Source: Suillus spraguei
Taxonomy: Eukaryota > Basidiomycota > Agaricomycetes > Boletales > Suillaceae
DNA length: 64,000 nt
Assembly: GCA_016800925.1 (NCBI GenBank)
Contig: JABCPU010000223.1
Span: 1 to 64,000 of the forward strand
Direction of reading: 5' to 3'
The first letter of the stretch is position 1, and the number at the start of each line of letters is the position of its first letter. This document shows positions 1-64,000 of this stretch, in pieces. The position numbers were made by a program, and so were the translations under genes. The notes below the pieces were generated by a model that saw only the letters and a list, made by a program, of their open reading frames with translations, ran no database searches and was not told where the DNA came from.

Positions 1-579
1 CCGGAGTACGGGCCTTTGTCAAAGAGTATGTCAGATCCTGCACATCCTGCGCCCGAGCCAAAGTTCCGAGACATAAGCCCTACGGTCTACTCAAGCAACT
101 TCCCGTCCCAGAAAAACCATGGAATTCCATCTCTATGGATTTCATTGAACAACTTCCGGACTCATCCGGCTTTACAGCCATCCTCGTCATCATAGATCGT
201 TTATCCAAGCAAGCCATATTCGTCCCGACCCACGACACCATCACTTCTCCTGATCTCGCCCGCCTATTTCTCCTCCATGTCTTCTCTAAGCATGGAGTCC
301 CGTCCATGTAACCTCGGATCGAGGAACAGAGTTCGTATCCCACTTCTTCCGTTCCCTAGGAAAGGCATTGGACATTGTCCTACACTTCACATCCGGATAT
401 CATCCCGAAGGGGACGGACAAACAGAACGTGCCAACCAAACGCTGGAACAGTACCTCCGATCTAACTGCAACTATCAGCAGGACAACTGGTCCGAGCTGC
501 TGCCCTCGCAGAGTTTGCATACAATAACGCTCCGAGTGCCACTACCGGAGTTTCACCTTTCTTCGCCAATAAAGGTTAT
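1..579 (+). pseudogene. family A pol fragment: integrase
   Basis: Encodes the zinc-binding and core part of a gypsy integrase, readable as three frames when aligned with the intact copy at 56154-59620. Relative to that copy one C is missing near 305, the sequence near 463 is shifted, and another C is missing near 507, so the frame is broken at least three times. The integrase core would cut target DNA and join cDNA ends. At 579 it is interrupted by the solo LTR and continues at 2142 in the same gene, with the 5-bp duplication GTTAT at each side. Confidence 0.85.
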
Positions 580-2136
580 TGTCATATACCGTACATTCAG
601 GTCTAGATCAAATCCAATCCATGGACATCCAGACACCCAACCTTCACATATCCGATCCACCATCCACTCCAAATCCATATCCATCCGTGTCCATATCCAA
701 TCCGTGTCCATATCCAATCCGTGTCCTTATCCGATCCGAGTTCATATCCGAACTATTCCCGCGCACCTGCGCATTACCCCTTTTAGAATATACCTGTGTC
801 TCCGGCTTCTGGGTATCTCTGTGCTTCCGGTTCTCGGTGATCTCTGCCTCCGTCTTGATAAAGTATTTCATACAAGCTTCATCTCCGAGTTCATAGCCTT
901 ATGTCCCGCTGTACTTACTAATGTGTTTCCGTATGCTTCAGACATAGCCTCGGACTATCCATACTTACCCTCCGGCATGCTCCTACAGTATATAAACTTG
1001 TAGCACAACTCCTGCAGACCTTAGTCTGATTCATTGTTCCTACTTCTGTATATTCCTTTGATTACTCTGTATCCTGTTATCATGTCTATATAACTCCGTC
1101 TCCATTCTTGCACTTGGGCTCCGGCCCTTGTAAGCTTCCAACTCAGGCCTATGGGATTATCCCTAGGCCGGAGCTTTGATCCTATGTTCTATAATCTGTT
1201 CGGACTTCGTCCATCTCTGTCTATCATCTGTTTCACCTCCGACTCTACCTTTGGTAGTCTTATACTGTCTGTTTCTATTCCGGACCTTGTCCGGAGTAGT
1301 CTATACTATCTCTACACCATATCCGGACCTACTCCTCTCTAGTAGCCAACACTTCCTCTAAGATCCACAGAGCTACGCTCATCCGATCGTCCATCATCCG
1401 CTCCTCCGCTTCTCCCCCCTCCGCTCCTCCGCTCCTCCGCTCCTCGCTCCTCCCTCCTCGCTTCCTCCGCTCCTCCTCCGGCTCCTCCGCTCCTCCGCTC
1501 CTCCGCTCCTCCGCTCCTCCGCTCCTCCGCTCCTCCGCTCCTCCGCTCCTCCGCTCCTCCGTCCTCCGCTCCTCCGCTCCTCCGCTCCTCCGCTCCTCCG
1601 CTCCTCCGCTCCTCCCGCTCCTCCGCTCCTCCGCTCCTCCGCTCCCTCCGCTCCTCCGCTCCTCCGCTCCTCCGCTCCTCGCTCCTCCGCTCCTCCGCTC
1701 CTCCGCTCTCCGCTCCTCCGCTCCTCGCTCCTCCGCTCCTCCGCTCCTCCGCTCCTCCGCTCCTCCGCTCCTCCGCTCCTCCGCTCCTCCGCTCCTCCGC
1801 TTCCTCCGCTCCTCCGCTCCTCCGCTCCTCCGCTCCTCCGCTCCTCCGCTCCTCCGCTCCTCCGCTCCTCCGCTCCTCCGCTCCTCCCTCCTCCGCTCCT
1901 CCGCTCCTCCGCTCCTCCGCTCCTCCGCTCCTCCGCTCCTTCCGCTCCTCCCTCCTCCGCTCCTCCGCTCCTCCGCTCCTTCCTCCTTGGACTTCATCCG
2001 AAATTAAGGGCACATACTCGGGTAAGGGGCACAGCGTACGAGCTGAGGCCAAGCCCCTTTGACTTACAACCCTCCGGTACAACCCCATGTAAGACCAGGA
2101 CTTCTTGCTAATCTCCGGTTTTGCATGGTCGTAACA
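580..2136 (+). mobile_element. solo LTR, family B (1557 bp)
   Basis: Begins TGTCATATACCG and ends CATGGTCGTAACA, flanked by a perfect 5-bp target duplication GTTAT (575-579 and 2137-2141). Removing it restores the pol sequence across the join. It has a TATA box (TATATAAAC near 989) and a long internal minisatellite. Four other family-B LTRs occur in the window (8469-8967 partial, 13019-14375, 17701-20494 split, 18753-20105 reversed). No B coding region is present anywhere in the window. Confidence 0.95.
1408..1985. repeat. 8-bp minisatellite in LTR B (CTCCGCTC unit)
   Basis: About 70 tandem copies of an 8-bp unit, CTCCGCTC in one phase, with occasional single-base slips. The array is pure C/T on the + strand. 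Its complement would read as a long Arg-Ser-Gly-Gly-Ala-Glu-Glu repeat in two overlapping frames, which is a by-product of the repeat and not a protein gene. The G-rich strand (GGAGGAGCGG repeats) could form two-tetrad quadruplexes. Confidence 0.95.
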
Positions 2137-2141
2137 GTTAT

Positions 2142-2770
2142 CATCCGAACATTTCCATCCATCCGGAACGCGACCTATCCTCCATCCGTGCCCAGGAATA
2201 TGCCCTAGACCTTAACAAACTTCACCAGTTCCTCCGAGATGAGATGTCCGAAGCTCAGAAACGCTATCAAGGACCTGCGGACGCTAAAAGACAGCCTGCT
2301 CCAGACTTCCGGATTGGAGAACAAGTCTTCGTCAAAGCCAGTACTTCCGCTCCACCCATCCATCGAAGAAACTTTCGGAAAAGAATTTGGGACCATTCAA
2401 AATAATATCCCGCCCGGGTACTCATTCTTTCGCCATCCGACTTCCGGATTCTATGCGTTCCATACATCCTGTTTTCCATGTCTCGCAGTTAGAGCCAGCA
2501 GTTCCGAACACCATTCCCAATCGCATCCAGCCTCCTCCACCACCAGTCGAAGTCGACGGAGAACCAGAGTACGAGATATCCGAAATCCTGGACTCTAAAC
2601 TGGACCGTCGTAGGCACCACTGCCAACTTCTATACCTCATCCGTTGGTCCGGATACGAGGGAACGGACGAAGAAACTTCCTGGCTACTGGCCACAGAACT
2701 CGGAAATGCATCAGATCTCGTAGCGGATTTCCACTCAGCATATCCGGACAAGCCTGGTCCCATTGCTTGA
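2142..2770 (+). pseudogene. family A pol fragment: integrase C-terminus and chromodomain
   Basis: Continues the integrase from 579 and ends with a chromodomain-like segment (from about 2560 to 2740: EISEILDSKL, then LIRWSGYEG, then SWLLATEL), stop at 2768-2770. Chromodomains direct chromovirus integrase to particular chromatin. A 1-base deletion near 2340 (compare the intact copy) separates the integrase tail from the chromodomain frame. The codon that is a TGA stop in the other copy (56154-56156) is CGA here. Confidence 0.85.
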
Positions 2771-2827
2771 AGAGTACATAACGAAATATAAGTACAGTGA
2801 GGGCAGTAGCGGAAATCCGGATCTGGA

Positions 2828-3842
2828 CTAAGCACCAGTCTCCATTTCACCTCCGGCACCCCCAGTCTCCTCCCCAGTCCCATCCGCCATCTCTTCCCCA
2901 GTTCCATCCGCCATCTCCCCTCCATTCTCATCTGCCACCTCTTCCCCAATCTCCTCACCAGTGCCGTCCTTGTCGGATCCGGCAGAAACGGAAAGCCTAA
3001 ATCCGGTCCGGATTTCCTCGATGAGCAGGGCCTGGAATTCCCTCTGTTGCTGGAGGAAGGCCTCCATGGTGGAGCTCATCCGCTCCATGGCAATCCGACT
3101 CCCTTCCGCCGCCGCAATACCATCTTGGAGAAGTCCGTTGGTCCGCACCAACTCAGCAATGATGCCATTAGCAGCGGCCACCCAAGCCTGATCATCGTAC
3201 TCCACAAAGTCCTCATCCGTACCTTCGATAGTGACTGGATTAGAGAAGACATCCGCGTCCGCCACATCCGGAGTAGGACTCCTCTGACGGCGCTTGCCTT
3301 TGCCCTTCGGAGACGGAGTACCAGCAGGACGCTGCCTCTTCCGGCCCTTAGGCCCCTTAATGAATCCGGGCCTTCCAGGACAAGTGGCCTTGTCCTTCCG
3401 GCAGACGTCACAGGACTTAATCTACGAAACGTCGAAATCAGCGGATCCGAAGTTTTTCGGACGACTCACCATGGCATTCTTCTCAGCATCATCCCACTGG
3501 CACATCCGGCCCTTAGTGACGCAACGAGAGCAGTACCCATCCTTTGCCCCAGACGCAGGAGCAGCCTTGGCCTTTACCAACCCATTATTATCCGGATCCG
3601 GAAGAGTCCACAGCACTCACCTGAGCCTCAATCAGTGCTCTCCACCTCTTCTCCTCCATCTCCCTCCGGATTTCCGCCAACTCAATCTGCTTCAACTCCT
3701 CCTGCCTTTTCCGCTCCTCCGCCTCTTTCCGCTTCCGTTCCGCCTCGGCTTCCGCTGCAGCCTTAGCAGCTGCCAGTTGCTGCTCCAGATCCGCCACAAG
3801 GTCAGCAGCAGACTTAGGGGCAACGGATTTCTTTCCAGACAT
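2828..3842 (-). CDS. antisense Zn2Cys6 coiled-coil protein of family A retrotransposon (copy 1)
   Basis: Lies on the strand opposite gag-pol, between pol and the 3' LTR. Exons read on the minus strand: 3842-3621, 3571-3470, 3421-2828; introns 3620-3572 (49 nt) and 3469-3422 (48 nt) begin GTGAGT and end AAG and TAG. All junctions are phase 0; the spliced product is 305 residues. Residues 1-74 are an Ala/Glu/Lys/Arg-rich coiled coil. Exons 2 and 3 together form a six-cysteine cluster spaced CX2CX6CX13CX2CX6C, the Zn2Cys6 pattern of fungal transcription factors. Then come a basic stretch (KGPKGRKRQRP and KGKGKRRQR), a helical part and an acidic Gly/Glu C-terminus. Exon and intron lengths are identical in the copy at 54752-55766. 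The role as a transcription factor is inferred. Confidence 0.8.
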
Positions 3843-3895
3843 GTTAGGAGACAAGTTCTGTTAACAAGGATATGAAGTGGGGGTAGGAATCATTT

Positions 3896-3912
3896 CGGAC
3901 GTCTGACGTCCG
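3896..3912. promoter_or_regulatory. CGG-N11-CCG palindrome upstream of the antisense gene
   Basis: The sequence CGGACGTCTGACGTCCG is a 7-bp inverted repeat around three bases and fits CGG-N11-CCG, the site geometry of Gal4-type Zn2Cys6 dimers. It lies 53 bp upstream of the antisense start codon, and between that gene and the LTR. The second copy has the same palindrome at 54683-54699 at the same distance. Function is inferred. Confidence 0.55.
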
Positions 3913-4037
3913 TATATCTGTTGGATTACAGACTCAGCACTACAACCATCAAACTTCCCCATCGTCTCGCATTAATCTTGTCCGATCCGGATCGACGCTT
4001 CTTGTGCCTCAGGGGTTCGGCCCTAAGGGGGGGATAC

Positions 4038-4805
4038 TGTCATATACCATACTTCTAATCTCAGATCCGATCATATCCGTCCAGATCCAATCGTTTCCAT
4101 ATCCGTCCGGTCCACAGATCCTGTCCGGACCACCCATCCGAATGCACTCACTTCTCGCACCTTAACTCCCTGGTAAACATCTGCGTCTATCTCCTTTCGT
4201 CATTTCTCCTACTACCGGTACTCCGGCTGTTTATATTTCCGTCCTGTGTTACTGATCCGTTTCCTGTGTTCATTTCCGATTCATGCTTACTGATCCGCTG
4301 TGCAATAACTAATAGACTTCCGTTACACTTCGTACATAGCCCTCGGTCCCGGACTTGCTAATTACCCGTCTTAGATACTTACTGTATATAAACCACTTGT
4401 AGATCTCCGTAGAACCTTAGTTCGAATATCATCTTAGATTCTACTCATTCTGCCTCCTCCGGACTTAAGCCACTCTCCGCTTTAAGTCACCTTCCGAGAC
4501 TTAGGATTGACTCCTATAGTCTATACCTCCGACTCTATCTTCGGATAGTCCATCTCCATTAGTTTCTAGTTAGGAACTCGTTCCGAAACTAGCCTTAATC
4601 TCTGTCCTCTCCTTACGTTCCGAATTACCTTCGGACGTATTATATCCGACACCTTCGGCACCCAGATCCGTCACGCAACCCCTTCCGGGTCTTCGGACGA
4701 ATAACTCCTCCCTGAAATAAGGGGCATTACTCGAGAAAGGGGCACAGTGTACGAACTGAGGCCAAAGCCCTTCGGATCTCTCTACCCTTGAGTACAGTCT
4801 TAACA
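4038..4805 (+). mobile_element. 3' LTR of family A copy 1
   Basis: Starts TGTCATATACCATAC, ends GAGTACAGTCTTAACA, about 768 bp. TATA box TATATAAACC near 4386. About 35 bp downstream is AGTTCGAATAT, the 11-mer complementary to the primer site of the complete family-A element. Near the 3' end it has the motif AAGGGGCACAGTGTACGAAC shared with family B. Confidence 0.93.
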
Positions 4806-6432
4806 ACCCGTCACCAAGCACATTGGTAATTGATTTTGTCTATTTACGATATTGAACTGCATCACATTGCAGGTACCAAATTGGTGGTACCTGATGCACT
4901 ATCTCGCTGGCCCGACTACAACTCCGGCAAAGACGATAATGAGGACCAGACTCTCCTCCCTGATGCTCTATTTGTTCATCTCATTGACACCCACCTGAAG
5001 GATGTTTTGTCATCCTCTGACCCTCTCAACAACCTGTCTTCAAGACAGCATCTGACGCCCTTGATGGCATGTGCCTTCCCCCTATGAAGTCGGCACTCTC
5101 TGACTGGAAGATTGAGGAGAACGTCCTCTATTTTAAGAATCGTGCCTACATCCCACTGGCACATCGTCCCGATATCCTGAAAAGGTATCATGATCATCCT
5201 ACTGCAGGACATCCCGGTAGATTCAAAACTGAAGAACTCTCAAACGAGAAGCCTGGTGGCCAGCTATGGGCTCCTATATTCGGAAATACGTGGAGGGCTG
5301 TGCCCTTTGTCAGCAAATGAAAGCGGATACGCATCCTGTTCGACCTCCACTCGCCCCGATCCCCTCATCTGCGACTCGACCTTTTTCTCAGGTCTCTGTT
5401 GATCTGGTCACTGACTTGCCCATCTCTGGAGGCTTTGACAGTATCATGGTCGTGGTAGACCATGGCCTTACAAAGGGGGTAATTATTATCCCTTGTCTGA
5501 AAACCATCACTTCCGAAGGCATTGCTAAATTATTCTTGAAGCACGTCTATCGTCGATTTGGACTCCATGACAAAGTCATCTCTGATCATGGCCCGCAGTT
5601 CCTATCTCGCTTCTCCAAGGAACTTGCCTGACTTCTTGACTATGTCATTGCCCCATCTACGGCTTATCACCCTCAGACTGATGGTCAAACTGAATGGCTC
5701 AATCAAGAGCTAGAAACGTACCTGCGCATCTATTGTCGCAATAACCCTGAAGATTGGATAGAACACCTACCAATCGCCGAATTTGTCCACAACCACCGAA
5801 AACATGATGCAAGGAATGCATCACCCTTTTATCTAATGATGAGATGCGAACCACGCGCTATTCCTCACCTAATCCCCGACTCGTCTGTCTCTGCGGCAGA
5901 AGATCGAGTACGATCTCTGCAGAAGATAAGAGAAGAAGCAATCACCTGCCATAACATTGCAATGCAAACTATGGCCAAACGATCCCGAGGAGAAAAGTAC
6001 ACCCCATGGAAGATCGGAGATAAGGTCTGGCTATCTGCTGCTAATCTTAGACTCAAACTCCCATCGCAGAAACTTGCACCGAAACGATACAGACCTTTCC
6101 CGATCATCGATGTCTTATCACCCATCACATTTACGCTCAAACTCCCTCCACAATGGATAATTCATCCCACTTTCCATGCTTCCATCTTATTGTCCTATAG
6201 CGAAACAGACATACACGGCCCGAACTTCCCCAAACCACCACCTGATATTATCGAAGAAGAAGAAGAATACAAAGTAGAAGCAATTCTTTCTCACAAAGGC
6301 ACTGGCATTTGCCAACGCTATCTTGTTTCCTGGAAAGGATATTCATCGGGAGATAATGAATGGCTCCCAGAAAAGAACTTGAAGAACTCCGCTCAAATCC
6401 TGAACGCTTATAAGAAGCAACACTCCCTCTGA
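4806..6432 (+). pseudogene. family C copy 1 pol: RNase H end, integrase, chromodomain
   Basis: Reads the end of RNase H and the connection (from 4830), the HHCC-type integrase zinc region and core (5266-5631, with [14 protein letters not shown] and VVVDHGL), and an integrase tail with chromodomain (5836-6432; VEAILSHKGTG, then YLVSWKGYSSGDNEWLPE), stop at 6430-6432. A shift near 5240 and an in-frame TGA at about 5630, where the sister copy has sense sequence, break it. The end-joining integrase is therefore inactive. Confidence 0.85.
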
Positions 6433-6487
6433 TTATCTTTCAGTCAATCAAACCGCACAAGCACTTGATCAACTAAAGCCTTTCGAA

Positions 6488-7960
6488 ATGCCTTTCCCCA
6501 CTGCATACATCACCCCCATCACTATTGCCAACAATGACTCTGATTCCGACGCAGAAAATTACGGAACCCTCACTACTGAAATCGACAACACCTCCTATAT
6601 TGAAGCCGCCCTCCTATGCAAAGGACATGCTCTTGAGATTAAGAGAATCCTCACCAAAAGAGGTGCCTTCCTGCTTTACTTCTCGTCAACATTATCTGCA
6701 CCGCTGCCCTCATCGAAACCAACGTCAATGAAACTACAGAAATCATGTATCGCCAGCGTATCTTACATCTACAGAAACGCATTCGTTCTTACGCAATGCT
6801 GTTGCTTCCCTGTTCTTTTAAGAGCGATGTTGAAGAAGCTATTCACATCATGGCCAAACATCGAGCAGGTGTTGCTCGACCTCCCTCTCTGCAAAGAGAT
6901 ACGGACCCACTTCCAGTCCCTTCACCCCCTTCTTCGCCCGTTTATTCTAATATTGATGCCTTTGCTGGCTTATATACTGCTGTTCAGGAGATTGGACAGC
7001 TCACCAATGCAGTCGTTGAAACTATCCAGCAATTGGTCGTTGAAACAAGAGCAGCCAGAAATTTAGTTGAAGAAGCTATTACTGATCTGCAGCAAACGCA
7101 AGAGGACCTTGCTTCCCCATGAACCCCATCTCCTATTGAACGACCAACCTCATCGCCCCCTGTTATAGTCTCCCACGATCACCCCGCATGGTTATACGAA
7201 CCTTGCATGGACAAGCAGTGTGAAGATGCGAAAATATTAGGGGTCCCTGTCACTGAATTGGTGACGCTTGATCCTCAACTTCACAACCTTCATATTCACC
7301 CTCCCATGTCCATCCCAGCATCATTTGGTCCAATGCACCCTGCCTTGCCAGTCCTAGTAAAGGACTTCGGCATAACATCCCCTTCCTCCTCTGATGAACT
7401 TCTCATAGTTGCTGAATGAGAAACTACTCCTGATCTCCCAACATTGGCATACACCCTTACCACTAAACAGCAGGCACAGATCAGGCACGACAATGCCTTC
7501 GCCTTAAGTTGTATGACATGAAGGAAAGGGAAGAAGCACGCCAGATCCACCAGCCCCAAACCCATTATCTCACCATCGCCATTATGCATGTCTACCTCCA
7601 ACACTGATGAAAATATGAAATGTCGGTTTTGCAGCATTGTTGGACATCGGCAAAAGAATTGCCCTGAATACCAGTGTCAAATCTGTCTGCGACACGCCCC
7701 TACCCATCTATCTATCTACTGCCCTCAGCATATTGGAGATCCCCCATTTATGCTCACTTGGAAAGACAATGGATTTTATGATGCACTTCGTAGGTGGGAG
7801 CAGTATCTTATTAATCATCGATGAAGAAAGGCGGGTCGACGAGTGAGGACTGTAGCAGAAGAAGAAGCGGCTTATATGCTAGGGGGAAGTGCTGCTGATG
7901 AAGATATCGCTAACTATGATGACTATGATCCCATCTATGACGCCAATTGCGATATATGAA
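6488..7960 (+). pseudogene. family C copy 1: broken downstream ORF with CCHC knuckle
   Basis: Counterpart of the intact 489-residue ORF at 26876-28345. It starts at the equivalent ATG but shifts frame near 6670, and carries stops near 7120, 7418, 7520 and 7823. The knuckle region (CRFCSIVGHRQKNC, near 7622-7663) is still recognisable. It lies downstream of pol on the same strand, before a polypurine tract (AAAAAGGGGG, 7979-7988). Confidence 0.8.
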
Positions 7961-7991
7961 AGTCGGTGACTTTCCATTAAAAAGGGGGTAA

Positions 7992-8468
7992 TGTTACAGT
8001 CGTACGTGCCCCTATTCATTTTCTCTTTGTCTCCTCTACTTGTATATTACATAACATGACTTTGTCTCATATGCTCAATGCATCTGTACTATAGTTGCCT
8101 TCCTTCTTTGGATATGCACTTACGTTCTCACATCTCTCTTGGTCCATGCACACATATTGACCTATTTAAGCACATTGTATTATGCTTGTATACTTTACTT
8201 TAATCTTACTGGGTTTTACCTGGATTCCTCTTTGGTAAGGACCCCAAATCCTTAGTCATCTGAATCGTCTCTAAGTCTAAGCACTCCTTAGCCTTAGTCT
8301 CTATTCTCGAAGAACCTCTTAGACTTGTCTTTGAGGCAGAACCTTTGATAGTACTCAGAACGCGTTCCTTGTACTTTCACCTTGTTCTCTTTTGAACATT
8401 GTAGAACTTCCCAGCAGACTGTCCGTGTCTTTTCACTATCACTGGTGACACCACCCCAGTTCGTGACA
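7992..8468 (+). mobile_element. 3' LTR of family C copy 1
   Basis: TGTTACAGTCGTACG to CAGTTCGTGACA, 477 bp, about 90% alike to the C LTRs at 20495 and 28378. Contains the TATTTAAG promoter box and the downstream ACTTTAATCTT 11-mer. The terminal TAACA has become TGACA. Confidence 0.92.
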
Positions 8469-8967
8469 CTACGCTCGTCCAATCATCCAATCATCTGCCC
8501 CTCTGCTCTTCCGCTCCTCCAAGCTCTGGACCTTCGGACCTCTGGTCCTCCGGATCTACCCTATCCTATCCTCCGACATCTATGGATCTTTCCCTCCAGA
8601 GCTTTGCTCCTATCCTGCCCTGGAATTTGTCCAGGAGTCCATCCTTCATCCATTCTACTTGGAACTTGTTCCAGTAGTCTTACCATTACTCCCTACCATC
8701 CGGAAATAGTACTGGCGTGTTCCTGCACTCATCCGGAAGTCCTTTGGAGCTCTATCAAGCTATCCTGTCCTACAGAGTTCATCCGGACACCGTCCAGACT
8801 TCACTATAACTCCCCCTTGGACTTCATCTGAAATTAAGGGCACATACTTGGGTAAGGGGCACAGCGTATGAGCTGAGGCCAAGCCCCTTCGACTTTCCGT
8901 CCCTCCAGTACAACCCCATGTAAAGCTAGGACTTCTTAGTAGCCCCCAGTTTTGCATGGTTGTAACA
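8469..8967 (+). mobile_element. family B LTR, 3' part
   Basis: Matches LTR B from its minisatellite border (ACGCTCGTCC) to its end (CATGGTTGTAACA). The 5' part must lie left of the family-C element that interrupts it, outside the window. The minisatellite here is reduced to about two units. The next base, 8968, begins KDZ coding sequence, so this LTR sits in the KDZ gene. Confidence 0.88.
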
Positions 8968-11879
8968 GTATCTCAACCTGGCGCCGTGCAATCAAGTCCT
9001 GAACCATCATTTGATACCTGGGAGGAGACACTGCCAAGTGAGCCTGAAGACCCGTCCTTTGAGTTTGTGGACTCAATGTGAGAAACTACCATGAAAAAAA
9101 GAATACAAGTATGTATACTCAAATTCCTTGGTTATCAAACTAATATTTGACAGAATGTTCCCTTACTTCAATGGATACCAGAACGGTCCTCATACCTAGA
9201 TGAGATAATCCGTCTAGAGGGCCGTGGTGATGAAATTGCTCGAGAGATATGTAGTTGCAAGGGTGAAGAACCTTTACTTTACTGCTGCCGGGATTGCTTT
9301 GGAGCAGAAATGGTGTGCCGTGCATGTGTTCTTCAATGGCATGCACACAATCCACTCCATAGAGTTGAGGTACATTTATTAAGCATTAATTTGAGCTGCT
9401 GGACTTGGCAACTCACTTGCCCTTAGGAGTGGTGTGGCACATTTTTTATGCGAGTCTCTCTGAAGCTACTTGGCTTGTATATCCAGCTGGGTCACAATCT
9501 GGGAGAGAAGTGTTATAACCCTAAACCTGCTGCTGGCGATGATTTCATTGTTGTAGATGTCCACGGTATCCATGAAGTTGGCCTCAACTTTTGCAGCTGT
9601 GAAATGGCCCAAATCCATTATAAACAGCTACTTCGTGCTCAATGGTTTCCAGCTACTACAATGAATCCTCAAACTGCCACCACATTTGCACTCGTGGAGT
9701 TCTTCCACCTCCTCACATTTGAATCAAAGGTCTCCGCATATGAATTTTACCACAGCATCACTAGACGGACAGATAACACCAGCACCACACCAATTCGGGT
9801 ACATCTGCATTAATATTGGCCAATTTTCTGCTCACCGCTATTTCAGGATCGTTATTCAGCATTTATGCGAATGGTTCATCAATGGTGTCACCTCAAGGTG
9901 CTCAAGCAAGCAGGAAGAGGACACGATCCCAGCGGCATGGATGCAACTTCCGCTGGCAAATGCGCCGTACTCTGCCCAGCATGCCCTCACCCTGGAAAAA
10001 ATTTACCCGAGGGCTGGGAGGATACATCACACAATATCAGGTATGTTCAGGTGCACAGTTATTGCTGGGTGTTCACTAATAATATTCATTAGATGGAAGT
10101 ATGCTCTTTTCCTCGCCATTGATGTCAATTTTTGGCTCAAACGACAATGTTGATCCGAGTCTCAACGCTGGGTTGTGCTACTTTGTTGAAGAGACTGCAT
10201 ACAAACAACATCTAAGCGAGCATGGTTGTGAGCCACAGGAGGTATGTTAAGATTTCACCATTGCGCACACTTAGGCTTAGTATATTCTGTTCTTATCACA
10301 GAAAAGCACCTGTGTCAGTCATAATGCCATGAACATGGCTGACATGAAGTCATTGAGGAGGCTTGCAGCCACGGATGTTGGGACCGTGGATTGCGCAAGA
10401 CATGATATGAAACTTCCCAACAGAGTCAGTGATTTGCAAAAAGGTGAAAGGTGTGTTTTTTCAATCATTTTCTTGAGCCTCGTGGAGCTAAGCCTGGTAC
10501 TAGATATCTAAACATGGACTATTTAGTCTTTTCGGTGATGGTTGGGTTTGCTGTCGTGGTATTCAATCTCTCATACAACATCATGTGCCAATGGCATAAA
10601 AAACTATGGCCTCGCATGGCATCAATGCCACCCTGACTACAACTCAACCGCAACAAAATCATTCATTTTTTTGTCCCGAAGTTTCACCTTAACACTCATG
10701 TTCAATCGTGTCAAACAGAATTCTCATTCAACTTTGGGAAAAATGTCAGACATACGGACAAAGAAGCACCCAAGAGAGGGTGGGCAAACACATTAATCGT
10801 GTGGCATCAAGTACCAAAGAAATGGGGCCAGGAGCACACCATGATACTTTGGATGATCATTTTTCAGACTGGAATTGGAAAAAATTCACCATGCTTGGTT
10901 TCTGACTGGACTGTTTCATTCTCAATCTCATGTATTTCCAGGTCAAACTATGCTCCACAAAGTCAAAGAAGCCTCAAGGAGAGCTAAGCTTCACCAAGAA
11001 GAGCTTCACAAACTTCAACAATCAATTCCAGCACCATCACTCACTGTGTGGAAGTCGGAAATTGAGGCATGGGAGGAGGACAACACACAGCCCAACCTGT
11101 TCAAGAGCAGGGTCATTTGTAAGTTGTTTTTTCTACTCATTTGTCCGAAACTGACATATGACAGCTATGACTCAAGCTACTATATGCCGCCAGCTAGCTG
11201 AGAAGGAGGCTGCAGATTCACAAGCTGGTGTAGATGTCTCATTGCATGCCAACATCTCTCCAAGCATCTTCATCACATCAGGCATTGACTTACAGGATCA
11301 GCAGTAAGTATTGCAATGTCGTTGGAACCTCCTCTCATGAAAAATAATACAGACGGTGTTTGGCCATGGACATTTCCGCACTGGGTCAGCATGCGACCGA
11401 CACACAGAAGACCAAGATATTTAATTAAAGCGATGCTCTACAATATTGATTGGACAATTGGGCTCAAATCCAAGTCCTTTACATGCCCGCAGTTGCGCTA
11501 ATCCATGCCACAGAGGATGCTTGTCGTTCTGAAAGCACCACACCACTCAAGCCAGAGAAATTCCAACTCTGGTTACCATCCCAGCTCAACCCGCACCTTC
11601 CTTGCGACCAACAGCTTTGTGAATGTGAATGGGAACTCCAGTATGCTCAAGCCCATGACACATTGAACAATGTTTGACAGCACATCCATCTATTCACCCA
11701 CCTCAACACATTCAGGTCAGCGAATGTATGGGGTCAACGTGCCTCCACTCGTGCACGCACTGCTCTCAATCTTGCAGTTGAGAAGAAGCATGCAAGTAAG
11801 GCTAAATATAATGCCGCCTGGGATGCACTTACAGTGGCTCAAAAAACTGTCCGCATGTTTTGACATTTTTCACTATCCA

Positions 11880-12625
11880 TGATATTGTGTGAGAATGAAC
11901 AAATTCCTCAAGGACATACTTATACCACATTGTAGTATGGCTTCAGGGCTTTTATTTGAGCCCTACACCGTGGGAATCGGCGGAGATATGGTGGAGATAT
12001 AAGGCTTATAAAATGATGACTCATGTGGACAGTTTTTTGAGTGTATATTAAAACTATATAAATCATTATTTATGACACCATAAAAATCATGCCACTATTA
12101 TATAAATTATAAAGTGGTGTCATTATGTTATTTTATGACTATATCTAACTATATAAACCAGAATATCTCATGTATCATAGTCATAATCACCATGAAAGCC
12201 ATCTCCTCTGCTCAAAGAGATAATATCCTCTCTCTGTCTTATGCTGGCCTCTCTGCTCGCCAAATTTCCTCTAGAACTGGAGTATGCAAGTCCACTGTGG
12301 CCAAGTTCATCAAAGAAAGCCACCCAGACAAGGAAAACTCTTGTGGAGGACGTCCATCCAAGCTTACCTCTACTGACAAAGGGCTATTATCCAACATATC
12401 ACTACAGGAAAGGCTGATAATGCTGTCCAAGCCACCCATTATATCAATTCCACCATCACTACCCCTGTCTCTTCACAAACTGTGAGGAATGTTCTCAAGG
12501 CAGCTCATCTCAAGGCAGTAACAAAGAAGAAAAAGCCTCTTCTCTCCATCAAACATAGGCAGAGAAGACTAGCCTTTGCCTTAGCTCATCAACACTACCC
12601 TCACTCCCTCACTTGCAAAAGTTGG
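11880..12625 (+). mobile_element. Tc1/mariner-like transposon fragment
   Basis: The reading frame from 12192 to about 12600 begins MKAISSAQRDNILSLSYAGL and has two helix-turn-helix segments (ARQISSRTGVCKSTVAKF; then a GGRPSKLTSTD linker), followed after a frame change near 12410 by SSQTVRNVLKAAHLKA and RQRRLAFALAHQHY, the usual DNA-binding half of a Tc1-type transposase. The catalytic DDE half is missing: KDZ-like sequence (AKVGWTDILHPLGGTDMRPM) resumes around 12620. The AT-rich stretch upstream (about 12030-12135) contains the inverted pair TGACACCA / TGGTGTCA. Exact ends not defined. Confidence 0.6.
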
Positions 12626-13018
12626 CTGGACTGATATCTTACACCCTCTTGGAGGGACTGATATGAGGCCCATGGGTGACTTCATCCAAGGACAATCTGA
12701 AGGTACTCATGATATACCGTGGATATGGAAGACGCCTGGAGTGCTGCAAAACAATGACCAGGGACTTCAAGATTGTATGTATCACAATTTTTTTTAAAGG
12801 GCAGTGAAGCTGATAGATGGCTGGCAGGTCTTTGTATTGAGTGGTGCAAGGTGAGAGCGCGAGAGGCACGTTGGTCTGAACAATTGCTGCTGTTGCTTGA
12901 AGAGATGCGGAGGGTACTGACATTCTTAACTTGGCAGGGTACATGGTGGTCTGGACTGGCTTCGGCTCGGCATTTTGAGAGATTGGCTGACAGCGAAGGG
13001 TCCAGGGCATATGCAAAC

Positions 13019-14375
13019 TGTCATATACTGTACATTTAGGTCTGATCCATGGACATCTGGACACCCAATCCATACATCCTAGTCCACCCATCCAATCCAG
13101 CTCACATATCCAATCCACCCATCCACTCCAATCAATATCCATCCATATCTAATCCATATCCATATCCGACTCAGTTCATCCATCCGATCTGATCCACCCA
13201 TCCAATCCGTGTTCATATCCAATCTGTGTCCATATCCGATCCATGTCCATATCCAAAACTATTCCCGCGCACCTGCGCGTTACTCCTTTTAGGTTAATAC
13301 CTGTGTCCGGCTTTCGGTTATCTCTGCACCTCTGGCTTTCAGTTATCTTGACTTCCGTCTTGATAAGATATTTCGTACAAGTCTTATTTCCGAGTTCATA
13401 GCCTTGTGTTCTGCAATGCCTCAAACATAGCCTCGGACTATCCTTACTTGCCTTCAGGCATGCTACCTACAGTATATAAACTTGTAGTACAACTCCTGCA
13501 GACCTCAGTCTGATTCATTGTTCCTACTTCTGTATATTCCTTTGATTACTCTGTATCCTGTTATCATGTCTATATAACTCCGTTCCCGTTCTTGCACTTG
13601 GGCTCCGGCCCTTGTAAGCTTCCGACTCAGGCCTATGGGATCACTCCCTAGGCCGGAGCTTTGATCCTATGTCCTATAATCTTTTCGGACTTCGTCCATC
13701 TCCGTCTATCATCTGTTTCACCTCTGACTCTACCTTTGGTAGTCTTATACTGTCTGTTTCTATTCCGGACCTTGTCTGGAGTAGTCTATACTATCTCTAC
13801 ACCATATCCGGACCTACTCCTCTCTAGTAGCCAACACTTCCTCTAAGATCCACAGAGCTATGCTCATCCGATCATCCGCTCCTCTGCTCCTCTGCTCCTC
13901 TGCTCCTCTGCTCCTCTGCTCCTCCGAGCTCCAGACCTTCGGACCCCTAGTCCTCTGGATCTATCCTATCCTATCCTCTGACATCTATGGATCATCTTTC
14001 CCTCCGGAGCTCTGCTCCTATCCTGCCCTGGACTTTGTCCAGCGGTCCATCTTTCATCTGTTCTACTTGGAGCTTGTTCCAGTAGTGTTACCATTACTCC
14101 CTACCTTCCGGAAATAGTTCCGGCGCATTCCCGCGCTCATCTGGAAGTCCATTGGAGCTCTGTCGAGCTATCCTGCCTTAGAGTTTGTCTGGACCCTCCA
14201 TCCAGACTTCACCAGAACTCTCCCTTGGACTTCATCCGAAATTAAGGGCACATACTCAGGTAAGGGGCACAGCATACGAGCTGAGGCCAAGCCCCTTTGA
14301 CTTTACAACCCTCCAGTACAACCCCATGTAAGACCAGGACTTCTTACTAATCTCCGGTTTTGCATGGCCGTAACA
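13019..14375 (+). mobile_element. solo LTR, family B (1357 bp)
   Basis: TGTCATATACTGTACATT to CATGGCCGTAACA, flanked by the perfect 5-bp duplication CAAAC (13014-13018 and 14376-14380). Removal joins the KDZ C-terminal frame. Its minisatellite has only about seven units (13869-13927), which largely explains why it is 200 bp shorter than the copy at 580. Confidence 0.95.
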
Positions 14376-14639
14376 CAAACCGACAATCCACGCTCTGTGA
14401 AGCTATGGTGGAAATTTTCAGGCAACGCTGGGCCATTGTCCCTGCTGTCATAGCCACTGAGCTGGATGATGATGGCACCCTGGGCATGGCTGATACCAAT
14501 GGTACGCTCACCATTGAAGGCCCTCCACCATTCGATTAGTTATTCTGTACTCATTATACTATGTGGCAATGAGCCACCAAATACATTGATGTATCGGCTC
14601 TCTCAAATGTATCAGCTCTCAAGTGTGATGTATCAGCTA

Positions 14640-16705
14640 CCTAGTAGGAAATGATGCATCTGACGCTGTAAGTCAGCGCACTATGGGCACTATGAGTGAG
14701 TGCATTTTTGTACCCAATTTTTCGCAGTGCTACAAGAATTGATACATCTATACTACAGCTACTGGTGAAGTTCCATGGTTTCTGCCAGGTCAACTGATTT
14801 GAAGCTGCGGACACCCCAAGAGGTGTGCGCCTTCCCAGGATGATCATACTATCCTCACCAAACAATGATGTAGAAGGAGGAAGGGATTCTGTCATATACC
14901 ATACTTCTAATCTCAGATCTGACCATATCCGATCAGATCCGATCGATTCCATATCCGTCTGGTCCACAGATCCTGTCCAGACCACCCATCCGAATGTGCT
15001 CACTTCTCGCACCTTAACTCCCTTGTGTATATCCGCGTCTATCTCCTTTCGTCATTCCTCCTGTTTCCGGTATTCCAGCTATGTATATTTCCCTCCTACG
15101 TCACTGATCCGTTACCTGTGTTCATTTCCGATTCGTGCTTACTGATCCACTGTGCATTAACTAATAGACTTCCGTTACACTTCATACATAGCCCTCGGTC
15201 CCGGACCTGTTGATTATCCGTCTCAGATACTTACAGTATATAAACCACTTGTAAATCTCCGTAGAACCTTAGTTTGAATATCATCTTAGATTCTACTCAT
15301 TCTGCTTCCTCCGGACTTAAGCCACTTTCTGCTCTAAGTCACCTTCCGAGACTTAGGATTGATTCCCATAGTCTATATCTCCGACTCTATCTTCGGATAG
15401 TCTACCTCCGTTAGTTTCTAGTTAGGAACTTGTTCCGAAGCTAGCCTTAATCTTTGTTCTATTCTTACATTCCGAATAACCTTCGGACGTATCGTATCCG
15501 ATACCTTTGGATGCCCGGATCCATCATGCAACTCCTTCTGGATCTTCGGACAAATAACTTCTCCCTGAAATAAGGGGCATTACTCGAGAAAGGGGCACAG
15601 TGCACGAACTGAGGCCAAAGCCCTTCAGATCTCTCTACCTTTGAGTACGGTCTTAACAGATTCCTCCATTCTACATGAACCAATCGACCATATGGTGGCA
15701 AACACGACACTGATGATGTTGACATAATTATTGACCATGAACACAATACTCCCTTGGAAGAACGAGGTTGTTTTATTAAAAATGAAAATGAGGCCAAGTT
15801 GGATAATGTTGAGGATAAGTGGGAAAATGAAGTTTGACAGCACAATAAGAAAGAGTGTCTGTATGCGGCTAGCCGTTGCTTCTTTCAAGTGAATGAGTAA
15901 TGAGACAAAAATGATAAAATCTGATATTGTACTTGATTGGATAGTAACTCCAGAAGCACCTGCATTGCAAGTCAGACAACATAGGAACATGAATGATGCG
16001 AATCTGAACCAATGTCATTAATCATGATGCACGCGAATATAAATACATGGTTTGACTGACCCATTGTCAACAGCCTGCATAATCCATTTGAACTTTGTTT
16101 GCCAGTTTCCCCATGAATATCCAGCTGCCACAATAGTGTTCCTGCCATTGGGCGCAACAACAGAATTGTGCAAAAAGACAGCAACATTGATGGCTTGAAT
16201 TAATTTGAAGGTTATTGGAATAAGAAGAATTATCCAGTATTTGACCTTGGGAGTGACTCTCCAAGGATATACTGCAGCGAGGCAGATCACCAATGTGCTC
16301 TCGACTACAAAAGGTCCAAAGAAAGCTAGTGCAGGATATGATATGAAGGCTCCCCTCGACTCTGCCACTGTCAGAGACAACATGGTATGAACCTTCCTTA
16401 GTAATCAGTATATTGCCACCCAAAAAATCACTAAGGCGAAAAACCTCGAGGTAGATATTAACAGCCCCTTGTGTGAGGCCCAGGAGGAGTCCGAACCCAT
16501 TGAGTGCAAAGATCAGGTGATGGCAAGTTTCGGGAGTCAAGAACACGTGGACAGCAATGAGAATCGGTGTGAGGATCAACAACAACACCGTCCCAGTCAG
16601 TAAAAGTGGTATAGATATTACAAGAGTTACAAGATAGTTTGTTCCTAGGGGAGGAAAGGGTATTGTTATGTTGGACTGCGATATTGTGGACATTAGCATC
16701 ATCAA
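14640..16705 (-). pseudogene. multi-pass membrane protein gene, decayed and split by a solo LTR
   Basis: Reads on the minus strand from 16705. The first exon has at least two long hydrophobic segments (NYLVTLVISIPLLLTGTVLL, ILIAVHVFL). Near 16390 the frame changes (a lost base or a short intron). Further hydrophobic segments follow (16383-16020, 15990-15660), giving about seven in all. The C-terminal tail is cut at 15659 by an A solo LTR and resumes in frame at 14884 (IILGRRTPLGVSAAS), running to about 14700. I recognise a fungal seven-helix-like protein but no named family, and no ligand or function can be read. Confidence 0.5.
14890..15658 (+). mobile_element. solo LTR, family A (769 bp)
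   Basis: TGTCATATACCATACTTC to GAGTACGGTCTTAACA with perfect 5-bp duplication GATTC at 14885-14889 and 15659-15663. It interrupts the last coding part of the membrane-protein gene on the other strand. Confidence 0.95.
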
Positions 16706-16739
16706 GATATGGATACTGAGATCAGTTCAAGATAATACT

Positions 16740-17286
16740 TCAAATTCAAAGACTATCATATATATATGCACTTACCCCCTTGAGGCCACGAAGCATGGCA
16801 ATATCCTATGCAGACACATGGATAGAACTTATCATCTGATTCTGATAGAAAAAATCATTGATCAGTCATCAGGCAATTGACTGCGAAAAGATAATGTCAT
16901 ACAATGCATTATCTAGTCCAAAATAAATGGAATATGTATCATTATGATAGATCTGCAGACAATGCTTTATTTAGCCAGAGTTACTTGGATGAAAAGTACC
17001 ACCCCTACCTCTCTTATGTTCAATGGAAAGGCTGTAATGTCTATCAGCCTGTAAAGTAAATGGCTTCAGTTACACAAATGGCAGGGGTTCCAAAACTCCA
17101 CACCACTTGTTGGCAGGCAGTGATCACCTTTTGCAGCACGTGCTTAACATACTAAGTTTGAAAAACGACTCCATTATTAATATCACTCAACAGCTTAAGG
17201 TAACAATTGGTTGTGAAGTCTAGATTTGCCATTTTGATCTTGTGATCAGGTGCTAACCACGTGCTACAACATCAGCCAGATGTTGT
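16740..17286. other. non-coding stretch
   Basis: No reading frame, RNA gene or repeat that I can support. It is AT-rich, and separates the membrane-protein gene from a short tandem repeat. Confidence 0.5.
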
Positions 17287-17299
17287 GGCATTGTCAAAC

Positions 17300-17655
17300 A
17301 CTTTCACACTTGTATCAACTGACAGCTGCTTAGAGCTCTCTTTTTTGGAGGCAGGTCCATATCATCTCTGTGATGGAATTGATGGATGACTGAGTGCTAC
17401 CATGCCAGGATATTGAGACTGGGACTGGTAAGGTTAGTCTGATGTTGTGTTGCTCTCAAACAGTCTCACACTTGTATCGACTTACAGCTGCTTGGAGCTC
17501 TCTTTTTTGGAGGCAGGTCCATATCATCTCTGCAATGGAGTTGATGAATGACTGAGCGCTACTGCACCAGGACATTGAGGCTGGGACTGGTAAGGTTAGT
17601 CTGATGTTGTGTCGCTCTCAAACACACTCTTACATGTATCAATTTACAGTTACCT
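17300..17655. repeat. 161-bp tandem repeat, about 2.2 copies
   Basis: CACTTGTATC recurs at about 17307 and 17468, and a diverged ACATGTATC at about 17630, giving a 161-bp period. The two full units share long blocks such as GGAGGCAGGTCCATATCATC and GGGACTGGTAAGGTTAGTCT, with transitions between them. No coding potential seen. Confidence 0.85.
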
Positions 17656-18515
17656 GTGATAGATGCTTATGAGAAAACTCAATGCTGAAAAGTGGCTGAG
17701 TGTCATATACCGTACATTCAGGTTCAGATCTGATCTGATCCATGGACATCTGGACACCCAATCTATACAGTCCACCCATCCAATCCATATCCATATCCGA
17801 CCCAATCCATCTGTCCAATCTCATCTGCCCATCCGATCTGTGTCCATATCCGATCCATGCTCATATCCGAAACTATTCCCACGCACCTGTGCATTACTCC
17901 TTTTAGGTTATACCTGTGTCTGGCTTTCGGTTATCTCTGCACCTCTGGCTTTTGGTTATCTCGACTTCCGTCTTGATAAGATATTTCGTACAAGTCTTAT
18001 TTCCAAGTTCATAGCCTTGTGTTCCGTTGTACTTACTAATGTGTTCCACATGCCTCAGACATAGCCTTGGACTATCCTTACTTGCCTTCTGGCATGCTAC
18101 CTACAGTATATAAACTTGTAGTACAACTCCTGCAGACCTCAGTCTGATCATTGCTTTCCTACTTCTGTATATTCTTCTGTCTACTCTGTATCTTGTTACC
18201 ATGTCTATATAACTCTGTTTCCGTTCCTGCACTTGGGCTCCGGCCCTTGTAAGCTTCTGACTCAGGCCTATGGGATCATTCCCTAGGCTGGAGCTTTGAC
18301 TCTATGTTCTATAACCTTTTTGGACTTTGTCCGTTTCCTGTCTATCATATGTTTCACCTCTGACTCTACCGTTGGTAGTCTTATCCTGCCTGTTTCTATT
18401 CTGGACCTTGTCCAGATTAGTCTATACTCTCCTTCTATAATATCCAGACCTACTCCTCTATAGTAGTTCAATACCTCCCCTAAGATCCATAGAGCTATGC
18501 TTGTCTGATCATCTG

Positions 18516-18752
18516 CCCCTCCACTCTTCCACTCTTCCGCTCTTCCACTCTTCTGCTCTTCTGCTCTTCCACTCTTCCACTCTTCTGCTCTTCTGCTCTT
18601 CTGCTCTTCTGCTCTTCTGCTCTTCTGCTCTTCCACTCTTCCACTCTTCTGCTCTTCTGCTCTTCTGCTCTTCTGCTCTTCTGCTCTTCCGCTCTTCCGC
18701 TCTTCCGCTCTTCCGCTCTTCCGCTCCTCCGCTCTTCCGCTCCTCTGCTCCT
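18516..18752. repeat. degenerate 8-bp minisatellite of LTR B
   Basis: About 29 units of an 8-bp CT-rich repeat (forms such as TCTTCCGC, TCTTCTGC, TCTTCCAC) in the position of the CTCCGCTC array of other B LTRs. Unit variants differ mainly by CCG to CTG or CCA. Confidence 0.9.
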
Positions 18753-20105
18753 TGTTACGACCATGCAAAACCAAAGATTAGTAAGAAGTCCTGGTCTTAC
18801 ATGGGGTTGTACCGGAGGGTTGTAAGTCAAAGGGGCTTGGCCTCAGCTCGTACGCTGTGCCCCTTACCCGAGTATGTGCCCTTAATTTCGGATGAAGTCC
18901 AAGGGAGAGTTCTGGTGAAGTCCGGATGAACTCTAAGGCAGGATAGCTCGACAGAGCTCCGATGGACTTCCGGATGAGCGTGGGAATGCGCCGGAACTAT
19001 TTCCGGAAGGTAGGGAGTAATGGTAACACTACTGGAACAAGCTCCAAGTAGAACAGATGAAAGATGGACCGCTGGACAAAGTCCAGGGCAGGATAGGAGC
19101 AGAGCTCCGGAGGGAAAGATGATCCATAGATGTCAGAGGATAGGATAGGATGGATCTGGAGGACTAGGGGTCCGAAGGTCCGGAGCTCAGAGGAGCGGAG
19201 GAGCGGAGGAGCGGAGGAGCGGAGGAGCGGAGGAGCGGAGGAGCGGAGGAGCGGAGGAGCGGAGGAGCGGAGGAGCGGAGGAGCGGATGATTGGACGATC
19301 GGATGAGCGTAGCTCTGTGGATCTTAGAGGAAGTGTTGGCTACTAGAGAGGAGTAGGTCCGGATATGGTGTAGAGATAGTATAGACTACTCCGGACAAGG
19401 TCCGGAATAGAAACAGACAGTATAAGACTACCAAAGGTAGAGTCGGAGGTGAAACAGATGATAGACAGAGATGGACGAAGTCCGAACAGATTATAGAACA
19501 TAGGATCAAAGCTCCGGCCTAGGGAGTAATCCCATAGGCCTGAGTTGGAAGCTTACAAGGGCCGGAGCCCAAGTGCAAGAATGGAGACGGAGTTATATAG
19601 ACATGATAACAGGATACAGAGTAATCAAAGGAATATACAGAAGTAGGAACAATGAATCAGACTAAGGTCTGCAGGAGTTGTACTACAAGTTTATATACTG
19701 TAGGTAGCATGCCGGAAGGCAAGCAAGGATAGTCCGAGGCTATGTTTGAGGCATTGTGGAACACAAGGCTATGAACTCGGAAATAAGACTTGTACGAAAT
19801 ATCTTATCAAGACGGAAGTCAAGATAACTGAAAGCCAGAGGTGCAGAGATAACCGAAAGCTGGACACAGGTATTAACCTAAAAGGAGTAACGCGCAGGTG
19901 CGCGGGAATAGTTTTGGATATGAGCATGGATCAGATATGGACACGGATCGGATATGGACACGGATCGGATATGAACATGGATCAGATGAGTGGATCAGAT
20001 TGGATGGATAGACTGAGTCGGATATGGATATGGATTAGATATGGATGGATGTTGATTGGGTGTCCAGATGTCCATGGATCAGACCTGAATGTACGGTATA
20101 TGACA
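18753..20105 (-). mobile_element. solo LTR, family B, reversed (1353 bp)
   Basis: Reads TGTTACGACCATGCAAAACC to GTACGGTATATGACA, the reverse complement of LTR B. The 5-bp duplication CTCCT (18748-18752 and 20106-20110) lies in the minisatellite of the outer B LTR. Its own minisatellite is 19192-19286 (about 12 units, GGAGGAGC in this orientation). Confidence 0.95.
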
Positions 20106-20494
20106 CTCCTCCGAGCTCCAGACCTTCGGACCTCTGGTCCTCCAGATCTATCCTATCCTATCCTCTGACATCTATGGATCATCTTTCCCTCTGGAGCTCT
20201 GCTCCTATCCTGCCCTGGACTTTGTCCAGGAGTCCATCCTTCATCCATTCTACTTGGAACTTGTTCCAGTAGTCTTACCATTATTCCTTGTCATCCGAAA
20301 ATAGTTCTGGCGCATTCTGGCGCATTCCAGCACTCATCCAGAAGTCCCTTGGAGCTCTATCGAGCTATCCTGCCTTAGAGTTCATCTGGACTTTATCCAG
20401 ACTTTATCCAAAGTTAAGGGCACATACTCAGGTAAGGGGCACAGCGCATGAGCTGAGGCCAAGCCCCTTTGACTTTCCAACCCTCCCGTACAAC

Positions 20495-20967
20495 TGTTAC
20501 AATCGTATGTGCCCCTATTCATTTTCTTCCTCCTTTATGTTGTACATTACGTAACATGACTCTGATTCATATGCTCAACGCATCTGTACTATAGTTGCCT
20601 TCCTTCTTTGGATACACACTCACGTTCCCACGTCTCTCTTGGTCTGTGCGCACATATTGGCCTATTTAAGCACGTTGTATTACGCTTGTATACTTTACTT
20701 TAATCTTACTGGGTTTTACCTGGAATATCCTTCGCTTAGGTCTCCAACCTAAGTCATCTTGAATCGTCTCTAAGTCTAAGCACTCCTTAGTCTTAGTCTC
20801 TATTCTCACAGAACCTCTTAGACTTGTCTTTGAGGCCAAACCCTTGATCGTACTCAGAACGTGTTCCTTGTACTTTCACCTTGTCCTCTCCTGGACATTG
20901 TAGAACCTCCCAGCAGACCGTCTGTGTCTTTTCACTGTCGCTGGTGATGCCACCCCAGTTCGTAACA
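20495..20967 (+). mobile_element. 5' LTR of family C copy 2
   Basis: TGTTACAATCGTATGTGCC to CAGTTCGTAACA; ends form a short inverted repeat TGTTAC/GTAACA. Promoter-like TATTTAAG at about 20663-20670. The 11-mer ACTTTAATCTT at 20697-20707 marks the probable transcript 5' end because it is complementary to the primer site just outside the LTR. Confidence 0.93.
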
Positions 20968-20968
20968 A

Positions 20969-20979
20969 AAGATTAAAGT
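20969..20979 (+). promoter_or_regulatory. self-priming primer-binding site, family C
   Basis: AAGATTAAAGT lies one base after the 5' LTR and is the exact reverse complement of ACTTTAATCTT at 20697-20707 inside the LTR, about 35 bp downstream of the TATA-like box. Tf1/sushi-type elements prime from the first 11 nt of their own RNA, which this matches; no tRNA-like TGG start is present. Confidence 0.65.
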
Positions 20980-21094
20980 CTATCTGATCGTCGACTATCC
21001 AGTCTTCGACCCTGAACCCTGATAAGCCCTAACGGACAGCAAGACAGCACGTGTAGGCACCGAGAAAGTATAACTCACCAGATGAATCGCCAAT

Positions 21095-21930
21095 ATGATG
21101 ACCAAAGAATTTGAATACAAAATCAGTCAACCAATCGGTTTTGATGGAGATCGCGATAACTCTCGCGAATTTATCCAGTCATGCAATCTATGCTTCGACA
21201 TCAATGAAAAGCTTTACACCACCGACAAGCAGAAGATTATTTTCATAACATCCTTCATGACCGAGAAAACGCCAAATCTTGGAAAGAGCAATTCCTTGAC
21301 CATGCTCAGTCAACTGACACCTCTGGACAAAAAGTTGGTTATGGGACAATGGCTGATTTTATGAAAAGCTTCAAAGAAGCCTTTGAACCGGTGGATACCA
21401 AAGGAACCACACTCACGAAACTCAGGGACCTTAAACAAGGAAGCGGAGATCTCCATACCTACATCGCCGACTTTGAAGCACTTGCAGCCAAGGCCCGTAT
21501 CACCGACGATGCAATGAAGATCCAATTCTTCCAAGATGGGCTGAATTGGGGCATCCTTACAAAGCTTTTCACACTAGGAGATGTCTCAGAAGTATTCCGA
21601 GATGTTGTGCTGCAATGCGTTTCCATTGACAATTCCCATCATTGTCTTCAAGCCATGAGGACACGTCATGCTCCACAACAGAAGAAGAAGAACTATGGAA
21701 ATGCACGTTACATCCCTAATCGTGATTCCAACGCAATGGTCGTAGATCGAATCTCCGACACAGAGAGATCCGAATGCATGAATAAGGGACAATGCTTCGG
21801 ATGCAAGAAGACAGGACATCGCATTCATAACTGTCCTGACAGAAAGAAGAAAACCCCACTCCAACAAGCCAAAGTCAAAGAAGAAGAAGGAGATGAAGAA
21901 ACCGTGAGACGAGTTGTAGAGGATTTTTGA
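21095..21930 (+). pseudogene. family C copy 2 gag
   Basis: The N-terminal part (21095-21350) and the main part (21349-21930) are in different frames, so a small indel near 21290-21350 breaks it. The main part has a capsid-like helical region and a nucleocapsid CCHC knuckle CFGCKKTGHRIHNC (CX2CX4HX4C) at about 21798-21840, followed by a Lys-rich tail. Gag assembles the virus-like particle and binds RNA. The region between the gag stop (21928-21930) and the protease also needs a frame change. Confidence 0.8.
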
Positions 21931-21947
21931 ATTAGAGAAACAAGGAT

Positions 21948-24900
21948 TTGACGTATGTTTCTCCCAATGTACTACTAAGACTTGTACGTGCTGTAGGTGA
22001 AAGAAAAGAACTTCATGTTCCCATCACCCTTCATTCGTATACGCATCTAAAATCTGTCGACACCACCGCCGTTATAGATTCCGGAGCAGCTGGAACCTTC
22101 ATCTCAGAGGAGTTTGTGAAACTCCATGAAATCACTAAAAGAAAACTCAACAAGCCTTTCAAAGTCACAACTGCAGATGGGACCTATATCAAAGGAGGAC
22201 CGATTACACACTACTGCCTCTTAGTGGTCAAAATCAATGAACGAACCATGTATGGAAAATTCAATATCACCAAACTGGGAAGAAGGGATCAAATCCTTCT
22301 AGGGATTCCGTGGTTATGTGCAATGAACCCAAGTATAGATTGGGCTGCTGAAACACTGGTTCTCCCTCAAACAACGAAATCAGATGAAATCGAAATCGAT
22401 ATGGATGCGGATAGGAAGAAAAACGGGTTGCCCCCGGCTTTCCACTGTCACCCTAAGAAATGGCAACACTCCCAACTTCCAAGATCCCTCATTAGTCCCC
22501 CTCCTATTTCTAAAGATCCCGAACCAGAAGTACGAACACCGCGTACCATAAAACTTACTCCCCGTGTACAACTGCCACGAGCAGTATCACCAATTCCTCG
22601 CGCAGAAAAACGTAAGAACGAATCTGAGCATGAGTATCGGACCGGACCAGAACCTATTGAGCAACGGCCAATAGAAGAACAGAAGTATGGGAAGAGAAAA
22701 ACAGAAGAAGAAATTCCTGGACGGGATAAAAATGTACCGAAGTTATCCAAGTTCTATGTCCCCCTGAAAACTCTTCAACATACTCCCTCGGCTTCAATTG
22801 AGGAAATCCCTGATGAAGAAGAACCCATGCCCTCGTTGATCCCAACAGAGGATGATGACCAATTCAAAACTATGCAAGATGTCTGGCATGCACCAGAAGT
22901 CCATGAAATTTCCTCTTACGAGCTTGGAGATGGAGAATTCCTCGTGGAATACGATACCAATGGAGTTAGCATGAGAATCATTGAAGAAGTATCCATGGAT
23001 ACACCCCTTACACATGATGGAACTTCTCGACTCAAACAACTCCCCAACTACTCCACAATCTCCCTTCCTCCTCCGAAATACAGTAATAAAGCTCAGGAAT
23101 TTGCCACGGATGAGAAAGAAAAAAAAAGAAATCCTTCGAAGAATTGGTCCTGGACTATTTGCACGACTTTGCAGACGTCTTTGCTAAAGACGGATTAAAC
23201 AAACTACCCCCTGAACACCCTGGTATTGATAATCAGATCGATACTAAACCCGGTTTTATCCCTCGCACGTCTAAGGTTTACCCGCTATCGGAAAAAGAAC
23301 GCGCTGCCGTCAAAACGTTTATCAATGAAAATGTTGCGAAAGGTTTCATCTCAGTGTTAAGACTGTACTGAAGGGTAGAGAGATCCGAAGGGCTTTGGCC
23401 TCAGTTCGTGCACTGTGCCCCTTTCTTGAGTAATGCCCCTTATTTCAGGGAGGAGTTATTCGTCCGAAGACCCGGAAGGAGTTGCGTGACGGATCCGGGT
23501 GTCCGAAGGTGTTGGATATGATACATCCGAAGGTTATTCGGAACGTAAGGAGAGGACAGAGATTAAGGCTAGTTTTGGAACGAGTTCCTAACTAGAAACT
23601 AACGGAGATAGACTATCCGAAGATAGAGTCAGAGATATAGACTATAGGAATCAATCCTAAGTCTCGGAAGGTGACTTAAAGCAGAAAGTGGCTTAAGTCC
23701 GGAGGAGGCAGAATGAGTAGAATCTAAGATGATATTCGAACTAAGGTTCTATGGAGATCTACAAGTGGTTTATATACTGTAAGTATCTAAGATGGATAAT
23801 CAGCAAGTCCGGGACCGAGGGCTATGTACGAAGTGTAACGGGAGTCTATTAGTTAATGCACAGCGGATCAGTAAGCATGAATCGGAAATGAACACAGGAA
23901 ACGGATCAGTAACACAGGACAGAAATATAAACAGCCGGAATACCGGAAACAGGAGGAATGATGAAAGGAGATAGACGCAGATATACACAAGGGAGTTAAG
24001 GTGCGAGAAGTGAGCACATTCGGATGGGTGGTCCGGGCAGGATCTGTGGACCGGATGGATATGAAATCGATCAGATCTGATCGGATATGGTCAGATCTGA
24101 GATTAGAAGTATGGTATATGACACTCAGAATCGAAGTCACCCCAAGCCAGTGGCTTCTTCTTTGTGGGAAAGAAGAGTGGAGAATTGCGACCCTGTCAAG
24201 ATTATCGCTACATCAATGATTGGACGGTCAAGAATGCCTATCTGCTCCCACTCCCTATCTCCCTTGTCGCACATCTTCACAATGCACAGTTCTTTACGAA
24301 AATGGATATCCGGTCTGGCTATAACAATATTTGCATCCATCCTGATGATCGCTGGAAAGCTGCTTTTACAATGGAATTTGGCCTCTTTGAACCGAATGTC
24401 ATGTTCTTTGGCCTCTGCAATTCCCCAGCAACTTTCCAAGCATACATGAATCGCACCTTCCAGCAGGAAATCAATGAAGGATGGATGATTATCTATATGG
24501 ACGACATCTTGATTTTCTCTACAAGTATGGCAGAACATCGCGAACGGACAAGACGGGTTTTGATGAAGATATGAAAGGAACATCTGTTCTTGAAACCAGA
24601 GAAATGCACCTTCAATGCAGAAGAAGTGGAGTACCTCGGGATGATAATTTGCCCCGGACAAGTTGCTATGGATACCGCCAAAACCAAGGGCATCTCCGAA
24701 TGGCCAGTTCCGAAATCTGTAAAAGATGTTTGGTCATTCCTTGGCTTTTGCAACTTCTACCGCATGTTCATCTCCCATTACTCCAATATCGCCCGACCTC
24801 TTATCGAATTAACAAAGAAAGATAAGGTCTTTGACTGGTCATCCGAATGTATGGACACCTTTGATGAACTGAAACGACGCTTTACATCCCAACCGGTACT

Positions 24901-26820
24901 CCGTAACCCTGATCCCTCCCGACAATTTGCTATCGCTACCAATGCTTCGCTCGTAGCAACTGGCGGGGTTCTCTTGCAGACTGATGAGAATGGTGTTTAT
25001 CACCCATGTGCATATCTCTCACAGTCTTTAAACCCCGCAGAATGCAATTACCAAATCTTTGATCAGGAACTCCTTGCCGTAATCTGGGCATTGAATGAAT
25101 GGCGTCATTATCTTGAGGGAAATTCACACCCCATTCTGGTATTCACTGACCACAAAAATCTTCTGTACTTTAGAAGTGCACAGAAGCTTACACGCCGTCA
25201 AGCACATTGGCAGTTGATTCTGTCTATTTACGACATTGAACTGCATCACGTTGCAGGTACTAAATTGGCAGTACCTGATGCACTATCTCGCAGGCCCGAT
25301 TACGACTCCGGCAAAGACGATAACAAGGACCAGACACTCCTCCCTGACACTCTATTTGTTCGTCTTATTGACACCGATCTGAAGGATGTCTTATCATCCT
25401 CTGACCCCTTCGACGACCCTGTCTTCAAGACAGCATCCGATGCCCTCGATGGCGTGTGTCTTCCCCCCATGAAATCGGCACTCTCTGACTGGAAGATTGA
25501 GGAGAATGTCCTCTATTATAAGAATCATGCCTACATTCCACCGGCACACCATCCCAATATCTTGAAAAGGCATCATGATCATCCCACCGCGGGACATCCC
25601 AGTAGATTCAAAACGGAAGAACTAGTCAAACGGGAAGCCTGGTGGCCCACTATGGGTTCTTATATTCGGAAATACGTAGAGGGTTGCGCCCTTTGTCAGC
25701 AAATGAAGGCAGATACTCATCCTGTTCAGCCCCCGCTTGCCCTGATTCCCTCGTCTGCAACTCGCCCCTTTTTGCAGGTTTCTGTTGATCTCATCACTGA
25801 CCTCCCCGTCTCTGGAGGCTTTGACAGTATCATGGTTGTGGTAGACCATGGCCTTATGAAGGGGGTAATTATTATCCCTTGTTTGAAAACCATCACTTCT
25901 GAAGGCATTGCTAAACTATTCCTGAAACATGTCTATCGTTGATTTGGACTTCATGACAAAGTAATCTCGGATCAAGGCCCGCAATTCTTATCTCGCTTCT
26001 CCAAGGAACTTGCTCAACTTCTCGACTACGTCATCGCCCCTTCCACGGCTTATCACCCCCAGACTGATGGTCAAACTGAAAGGCTTAATCAAGAACTTGA
26101 AACATACCTACACATCTATTGCCGCAACAACCCTGAAAATTGGGTAGAACATCTACCAATCGCGGAATTTGTCCATAACCATCGAAAACACGATGCAAGG
26201 AACGCATCACCCTTCTATCTGATGATGGGATACGAACCACGTGCCATTCCTCATCTAATCCCCGACTCATCTGTCCCTGCGGCAGAAGATCGAGTACGAT
26301 CCCTGCAGAAGACAAGAGAAGAAGCAATCGCCTGCCATAACATTGCAATGCAGACAATGGCCGAACGATCTCAAGGGGATAAGTACACTCCATGGAAGAT
26401 AGGAGATAAGGTTTGGCTGTCCGCTGCTAATCTTAGACTCAAACTCCCATCAAGGAAACTTGCGCCAAAATGATACGGACCTTTCCCAATCATTGATGTC
26501 TTATCACCCATCACATTTACACTCAAACTCCCTACGCAGTGGAAAATTCATCCCACGTTCCACACTTCCATCTTATCGTCCTATAGCAAAACAGACGTAC
26601 ACGGTCCGAACTTCCCCGAACCACCACCTGACATCATTGAAGAAGAAGAAGAAGAATACGAAGTAGAAGCAATTCTTTCTCACAAGGGAACCGGCATTCG
26701 CCGACGCTATCTCGTTTCCTGGAAAGGATATTCATCAGGAGATAACAAATGGCTCCCAGAAAAGAACTTGAAGAACTCCGCTCGAATCCTGAATGCTTAT
26801 AAGCAGCAACACTCCCTCTG
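21948..26820 (+). pseudogene. family C copy 2 pol: protease, RT, RNase H, integrase, chromodomain
   Basis: Protease near 22070-22110 has VIDSGAAGTFI (Asp-Ser-Gly). A long Pro/Glu-rich linker follows, then the start of RT (23144-23354). The A solo LTR 23355-24123 interrupts RT, which resumes in frame at 24129 and has [10 protein letters not shown] near 24496. RNase H covers about 24930-25240 (FTDHKNLLYF). Integrase and chromodomain run to 26820 (YLVSWKGYSSGDNKWLPE). Stops: TGA at about 24572, TGA at about 25940 where copy 1 has CGA, and TGA at about 26470 where copy 1 has CGA. The element cannot make a full Pol. Confidence 0.88.
23355..24123 (-). mobile_element. solo LTR, family A, reversed (769 bp)
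   Basis: TGTTAAGACTGTACT to ATGGTATATGACA (reverse complement of LTR A), with perfect duplication CTCAG at 23350-23354 and 24124-24128. Without it the RT reading frame is continuous (KGFIS joined to [16 protein letters not shown]). Confidence 0.97.
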
Positions 26821-26875
26821 ATTATTCTTTAGTCAATCAAACCGCACCAGCACTTGATCAACTAAACCCCTCTAA

Positions 26876-28345
26876 ATGTCTTTCCCCACTGCATACATCA
26901 CCCCCGTCACTGTTGCTAACAATGACTCCGACTCCGATGCACAAAACTACGGAACCCTTACCACTGAAATCGACAACACTTCCTACATTGAAGCTGCCCT
27001 TCTATGTGAAGGACACACTCTTGAAATCGAAAGAATCCTCACTGAAAGAGGCGCCTTCCCCGCTCTACTCCTTGTTAACATCATTCGCACCGCAGCCCTC
27101 GTTGAAGCCACTGCCAACGAGACCACAGAAATCACATACCGCCATCGTCTCCTTCATCTTCAAAAACGCATTCGTTCTTATGCTATGCTGTTGCTTCCCA
27201 ATTCTTTTAAAAGCGATGTTGAAGAAGCTATTCACATCGTGGCCAAACGTCGAGCAGGTGTTGCTCAACCTCCCTCTCCGCAGGAAGATACGCCACTTCC
27301 TATTCCAGCACCCTCTTCTTCGCGCATGTATACTAGTCTTGACGCCCTTGCTGGCTTATGTACTGCTGTCCAAGAGATTGGACAGCTCACCAACACGGCT
27401 GTCGAAACCATCCAGCAATCAGTCACTGAAACTAGAGCGGCCAGGAACTTAGTTGAAGAAGCCATCACTGATCTGCAACAAGCGCAAGCCGACCTCGCCT
27501 CTCCACGTACCCCATCTCCTATTGAACAACCAACCTCACCGCCCCCCGTTATAGTCACCTATGAACATCCTGTTGGGCTATATGAACCTTGCACAGAAGA
27601 ACAGTGTGAGGCCGCAAAACTATTAGGAGTCCCTGTCACTGAGTTGGTAGTGCTTGGCCCTCGACTTCGAGACCTTCATATCCACCTCCCCATGTCTATT
27701 CCGTCATCATTTGGTCCAATGGATCCTGTCTCGCCAGTCTTAGTAAAAGACTTCAGCATCACCTCTCCTTCTTCTTCCGACGAACTTCTTGCGGTTGCTG
27801 AACGAGGAACCACCCCTGATCTCCCAACGTCAGCATACGCTCTCTCCCCTGACCAGCAGGCACAGCTCAGGCGCAACAACACCCTTGCCTTAAAACGTAT
27901 GAAACGGAATAAGGGGAAGAAGCGCGCCAGATCCACTAGTCCCAAACCCATCATTTCACCATCACCATTATGCAAGTCCATTTCCAATCCCGATGAAAAC
28001 ATGAAATGTCGCATCTGTGGACTACTTGGGCATCGTCAAAAGAACTGTGCAGAATACCAGTGCAGGGTTTGTAGATACTGGTCGCCTACCCATCTATCCA
28101 TTTATTGTCCTCGACGAGTTGGGACTCCTCCCTTTATGTTAACTTGGAAAGATGACGGATTCTACGACGCACTTCATTCTTGGGAACGACAGCTTGACAA
28201 TGAACGAATTCAAGTGGAGAAAAGGAGGGACTCTAAACGACGCGCCGGTGCTAAAGAAGCCGCGTATATGAGGAGTGGATCCTTCGCTGATGAGGACTAC
28301 GAGTATAGTGATGATCCTGTTTACTATGAGAACCAGGACGAGTAA
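26876..28345 (+). CDS. family C extra ORF downstream of pol, CCHC zinc-knuckle protein (489 aa)
   Basis: Uninterrupted frame from ATG 26876 to the stop at 28343-28345, between the chromodomain and the polypurine tract. Residues about 1-110 are moderately conserved and helical. Residues 150-200 form a helix (AVQEIGQLTNTAVETI and following). A Pro/Ser-rich linker follows, then a basic patch (KRMKRNKGKKRARS), then at about 379-392 a CCHC knuckle CRICGLLGHRQKNC, with two further Cys pairs (CRVC, YCP). The C-terminus is acidic and tyrosine-rich. It is intact while gag and pol of the same copy are broken. Knuckles of this kind bind nucleic acid; whether it acts as a second Gag-like or regulatory protein is unknown. 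Confidence 0.75.
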   Translation: MSFPTAYITPVTVANNDSDSDAQNYGTLTTEIDNTSYIEAALLCEGHTLEIERILTERGAFPALLLVNIIRTAALVEATANETTEITYRHRLLHLQKRIRSYAMLLLPNSFKSDVEEAIHIVAKRRAGVAQPPSPQEDTPLPIPAPSSSRMYTSLDALAGLCTAVQEIGQLTNTAVETIQQSVTETRAARNLVEEAITDLQQAQADLASPRTPSPIEQPTSPPPVIVTYEHPVGLYEPCTEEQCEAAKLLGVPVTELVVLGPRLRDLHIHLPMSIPSSFGPMDPVSPVLVKDFSITSPSSSDELLAVAERGTTPDLPTSAYALSPDQQAQLRRNNTLALKRMKRNKGKKRARSTSPKPIISPSPLCKSISNPDENMKCRICGLLGHRQKNCAEYQCRVCRYWSPTHLSIYCPRRVGTPPFMLTWKDDGFYDALHSWERQLDNERIQVEKRRDSKRRAGAKEAAYMRSGSFADEDYEYSDDPVYYENQDE

Positions 28346-28363
28346 AGTCGGTGACTTTATGTG

Positions 28364-28377
28364 TAAAATGGGGGTAA
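28364..28377 (+). promoter_or_regulatory. polypurine tract, family C
   Basis: AAAATGGGGGTAA immediately precedes the 3' LTR; the equivalent in copy 1 is AAAAAGGGGGTAA. This is the expected position for plus-strand priming. Confidence 0.75.
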
Positions 28378-28850
28378 TGTTACAATCGTATGTGCCCCTA
28401 TTCATTTTCTTCCTCCTTTACGTTGTACATTACGTAACATGACTCTGATTCATATGCTCAATGCATCTGTACTATAGTTGCCTTCCTTCTTTGGATACGC
28501 ACTTACATTCCCACGTCTCTCTTGGTCCGTGCGCACATATTGGCCTATTTAAGCACGTTGTATTACGCTTGTATACTTTACTTTAATCTTACTGGGTTTT
28601 ACCTGGAATATCCTTCGCTTAGGTCTCCAACCTAAGTCGTCTTGAATCGTCTCTAAGTCTAAGCACTCCTTAGTCTTAGTCTCTATTCTCGCAGAACCTC
28701 TTAGACTTGTCTTTGAGGCCGAACCCTTGATCGTACTCAGAACGTGTTCCTTGTACTTTCACCTTGTCCTCTCCTGGACATTGTAGAACCTCCCAGCAGA
28801 CCGTCTGTGTCTTTTCACTGTCGCTGGTGACGCCACCCCAGTTCATAACA
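28378..28850 (+). mobile_element. 3' LTR of family C copy 2
   Basis: 473 bp, same length as the 5' LTR, ending CAGTTCATAACA (CGTAACA in the 5' copy). The right flank is a truncated DDE-transposase gene, unrelated to the left flank. Confidence 0.93.
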
Positions 28851-28910
28851 GCACCCAACGAACTTCCTGATGGTCATGTGCATAAAATGTTGACTCATTG
28901 TGAAACCATA

Positions 28911-30052
28911 TGACAACTCAGTGTGACCTCACATGATCATGTGGATCCCCCTCCTCCATCATAATGTCATCCTCTCTCCAATTGCAAAGCCGGTGTGCAA
29001 AACTTTTCCATATTGGCAGGAAAACATTTTGATGGTATGTGACAACATCATCACATTCATGACCATCAACATATTGTCCCTTCTTCTCCTCCCTCCAGCA
29101 ATAATCAAGCTTGAACATCCACCATTGTGCGGTTGCTAACGAGACTGTTTTCTTCAGACCATGATGTGCCTGAATCTCGGGTCTTTTCAGGTAATCCACG
29201 ATGTCCTGGGCCCTCACATATTTTCCGATGCTCTGCAAATGAAGCTTAATGTCAGTTGCCAATACCTTGTCATCAATGCAGGAGGTCTTGTGATTCCCAT
29301 ACTTGTGTGTTGGTAGGTTGGTTCAATTGTTGATATATATCCCTTGACCATGTCTGCAGGTTTCGACTAAGCCACTCATGTCCATGCAGAAAATGAGCTG
29401 TTTCATCAGCTGCCTGAGTCCACTTTCCCCCTGCGCTATTTTTGGCATGAGAAGTGCCATTGTCATTAATGTCAACATACTTCCACAGGAATTTCTCCAT
29501 CAATTCAAGTCTCTCTTTAAATGTGGGATCAAAGTCTGGCTGTTTGTAGCCAGTCCTATCATTCCAAGGAGGGCAAAGTAGATTTTGGAGATCTGTCAAT
29601 GCTGCCCTTGCCTCCAGGATTGCTGGGGGGATCTGTGGTCCATACAGATTGCCATATCTTTGCTCTTCACTATTTTTAGTGAGTTCAAGTTCATCATTCT
29701 CATCATTAGTCTCGTCATCCATGGAACCATCAGAGAATTCATTAATGACCTCTTCAAGAAGGACATTAAGCGGCCATGCCTCAGGCCCTTCTCTCCACAG
29801 AACACCTCCAATTGCCACCATGTCTTCCTCATCTTCAACATCCTCACAGGTCACTCCAGGATGAGACTGTGGCTGGTGCTCAGGCTGTCTACTCACTACA
29901 GGCCTGGGTGAGCAAGGTATGCTGCTGACTTGAGGAAGGGAGTGGTCAACCAAACTTGAAGGGTCTATTCGGCAAAGCAAAAAAACATGCAGCTTGATGC
30001 AGGAGTGTTGTTGGCAAGTTTGCAATGTCAGCCAGCATGGCAGAACCTCCAA
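28911..30052 (-). pseudogene. DDE-type transposase gene fragment (N-terminal part)
   Basis: On the minus strand a first open part (30052-29273) is acidic, followed by a segment with PPWNDRTGYKQPDFDPTFKE. After a 1-base frame shift near 29290 a second open part (to 28918) has ATDIKLHLQSIGKYVRAQDI, an HTH-like LKKTVSLATAQWWM, and KGQYVDGHECDDVVTYHQNV. I associate this combination with basidiomycete DDE superfamily endonucleases of transposons. The catalytic domain is missing: the sequence ends at the family-C LTR (28850). Confidence 0.6.
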
Positions 30053-30935
30053 ACCATGTTCGCAGGGTGGATACTATTGCTTCATTGGTATGTACAGACT
30101 TGCAGGGACTTGAGGGCACATCCAGGTGAGACTTGGAGTTGGTGGTTGAGAATGAGTTCTGACATGTAATCTGTCAATATCAGCAGTACATGGTAAACTC
30201 ATCTATCACTCACTGTCTCGGACTCACTGACACCATCCAATTTCTGCTTCTTGCGCTTGCGAGCCTTCTCCAGATTATGGCACCATGCCTTCCACTTTGC
30301 ATTTTTGGATGGCATATGGGGTCTGTTGTCTTGCATCGCGTCGCATCAATGGCTCGTAGAGATGCCGAATGCCAACCATTATTTGTATTCTCTTGCTATC
30401 AGGGTGCCAGTCCCATAAATTCAAAAACTAAATCAATTTTGGTTGGATGGTCAAACAAGAAAACCCAAAATCTCTGCAATAACTCTTTCGAATTTTCCAT
30501 GTAGCCATTTCTAAATTCACTTAGTTGTTGGTTTGTAGTTGAATAAAATCCCAAATGTCACGAAAAATCATGTTTAGTCATGTGACATTGTATGGATTCG
30601 CATGAAGCCTACCTTATGTTGAGTGGCTATGAAAAATTGTCGAGCTTGCTTGTCCAAGACTGTATCTATTCCTTTGTCATATGATCTACAATTACAATAT
30701 ATATTTTAAATATTTTACATTAAATAAAGCTAGCTAAACCTTTGTCATATGCGAGTCAGATGAGTGATGTTCTGACATAGCTTGGGCCCATGCAAGCCAT
30801 GGCCCACATGGAAAATGAACTGTCAATGAGTTTGAGATTAACAATGCAGAGCTGCGAAGTGCACAGAGAAGACACCGCACCTACATCCAGACGTGTATTC
30901 CTCGATAAATACAACGGTAACAATCTGATAACTTT
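30053..30935. other. intergenic, no supported gene
   Basis: Contains leftovers of the transposase upstream region and an AT-rich stretch (about 30540-30760) before the P450 3' end. No frame with recognisable content. Confidence 0.4.
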
Positions 30936-32738
30936 CTAGTGTCGTACGTCATAGCGAAGAGTCACAGCTTCCTTAACCTGAAGCACCCTAAACAATGCAT
31001 CTTCGAGCTGCTCTGGAGCTCTTCGAACAGGTTTCCCCCCTTCATCTAGAATCTGTATATCGAATTTCGATAAAATGAGGATAGTGATAATCTTCATGGT
31101 AATGTTTGCGACTCTTCTTCCAGGACACACGTGACGACCACTACCCCACCCCAAGAATGTCGTTCCATGCTGTTGCCGCTCGTGAACTGCATCGGCAGAG
31201 AAGTTCTCAGGGTTGAATTCTTTGGGTGCCGGATAGAAACAGGGGTTGTCGTGAATGTCGGCGGTTGGGAACATGACAAAGGCTCCATGGGGGACGCGTT
31301 TCTGATCTACGAAAATGTCATCTCCTATGTTTTTTCGTAGAAGAGGACCTTTGAAAAGCATGCGCAGCGTTTCTAAAATGCAGCAATCGAGGATCGGCGT
31401 CTGCTTTTCTATTGAAGCCATAGCAAGGAGCTGTTGGGGGGTATCGTGGTAGGGTCCAAAGGTGTGCGAGTCTTCATATAACTGTCTGGCTTCATGTTGG
31501 ACGAGTGACTTCCATTTCGGGTTGGCCTCTAAATAAATGAGGATCCAAGTGACTACATTCCCAGTGTTGGTTGTGGCACCAACAAGCAGCATGGCAAGTA
31601 ACTATGATAAAACATGTTATACTGTGGGTTGACGCTTTACAAAATATTGGTCACTGACCGCAGTCGTCTCAGTGAGGGAGAGACCTTTGTCCATCATGGC
31701 CTGTAGTGGGTCGTCTTCACGACGGCCGTTCTCTTTTCTGGAGAGAACAACCGCAGAAATCATGCGGTATAATTGCACTCCAGCGACCAACTTCTTCAGT
31801 CTAGCTGGAGTTGGGAACCAAGGAAATAAAACGGATGTATGAGACGAGCCAGTCTCGAGCCGCTTGAAAATACTAATCAAGGCTTGGATTTTCCTTGGAT
31901 CTTCGGAGAACTCGTGGCATACTGTGATTCTTGCGACCAAGGTAAAAACAATCTGCGATATTTCAATTACCCGCGCCACTTAATAGAGAAGGCTGAAGCT
32001 ACCTCATTGAGGCTTGTGAAAGGATTGTTCGCTCCATCATCTCCCCACTTTTCAAGCACCCGCAAAGCGTCTTCGACCAGTAATGGCGATACTAGGGGCG
32101 TTTTAAGTTTAGCGAACGATATTCGACCTTGCAGACCTGCAACTCACAACTTTCCAATACACTGGAGCTAAAGAATTTTGACATCATGCTTCCCAAGTCT
32201 CCAAATGAGTTAACTGTACGAGAAATATCATCAAGCTCCGAATTCTGTTTGAAGTTCTGTGAGCACGAAATTGAACGAAAGATTTAGATAACACTTTCCA
32301 ATAATCTATATCCGGCCATAAAGTCCAGCCCTATAAAGATGAAGATTATTCTACGGTTTGATCCGAACCGAGTGCAAACAGGCAAACCTCGTGTAAAGAA
32401 CGCATCTCTCCCTGAAATTCCGCGTAACACCACGATCGTGTTCTGTTGTTTATGATGCCATCAATTAAAATCAGTAGCAGTGACGAATGCTTAGCACTAG
32501 GAACACTCACACCTAGAATGCGAAAGGAAAAAATGGAGTCCTCCGCCCATGTCATTGAATGTTTCAAAAATCGGTATGGATGTATAAAAAAGCCAGTACT
32601 TCCAATGTACCATATGCCTGATTTCCTAGGGATATCCAAAGATGTCAAGTGTCCATGGTTATCTGTTCCATGGCCGAAGTACAGGATTAATAGGATGACC
32701 GGTAAGACGAGAAGGATGGCTGTCAGTAGTGCAATCAT
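30936..32738 (-). CDS. cytochrome P450 monooxygenase
   Basis: Haem-thiolate monooxygenase, probably ER-anchored. Start ATG at 32738, stop TAG at 30936-30938. An N-terminal membrane anchor (LLTAILLVLPVILLILYF) is followed by a short exon series. One intron is clear: GTAGCT...TCGCAG between LNE and IVFTLVARITVC (about 32006-31954). The last exon (31592-30936) has the I-helix motif variant VGATTNT, the K-helix ExxR as ETLR, and the haem loop FLGWGSGRHVCPGR with the Cys ligand. Neighbours do not suggest a biosynthetic cluster, and the substrate cannot be told. Exon limits between 32520 and 32110 are not resolved, so small defects there are possible. Confidence 0.8.
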
Positions 32739-33946
32739 TTACAAGTCAAGTGAGTGCTGTTCGAGGATTCGTACTTAAAAGCCCTGTCGTTTATCCTATA
32801 AACGATCACCCAGATCAGTTGGTTACTGTTACCATATTTAATGCACTGCCTGTATAACATTATCAATATCACAACATGCACGAGGCTCATGATGGAGATG
32901 TAACATTATGCACATGCTTGGCAGTGTGTGAGAGAGAAAGAATTTCAAATACCACAAAAAACACTGAAAACTGTTAAGCCTCGGGAGTCGGCAGCGCCAC
33001 CCAGCGGAGTGCCCGGAGACTACTGTATCAACGAATATAATTTACCTGGTGGCTTCCCACAGCCTACAGTATTTAGATTCTCAGTACTGTACTTAGACTA
33101 GTGGATATCCGACGTACCATATGCCTGGCTTGCTATGGAGGATTCGTCAGTAGTATCTATACCTATTCCGAAGCACGAAATGTCAGTATGTATACTGTAA
33201 ACGTATTAACTGACAATATTTCAACATCATCACGGTGGCATTAAGATGATTCGACGGTGAATTGTATCAAACAAGTTTTAGATGTGCCCTGTCGCGCCCT
33301 AACAACAAAAGATGTGGTGCTACCTGTGGGCTGTACTGGGTGACTTTCCGCAGGCTAGCGTAGAAAAGAATCTCAAAATAAGTGAGGCAGGATAATCTGT
33401 GACAAAATACTATACCGGTTTAGGCTAGTATAACAATATCCACTGCCACTATGGATGATTTGACAATTCAATTTCTGCAGAACAAAGCAGAGTTGCCAGG
33501 AGGCAATGATGATGCGCTGGCCATTGCTACCACTGTGTACACGTGTAAACCTGATGCTCATCGCATCGCTGATGCAGTCGGCAGGATATGACGTAAACAT
33601 TGAAACCTCTTCTCCGGGCAGAAAAGTTTCGGGCGCACTACGGCAAAGCTGGTGATGAACAGACGGCACGTCGGATATTAAAATCCACTTCAACGTTCAA
33701 CTCAATCAGTGATGTGTAGAGACAGTACACAACCACAACTCTGAGAGCTTGCCATTCTGGGGTACTTCACGCGCCCAAAATATTGTAACAAGCTGGACCT
33801 TTTGTTTGTCGAGCTCAAGTAATCAAAAGCGGTGACTGGTCTATCGATATGAAAGTAGACTTACTACTTACTATCCATAATTCAAATTCATCCATCTAAC
33901 GCCAGATCGCTTACTAAGCGACCCTACTTATCTTTCACCCTTTGCG
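32739..33946. other. intergenic region between P450 and TSR2
   Basis: About 1.2 kb without a supported gene. It is the shared upstream region of the divergent P450 and TSR2 genes. A short motif GTACCATATGCCTG occurs near 33113, with a close match inside the P450 first exon near 32607. Confidence 0.45.
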
Positions 33947-34570
33947 ATGGCTTCAGATGCGTCACCCATATCAGTCTTATTCGCGCGTGGCATCCTAGCC
34001 CGCCTCGCGATATGGCCAGCTCTTCGCATTGCTGTGCACCAAAACTGGGGAGGACCCCAAAGCGCACAAAAACAACGCTGGTTAGCAGGTGTCATCATAG
34101 ATGAATTCGAAGCATCCCTTCCACCAGTATCTGCGGCTTTCGATTCTTATCAATCAGCCCCCATGCATCCATCACACACGCTCCCTGAGCCAGACATCGA
34201 ATACATAGAAACGATGCTGCTCCAGATCATGGATGACGAGTTTGAGATCGCGCTTGAAGATGGAAGCGCGTTCGACGTTGCTAGAGATGCTGTGCGTTTG
34301 TGGAACGATGCGAAGGAGGGCAAGGATGGATATGTCAAGGATTTAGAGACGCAAGCAGATCGAATGAAAGGAAAAATGCCGCAATATGAAGTTGATGCGG
34401 GGAGTGCAAGTGATTGGGAAGATAGCGACAGCGGTAACGAGGATGAGAGTGGAAGCGACAGCGAAGATTTCGGGAAGGAGGTCGTCCCACAGTTACTCAA
34501 CCATGCAAAAGAGGTATCAGATATTGACGAAGATGGCTTTACTACCGTAAAGAGGAGAGGAGGCAGATAA
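33947..34570 (+). CDS. TSR2: pre-rRNA-processing protein TSR2
   Basis: Single-exon gene of 207 codons. In yeast Tsr2 is the escort chaperone that delivers Rps26 to the pre-40S ribosome. The family region covers about residues 8-130: FARGILARLAIWPAL, HQNWGGPQS, then IEYIETMLLQIMDDEFEIALEDGS and a conserved helix with a WNDAKEG ending. The C-terminus is acidic (GNEDESGSDSEDF) and ends in a short basic tail, as in fungal homologues. The gene converges with SEC63, with only 42 bp between the two stop codons. No sign of damage. Confidence 0.88.
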   Translation: MASDASPISVLFARGILARLAIWPALRIAVHQNWGGPQSAQKQRWLAGVIIDEFEASLPPVSAAFDSYQSAPMHPSHTLPEPDIEYIETMLLQIMDDEFEIALEDGSAFDVARDAVRLWNDAKEGKDGYVKDLETQADRMKGKMPQYEVDAGSASDWEDSDSGNEDESGSDSEDFGKEVVPQLLNHAKEVSDIDEDGFTTVKRRGGR

Positions 34571-34612
34571 AATACCAAGGTGTATAATCTAATTAGACAA
34601 GATATGCAACAT

Positions 34613-37074
34613 CTAGTCGCTATCTGAACTATCATCACCATGCTCCTCCTCATCGCTCGAACTCTCGTCTTCGCTCTCCTCACGCACAGCTGTACGCTTC
34701 ACAGCTCCTCCGCGCATCGCAGCCATCTGGCCTGCCAACGAATCCTCCTCAGGATCAGAAATTTCATCCTCCGCTGTCTGCTCTTCTGCATTGAGTGCAG
34801 ATATGTCATCGATTTTGAGCTGAGGATCGCATTAGTTATCCCACATAGCAAAGCTTGACGGAAGCTCACCGAAATGTCCTGACACGACTCCTCCCCCACG
34901 AGCGTGTCACTTACTAGGTACACCTTCCACGTGAACAAGCCCACATTAGGGGGAGCCTGGAACTGTAACTTGTAGGAGCGGTAGTCACGTTCCTTCCCGG
35001 GGCTCGATGGGGGTACGTCTGAGATCTTCATTGGGGGAACAACAATTCTATTCGACTTGTCATCAGCAAGGACAAGCCACCAGCCTGGTTTGCGCAGCTG
35101 TGAATGTTCCAGTCAGACATGCAGACATGGCACCAAGAAGAAAGACAGACCCCTGGCCAGTAAGGTGCGTGAGCCCACGCAGGTGTGGCCCCCTCGATGT
35201 CCTCAGTATCCTTTCGACTGTTCAAGAATTTCTCATCTTTCTCCCTATCCTCCCGGATGGCCTTTGCCGATTTTTCAGAAACAGGTAAGAGTGCGTCACT
35301 TTGAAGTGGCCGGCGAAGACGCAGTTTTACAAGGAGGAATACAATGGATGACGGTGTGACCAAGCGTTCACCAATAACTGAAATAAAATGAGTACTAAGT
35401 TGATGATTACAATTGAGAACAAACCCTTAAAAGACATATCCACAATATCCAAGCGACTCCAGCCCTCGATAGCCTTTCGTGCTTCCGTTTTCCGAATGTC
35501 TCCCTCGTCCTCCAGGCGCGATATGAATGAGGCAAGGTCCTTCCCTTCTGATGCATCAGTATCGCCATCGAAGCCAGGTAATTGAGCTTGTGGTGCAACA
35601 GTTTTTCCAGGAAGAAGAGCTTGCGTGACGTAGGCGTGCAGACGCATCACCATCAAGGTGGGTGTCAGCCAACTCCGTGCAGCCGAGATCCCTAGCAGTG
35701 CGTTGAGCAGGATCGGGGCCTGCAACAACAATTTGGCCTGTTCTAGACGCGCAAGCCATCAGAAGTACCGTCTCTTCCTGAAAGTTAACTCACCCCGCTT
35801 AAGCGCCTCATCGTTGATGTTTAACCTCAGGAAGTGCGCGTACAGCAGTACTAAGGCCCGCTGCTCGGTCCTTTCACATTTTCTACCAGGAGCCACGAGA
35901 CGCTTTACCTCCTTCCATTGGTCGCCCATCTTTTCATCGATCTGTTTCTCAAGCTCCTCCAAGCCCACTGCGGTGCCTGCCCACGTAGTCTCCCAGCGGT
36001 ATGCCTGGCCCAGCGCACCTATGACCTCCTTCATGCCGCTGCTGTCCGTGAGTGCCTTGAAGAATACTGCAGCGGTCTTTGCATTAATCCCATCTTTTGT
36101 TTTTTGGCGGTTTCCAAACCACCAACGGCCCTATGCGCTGTAAGGACCGATCAAAGTAAGGTGATGGTGGGGTACATACCACAAGCGTGGGGAGTGCGCC
36201 GCCGAAGAGAATACCATATACACCGAGGACCCAGATGTTGTTTTTGCCTTCAATAACCCACTTTGGCAAAGCAATACCCATCGAGACTTCCTGTCGGCCA
36301 TCGGGATGCCCGAAAAGTTCCCAGTTGCGGCGAATGGTTTCGTCTGTTAACCTTGAAATAGTGTTAGTGGGATCACACCTGGCCACAAACTCGACATACG
36401 ACGTACGACTTGTACGCCTTGGTAATATCTACGAAACGATTGGCAATCTCCTCTATTGTCTCATTGATGGTTGGTTTGACTTTGTCGGGATGACTGAGAG
36501 TAGTGAGTTTGCATGTGCAAATACAAGGAATCAGACACGTACTATAATCGCGATAGTTCCTTGAAACGCGACTTGATCTCCTTTTCTGTTGCTCCCTGCA
36601 TGATATGAGCAATCAGATAGAGTGGATACATCGAGTTATACATACTGTGCTGATCTTAAGGATCTCGAATGGATTATAGACCTTGTTTTCAAGCTCTGCA
36701 TGCGCAGCTTTGAATGAGAGAAACGCGACAGCAGCCCAGCCCACGGTAATTAGTAGTGCCCTTTTAGAACGTGAGTGGCATTCAGAACCACATGGATGTC
36801 TCACTTTCTGGTAAACTTTACTCGAGCAGGGAGCTACGACCTTGTCTTCTCAGGTCAGCTCGACGCTGTATACAGGGCGTGCATTGGCACCCGCTATCAA
36901 GCTCTGGGCGTTCTGGACAAATTCTAGTCAAATCGGCAAGAACAGAGAAACAGGCTTACTGGAAGACACGCTTGTAACTGACGAAAGTGTAACAGGTAAC
37001 AGAATAATAACAAGGACAGAAATGATGAAGTAGGCGGCCATATTGCCTGCCTCATCATAGTGATAGTTCGCCAT
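34613..37074 (-). CDS. SEC63: Sec63, ER translocon J-domain protein (multi-exon)
   Basis: Sec63 recruits the ER-lumenal Hsp70 to the Sec61 channel for post-translational import. Start MANYHYDEAGNMAAYF at 37074; stop TAG 34613-34615. Seen in order: first membrane helix (AAYFIISVLVIILLPVTL), a Cys-containing loop (CQCTPC), second helix (ALLITVGWAAVAFLSF), a DnaJ segment starting NPFEILKIS with the HPD triad intact (HPDKVKPT, near 36490), ELFGHPDGRQE, third helix (NIWVLGVYGILFGGALPTLV), the Brl region (35731-35000), an immunoglobulin-like strand part (NVGLFTWKVYLVSDTLVG), and an acidic Ser/Glu/Asp C-terminus. At least eight short introns. The first exon-intron junction did not fit my phase reading, so exact exons are uncertain. 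Confidence 0.85.
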
Positions 37075-37915
37075 CGCTGTGGATTAGCGAGTAGCGATTA
37101 ATTGCCAGTCCGTGCAAAAAAAAACGATAGAAAGAATTTCAAAGAAACGAGTTTGGATGAAAGTCGACGTGGCTTGAGGAGAAGTAAATGCATAAAGTAA
37201 ATATACCCGTGGGTAAACTAGGCCCATCGGATCACCATCTATATGTCTCCTAGTCTCATCTAGCCAGTTACCGAATCTCAAAGTCCAATTCCTCAAAAAT
37301 AGACGAGCATATAAGTATGTGCAAGAAATCCTCGAATCCCGATCCACTTTATCACTCTTTCAAAGCCCCATAAAAAGGTCCCAAGTAACCGCATACTACG
37401 TTTTGTGTGATACCTGTGTCCTTTTCACGGATTCTGTGCAAGCAGCTGCGAACTTGAAGGCTTGGGGGAAGTCAGAAAGGGGGCGGGTGAGAGCAAGAAG
37501 ACGCAGATTAGACGAATGAACATGCCATGCACACTGCAAAATTCAAATGGTGGGATTTACTACCTACAGGTCGGTGATACTCCACAGATTATCGTCAGTG
37601 TAAAAAGTCGCCTGATTCAAGTGAACTTGAACCTTCAAGTACTGAGCATGCGGAAGCCATGGTCGACTGGAAAACGAGCTTCATCAGATACTGGGCCGCG
37701 GAGTCGACCTGGGCCATAGTCTGCCAGATCCCTAGACCCAAATTTTCCGCTTCACTTGATTTTTTTCTTGGTACGAACCTGCAGTACAATGCAAGCAAAA
37801 CTGTGAAAATATTTACCATAATAAATGACGTTGAAGGAATATTTTCAATACGCTTGCAGTACGCATGATTTTGTGGAGGTTTGTGCGTTTCGGCGTTTAA
37901 ACTGCTCCTGCCATC
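37075..37915. promoter_or_regulatory. divergent intergenic region SEC63 / coilin-like gene
   Basis: About 840 bp between two start codons facing away from each other, presumably carrying both promoters. I see no convincing TATA box or other named element. Confidence 0.4.
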
Positions 37916-39487
37916 ATGCGTCTCAAAATCTCGACAATTCATCCATTGGGCCCGCTCAAAGCGTGGTTTGCTCTAGACAATGATCCAGAAGCTCACACAA
38001 TCGTGCAACTCAAGCGCGCGCTATGCGCACAGCTGCCCATTGGTATGCAAGCTGACAACATTACTCTCATGATGGACGAGTATGATCTTCTGGACGAAAG
38101 TTCCATATCGATTTTACGCGATGGCGACGCTGTTTGGTGAGCATAAAAGTACGCCATTTACTTCAGTGAGCTCATGTCCTTGACAGCATTAAACGCGCAG
38201 TAGCAACATCCCGACCTAATTTGTCAAGTAACAGGGTACCCTTGCCTGCAACTCAGAAGCGTAAACGCCGTGCATCTACGTCCTCGGAATCTTCGTCCAG
38301 CTCATCCTCAAGTTCTAGCTCATCTGAATCATCAGACAACTCATCCAGCTCATCCGATTCCTCAGACTCGGACTCTGATTCAGACATGGATGCCCCCAAA
38401 CCCGCACATCAGCCCTCAGAAAAGCGCGTTGACGCAACTACAAAATCAAAAACTCTGCAAGACAAGTACGAGAACCATTCAACTGTTTTCGTATCTCACG
38501 CAGATCCACTAGCATCTCGTTTGTCCCCCCCGGTTACGGTAAGCCCTCCACTCGTAATCGCAATCTCCGCAGACGGCAAAAACGTATGGCGGAGCATAAT
38601 CAACTTCCTGATGAACCTTTAGCACCCACATCCGGTGCTAATGCCGTCCTACCCCTCCCCATTCAGCAAAACTCGTTAACCTGCACCTCCTCTGAAGCCT
38701 ATGTTGCTAATATAGAGCCGAGTCTGAGCCAAATGTGATGATGGTGTCCCTGCGAAACAAAAATAAGAAAAAGAACTTCCGCCAGCTCATGGATAAGCCC
38801 CTCCCTCCAAAGATCGTGTTTGCGGAGCTTGAAAATGCCTCCGTACGAGCTGAACCTCCGGATAAGCTTGCACCTGCTGGAACTTCAAGTTCAGAAAAGG
38901 TCGCAATGCCTCCCGTCAAGCATGCAAGGCTGATTCCTCCTTCGGAACGGAATAACTTGCCGTCGAATATATTCGTGACGAGTGTGGATGTAGAGGAAGG
39001 TAAATGGCCGAAGAAGAAACAGACATCGAAAAAAGAGCTTGGCACAGCTTCCTACAACGATGAATCGTGCACCGCCAATTTCAGTCTCGATTACGGCTCG
39101 GCTGAAGTGCCGACGGCAAACCCAGACGAGGCACTTTACCTTTGTGTGGAACAGCAGTGGGACTTGCTTCCAAAAATAACTAGCACGTCACAAGTGCCAG
39201 TAGTCAACATCGTTGCATACAAGGTGGGGTTATTTAATTAGTGAAAATGAACAGGAATACTCATCGGGGCGCAGGCTCTTGCCATCAACCCTATGACGTG
39301 GACGCCCGAAATGTTAATAAAAGTTGCCCGCGTGATATCTCTATCTTCCACACATGTCACTATCTCTCCTTTACAGCGGCCTGTTCAAGTTTCATTCGGT
39401 GGACTACCGGATATAACAGAAGCTGACGAGGATGAGATATACACTTTGGCAGATATTCTGTCCCAGGACTGGCGTGTCGTGCGATGA
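37916..39487 (+). CDS. coilin-like nuclear body protein (contains an apparent frameshift)
   Basis: Exon 1 (37916-38136) encodes an N-terminal ubiquitin-like domain as in coilin (MRLKISTIHPLGPLKAWFAL...). Introns 38137-38186, 38675-38715 (41 nt, ends CTAATATAG) and 39224-39274 join in phase. A long Ser/Asp tract (residues about 95-135) and a basic cluster (RNRNLRRRQKR) follow. The C-terminal part has an atypical-Tudor-like region (NPMTWTPEMLIKVARVI). Between the Ser tract and the basic cluster the frame is lost at a run of seven C (38525-38531); one more C would give a continuous frame through GKPSTRNRN. Coilin organises Cajal bodies and snRNP maturation; the assignment is by domain order and not certain. 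Confidence 0.65.
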
Positions 39488-40122
39488 CTCATGAGGCCAA
39501 AAAGCATGGGTGAAATCTAGTTGCCTGTTGTCTGTACATACCAGTCCTAAGTACTATGTACTATCATTCCGGGTATTCTGCAACATTTTCAGCAAATCTT
39601 TTGTAACTCGTCAACCACTTCATATTATCTTCCATGAATTTAGAGTGTTATAGATTCGTACTGCCTCCGCATAGACCTGATTTTTGCTCATTTTTAGGAC
39701 GCTGTAAATTTTTATTCCACTTGGACAGTACATCATATATAAGTAGTCTACATATGCCTGAATTTTTTTGAAGTGAGTGGAGCAGTGCGTTGAGGTGTTT
39801 TGAACTTTTTGCATATGGTTGCAGATTACCCGGAATGATAGTAGTAGTGACATGTCAGCTGCTGTGCGTCACTGCTGCGATAGATACGGTAAATTGTGAT
39901 GTCACTTACGTTTGATGCTCGGCATCACGGAGTCATGGCGAATTGCGGGCCTGCGGGGTGTATCCAACCCGAGATTACCCGAGTAACAGTTTTTACTTTT
40001 ATTGGATCGTCGCGAATTCATTTTAGATCCACGTTTCCCAGCCCAAGTCCTTTACCTTGTCGCTCTCGACGACCACCAAGCCTAAATCGTGCGACATTTA
40101 GCACGAGCTCGCAATTGCGACC
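39488..40122. other. intergenic region upstream of the PPR gene
   Basis: No gene supported. The last 150 bp before ATG 40123 are C/T-rich (CTCTCGACGACCACC, CCCAGCCC), typical of fungal promoters. Confidence 0.4.
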
Positions 40123-43100
40123 ATGCTTCCCAAGGTCGCTAATCACATCTTTCTGCACACTTCTCGTGCAGTAGCCGCCGTCCAGAACCAGACAGGTCAT
40201 ACCCTCCGTAACGTACTCCAACTCCAGTCATCTGCACCAAGCGCACCGACAACATGGACTGGCGCTGGTAGCTCAAGCTGGGGCAGCAGTGGCGCTGGGC
40301 CAGGCGGTGCAAAGTTCAACGCAGGTAGTCGGTTCTATAACGGGTATACGGTCAGTTTGCAGTGCACCTTTAATATCTGATATGTTCCTGATATTTTACA
40401 GGGAGCCGGGCGTGCTGTGACACAGGCAAATGCATCTACCTCACATGATGGCAACGCTGAACAGAGCGATGAGCGCGACGAAATCGTTCCAAAGCGCGTC
40501 GAGCCCCGCTCTTCTAAGCGTATCATCACTCGTCGGCACAGTTTTTCTCTTGGTACACTTAATGAGCAAGAACATGGAAAAACAGAGTCATTAGGTGTCT
40601 TGCACATTGTACAGTTACACGTTCGCTCAAAACACACATTCGCTGCACCTGGCGAAGCGCTCGACCAGTCTCCTTCTGATTCTTCGCGGCCTCCCCTCAC
40701 ACGGCGTAACTCTACAGCTTCACTGAGTGCATCCGGTTCCATTGATGATTTATCCCCACCCCCAGTCCCTTCAATATCTGTCAAGTCCATATCCACTGAT
40801 CCCGCAGTCCCACAGTCCGTCACAGACCCAGCCGCAGACGATGAGAGTGACAAAGTTTCCGAAATGTATCAGTCTCTTCATCGGGCAGCGCACTCTGGTG
40901 ATATTGCTAGAGTCATGCAAGAGGTCCGCATCCTCCGTACAACTCACAAGAACCCCATAGTGTCAGAGTTCAACATGGCTTTATATGGCCTCCAAGAAAC
41001 TCGTCGCCGCGGTGCACCGATCACACTCTTGCTCGAGACATACAATGACATGATCCAACGCTCCCTCAAGCCAAATGTTCGCACCTACATGTGTCTTATT
41101 CTCGCTCTTACCGAGCGCGACAACGAGGTCCACAGGTCTATTGGAAGTCTTGATGGCCGCATTAAGCGTCGCAGGCTTGTTGGTCGCCAGGAGGTCGCCG
41201 TGGATGAAGCAGATGAGAGGCGCATCAAAAAGCTCAAGGCAGAGAACAACTTCGCCACTGCTATGTCTATGTTTGACGCAGCGTTGAACACTAGCGCGCG
41301 CAACAAGTTCCCTCTCGTGGTTTACACCAATCTTCTTCGCTCATGTGCATTACACGCCGATGTGGATGCTGCCATTCACGTATTTGCGCAGCTGGAATCG
41401 CGCACCGACTTCCTCCCCAGCCCTCAAGTCTTCTTGAATTTACTCACCGCATTCGCCAATGCAAATGACCTGCAGGGCGCCAAGGAGGTCTTCCAGGAGT
41501 TTAGGGAAGCTAGCAAAGAAGGCCGCATCAGGGGGCGTGATTTTTCCGCCGCTCCTGAAGCAGCCGTAGCCAGCTTGATCACTCGGGGACAACTTCTTGT
41601 CTGGAACAAAATGATCGAAGCTTACTTCCGCGGCGGCCAGCCCGCAGGCGCTCTCCGTCTCCTGGAGACCATGATGGACAGCAACGCCAACCCTGATAAA
41701 CTCTCACCAGAAGTTCCTTTGCCCTCCTCGTCCACGTTTTCGTCCATCATTGCTGGTTTCTGCTACTCGGGAGACGTTACAAGTGCTCTATCCTGGTTTG
41801 ACCGCTTGCTACAGCAGGGTGAAGCAGCCCGTCATCCACATGAATCTTCCCTTGTTCCCCCTCGCCCTGACCAGCTTGCATGGGCTGTGATGCTTGACTT
41901 CCTCGCCCAGGAGGGTATGATCGCAGATCTCAACCGGCTCTACGACATTTTTGTTGACTGTGCCCCTCGCGACGGCCTTGAAGTGCGCCGTCTAGACCAT
42001 ACCCTTGTTCTCGAAGCCAATATCAACTATCTTCAATCTGGAACTATCAGCAAATCCGGAGCTAAGAAGAATACGCCGACTTTTAAGGATGTGCTCAGGC
42101 TTATCCGACTAGCGGACAATGTAGATGTCTCTGTGAGCAAAGAGTTGGCAGCCCTTTACCTACACACCTACATGTCGACTTGCAGTCGCGGTGACATGGC
42201 GCAATACGGTGTTAGCCTCCGTGACTACGAAGCACTCTTGTCCAGTGCCCTTACCATTCTTCCAGAAGAGACCGATATAGGGCATATCATCACAGTCAAA
42301 AACTGTGCATACAAGGGCCTTATTCCCCTTCTCATCGCGCTTTCAAAACAAAACCTTCAGTTATCGCAGTTAAAAGCAAACCTCATTTCCAATCTTTCGA
42401 ATGTGCTATATGCTGGCTACTCAAAGGAACAGCGGGATGAATTGTTTGGAAAGGTGTCACCCAACTTCCGTATCGCACTCGAGAAGCGCAGCGAGTCGCC
42501 TCTCACGTCGCCTAACCCTGCGATACAGATGTATCCTCCCATCAAGGACATCGTTGTCGATGGTACGCTTAGCCGCTACGTCGATGATTGGTTCCCATCG
42601 CACCCCACCGTGACAATCCATGAAGCCTATAGCCGCCTTCAAAACGGAGTTGCCACCAGCAAGTACGTTCACCCCTCTACCATCGGGCGGCTTATCAATG
42701 GCTTCGGACGTGTCGGTGATCTCAACAAGGTGCAGAGCCTGTATGATATCGCGCAAATTGTATTATCCTCGATCGATAACAAGCAGTGGCAGTCTCAGGC
42801 GTGGTTCCAAATTGAAGACCAGATGATCATCGCATGCGCGCATGCCGGAGACATGGAAACTGCATTTCAGTACCGAGATCGCATTACGTCCAACGGCGGA
42901 ATTCCTTCCGCTGACGCATATGGCTCGCTCATAGAGTGCGTCAAGGACACCACAGATGACACTTCGAACGCCATGGCTCTGTTCAGTGAGGCGCAGACAT
43001 TTGGATGCACACCAAACGTCTACTTATACAACACGATCATCTCCAAGCTGGCCAAGGCGCGCAAGGCGGACTTCGCACTCGAGCTGTTCCAGCAGATGAA

Positions 43101-44154
43101 GGCTACCCCTGGTGTCCGTCCATCCTCAATTACATACGGCGCCGTCATTGCTGCTTGCGCACGCGTCGGCGATGCTCAGTCAGCCGAGCAATTGTTCTTG
43201 GAGATGTCTTCGCAGTCCAACTTCAAGCCTCGCATCCCACCTTACAATATGATGATGCAACTGTACGCGCACACAAAGCCTGATCGTGAGAGGGTGCTCC
43301 ATTATTACGACCAACTTCTTCGCGCTGGTGTCGAGCCTTCTGCCCACACGTACAAGGTATGTGATTTAATTGTTTTATCTGCTCATCTTTAATGTACGCT
43401 CAGTTGCTCATCGATGCATATGGAACTATTGAGCCTGTTGACGTCGACGCTATGGAAGGCGTATTCAAGCTTCTCCGAAACAACAGGTCGGTGGTGCTCC
43501 AAGGCAGCCACTGGGCCGCCCTGATCAATGCATATGGTTGTGTGCAGAAGGATTTGGAGAAGGCGATCAGTACATTCGACTCTATCCCGGCGCCTGATGC
43601 TGTCACGTATGAATCCCTTATCAACGTCCTTGTCACCAACAAGCAGATGGCTCTTGCACCCGGTTACATGGAGAAGCTGAAGTCGTCTGGAGTACATATG
43701 ACGGCTTACATCGCGAACCTATTGATAAAGGGCTATGCTGCTGCTGGAGACATTGAGGAAGCCCGAAGAATATTTGAGAACTTGGTGGATCCCCCTAGCG
43801 GCGTTGCAGCCTCAGGTAACCATGTTCCTCATGAAGGCTCCCATCAGCGTACGTCCCCATCACCATCAGCGTCGTACCGCGAGGTGAGTTATTACAGCAA
43901 ATACATATGGATGAGAATTCACTCTGCTTTTCAGCCATCTACGTGGGAAGCTATGTTCCGCGCGGAGCTAGGTAATGGTTATCGCGACAGAGCGGTCGCA
44001 CTGCTAGCACGGCTACAGGAAAGGTATATCCGTATTTCCTGGATCGTGTAGTTAAAACTGACTTTTGTCAAGACAATTCCCTGCCGCAGTATATAATCGG
44101 ATACGAGGTATCATGATCGATGATTCTGCCTCACCATGGACAGCATCTCCTTGA
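40123..44154 (+). CDS. large pentatricopeptide-repeat (PPR) protein, probably mitochondrial
   Basis: Exons 40123-40350, 40402-43356, 43404-43883, 43935-44023 and 44073-44154, with introns of 47-51 nt, all GT-AG and in phase, giving about 1277 residues. The N-terminus is rich in Arg, Ser and Ala without acids (MLPKVANHIFLHTSRAVAAV), as in mitochondrial presequences. PPR-like helix pairs recur: NPIVSEFNMALYGLQETRR, PNVRTYMCLILAL, KFPLVVYTNLLRSCALHAD, LLVWNKMIEAYFRGGQ, PNVYLYNTIISKLAKARK, PSSITYGAVIAACARVGD, AYIANLLIKGYAAAGD. PPR proteins bind organellar RNA and affect its processing or translation. An acidic Ser/Pro-rich region (residues about 90-170) precedes the repeats. Reading frame intact. 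The specific RNA target is unknown. Confidence 0.85.
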
Positions 44155-44651
44155 TCACTTTCTGAAGATGTTTTCGCTGCTTGATTATAACATGGATCGG
44201 TAACACTGGCTAACCAGCAGAAGGCGCAATATTTTTCTAGACGCCATGATTGGAATTCTAAAAGTATCTGCTCACTAATCATTTATTCATTGCGACACTA
44301 CCATCATGCATGACACTTGTGTACACTATTGTTTATATAAATCTGTATCATACCCCCAAGACGACTGATGAATTCTTTTCGAATTTTCCCGAACGCGACG
44401 GTTGATGAACAGGCTGGAGATTTCTCAGGCCGTGTTGGATGAGAAGTTCATACCCGAGACCTCCACAAGTCCGTTCGTACCCTGGACACATAGTGACACA
44501 GCATTATTGATATACACGCGAAGCATGTTGAGGTCCTAATGCCAGTAGCGAAATGGAACTACATAGGTGCAGAAAAAGGAGTGGCGAGCTACTCCGAGGA
44601 CAAAGTAGCAACTGTCACAGTACAGATGATATGTCTACCTCCAACATACCG
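44155..44651. other. intergenic region between convergent genes
   Basis: Nearly 500 bp between the PPR stop and the HET/TPR stop on the other strand. I see no gene; the region is likely 3' untranslated sequence of both. Confidence 0.45.
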
Positions 44652-47146
44652 CTACAATATCTCAAGTGTCCTGACCATGTCCGGAATAGAAGAAAGGTCT
44701 TTGACACGTGCAATAATATGACGATCTGACGCTATTCTCTTGTATCCTCCACCCCGCTGCTGCGCTAGTAAAAATGCACCAATTGAAGGCTGCTCAAGAC
44801 GAGCAGCTAAGCGCAATGCTCGATCGATCAATTCCAAGTCAACCGACTCTTGTGCTTCTGGGAACCTGTCAGGCGAATCCTTTAATGGAGACCCGGGAAG
44901 AGACCAATAATCTTCCTCGCTCTGCGTGTCATCAGCAACGTCAGGCAGCTCTGCCAAGCCAGACAGCTCCGGAAAGTCAGGAAGCTCGAGGAGATAACGA
45001 TTCCACGGACGAACAAGAAAAAATGTCTGCATAGTGGGTCGTGGCGATGAGAACTATATCAGCGTGTCCTTCGTGGTGATCAGCAAGTCATGAAGCCCGT
45101 CGGCCTTGACTCCATATATCTCCTGGTCTTCAGCGCGACTCCATTTGACTGCTGTGACACGAAATGTGATGCAAGGCAGGTGCAACCTGCAGTTCGCGAA
45201 ACGAGGCGCGTTCACATTGTCAAACAGGTCGTAAAGTCTCAGAAAAAATCTACGGCCATGACATGTCGGAGTGAGGAGATTGATGTCTGAATGTCTTCTT
45301 CGGACAGAGATGGCATGGTGTATGGCGGAGTTTTGTATGAAGTAATATCGGCCGGCAGACAGCTATTGAATTCAGAAGATTGCCCACCCAGTCCAAAGCA
45401 CTGATGTCACCCGACCGAGCTATCACCTCCTGCAAGAGCCTCCCAAGAGCGCTTTGCTTCTTCTCGCCATGAATGACGGGTAGTTTGACGCCGAAGATAC
45501 CAAACAATGAGTATGCAACATCTTCCTGCCACGTGGTGACCCGTGCCGACACCCATTGGAATTTTTTCCGGGCGTGTCTCATTCCAGTCGGAAGGCGACG
45601 AGGGCCTGTGCATCTATGCCCGTGGCATCTCCCATCTCCTTCATGATTGCAAGGGAATCCTTGTGGTTGGGAGAGCGATCACCGAGATATAGGGACCAAT
45701 CCTTCTGATAAAATAGGACAAATTTGGGGGCGAGGAATTCTTGAACTGTCCATCCTCGCGTGTTCCAAGCACTACTTGCGAGTGCGCCAGGCTGCGACGC
45801 AGGTGAAACATCCGACAGGTAGACGATGGTAAGCGCTGAGTGGCGATACCAAATAAACATGGAGTTGACCGATTGTTGGACTTCGACATTATTAGTCTGG
45901 TCGATGCAACAGGTATCAACCCATGCCCAGCGATACCCTTTATTACGAGCAGTCTCACAGAATGACTTCAACTTCGCGATGCCGCCAACTGGATCCAAGT
46001 CGTATACACCCTGCCCTGGATATCATGCAGCAACGGCTCCGTCCCTTCCCACCTATGGGATAACATGACATAACGGAAGTACATCGCCACCGCGTCTCGA
46101 ATGTGCTCCATTTGAAGGTCTGCACGTTTCATTATGCATGACAGAAGTTTTTTATACTCTGCGCTCATTCCGAAGGCAGTGATCTGTGCCTCGCGGTTGC
46201 ATAAGCGCCCAGTGGAAATGTCGATTAGACGATGGGGAGTGTCGTCCAGTTGAGCCCTGATGCTCTCCTCAATAGCACCTTTCGCTTCGGATGGAGTAGC
46301 ATACTGTTCGCGCAAGTCTGGATAAAGAGTTAACAATATCGAGGGTGAGCTGTTTGAAGCGTACTTCGTGTTTGCGTGTCAGGAGTATTTTCCAACTTGG
46401 AGAGCATCATTTTATAGGCTTCGAAGGCTTCATCATACCGGCGTGCGTCATGAAGTACCGCATGCTTCAACTGATAACCTATGTAAGATGAGGGGTTGAA
46501 GTCGATGGCCTGCGTATCACTAAAATGAATGTTGGATAAGAAACGGTAGCTGTCATCGCACCATTTCTGCGTCAAGGAGTGCAATATCGAGGTCTATCGC
46601 CGCAGAGTAAAGCTCGATAGCCCTGTCGTAATTACCCGCAGCGAGGGCAGCATCTCCGCTCGCAACAAGGTCAGTCACTCCGGCAGCGGCATAGAGCATG
46701 CTGCAATCTTGCTTGAAAGCTAAGTGAGATAAGGCTGTAAATTATACCCGGCTGACATCACAAAGACTTACCTGTGGACCAACCAAGAGAGAGTGCCTTT
46801 GTGGCCTCATCGGCCGCATCCATCATATATTAGTATGCTTTCATGGCTTCTGGAAGTCTACCTGCCCAAATGAGCGCATCACACCAATTCTGGTGTGCAG
46901 TTCTCCACAATGACATGAGATCCCACCTGAATAACTATAAAAAATACAGTGGGATGCAAAAAAATAATTCTGGTTGCATTATAATGAACCTACCAGTACG
47001 AAGACATCATATTTAGCATGGATGGCTGACATTGACGAGAAACAAATAGTGTTGACAGCAGAAGTGAAGTGATTAGCAGCTTCGTTGTGATGCATTCCAT
47101 CCACACAGTCTAAAGCACTCAAGCCTAATTGGATGTGTAGATAAGC
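44652..47146 (-). pseudogene. HET-domain / TPR gene, 3' part
   Basis: HET domains occur in fungal self/non-self recognition proteins that trigger cell death. On the minus strand from 47146: TPR helices (AYLHIQLGLSALDCVDG, NEAANHFTSAVNTI), then MMDAADEATKAL and SSYIGYQLKHAVLHDARRYDEA, then the HET domain (about 46070-45580: RYVMLSHRWEG, GYRWAWVDTCCIDQ, SALTIVYLSDV, WNTRGWTVQEFLAP), then GDISALDWVG, and a C-terminal part ending GAFLLAQQRGGGYKRIAS to the stop at 44652. An in-frame TAA at 46830-46832, a lost base after VAFRLE near 45580, and another shift near 45370 show decay. The 5' part lies 16 kb away at 63129-64000, because a retrotransposon sits in the intron whose acceptor is at 47147-47149. 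Confidence 0.8.
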
Positions 47147-47152
47147 CTGATG

Positions 47153-47582
47153 TGTCACAACCCACAAACGAATTAACGCAAGGGCAGAGACTAGAACTCA
47201 AACTAAGGTTATCACAAGAAAAGAGAGGAGCAAGGACATCTTGGATTGCTACAGTTGTAGATACAAGAGGTTTGAACTGAAGAACTACTACAGCGAAACT
47301 AGCTAACTATATACACATATTGAAACTGAGATATAAACTGAGTCTGAAACTACTAGCCAATCATATGATAAAAGTGAGAATCGTATGATGTGATAGTTGT
47401 GACATTGTTATGACATCATTTTCTAGAAGGTTCTAAGATCACGTGATATTATCTTATCTTATCTTATCTTATAGAAGCAGATATAGGGATTTCAATGGGG
47501 TTAGGGTTTATCTTAGTGCTGGGTTTAGACACTTTAGAGAAATTGAGGAAAGAATAATGGTTTGTATTTGGAATTCGTGACA
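47153..47582 (-). mobile_element. 3' LTR of family D
   Basis: TGTCACAACCCACAAACG to GAATTCGTGACA, 430 bp. It contains a short TTATC microsatellite (about 47452-47472) and lacks about 50 bp present in the other LTR just after that microsatellite, probably a slippage deletion. The purine run next to it inside the element (AGAGAGGGGGTAA on the minus strand, 47583-47595) is the polypurine tract. Confidence 0.92.
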
Positions 47583-50500
47583 TTACCCCCTCTCTAGGAT
47601 GAGCATCATCGCGAATGTATGAAGGTCTGATGTTATGCGCTCTCCATTTCTTGACATCTTCCGAATTAAGTATAGAACTTTGAATTCTTTTGGTTTTAGC
47701 TGCCGTGGGATTCTTTTTGTGAAACTCCGCTATAAGGACTGGAGAATTCTTTACATTTTCTTCTGGTTCCCATGTCGATTCTTCTATCGGATATCCTTCC
47801 CATTTTACTCGGTATTGCAGCTTTCCTTGGAATAAATGGCTATCTGTTACGAACTGGGGTGGCATCACCAGCGACAGTGAAAAGACACAGACGGTCTGCT
47901 GGGAAGTTCTACAATGTCCAGAAGATGACAAGGTGAAGGTACAAGGAACACGTTCCGAGTACAATCAAGGGTTTGGCCTCAAAGACAAGTCTAAGAGGTT
48001 CTACGAGAATAGAGACTAAGGCTAAGGAGTGCTTAGACTTAGAGACAATTCAAGACAACTTAGGTTGGAGACCTAAGCGAAGGATATTCCAGGTAAAACC
48101 CAGTAAGATTAAAGTAAAGTATACAAGCATAGTACAGCGTGCTTAAATAGACCAATATGTGCGCACGGACCGAGGGAGACATGAGAATGTAAGTGCGTAT
48201 CCAAACAAGGAAGGCAATTATAGTACAGATGCATTGAGCATATGAGTCAGAGTCATGTGACATGATATACAAGTAAGGGAGACAAAGAGAAAATGAATAG
48301 GGGCACGTATGATTGTAACACTATCTAATACTTCTTCTACAACAAATTCTTCCTGATTGTCAACTATGTCAGGAGGTGGTCGGATGGGTTGAGAATGAGG
48401 GATCATTTGAGATGCATAGTATGGAGTGAGTAATTGAATGTGGAACACCAGATGGATCTGATAATTTGCCAGTAATTTCAATTTATAGTTCACTTTGCCA
48501 ATCTTCTCTAGTATTTCAAAGCGCCCAAGACGACAATCTGACAATTTTTGACTTGGATGACATTGTTTAATGTTCTTTGTGTCTAGCCAGACCTTGTCTC
48601 CCTTTTTATACTGTGGTGTGTCTTTTACTCCTTTGTCATAGAATTGTTTCATTCTTTCATTGACTAGTTTCAAAGTATTTTCTGCATCATCTCTTGCTTC
48701 TTTCATTTGATCCACTCTTTCATCGGCAATGGGAATATGGGAATTGGAATTAGGAGATATCATGAATTCTGGATTATATCCATATAGAACTTTGAAAGGG
48801 CTGTGACCGGTGACTGTGACTGTGTTATTATGTGAAAATTCTGCAATCGGCAACCAAGATATCCAATCGTTCTGTCTATAAGAGGTAAACAGGCGCAAAT
48901 ATTGTTCGACATCTTGATTTACGTGTTCTGTTTGTCCGTCAGTATGGGGATGATAGGCAGTCAAAGCAGACCATTTTGTGCCTAATCTTTTTGACATTTG
49001 TCCATTAATTTCGATATGAACTGTGTTCCTCTATCTGAAATCACTTTCTTTGGTGTTCTGTGATGTTTCCATACATTCTTCAAAAATAGCTTGGCAATTT
49101 CCTTCGAGTCTACTTCTTTATTTGTGGGAATAAAGTGTGCTTGTTTCATAAATTGATCAACGACAACAAAAATGCTATCACACCCTTCACTCTTTGGTAG
49201 GTCTACAATCAGGTCACATGTGATCGTTTGCCAAGGTCCTTCTAGAACTTCATTTGGTTGTAAAGGTCCCATTGGTTTATTAGGATAGACCTTTGTTTGT
49301 CTGCAATGATCGCAACCATCTACATAGTCATGAACACTCTTTGTCATCATTGGCCACCAATAGTTTCTGGAAATCAATTCTAAAGTTTTGGCACGTCCAG
49401 GATGTCCAGCCGGTGGTGAGTCATGGAATAACTCTAAAATCTCTCAGTGGATCTCTTTATCATTTGGAACATAGACCAATCCTTGGAATAACACCAATCC
49501 ATCCTCAACATTCCATTCTTCAACTCCTCTACGCAATTGCACTGGTGCTGTTTTTAGCGTTTCTAGCGCTTTCATTATTTCAGGCTCTCATTCTGTACAT
49601 TGTCTGATCTTTTTCAGAAGAGATTTTTCTCCTTCGATAAGAACTTGGCCTCTTTTAGCAGCATTGATTTTGAAAAATTCCAGTTTAAGCAAAACACGAT
49701 CAGAGTTGTCGTTTTCTACCCCCCCTCTGTGGTCTGATCTTCAAGACAGATGATTGGCCTTATCATTGACTACACCAGGCTTATGTTGGAGCATAAATTC
49801 ATACTCCACCAGGAACAAACACCATCTGGCTTGCCTTCTCGTCAACTTTTGACTTGTCATGAAATACTTGAGATTTTTATGATCGGTCCAGATCTCCACA
49901 GAATGAGGTGCTCCCTGCACATAGTGCCTCCACTCTTCTAATGCTCGAATGATTGCCAATAATTCTTTGGCATGAATGTCATAATTTTGTTCTGCATCAT
50001 TCATTGACTTCGAATAATAAGCGACAGGATGCCATAGTCCATCTTCCATCTGTTGAGAAAGTACTGCACCAGATGCGTAATCAGAAGCATCAGTCTCTAT
50101 TCTTTTCTTTTTCTCAATGTCTGGCATTACTAGGAGCAGAGCTTCTGTGAATTGTTTCTTCAATTCATCAAATGCATTTTGTTGTTTCTCTGTCTAATTC
50201 CATGGAACATCTTTTCTTAGCAAATCATTCATTGGTCTGGCTATATCCGAGAACCCCAATATGAATCTTCGATAGAAGTTGGCAAAACCCATAAATGCTT
50301 GTATATCTTTTATGCATTTGGGAATAGGCCATTTCAATACTCCTTCTACTTTCACAGGGTCCATAGACACATTGTCTTTTTCCACAATCAACCCTAAGAA
50401 TTCAACTTTAGACTGTTCGAAACTACATTTCTCTGGTTTCAAGAACAGGTCGTTATTTTTAATCATTTAGAGTACTTTTTGCACGACTTTCTGGTGTTGC

Positions 50501-51786
50501 TCCTTATTTCCATTTGTAAAGACCAAGATGTCATTGAGGTAGACAATGACTGTCTTTCCATCAATGAGATCTCTAAATATTTCATTCATCATGGTCTGGA
50601 AAGTTGCTGGAGAATTCGTCAACCCAAAATACATTATGGTTGGTTCATGGTGACCAAAAGGCATTTTGAAAGCTGCTTTCCACTCATCTCCTTCTTTCAT
50701 CTGAATGTTATTGTATCCCCATTGTACATCCATTTTGGAGTACATCACGGCACCAGTTAAAGCATCAATTAAATCTTGAGATCTCGGTAAAGGGTATGCA
50801 TTTTTAACTGTTTTCTCATTGAGCTTTCTATAGTCCATTACTGGCCGTAATTTGCCATCTTTTTTGGCCACAAAGAAGAAAGGTGCTGCAACAGGAGATT
50901 GTGAATCTCTAATATGTCCTAATGCAGTTTCAACTTTTAACCAATCTTTCAGTGTGTCCATCTCTTTGGGTGACAAAGGATACAGTTTTGCATTCGTGGA
51001 AGATAATTTTCATCTTTGAGATCTATCGCATGATCCCACTTCTTTCTTTCAGGAAATCTCTTTGATTCCTCTTCTGAGAATACACCCAGGTAATCGTGAA
51101 GCCAGTCTGGAACCATTTCTTCTACAGACTTCTTCTTCTTAGTAGCTTCCTCTGCTACTTTCTGCTCCGTGGTGGTAGAAGCTTTATATCTAATTCATTC
51201 TTTGGACTATCTTCATCTTCTATTTCCTCAACCATCGCCCTCTTCTTTGCCATGCCTTCATTGTCATCTTCCTCTTCTGTGGGAATCAGATCTGGCAAGT
51301 CACCCTGTTTTTGGGTTTTATGTTTTTCTCTATTTTTTTGTCTTTTTTTTTTTTAGTCTCACACTTGACTAGGCATTGTGTAAGAGCAAATCGTCCTGTG
51401 TTCCAATCAATTTCCAGATTATGGTACCTTAGCCAATCTATACCGATAATGACATCATCGCTTCCTAGATCTGTAACCATGAAGGCTGCTGTGTCTTCTT
51501 CATGATCTCTGATCTTTAGTCCTATTTCAGCAAATTTTGTCATAGCTCCAGCAGCATTTAAAGAGCCATCAATGTTCTTGACTGGTATGGGACGCAATAA
51601 TTTACGACACTGAACATCATTGTTCTTCACAAATCTTTCACTTATAAATAATGTTGATGCACTGCAATCCACAAGTGCTTTTATGTCTGCTTGTCTGTTC
51701 TTTCCTTTCAGTGTAACAGGAATATAAAAATGCTCTGATTTAGATCGTATATACACTTCTGTTACATCTGAAAATCTAGAAAGCAT
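47464..51786 (-). pseudogene. family D protease, RT, RNase H, integrase, chromodomain
   Basis: Minus-strand order. Protease (51786-51290): ALVDCSASTLFI, with Ser where the Asp-x-Gly triad needs Gly, then DVIIGIDWLRYHNLEIDW. A Glu/Lys-rich linker follows. RT (50976-50200): the catalytic box is YLNDILVF, with Asn replacing the first Asp. RNase H (50163-49741): WTDHKNLKYF. Integrase (49377-48325): HCRQTKVYP, DLIVDLPKSEG, VISDRGTQF, with a frame shift near 48990. Chromodomain (47840-47700): LQYRVKWEGYPIEESTWEPEENV. Stops separate several parts. The final frame continues through the polypurine tract into the 3' LTR and stops at 47464. The element is inactive. Confidence 0.85.
47845..48320 (-). mobile_element. 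solo LTR, family C, reversed (476 bp)
   Basis: TGTTACGAACTGGGG to GTATGATTGTAACA, with perfect duplication CTATC at 47840-47844 and 48321-48325. Removal joins the integrase tail (EEVLD) to the chromodomain (SHLFQGKLQYRV) in frame. Confidence 0.96.
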
Positions 51787-52286
51787 AGAGAATCAATTGT
51801 TCGGGTCTAGGTCCACAGACTCTGACTTCAACCCTTCTAAAAACCCTTGCCTTCTTTGGAGGACAGCCAGTCCTTGAACCATTTGGGCACAGATTCTTCT
51901 TCAGCAGACAATGCCTTCACTTGCGCTGGTTTCGGCGCTTCTTTACAGTTCCTAGCCATGTGGCCTTCTCCACCGCATCTATAGCATTTGAAAGCACCAG
52001 GCTTTCCTTGCGGTTTAGGAGCATTCTTTTGCTTCCTGGAGTCAACATCCATAGTGTCACTGTTACTGGGACCAGCCCTTGATGAAGAAGGAACTCCGCT
52101 GTTAGACTTTGGAGTCCACCAGGTGTTTCGCTTCTTCTCTGCGTCCAACTCTTCAAAGTTTTGCCCAATTTCTACTGCTCTTTCAATCATTTTGTTGAAA
52201 GTGTTCTTGTCTTTGAGCGCAACATGAGCGAGTTGTTATTTGATCTGGGTTTGTAGACCAGATCAGAATTTGAGGCGAAGGTTGTT

Positions 52287-53253
52287 GTAACGAACATATT
52301 GGCGCTGGGCTTAAAACCCCATCTTTTGACACTCATCTCATGTCTACAGGAGTTATCACTTGTCCATGGCCATCTTACCCCTTTAGCATTACCGGTGGCA
52401 TCCCACATTTACCGCACACCGTACCGACTACCGCACCTCGTTCCATGTACCGATGTCCTTCCATGTCCTTGCCACATCCGCATAGCTCCATTTGGTGTGT
52501 CGTTTGTTTTATGTTCATTATCACTGATTCCACAGCAAGCGTTATTACATGTTGCCTCATGCACAGCACCTCGTGCTACATTTACATATGGTGGTTACTA
52601 CAGTTGAGCGCTACTGATCTCGCCTAGAGCATTCTGAGTACATATGATTTAGGATATAAGCACCGCATACCCCACACGATACAGTACCTGATTTTACACC
52701 ATTGCACGTACTATAGGTCAGGATTATTGTCTAGCTCTGGATCTATCCAGTAGTGGAAATAGTCTTTAAAGTTTCCTTATCGCTCGTTAATCCATCACAC
52801 TCGTTCTCCATTATCGCTGGCATACCACTGGACTTTTGACTGTTATTTTGACTGAACTTCTCATGCGCCACTACTTTACCGCTGAAAGTACTGCGGCTTT
52901 CTTTACTGTTTCTTTGCACTGCTCGCAACTTTACCGTTACTGCTGATATCATCGCTCAACATCGCTTGCTCAACGCAACTGTTTCTGACTATATCTTGAC
53001 CACAGTAGCACCGCTACACACGACGCTAGTTCCGGCGGCATCATCGCTAACTGCGGCAACTTACTGCAGACCAAGACACTTCATTTGCACATAAGTTTGA
53101 CTCAAACTTGACCATACTAATAGGCATCCCCCTTTAGGGTCAAACACTCTTGTTTTTACAAGTGAAGCAGACTAGACAGAGCGCAAGACTCACATACTAG
53201 CTTAGGCTGTGGTTTATCTACAGCCCAGGTTAGGTTGTATCTTTACACCGTAA
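52287..53253. mobile_element. unclassified insertion in family D gag
   Basis: Gag sequence breaks off at 53254 (FTNFSDY) and resumes at 52290 (NNLRLKF), so about 963 bp are inserted, with GTAA repeated at both junctions (52287-52290, 53250-53253). I find no reading frame, no LTR match to families A-D and no terminal inverted repeat. TATAAG occurs near 52657. It could be a solo LTR of another family with blurred ends or a non-autonomous element. Confidence 0.6.
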
Positions 53254-53789
53254 TCTGAGAAGTTTGTAAAGACTGACTTCTGTTTGAAAGATGCAACATA
53301 TTCTGGAACAGTGCTAGAGCCTTGCCTAAGGGTCTCTAATTCTCTGATAGCCTTTGCTTCTTTGTTCTCATCTTTGAACATGCATGAGAATTCTCCTAAG
53401 AAGTCTTGGAAGACTAATGTTCCTTCAGCTTGTTGCTTAACATAAGGTTCTGCCCATTTTCCAGCATTTCCCTTTAAGTAAGACAACAGAAGACTGAGGT
53501 GTTGTTGTTGCATTGCATTGGGATATTGGGTGAGGTAGAGAGATACTTGTGCCAAGAATGTTTTGATATCAATGGAATATTTTTCTCCAGTGAACTCCAT
53601 TGGTTTAGCTATCTTGGGAGCTCCTCCAGGTTTTGTAGACTCCTCCGCTTTCATTTCTGCAATTTCTTCTTGTTGCAAGTGAAGTTGTACCTGTAGGTCT
53701 TCATTTTGCTCCGATAACTCTCCATTTTGTGTTTGGAGTCATTGTATTTGTTCATTCATTGGAGTGATTGCCTGTTGTACCATGGTTTG

Positions 53790-54559
53790 TGTTAAGACTG
53801 TACTCAAGGGTAGAGAGATCCGAAGGCCTTTTGGCCTCAGTTCGTACACTGTGCCCCTTTCTCGAGTAATGCCCCTTATTTCAGGGAGGAGTTATTCGTC
53901 CGAAGACCCGGAAGGGGTTGTGTGACGGATCCGGGTGTCCGAAGGTGTCGGATATGATACGTCCGAAGGTAATTCGGAACGTAAGGAGAGGACAGAGATT
54001 AAGGCTAGTTTCGGAATGAGTTCCTAACTAGAAATTAACGGAGATGGACTATCCGAAGATAGAGTCGGAGGTATAGACTATAGGAATCAATCCTAAGTCT
54101 CGGAAGGTGACTTAAAGCGGAGAGTGGCTTAAGTCCGGAGGAGGCAGAATGAGTAGAATCTAAGATGATATTCGAACTGAGGTTCTACGGAGATCTACAA
54201 GTGGTTTATATACTGTAAGTATCTAAGACGGATAATCAGCAAGTCCGGGACCGAGGGCTATGTACGAAGTGTAGCGGAAGTCTATTAGTTAATGCACAGC
54301 GGATCAGTAAGCAAGAATCGGAAATGAACACAGGAAACGGATCAGTAACACAGGACGGAAATATAAACAGCCAGAGTACCGGTAGCAGGAGAAATGACGA
54401 AAGGAGATAGACGCAGATGTACACAAGGGAGTTAAGGTGCGAGAAGTGAGTACATTCGGATGGGTGGTCCGGACAAGATCTGTGGACTGGACGGATATGG
54501 AAACGATCGGATCTGGACGGATATGGTCGGATCTGAGAATAGAAGTATGGTATATGACA
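53790..54559 (-). mobile_element. 3' LTR of family A copy 2
   Basis: 770 bp, TGTTAAGACTGTACTC to ATGGTATATGACA on the + strand. The G-rich polypurine tract of the element (54564-54572, seen as CCCCCC on the + strand) is directly adjacent. Confidence 0.95.
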
Positions 54560-54682
54560 GTATCCCCCCTTAGGGCCGAACCCCTGAGGCACAAGAAGCG
54601 TTGATCCGGATCGGACAGATTAATGCGAGACGATGGGGAAGTTTGATGGTTGTAGTGCTGAGTCTGTAATCCGACAGATATA

Positions 54683-54699
54683 CGGACGTCAGACGTCCG
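54683..54699. promoter_or_regulatory. CGG-N11-CCG palindrome upstream of the antisense gene (copy 2)
   Basis: CGGACGTCAGACGTCCG: a perfect 7-bp inverted repeat around CAG, conserved with 3896-3912. It is 53 bp upstream of ATG 54752 and 124 bp from the 3' LTR. The spacing of CGG and CCG (11 bases) matches the Gal4-type site. Binding by the adjacent gene's product is inference. Confidence 0.55.
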
Positions 54700-54751
54700 A
54701 AATGATTCCTACCCCCACTTCATATCCTTGTTAACAAAACTTGTCTCCTAC

Positions 54752-55766
54752 ATGTCTGGAAAGAGATCCGATGCCCCTAAGACTGCTGCTGACCTTGTGG
54801 CGGATCTGGAGCAGCAACTGGCGGCTGCTAAGGCTGCAGCAGAAGCCGAGGTGGAGCGGAAGCGGAAAGAGGCGGAGGAGCGGAAAAGGCAGGAGGAGTT
54901 GAAGCAGATTGAGTTGGCGGAGATCCGGAGGGAAATGGAGGAGAAGAGGCGGAGAGCACTGATTGAGGCTCGGGTGAGTGCTGTGGACTCTTCCGGATCC
55001 GGATATTAATGGGTTGGCAAAGGCCAAGGCTGCTCCTGCGTCTGGAGCAAAGGATGGGTACTGCTCCCGTTGCGTCACTAAGGGCTGGATGTGCCAGTGG
55101 GGTGATGCTGAGAAGAATGCCATGGTGAGTCGTCCGAAAAACTTCGGATCCGCTGATTTCGACGTTTCATAGATTAAGTCCTGTGACGTCTGCCGGAAGG
55201 ACAAGGCCACTTGTCCTGGAAGGCCCAGATTCGTTAAGGGGCCCAAGGGCCGGAAGAGGCAGCGTCCTGCTGGTACTCCGTCTCCGAAGGGCAAAGGCAA
55301 GCGCCGTCAGAGGAGTCCTACTCCGGATGTGGCGGATGCGGATGTCTTCTCTAATCCAGTCACTATCGAAGGTACGGATGAGGATTTTGTGGAGTATGAT
55401 GATCAGGCTTGGGTGGCCGCTGCCAATGGAATCATTGCTGAGTTGGCGCGGACCAACGGACTTCTCCAAGATGGTATTGTGGCGGCGGAAGGGAGTCGGA
55501 TTGCCATGGAGCAGATGAGCTCTACCATGGAGGCCTTCCTCCAGCAACAGAGGGAATTCCAGGCCCTGCTCATCGAGGAAATTTGGACCGGATTTAGGCT
55601 TTCCGTTTCTGCCGGATCCGACAAGGATGGCGCTGGTGAGGAGATTGGGGAAGAGGTGGCGGATGAGAATGGAGGAGAGATGGCGGATGGGACTGGGGAA
55701 GAGATGGCGGATGGGACTGGGGAGGAGACTGGGGGTGCCGGAGGTGAAATGGAGACTGGTGCTTAG
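54752..55766 (+). CDS. antisense Zn2Cys6 coiled-coil protein of family A retrotransposon (copy 2)
   Basis: Three exons, 54752-54973, 55023-55124 and 55173-55766; introns 54974-55022 (49 nt) and 55125-55172 (48 nt) both start GTGAGT, end AG and have branch-like TTAAT / CTGAT. All phase 0; product 305 residues. Residues 9-74 form a coiled coil. Residues about 84-121 hold CSRCVTKGWMC and SCDVCRKDKATC, the two halves of a Zn2Cys6 cluster brought together by splicing. Residues 122-150 are basic. Residues 155-245 are helical, and the rest is a Gly/Glu repeat (GEEMADGT). Nearly all differences from copy 1 are single residues outside the cysteines. Unspliced, exon 1 runs into a stop after 12 more codons. 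Introns can persist here only because the element's RNA is made from the other strand. Confidence 0.82.
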
Positions 55767-55823
55767 TCCAGATCCGGATTTCCGCTACTGCCCTCAATGT
55801 ACTTGTATTTCGTTATGTACTCT

Positions 55824-58800
55824 TCAAGCAATGGGACCAGGCTTGTCCGGATATGCTGAGTGGAAATCCGCTACGAGATCCGATGCATTTCCGAGTTCTG
55901 TGGCCAGTAACCAGGAAGTTTCTTTGTCCGTTCCTTCGTATCCGGACCAACGGACGAGGTATAGAAGTTGGCAGTGGTGCCTACGACGGTCCAGTTTAGA
56001 GTCCAGGATTTCGGATATCTCGTACTCTGGTTCTCCGTCGACTTCGACTGGTGGTGGAGGAGGTTGGATGCGATTGGGAATGGTGTTCAGAACTGCTGGC
56101 TCTAACTGCGAGACATGGAAAACAGGATGTACGGAACGCATAGAATCCGGAAGTCAGATGGCGAAAGAATGAGTACCCGGGCGGGATATAATTTCGAATG
56201 GTCCCAAATTCTTTTCTGAAAGTTTCTTCGACGGACGAGTGGAGCGGAAGTACTTGGCTTTGACGAAGACTTGTTCCCCAATCCAGAAGTCTGGAGCAGG
56301 CTGTCTTTTAGCGTCTGCGGGTCCTTGATAGCGTTTCTGAGCTTCGGACATCTCATCTCGGAGGAACTGGTGAAGTTTGTTAAGGTCTAGGGCATATTCC
56401 TGGGCACGGATGGAGGATAGGTCGTGTTCCAGATGGATGGAAATGTTCGGATGATAACCTTTATTGGCGAAGAAAGGTGAAACTCCGGTAGTGGCACTCG
56501 GAGCGTTATTGTATGCAAATTCTGCGAGGGGCAGCAGCTCGGACCAGTTGTCCTGCTGATAGTTGCAGTAGATCTGGAGGTACTGTTCCAGCGTTTGGTT
56601 GGCACGTTCAGTTTGTCCGTCCCCTTCGGGATGATATCCGGATGTGAAGTGTAGGACCATGTCCAATGCCTTTCCTAGGGAATGGAAGAAGTGGGATACG
56701 AACTCTGTTCCTCGATCCGAGGTTACATGGGACGGGACTCCATGCTTAGAGAAGACATGGAGGAGAAATAGGCGGGCGAGATCAGGGGAAGTAATGGTAT
56801 CGTGGGTCGGAACGAATATGGCTTGCTTGGATAAACGATCTATGATGACGAGGATGGCTGTAAAGCCGGATGAGTCCGGAAGTTGTTCAATGAAATCCAT
56901 AGAGATGGAATTCCATGGTTTTTCTGGGACAGGAAGTTGCTTGAGTAGACCGTAGGGCTTATGCTTATGTCTCGGAACTTTGGCTCGGGCGCAGGATGTG
57001 CAGGATCTGACATACTCTTTGACAAAGGCTTGTACTCTGGGCCAGGTATAGTTGCGTCGGATGAGCTCGAGAGTACGATTCTGTCCGAAATGTCCGGATA
57101 GGGGGTGGTCATGGCAATTCCGGAGGATGTGAAGTCGTAGATCATTGGTATCCAGAACGTAGATGCGGTTGTCACAACAAAGGAATCCACCATCGTCTAT
57201 TGTCCATCTCGGATCCGAAGGAACCAGAAAATGTATTTGTGCAACGGGGTCATTAGGGAGTGCTATCAGAATGTCTTTCCAGAGGTGTTCGGTGTCCATA
57301 AGAACAGCTGCTCTAAGGACCGGAGTTGCTAAAATGGAAGCTCGTAGGGACGAAGCTAATTGTTCCGAAGCAAATATTGGACGGAGGTTGTGAGGGTTAA
57401 TCTGAGCGTAGTCCTTATCCCCCTCTTTAGGGTAGACGTCCCATCGTCTAGTGAGGGAATCTGGCTTGACTCCGAGTCTTCCAGGACGGTAACGGATAAC
57501 GAGGTTGAACTGATGGAGGAACTCGGACCAGCGGGCCTGACGATGGGATAGCAGTTTGGTGGTAGAGAAATACTCAAGGTTCTTGTGGTCCGTGACAACA
57601 TCTATAGGCTCGGACGAGCCTTCTAGGTAATGGCGCCAGGTTCGGAACGCAGCATAGATGGCTAGTAGTTCCTTATCATGGACATCATAGTTGAGTTCTG
57701 CACCGGACAGTGTCCGGGAGTAAAATGCCACCGGACGAAGTTCCGAGTCTGGGCACACAATGGATAGTATTCCAGCGATAGCATAATCCGAGGCATCAGT
57801 TTCCACAACTATAGGAACATTCGGAATCCAATGCGTTAGCACTGGAGTGGACGTGAAAGCTTTCTTGAGTGCATTAAATGATTTCTGGCATTCCTCGGAA
57901 AAGTCCCAAGTGACGCCCTTGCGAGTGAGTCGAGTAAGGGGAACCACGATATCCGAGTAGTTGAAGATGAAACGACGATAGAAGTTAGCGAATCCGAGGA
58001 AAGATTGGATGTCCTTGACTTTCTGAGGTTCTGGCCAGTCTATGATAGACTGGATCTTTTCGGACAACATTGTCAAGCCATCCGGAGATAGGAGGTAACC
58101 AAGATATTCGACGGAGGATGAATGAAATTCGCATTTCTCGGGTTTGGCATATAGTCGGTGTTTACGGAGACGTCGCAAAACTTCTCGGACATGTTCCTTA
58201 TGACTTGCAAGGTCTTGGGAATAGATAAGGATGTCATCCAGATATACAACAACACATACGTCCAGCATATCGGCAAATACACTATTGACAAAGTGCTGGA
58301 AAGCTGCCGGAGCATTCGTGAGGCCTTCCGGCATCACCAACCATTCATAGGAGCCATAGCGCGTACGGAAGGAAGTCTTCCACTCGTCTCCTTCTGTTAT
58401 CCGGACGAGGTGATATGCAGATCGGAGATCAATTTTGGTATAAACTTTAGCGCGGCTCGGGGAGTCTAGTAGGTCGGCAATGAGGGGTAACGGATATCGG
58501 TCCTTCTTGGTGATGTGGTTAAGGCCGCGGAAATCCACACAAAGGCGGAGGGATCCATCCTTCTTTTTGACAAATAGGACGGGGGCTCCGTGGGGAGAAG
58601 ATGAGGAGCGGAGGAGTCCACACGAGATGTTTTCATCAAGGAACTTCCGGAGGGCCTCAAGCTCTACCGGAGAAAGAGAGTATATGGTTCCGAGAGGCGG
58701 ACTAGCCCCTTCTTCCAACTCAATCTTGAGATCGTAGGGTCGATGTGGGGGAAGTTGTCCGGCTTTGCCTTTGTCGAAGACATCCGCGAATTCGTGGTAA

Positions 58801-59620
58801 TCGGAAGGGATTCTGGAGAGGTCTGGAGGATTGGATGATACGGATGCGGATCGAAGGTTTACTTCGGAGGGACGGAGGTAGATGCTGAACTGAGTAGATC
58901 CTTCTAACTTGCAGGCACGGCAAAAGGCCACTGCGTTTATCAACGATATGTTAGGGACTGGAGTACCAGCGGAGGGTTCGGATTTGATCAGAGGCGGAGT
59001 CTCTGCCACGGATGGGGTGCTCTGAGGCGACGGAGATATTGGAGGGGAGGAATCTTCCTTGGGTGGAATACCCGAAGGAAACAGAGGTGTCGGATTGGAT
59101 TTTCCTGCCATGGACGATGTGTCTGGAGGCAGCGGTGATGCGGATGGGGTTAATGGCTCTCCCTGTTCAGTAGTTCGGAACTCGATGCTGCCCAATACCC
59201 AGTCAATCAACAGATTGTGTCGGGTGAGCCAGCTATATCCGAGAACGATATAACATGAGGAATCCAAAGGGGTGATGTAGAACGTGTCGGAAGTGATTAC
59301 ACCGGAGGAGAATCGGACGGATAAGTTTATGGCCTCGACAATATTGTTATTGCATGTACCATCAAATAAACGGAGTGGAAGCGGAGGAATCTGATAGGTA
59401 GGAATTTTATGTTCTCGGACGAAATCAGTGTCTATGAAGCAGTGGGAGGAACCACAGTCTATGAGGGCCGGAAAGTCAGATATATTGGAGAAAGATGGAA
59501 GAGAGACATATGGACACAGAGAGTTCGGATCAGGAAGAGTTACAGCGTTGAGTTGTAGTTCCGTTGCACGGGTTGGGCCAACGCGACCCTCATCCCATAC
59601 GGAGTCAGGAGGGTCGCGGA
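55824..59620 (-). CDS. family A copy 2 pol (-1 frame of gag), one nonsense codon
   Basis: Open from the frameshift site down to TGA 56154-56156; the remaining chromodomain part is 56153-55824. Protease: ALIDCGSSHCFIDTDF (about 59465) and IVLGYSWLTRHNLLIDW. RT: FVKKKDGSLRLCVDFRGLN and YLDDILIYSQD near 58230. RNase H: ETDASDYAIAGIL, VTDHKNLEYF. Integrase: GHFGQNRTLELIRRNYTW, CTSCARAKVPRHKHKPYG, SMDFIEQLPDSSG, VTSDRGTEF, SGYHPEGDGQTERANQTLEQ. Chromodomain: EYEISEILDSKL. All catalytic motifs look intact. The stop falls between integrase and chromodomain, where copy 1 has CGA, so it is a CpG transition. The truncated enzyme may keep polymerase and integrase functions. Confidence 0.92.
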
Positions 59621-60913
59621 CTAATTTTTTGCCTCATCTGAGGCTTCCAGTTCCATTTCCGGAGTGAGTATAGTAGCGCGGCCTTTGGCAGCGCGCGAAG
59701 TGGATTTGGTGCATTCCTGGGCAGTGTGACCAGGTCCACCGCAGAACATACAGAGCCTTTTGTCAATACGTCTCTGACGCTCCTGGGTGGTTAGCTTTCC
59801 GTCTGCACCAACAACGCTAGGGAGATCCGAAACTTTCGGGGTAGAGGATGTTGTGGAGGATGTGGGTTTATTGAATTTGGGCGTATCGGATCCGGATGAG
59901 TTGGAGTTCGTCCGGTTGGATGTTGACTGCCTGGGAGGATTGGAAGAGGTGGTTCTACTCTCTCGGGTGACTTCGCCCCTCCATTCCCAGTAACGGGCGT
60001 CGATGGTCTGGGCGAGAGTCTTGAACTCCGAAAGGGTAGTGGGCTTACCCATGCGACTAATCTCATCTTTGATTCGGGCTGGAAGTCCATTGTAGAATTG
60101 GCGTCGTAGGGCTCCGTCTCCCCATTCGCGTACTTGGGAGGCAAGTCGCTGGAATTCTACAACGTACTTGTTGATGCATTGTCCGTCACGCATGTGGAGT
60201 TGTTCTAACTGCATCTCTGCGTCTCCGGAAGGATCGTGTGGTCCGAAATTGGTTTGGAGCTCGAGCATGAACTCGGAGTAGTCATCCATCCAGTCCGGAC
60301 GGTTGCTATATCCGTCCGAAAGGAGGTCCGGTTCAAACCACTCGAGAGCCATACCCTTAAGGTAGGATTGGGCGAAATTTACTTTAGCGCGTCCGGAACG
60401 GAAAGCGCTAGGTTTGCTCTGGAAGTTGAGCTCACATTGGACGAAGAATGCCCGGAGCTTGCGAGGTTCGGACCCATCGAAGGTATCTGGCTCACGGACT
60501 TTGACTTTGCTATCATCCGAGGTGGGGGTGCAACGGCTACTGCAAGTGAGGTGGTTAATGGCTACAGATAGTTGGGCTAGGACCCGGTCCTGAGGGCTCA
60601 GGTGGATTTTATCTTCTTCGTCATCCAGGTCCTCGTTGTCCGGATCATCAACTTCATCATCTGGTAGGTTACTGCGCAGCTCATCATCAAAGCGAATGGT
60701 CGGGCGCAAATTGGAGTCTGGGTTATCCGGGTTCCGAGTTGGTGTTATCGGATCCGGTCTGACTTGACGGGCGGAGATACTTTGACCTATGTTGCTCATG
60801 CTTGCGCGGCGTTGAGAGAAACTGGTGAATGTTTGGACGATGGGTGTGGGATCTCGTTGGATCGGACCAAGTCCGGCTCCTCGGAGTGTGTTCTGAGTTT
60901 TACGGGGAGGCAT
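59621..60913 (-). CDS. family A copy 2 gag
   Basis: 430 codons, ATG at 60911-60913, stop TAG at 59621-59623. The N-terminus is basic and Pro/Ser-rich (MPPRKTQNTLRGAG). An acidic spacer follows (DDEVDDPDNEDLDDEEDK), then the capsid region (about residues 150-290: FFVQCELNFQSKPSAF, FAQSYLKGMALEWFEPDLL, INKYVVEFQRLASQVREWG), then a Ser/Thr-rich linker and the knuckle CMFCGGPGHTAQEC (CX2CX4HX4C, near residue 395). Forms the particle shell and packages RNA. No damage seen. Confidence 0.92.
   Translation of the reverse strand: MPPRKTQNTLRGAGLGPIQRDPTPIVQTFTSFSQRRASMSNIGQSISARQVRPDPITPTRNPDNPDSNLRPTIRFDDELRSNLPDDEVDDPDNEDLDDEEDKIHLSPQDRVLAQLSVAINHLTCSSRCTPTSDDSKVKVREPDTFDGSEPRKLRAFFVQCELNFQSKPSAFRSGRAKVNFAQSYLKGMALEWFEPDLLSDGYSNRPDWMDDYSEFMLELQTNFGPHDPSGDAEMQLEQLHMRDGQCINKYVVEFQRLASQVREWGDGALRRQFYNGLPARIKDEISRMGKPTTLSEFKTLAQTIDARYWEWRGEVTRESRTTSSNPPRQSTSNRTNSNSSGSDTPKFNKPTSSTTSSTPKVSDLPSVVGADGKLTTQERQRRIDKRLCMFCGGPGHTAQECTKSTSRAAKGRATILTPEMELEASDEAKN
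59624..59630 (-). promoter_or_regulatory. -1 frameshift slippery site A-AAA-AAT at gag stop
   Basis: On the minus strand the last gag codons are GCA AAA AAT TAG, giving the heptamer A AAA AAT in the X XXY YYZ phase. Slipping back one base gives AAA AAA TTA GTC, which is the open pol frame. The heptamer directly precedes the gag stop. Function is inferred from position. Confidence 0.65.
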
Positions 60914-60950
60914 GATATGGGATGGTTGCTAAGTTACTCGGAAAGGTTTG

Positions 60951-60961
60951 AGTTCGAATAT
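60951..60961 (-). promoter_or_regulatory. self-priming primer-binding site, family A
   Basis: On the minus strand ATATTCGAACT lies two bases after the 5' LTR and is the reverse complement of AGTTCGAATAT in the LTR (61342-61352 on the + strand coordinates), about 35 bp downstream of the TATA box TATATAAACC. It fits the 11-nt self-primer of Tf1-type elements. Confidence 0.65.
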
Positions 60962-60963
60962 AC

Positions 60964-61733
60964 TGTTAAGACTGTACTCAAGGGTAGAGAGATCCAAAGG
61001 GCTTTTGGCCTCAGTTCGTACACTGTGCCCCTTTCTCGAGTAATGCCCCTTATTTCAGGGAGGAGTTATTCGTCCGAAGACCCGGAAGGGGTTGCGTGAC
61101 GGATCCGGGTGTCCGAAGGTGTCGGATATGATACGTCCGAAGGTAATTCGGAACGTAAGGAGAGGACAGAGATTAAGGCTAGTTTCGGAATGAGTTCCTA
61201 ACTAGAAATTAACGGAGATGGACTATCCGAAGATAGAGCCGGAGGTATAGACTATAGGAATCAATCCTAAGTCTCGGAAGGTGACTTAAAGCGGAGAGTG
61301 GCTTAAGTCCGGAGGAGGCAGAATGAGTAGAATCTAAGATGATATTCGAACTGAGGTTCTACGGAGATCTACAAGTGGTTTATATACTGTAAGTATCTAA
61401 GACGGATAATCAGCAAGTCCGGGACCGAGGGCTATGTACGAAGTGTAGCGGAAGTCTATTAGTTAATGCACAGCGGATCAGTAAGCAAGAATCGGAAATG
61501 AACACAGGAAACGGATCAGTAACACAGGACGGAAATATAAACAGCCAGAGTACCGGTAGCAGGAGAAATGACGAAAGGAGATAGACGCAGATGTACACAA
61601 GGGAGTTAAGGTGCGAGAAGTGAGTACATTCGGATGGGTGGTCCGGACAAGATCTGTGGACCGGACGGATATGGAAACGATCGGATCTGGATGGATATGG
61701 TCGGATCTGAGAATAGAAGTATGGTATATGACA
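60964..61733 (-). mobile_element. 5' LTR of family A copy 2
   Basis: 770 bp; differs from the 3' LTR by six substitutions, five of them C/T or G/A changes at CpG. Carries the TATA box and the conserved block GGGGCACAGTGTACGAACTG near its 3' end. Confidence 0.95.
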
Positions 61734-61795
61734 GTTTGGATGTATCGTGCCAATTCTTCAGCATTGTAGGTGACGGGGTTGGTAGGTTCAGACAT

Positions 61796-62562
61796 TGTGC
61801 CAGTTGTATTCTGGAACCTGATTCACTGATGTCTGTGGTTGACTAGTCATCACGGTCAACCCGAATAGGAAAGATGATGAAAAGGAGATGGGAAAAGAAG
61901 TATGTAAAATGGAAAACTGAGCGGTCCCTGATATCTGATCAGATCTACCACATACTCAGGTCCTAAAGGGTTCTTTAATCAACCCAACTAGGTGCTTCCC
62001 TATTTACTTAACTAGGAAAACTATCATAAAGGTTTTTGTGATCTTCCAAGTGGGAAAAGTTATCTCAAGGGACATGGTGCTCTTCCAGCTGAAGCTTACA
62101 AGCAACCAGTCTATCTTGGACAACAAGGCAATTCCACTAAATACTCAGAAGAAGACTAGACCTTCTATCGTATGAAGAGAAGTTATCGTAAAAGGAAACT
62201 ATAGTAGAGCTCAGCAGGCAGGGTCTTGGGCCAGCACTGAGGTCACAGATCGAACACCTAATGTTGCTTGTCCACTGTCTACTAGCAGCAGCAATGTAAG
62301 GCTGGGCCTGGTAGAGGTCTACTAACTACAAAAAACTATTGGTATGAAGTGTGCTCAAATGAGCAAAGGGGAGAAGAAGATCACAACTTTTTTAGGGTTG
62401 GGCAAGACAAAATGTTTTGTACTGGCCTCCAAGTGCAAGTGCCATTAGAGACATGTACAGAAAGATGATAAGAGACTTCTAAGAGTCGTCTGCAATGGTA
62501 CTATCGTTGAAGAGGAGTCTAGAAGAAAAGTGTGCAGCGGTATGCGAGTCGGAGTCCCCTAA
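61796..62562 (-). other. family D leader between 5' LTR and gag
   Basis: About 770 bp on the minus strand without a long frame, between the primer site and the gag start at 61795. Position suggests an untranslated packaging leader. No structure that I can name. Confidence 0.5.
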
Positions 62563-62573
62563 AGTTCAAACCT
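62563..62573 (-). promoter_or_regulatory. self-priming primer-binding site, family D
   Basis: On the minus strand AGGTTTGAACT lies two bases after the 5' LTR and is the reverse complement of AGTTCAAACCT inside the LTR (62691-62701), about 35 bp downstream of TATATAG. Confidence 0.62.
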
Positions 62574-62575
62574 AA

Positions 62576-63055
62576 TGTCACAACCCACAAACAAATTCAC
62601 ACAAGGGCAGAGACTAGGACTCAAACTAAAGTTATCACAAGAAAAGAGAGGAGCAAAGACATCTTGGATTGCTACAGTTGTAGATACAAGAGGTTTGAAC
62701 TGAAGAACTACTACAGCGAAACTAGCTAACTATATACACATATTGAAACTGAGATATAAACTGAGTCTGAAACTACTAGCCAATCATATAATAAAAGTGA
62801 GAATCATATGATGTGATAGTTGTGACATTGTTATGACATCATTTTCTAGAAGGTTCTAAGATCACATGATACTATCTTATCTTATCTTATCTTATCTGAT
62901 AGCATCATAGAAGATCTCTTCATCTTCATCAGAGAGTTCAGTTAAAGAAGCAGGTATAGGGATTTCAATGGGGTTAGGGTTTATCTTAGTGCTGGGTTTA
63001 GATGCTTTAGGGAAATTGAGGAAAGAATAATGGTTTGTATTTGGAATTCGTGACA
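62576..63055 (-). mobile_element. 5' LTR of family D
   Basis: TGTCACAACCCACAAAC to GAATTCGTGACA, 480 bp, with a TTATC microsatellite at about 62872-62896. It contains the stretch deleted from the 3' LTR. Read on the minus strand it encodes a Ser/Pro-rich tail followed by LTELSDEDEEIFYDAIR, matching the extension of pol into the 3' LTR. Confidence 0.92.
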
Positions 63056-63128
63056 ATATGTGAAGGTCGCAAGATTCAGTGTTAATGTATGGATCAGGAC
63101 CTGACTGTGTTAAGAACACAACACTAAC

Positions 63129-64000
63129 TTCCATGATTTGACAGGCAAGAGTATCGGCATTGGGACAAGTGGTAGCTAGGTCTTGGACGCGCATAATTGC
63201 CTCATCATGCTCATTTGCATTGAAAAGGGCGATGGCCTGATAGCCCCCATGTAAGCAGCGACTACACGAGCCAAAAATGACACACCTTAATCAAGAGTAG
63301 GAGATGTGTTTTCTTGAGGTTTGCGTCCACAAACATGAACCCAAGGTCGAATGCTTTCATCGCATTCTGGAACTGCCTCTTACCACAAAGAGTGATGTCC
63401 TTGGAGATACAGCCTATCAAGGATGGCTGAATTCTGATGCTTTATATTGCCTTGTAAGATAGCTGGTGTTCAAAACGTCGCAATGAGCCAGTGTATCTCA
63501 CCTTGAGTGCATCATCAAGTGCATGGTCCCAGTGGGCTTTTCTCACCATAATAAACAAGTGATTCGTGCAAGAGATGTAGTCGTTACTATCAGAATTAAT
63601 CTCTGTCAACAGCAGACAAGTCTCCAGTTATGCATGCATTGTGGACTGTCATGTTGATGGCAAGGATCTGCATCACACATGTTCAGATCTTGTAGTAACA
63701 ATCAAGGCTGAAAACATGCCTCGCAAGCAGACTGTTGAGCCTTGACATCAAGATCCAGAATCAATGTGCCAAAAGACCAGCAAAGGACAGGAGCTCACAT
63801 TATCTGGCACTTGTTCCTTTGGGATGTCTTCCCATAATGCATCCTTGGAGAAAATGAGGTGATGAAGGGATGGAAAATTAACAGAAACTTACATCTGATG
63901 CTTGGCCCTTGAGAATGTGCTCCAGGAAAGGTACTGTCCACATCTAAATCATTTTATTACCTCCTCCACTTAGGATGTGCTTGCCATCTATGGAGAAGGT
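63129..64000 (-). pseudogene. HET-domain / TPR gene, 5' part
   Basis: Minus strand. A likely start MTVHNACITGDL is at 63652; then, after a frame slip, LLTEINSDSNDYISCTN and MVRKAHWDHALDDALK (to about 63507). Next exon QPSLIGCISKDITLCGKRQF...KAFDLGFMFVDANLKK (about 63425-63285), then AIALFNANEHDEAIMRVQDLATTCPNADTLACQIME (63231-63129). These are TPR helices of the HET/TPR protein. The donor GTTAGT is at 63128-63123; the matching acceptor CAG is at 47149-47147, on the other side of the family-D element. Upstream of 63652 to 64000 I see no further supported exon. Confidence 0.7.

Follow-up and report, generated by a model that had tools for sequence, protein, structure and literature searches.

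The window analysed here (64,000 nt of contig JABCPU010000223.1 of Suillus spraguei) contains two copies of a retrotransposon that we call family A. The copy at 53790–61733, with gag-pol on the minus strand, is a young Ty3/gypsy element of the chromodomain type. It has the make-up of a chromovirus: gag, a pol with protease, reverse transcriptase (RT), RNase H and integrase in that order followed by a chromodomain, LTRs, a polypurine tract and a 5-bp duplication (GTTTG) on both sides. Its LTRs show 6 mismatches over 772 aligned bp. At 60930–60963, beside the 5′ LTR, no obvious standard tRNA primer-binding site was seen. Unlike in this copy, the integrase–chromodomain region is open in the other copy of the window.

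A gene of three exons (222, 102 and 594 nt) lies on the plus strand, opposite gag-pol, between the chromodomain end of pol and the 3′ LTR; its spliced frame is open and encodes 305 amino acids. The features of the locus, and those of the other copy that are used below, are as follows.

53790–54559, minus strand: 3′ LTR of the family A element (in the sense of gag-pol), with the GTTTG duplication at its flank
54560–54571, minus strand: polypurine tract adjoining the 3′ LTR
54572–54751, plus strand: CGGA-rich leader from the polypurine tract to the ATG of the antisense gene
54752–54973, plus strand: exon 1, N-terminal long helix, from sequence, with a helix in the model of the relative P0015
54974–55022, plus strand: intron 1, 49 nt, GTGAGT...AAG, missing in family B where readable
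55023–55124, plus strand: exon 2, first half-cluster CX2CX6C at 55062–55094
55125–55172, plus strand: intron 2, 48 nt, GTGAGT...TAG, containing CTGAT; in family B at the same place, 49 nt
55173–55766, plus strand: exon 3, second half-cluster at 55182–55214, basic stretch, conserved C-terminal helix, acidic tail and stop
55824–56153, minus strand: chromodomain end of pol, divided from the integrase by an in-frame stop in the 53790–61733 copy
56154–59633, minus strand: pol (protease, RT, RNase H, integrase)
59621–60928, minus strand: gag with zinc knuckle
60964–61733, minus strand: 5′ LTR of the family A element
2828–3842, minus strand: antisense gene of the other family A copy (exons 3621–3842, 3470–3571 and 2828–3421)
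580–2136, plus strand: solo LTR of the related element E inside copy 1, with GTTAT on both sides and tandem GGAGCGGA-type octamers at 1400–1980, from sequence

The initial annotation had described this gene from the letters of the window, and its structural claims were borne out. Exon and intron lengths are identical in the two copies, which are mirrored on opposite strands (54752–55766, plus; 2828–3842, minus) and each face gag-pol; both introns begin with GTGAGT. Splicing would join two half-clusters, so placing six cysteines at residues 88, 91, 98, 112, 115 and 122 (CX2CX6CX13CX2CX6C), the paired CX2CX6C halves and connecting loop of a Zn2Cys6 protein. The basic stretch after the cluster and the acidic tail are present in the 305-residue sequence, and the proposed N-terminal coiled coil corresponds to a long N-terminal helix in the sequence, with a helix also in the predicted model of P0015.

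Conservation and selection among genome copies

A search of the genome (86.2 Mb, 1,256 contigs) with the antisense gene listed 196 matches, from which 60 places were taken, 40 of them mostly high-ranking matches and 20 chosen further down. After one (L060) was dropped, the remaining 59 were aligned with the two window copies. A conserved frame opposite gag-pol, between pol and the 3′ LTR, is found in most copies of family A, and the spliced frame runs uninterrupted from ATG to stop in 38 of the 61. GT–AG ends are kept at intron 1 in 59 copies and at intron 2 in 60, with intron lengths of 47–49 nt. None of the 61 had lost an intron, which fits the earlier suggestion that the introns persist because the genomic RNA is transcribed from the other strand. 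Diversity at codon positions 1, 2 and 3 was 0.037, 0.036 and 0.096; in the middles of the two introns it was 0.095 and 0.116, and at the donor hexamers 0.012 and 0.017. All six cysteine codons encode cysteine in 58 of 58 copies, the partial copies L047, L053 and L068 being left out.

Pooled Nei–Gojobori ratios were 0.17–0.31 per distance class, from pairs that are not independent of each other. A codon model of 36 distinct intact copies gave an omega of 0.345 (lnL −4361.2), against lnL −4556.9 with omega set to 1 and kappa fixed at 14.45. The initial annotation had named a ratio near 1 with loss of cysteines as the outcome that would count against its gene, and the opposite was found. In exon 3, pooled pN/pS was 0.23 in the proposed frame and 1.31 and 1.21 in the other two frames of the same strand. 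The gag-pol strand has open frames of 205 and 318 amino acids over the same stretch, as though the coding frame might lie there and the antisense strand hold no gene, a reading to which we give practically no credence: the stop-free frame of that strand has a pN/pS of 1.23 against 0.23 for the proposed one, and the mirror frame, at 0.31, shares third positions with it and contains two stops. Such a shadow frame, or a chance origin, was rejected on splice-site and cysteine conservation, omega and the frame-wise pN/pS. Only the proposed frame combines purifying selection with openness. The claim of an antisense, intron-containing, protein-coding gene thus stands, and selection has maintained its spliced frame as protein-coding over many transpositions.

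It has also to be considered that regulation comes from the antisense transcript, through double-stranded RNA or promoter interference, and that the protein is incidental; part of the text of PMC7264820 treats this as a possible mode of action for the antisense transcripts of other LTR elements. We regard this as highly improbable for family A since selection at the amino-acid level (omega 0.345) together with full cysteine conservation requires a function of the protein.

As a separate observation, the copies of the antisense gene (L009–L068) show a very strong transition bias (kappa 14.45), which suggests CpG deamination of element copies.

Relatives and family B

Three protein searches, two of which scored the best 7,996 and 7,997 candidates by shared words and the third all 327, yielded at least 46 homologues of the antisense protein. 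The species-labelled ones come from Suillus luteus, S. brevipes, S. decipiens, S. bovinus, S. tomentosus, S. occidentalis, S. cothurnatus and S. spraguei, and among the species-labelled proteins matched from these candidates none lay beyond Suillus. The same cluster is thus present in proteins of other Suillus species. A complete cluster, with a loop of 13–14 residues, is present in 11 of the 46; the other 35 are without part or all of it, and most of these are fragments. Relatives vary at the place of intron 2: the gene model P0019 runs across it, an ENA fragment of the same group (P0014) has additional residues there, as with a retained intron, and P0002, from a contig collection, crosses it intronless. 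Of 42 pattern matches in viral contigs, none was a relative.

A second family of the same genome, B (L085 and L086), is 79% identical to A in RT and 75% in integrase, and has an antisense gene in the same position and orientation. Its protein is about 50% identical to that of A over residues 109–258. Intron 2 is kept at the same place (49 nt, GTGAGT...CAG), and intron 1 is absent where the sequence is readable. Decay is evident in both copies: in L085 exon 1 carries a stop and the cluster is damaged, and L086 is truncated on its 5′ side, with all six cysteines present and a loop of 15.

The order of the half-clusters

Zn_clus (PF00172) was the recurring Pfam match, hit by 7 of 13 members at E ≤1 (best 3.2e-4); in the genome, 18 Zn_clus matches were listed as potential host donor genes. 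The protein of A scores 14 bits against this profile, whose Pfam cut-off is 21 bits, and of ten relatives scanned only P0019 (21.2 bits) and P0023 (21.3 bits) exceeded it, the remainder falling below 21 or being unmatched. In A it is the first half-cluster that aligns, to the second half of the profile; in the relatives, the second half-cluster aligns to its first half. When the clusters of four proteins were cut out and scored in natural order they gave 18.5, 26.3, 20.6 and 20.2 bits, each in two stretches, and with the halves swapped 24.3, 26.8, 24.6 and 23.7 bits, each in a single stretch. Swapping raised the score in all four cases, in one of them marginally. The half-clusters look permuted, in reverse order relative to Zn_clus. 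The initial annotation had called the architecture typical of fungal Zn2Cys6 regulators, and here it has to be corrected: the architecture is atypical, because the cluster in natural order scores below the Pfam cut-off and its halves match Zn_clus in reverse.

A search of solved structures gave a single match, to a coiled coil (E 0.45). In the AlphaFold2 model of P0015 the long helices are confident; each half-cluster has short helices, and block confidence there is about 47–63 (mean of the model 68.8, pTM 0.34).

The related element E

The solo LTR of element E inside copy 1 has the same terminus as copy 1. A pattern for the junction of polypurine tract and LTR of E matched 20 places in the genome, two of which were examined. 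With tblastn at E 1e-3, two internal stretches of E gave no match to gag-pol pieces of A or to seven zinc proteins; blastn of E against A found short common pieces only (a 60-bp remnant of pol and LTR-edge pieces) and one A-like LTR in L088. As judged from these internal stretches, which do not include the 5′ part, element E is probably non-autonomous. Outside the pieces shared with A, and excluding the A-like LTR, CGGA sites number 69 over 3,414 bp of one stretch and 75 over 2,398 bp of the other.

Beside element E, L088 1–2000 contains open frames of a cysteine-rich protein that may be similar to a KDZ-type transposase. In the E-type LTR, the octamer array (1400–1980) has one CGGA per ~8 bp. 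An older copy of such an array, at 18500–18740, consists of CTCTTCTG-type units, as expected after CpG loss.

Excess of CGGA/TCCG in family A

Compared with synonymous codon shuffles, CGGA/TCCG sites are in excess in pol of A (94 against 53.5 ± 4.9), in gag (37 against 22.5 ± 3.3) and in the zinc gene (31 against 13.9 ± 2.7), whereas four control pieces from chromoviruses C and D had 7, 1, 3 and 8 sites against 7.7, 3.4, 3.6 and 8.6 in the shuffles. In the tetramer ranking of pol, CGGA/TCCG came first (z 8.2), ahead of ATCC (4.0). Under dinucleotide shuffles CGGA was likewise first among tetramers in the LTR, leader, gene, pol and gag of A, in two A-like solo LTRs, in the E LTR and in two internal stretches of E (all within z 3.5–15.4; the stretch L088:2100–6370 includes the 772-bp A-like LTR in this ranking). 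The same procedure placed it at rank 97 in C 24131–28851, at 104 in D, at 104 in 29000–47000 and, in C 20495–24130, inside which an A-like LTR is nested, at rank 2. Family A has 28–42 sites per kb, compared with 5.3 in the stretch 29000–47000. At the DNA level, CGGA saturates the element to a degree that its proteins and codon usage do not demand.

Family B gives a mixed picture. CGGA ranks first in the LTR of L086, and in L085 only in the part 1835–3330; its ranks in the L085 LTR and leader, gene, 4320–6197 and gag are 28, 20, 21 and 57. Integrase, RT and gag pieces of B have 14, 5 and 2 sites against 10.1, 6.0 and 1.4 expected from synonymous shuffles. TGGA, the product of CpG loss, stands in B at 15 of 56 sites found in A only.

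The gene could be real and the CGGA saturation nevertheless a mutational or epigenetic footprint, or a site for a host factor, with the protein targeting just the LTR, or else host genes. Half of the CpGs of A (50%) and 66–69% of those of E lie within CGGA/TCCG, compared with 9–13% in C, D and the background, and CpG outside the motif is depleted (observed/expected 0.47 in A, 0.20–0.23 in E), as it would be under CpG loss that spares CGGA. However, chromovirus D is CpG-depleted without such sparing (9% of its CpGs in the motif), and among copies the CpGs of CGGA are lost as often as others: conservation is 0.753 within the motif and 0.763 outside (39 and 23 sites, P = 0.76). This equality speaks against mutation that passes over the motif; equally, there is no sign of ongoing protection of CGGA. 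We consider a footprint or host-factor site unlikely, although it is the alternative to which we give most weight.

The protein might instead serve a different step (integration targeting, packaging or reverse transcription), CGGA then being a site of nucleic-acid handling and not of regulation. Retroelements do use small zinc-binding proteins to handle nucleic acids, and the presence of CGGA all along the transcribed element, in coding parts too, would suit such a role. Against this, CGGA occurs on both strands, mostly as base composition predicts (TCCG lies somewhat above in A pol and in E), so that there is no one-strand RNA signal, and gag already has a zinc knuckle and pol a chromodomain. 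A handling role therefore seems improbable to us. No spacing between sites is preferred, apart from distance 2, where 24 pairs overlap as TCCGGA, and to a small extent distance 4, with 7 pairs of the CGGATCCG type.

Comparison with known systems and proposed function

That LTR retrotransposons can carry antisense genes is established; what appears to be new is an antisense zinc-cluster gene with introns in a fungal element. HBZ of HTLV-1 is a spliced factor of the bZIP class, and in this differs from the zinc-cluster protein of A. Like the latter, HBZ is an antisense accessory protein of a retroelement, nuclear according to the part of PMC11963269 that treats it, and the antisense start of HTLV lies in the 3′ LTR (PMC7264820, in part). 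The plant elements Grande, RIRE2 and Retand (TRP28) have an antisense ORF at the same place and in the same orientation as A, and passages of PMC7264820 and PMC11963269 describe such additional ORFs as of unknown function, with DNA binding as a possibility. Family A differs from them in its zinc cluster in place of TRP28, its fungal host, its two introns and its saturation with its own motif. Another antisense extra gene of a fungal gypsy element is brtn of Botrytis Boty-like elements (PMC8365987, excerpt). No antisense zinc-cluster gene of a fungal retrotransposon appeared in the titles and abstract openings searched, in a collection with few subscription papers, nor is one described in the available sections of PMC10799480 and PMC2864245; a figure legend of PMC2864245 mentions additional ORFs of unknown function.

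Fungal Zn2Cys6 factors (Gal4-type, Pho7) share with the protein of A the paired CX2CX6C halves, a basic stretch, helices and, as proposed for A, CGG-type sites, and differ in the order of the halves relative to Zn_clus and in the setting of the gene, which in A is antisense in a retrotransposon. The classic half-site of this class is CGG. Its members typically recognise CGG triplets, in most cases as homodimers that have a coiled coil, and Pho7 reads single TCGGA-type sites (PMC5559640, in the portion available). A zinc cluster, a basic stretch and long helices, encoded in elements filled with CGGA, would most simply mean that the protein binds its own element, and the accumulation of CGGA over the element lends indirect support to the predicted DNA binding. 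We therefore lean, with rather better than even confidence, towards a self-recognising DNA-binding accessory protein that would act as activator or anti-silencer. The protein would dimerise by way of its helices and bind CGG-core sites across the copies of A, and binding would either activate LTR transcription or protect the copies from silencing. Since only A-group elements are dense in CGGA, its effect would be specific to them, and element E, for which no gene was found, may use the protein of A in trans. As read from sequence, protein and motif are linked by correlation across a small number of families, and a VANC-like anti-silencer fits no better than a plain LTR activator.

The closest parallel to self-recognition is VANC21 of VANDAL21 in Arabidopsis, an element-encoded protein whose short motif is abundant within VANDAL21 but rare in other transposable elements, and whose targets evolve as tandem repeats (partial texts of PMC5735166 and PMC10398659). 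Family A likewise has a short motif that is dense within it and rare elsewhere, the copies of B being mixed in this respect, and the octamer array of E resembles the tandem-repeat targets. However, VANDAL21 is a DNA transposon and A a retrotransposon; the VANC motif is mainly non-coding, whereas CGGA of A lies in coding parts too; and for VANC21 binding and demethylation have been demonstrated, whereas A is known from sequence. By this analogy, A may hold an independently evolved counterpart of VANC/VANDAL, in which a permuted zinc-cluster protein would coat CGG-core-rich copies and counter their silencing, or drive their transcription, with the site spread through the whole of A, coding parts included, and a dependent element E amplifying it as LTR octamers. 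We hold this fuller scheme to be possible but somewhat short of probable. Against self-recognition in general count the patchy excess in B, whose copies are decayed, the lack of a fixed spacing and the CpGs that are no better kept within the motif than outside. If self-recognition is true, A would be the second transposable element, independent of the first, to have remodelled its sequence for recognition by a protein that it encodes, here in a retrotransposon and with coding sequence included. As a recognisable DNA-binding design and a matching type of site occur in the same element, the function is directly testable by binding.

An additional open frame in chromovirus C

Chromovirus C (20495–28851) has an additional ORF of 489 amino acids on its sense strand (26876–28345, plus), located between the chromodomain and the 3′ LTR. 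It contains two zinc-knuckle-like motifs, and a damaged relative lies at about 6404–7824 on the plus strand.
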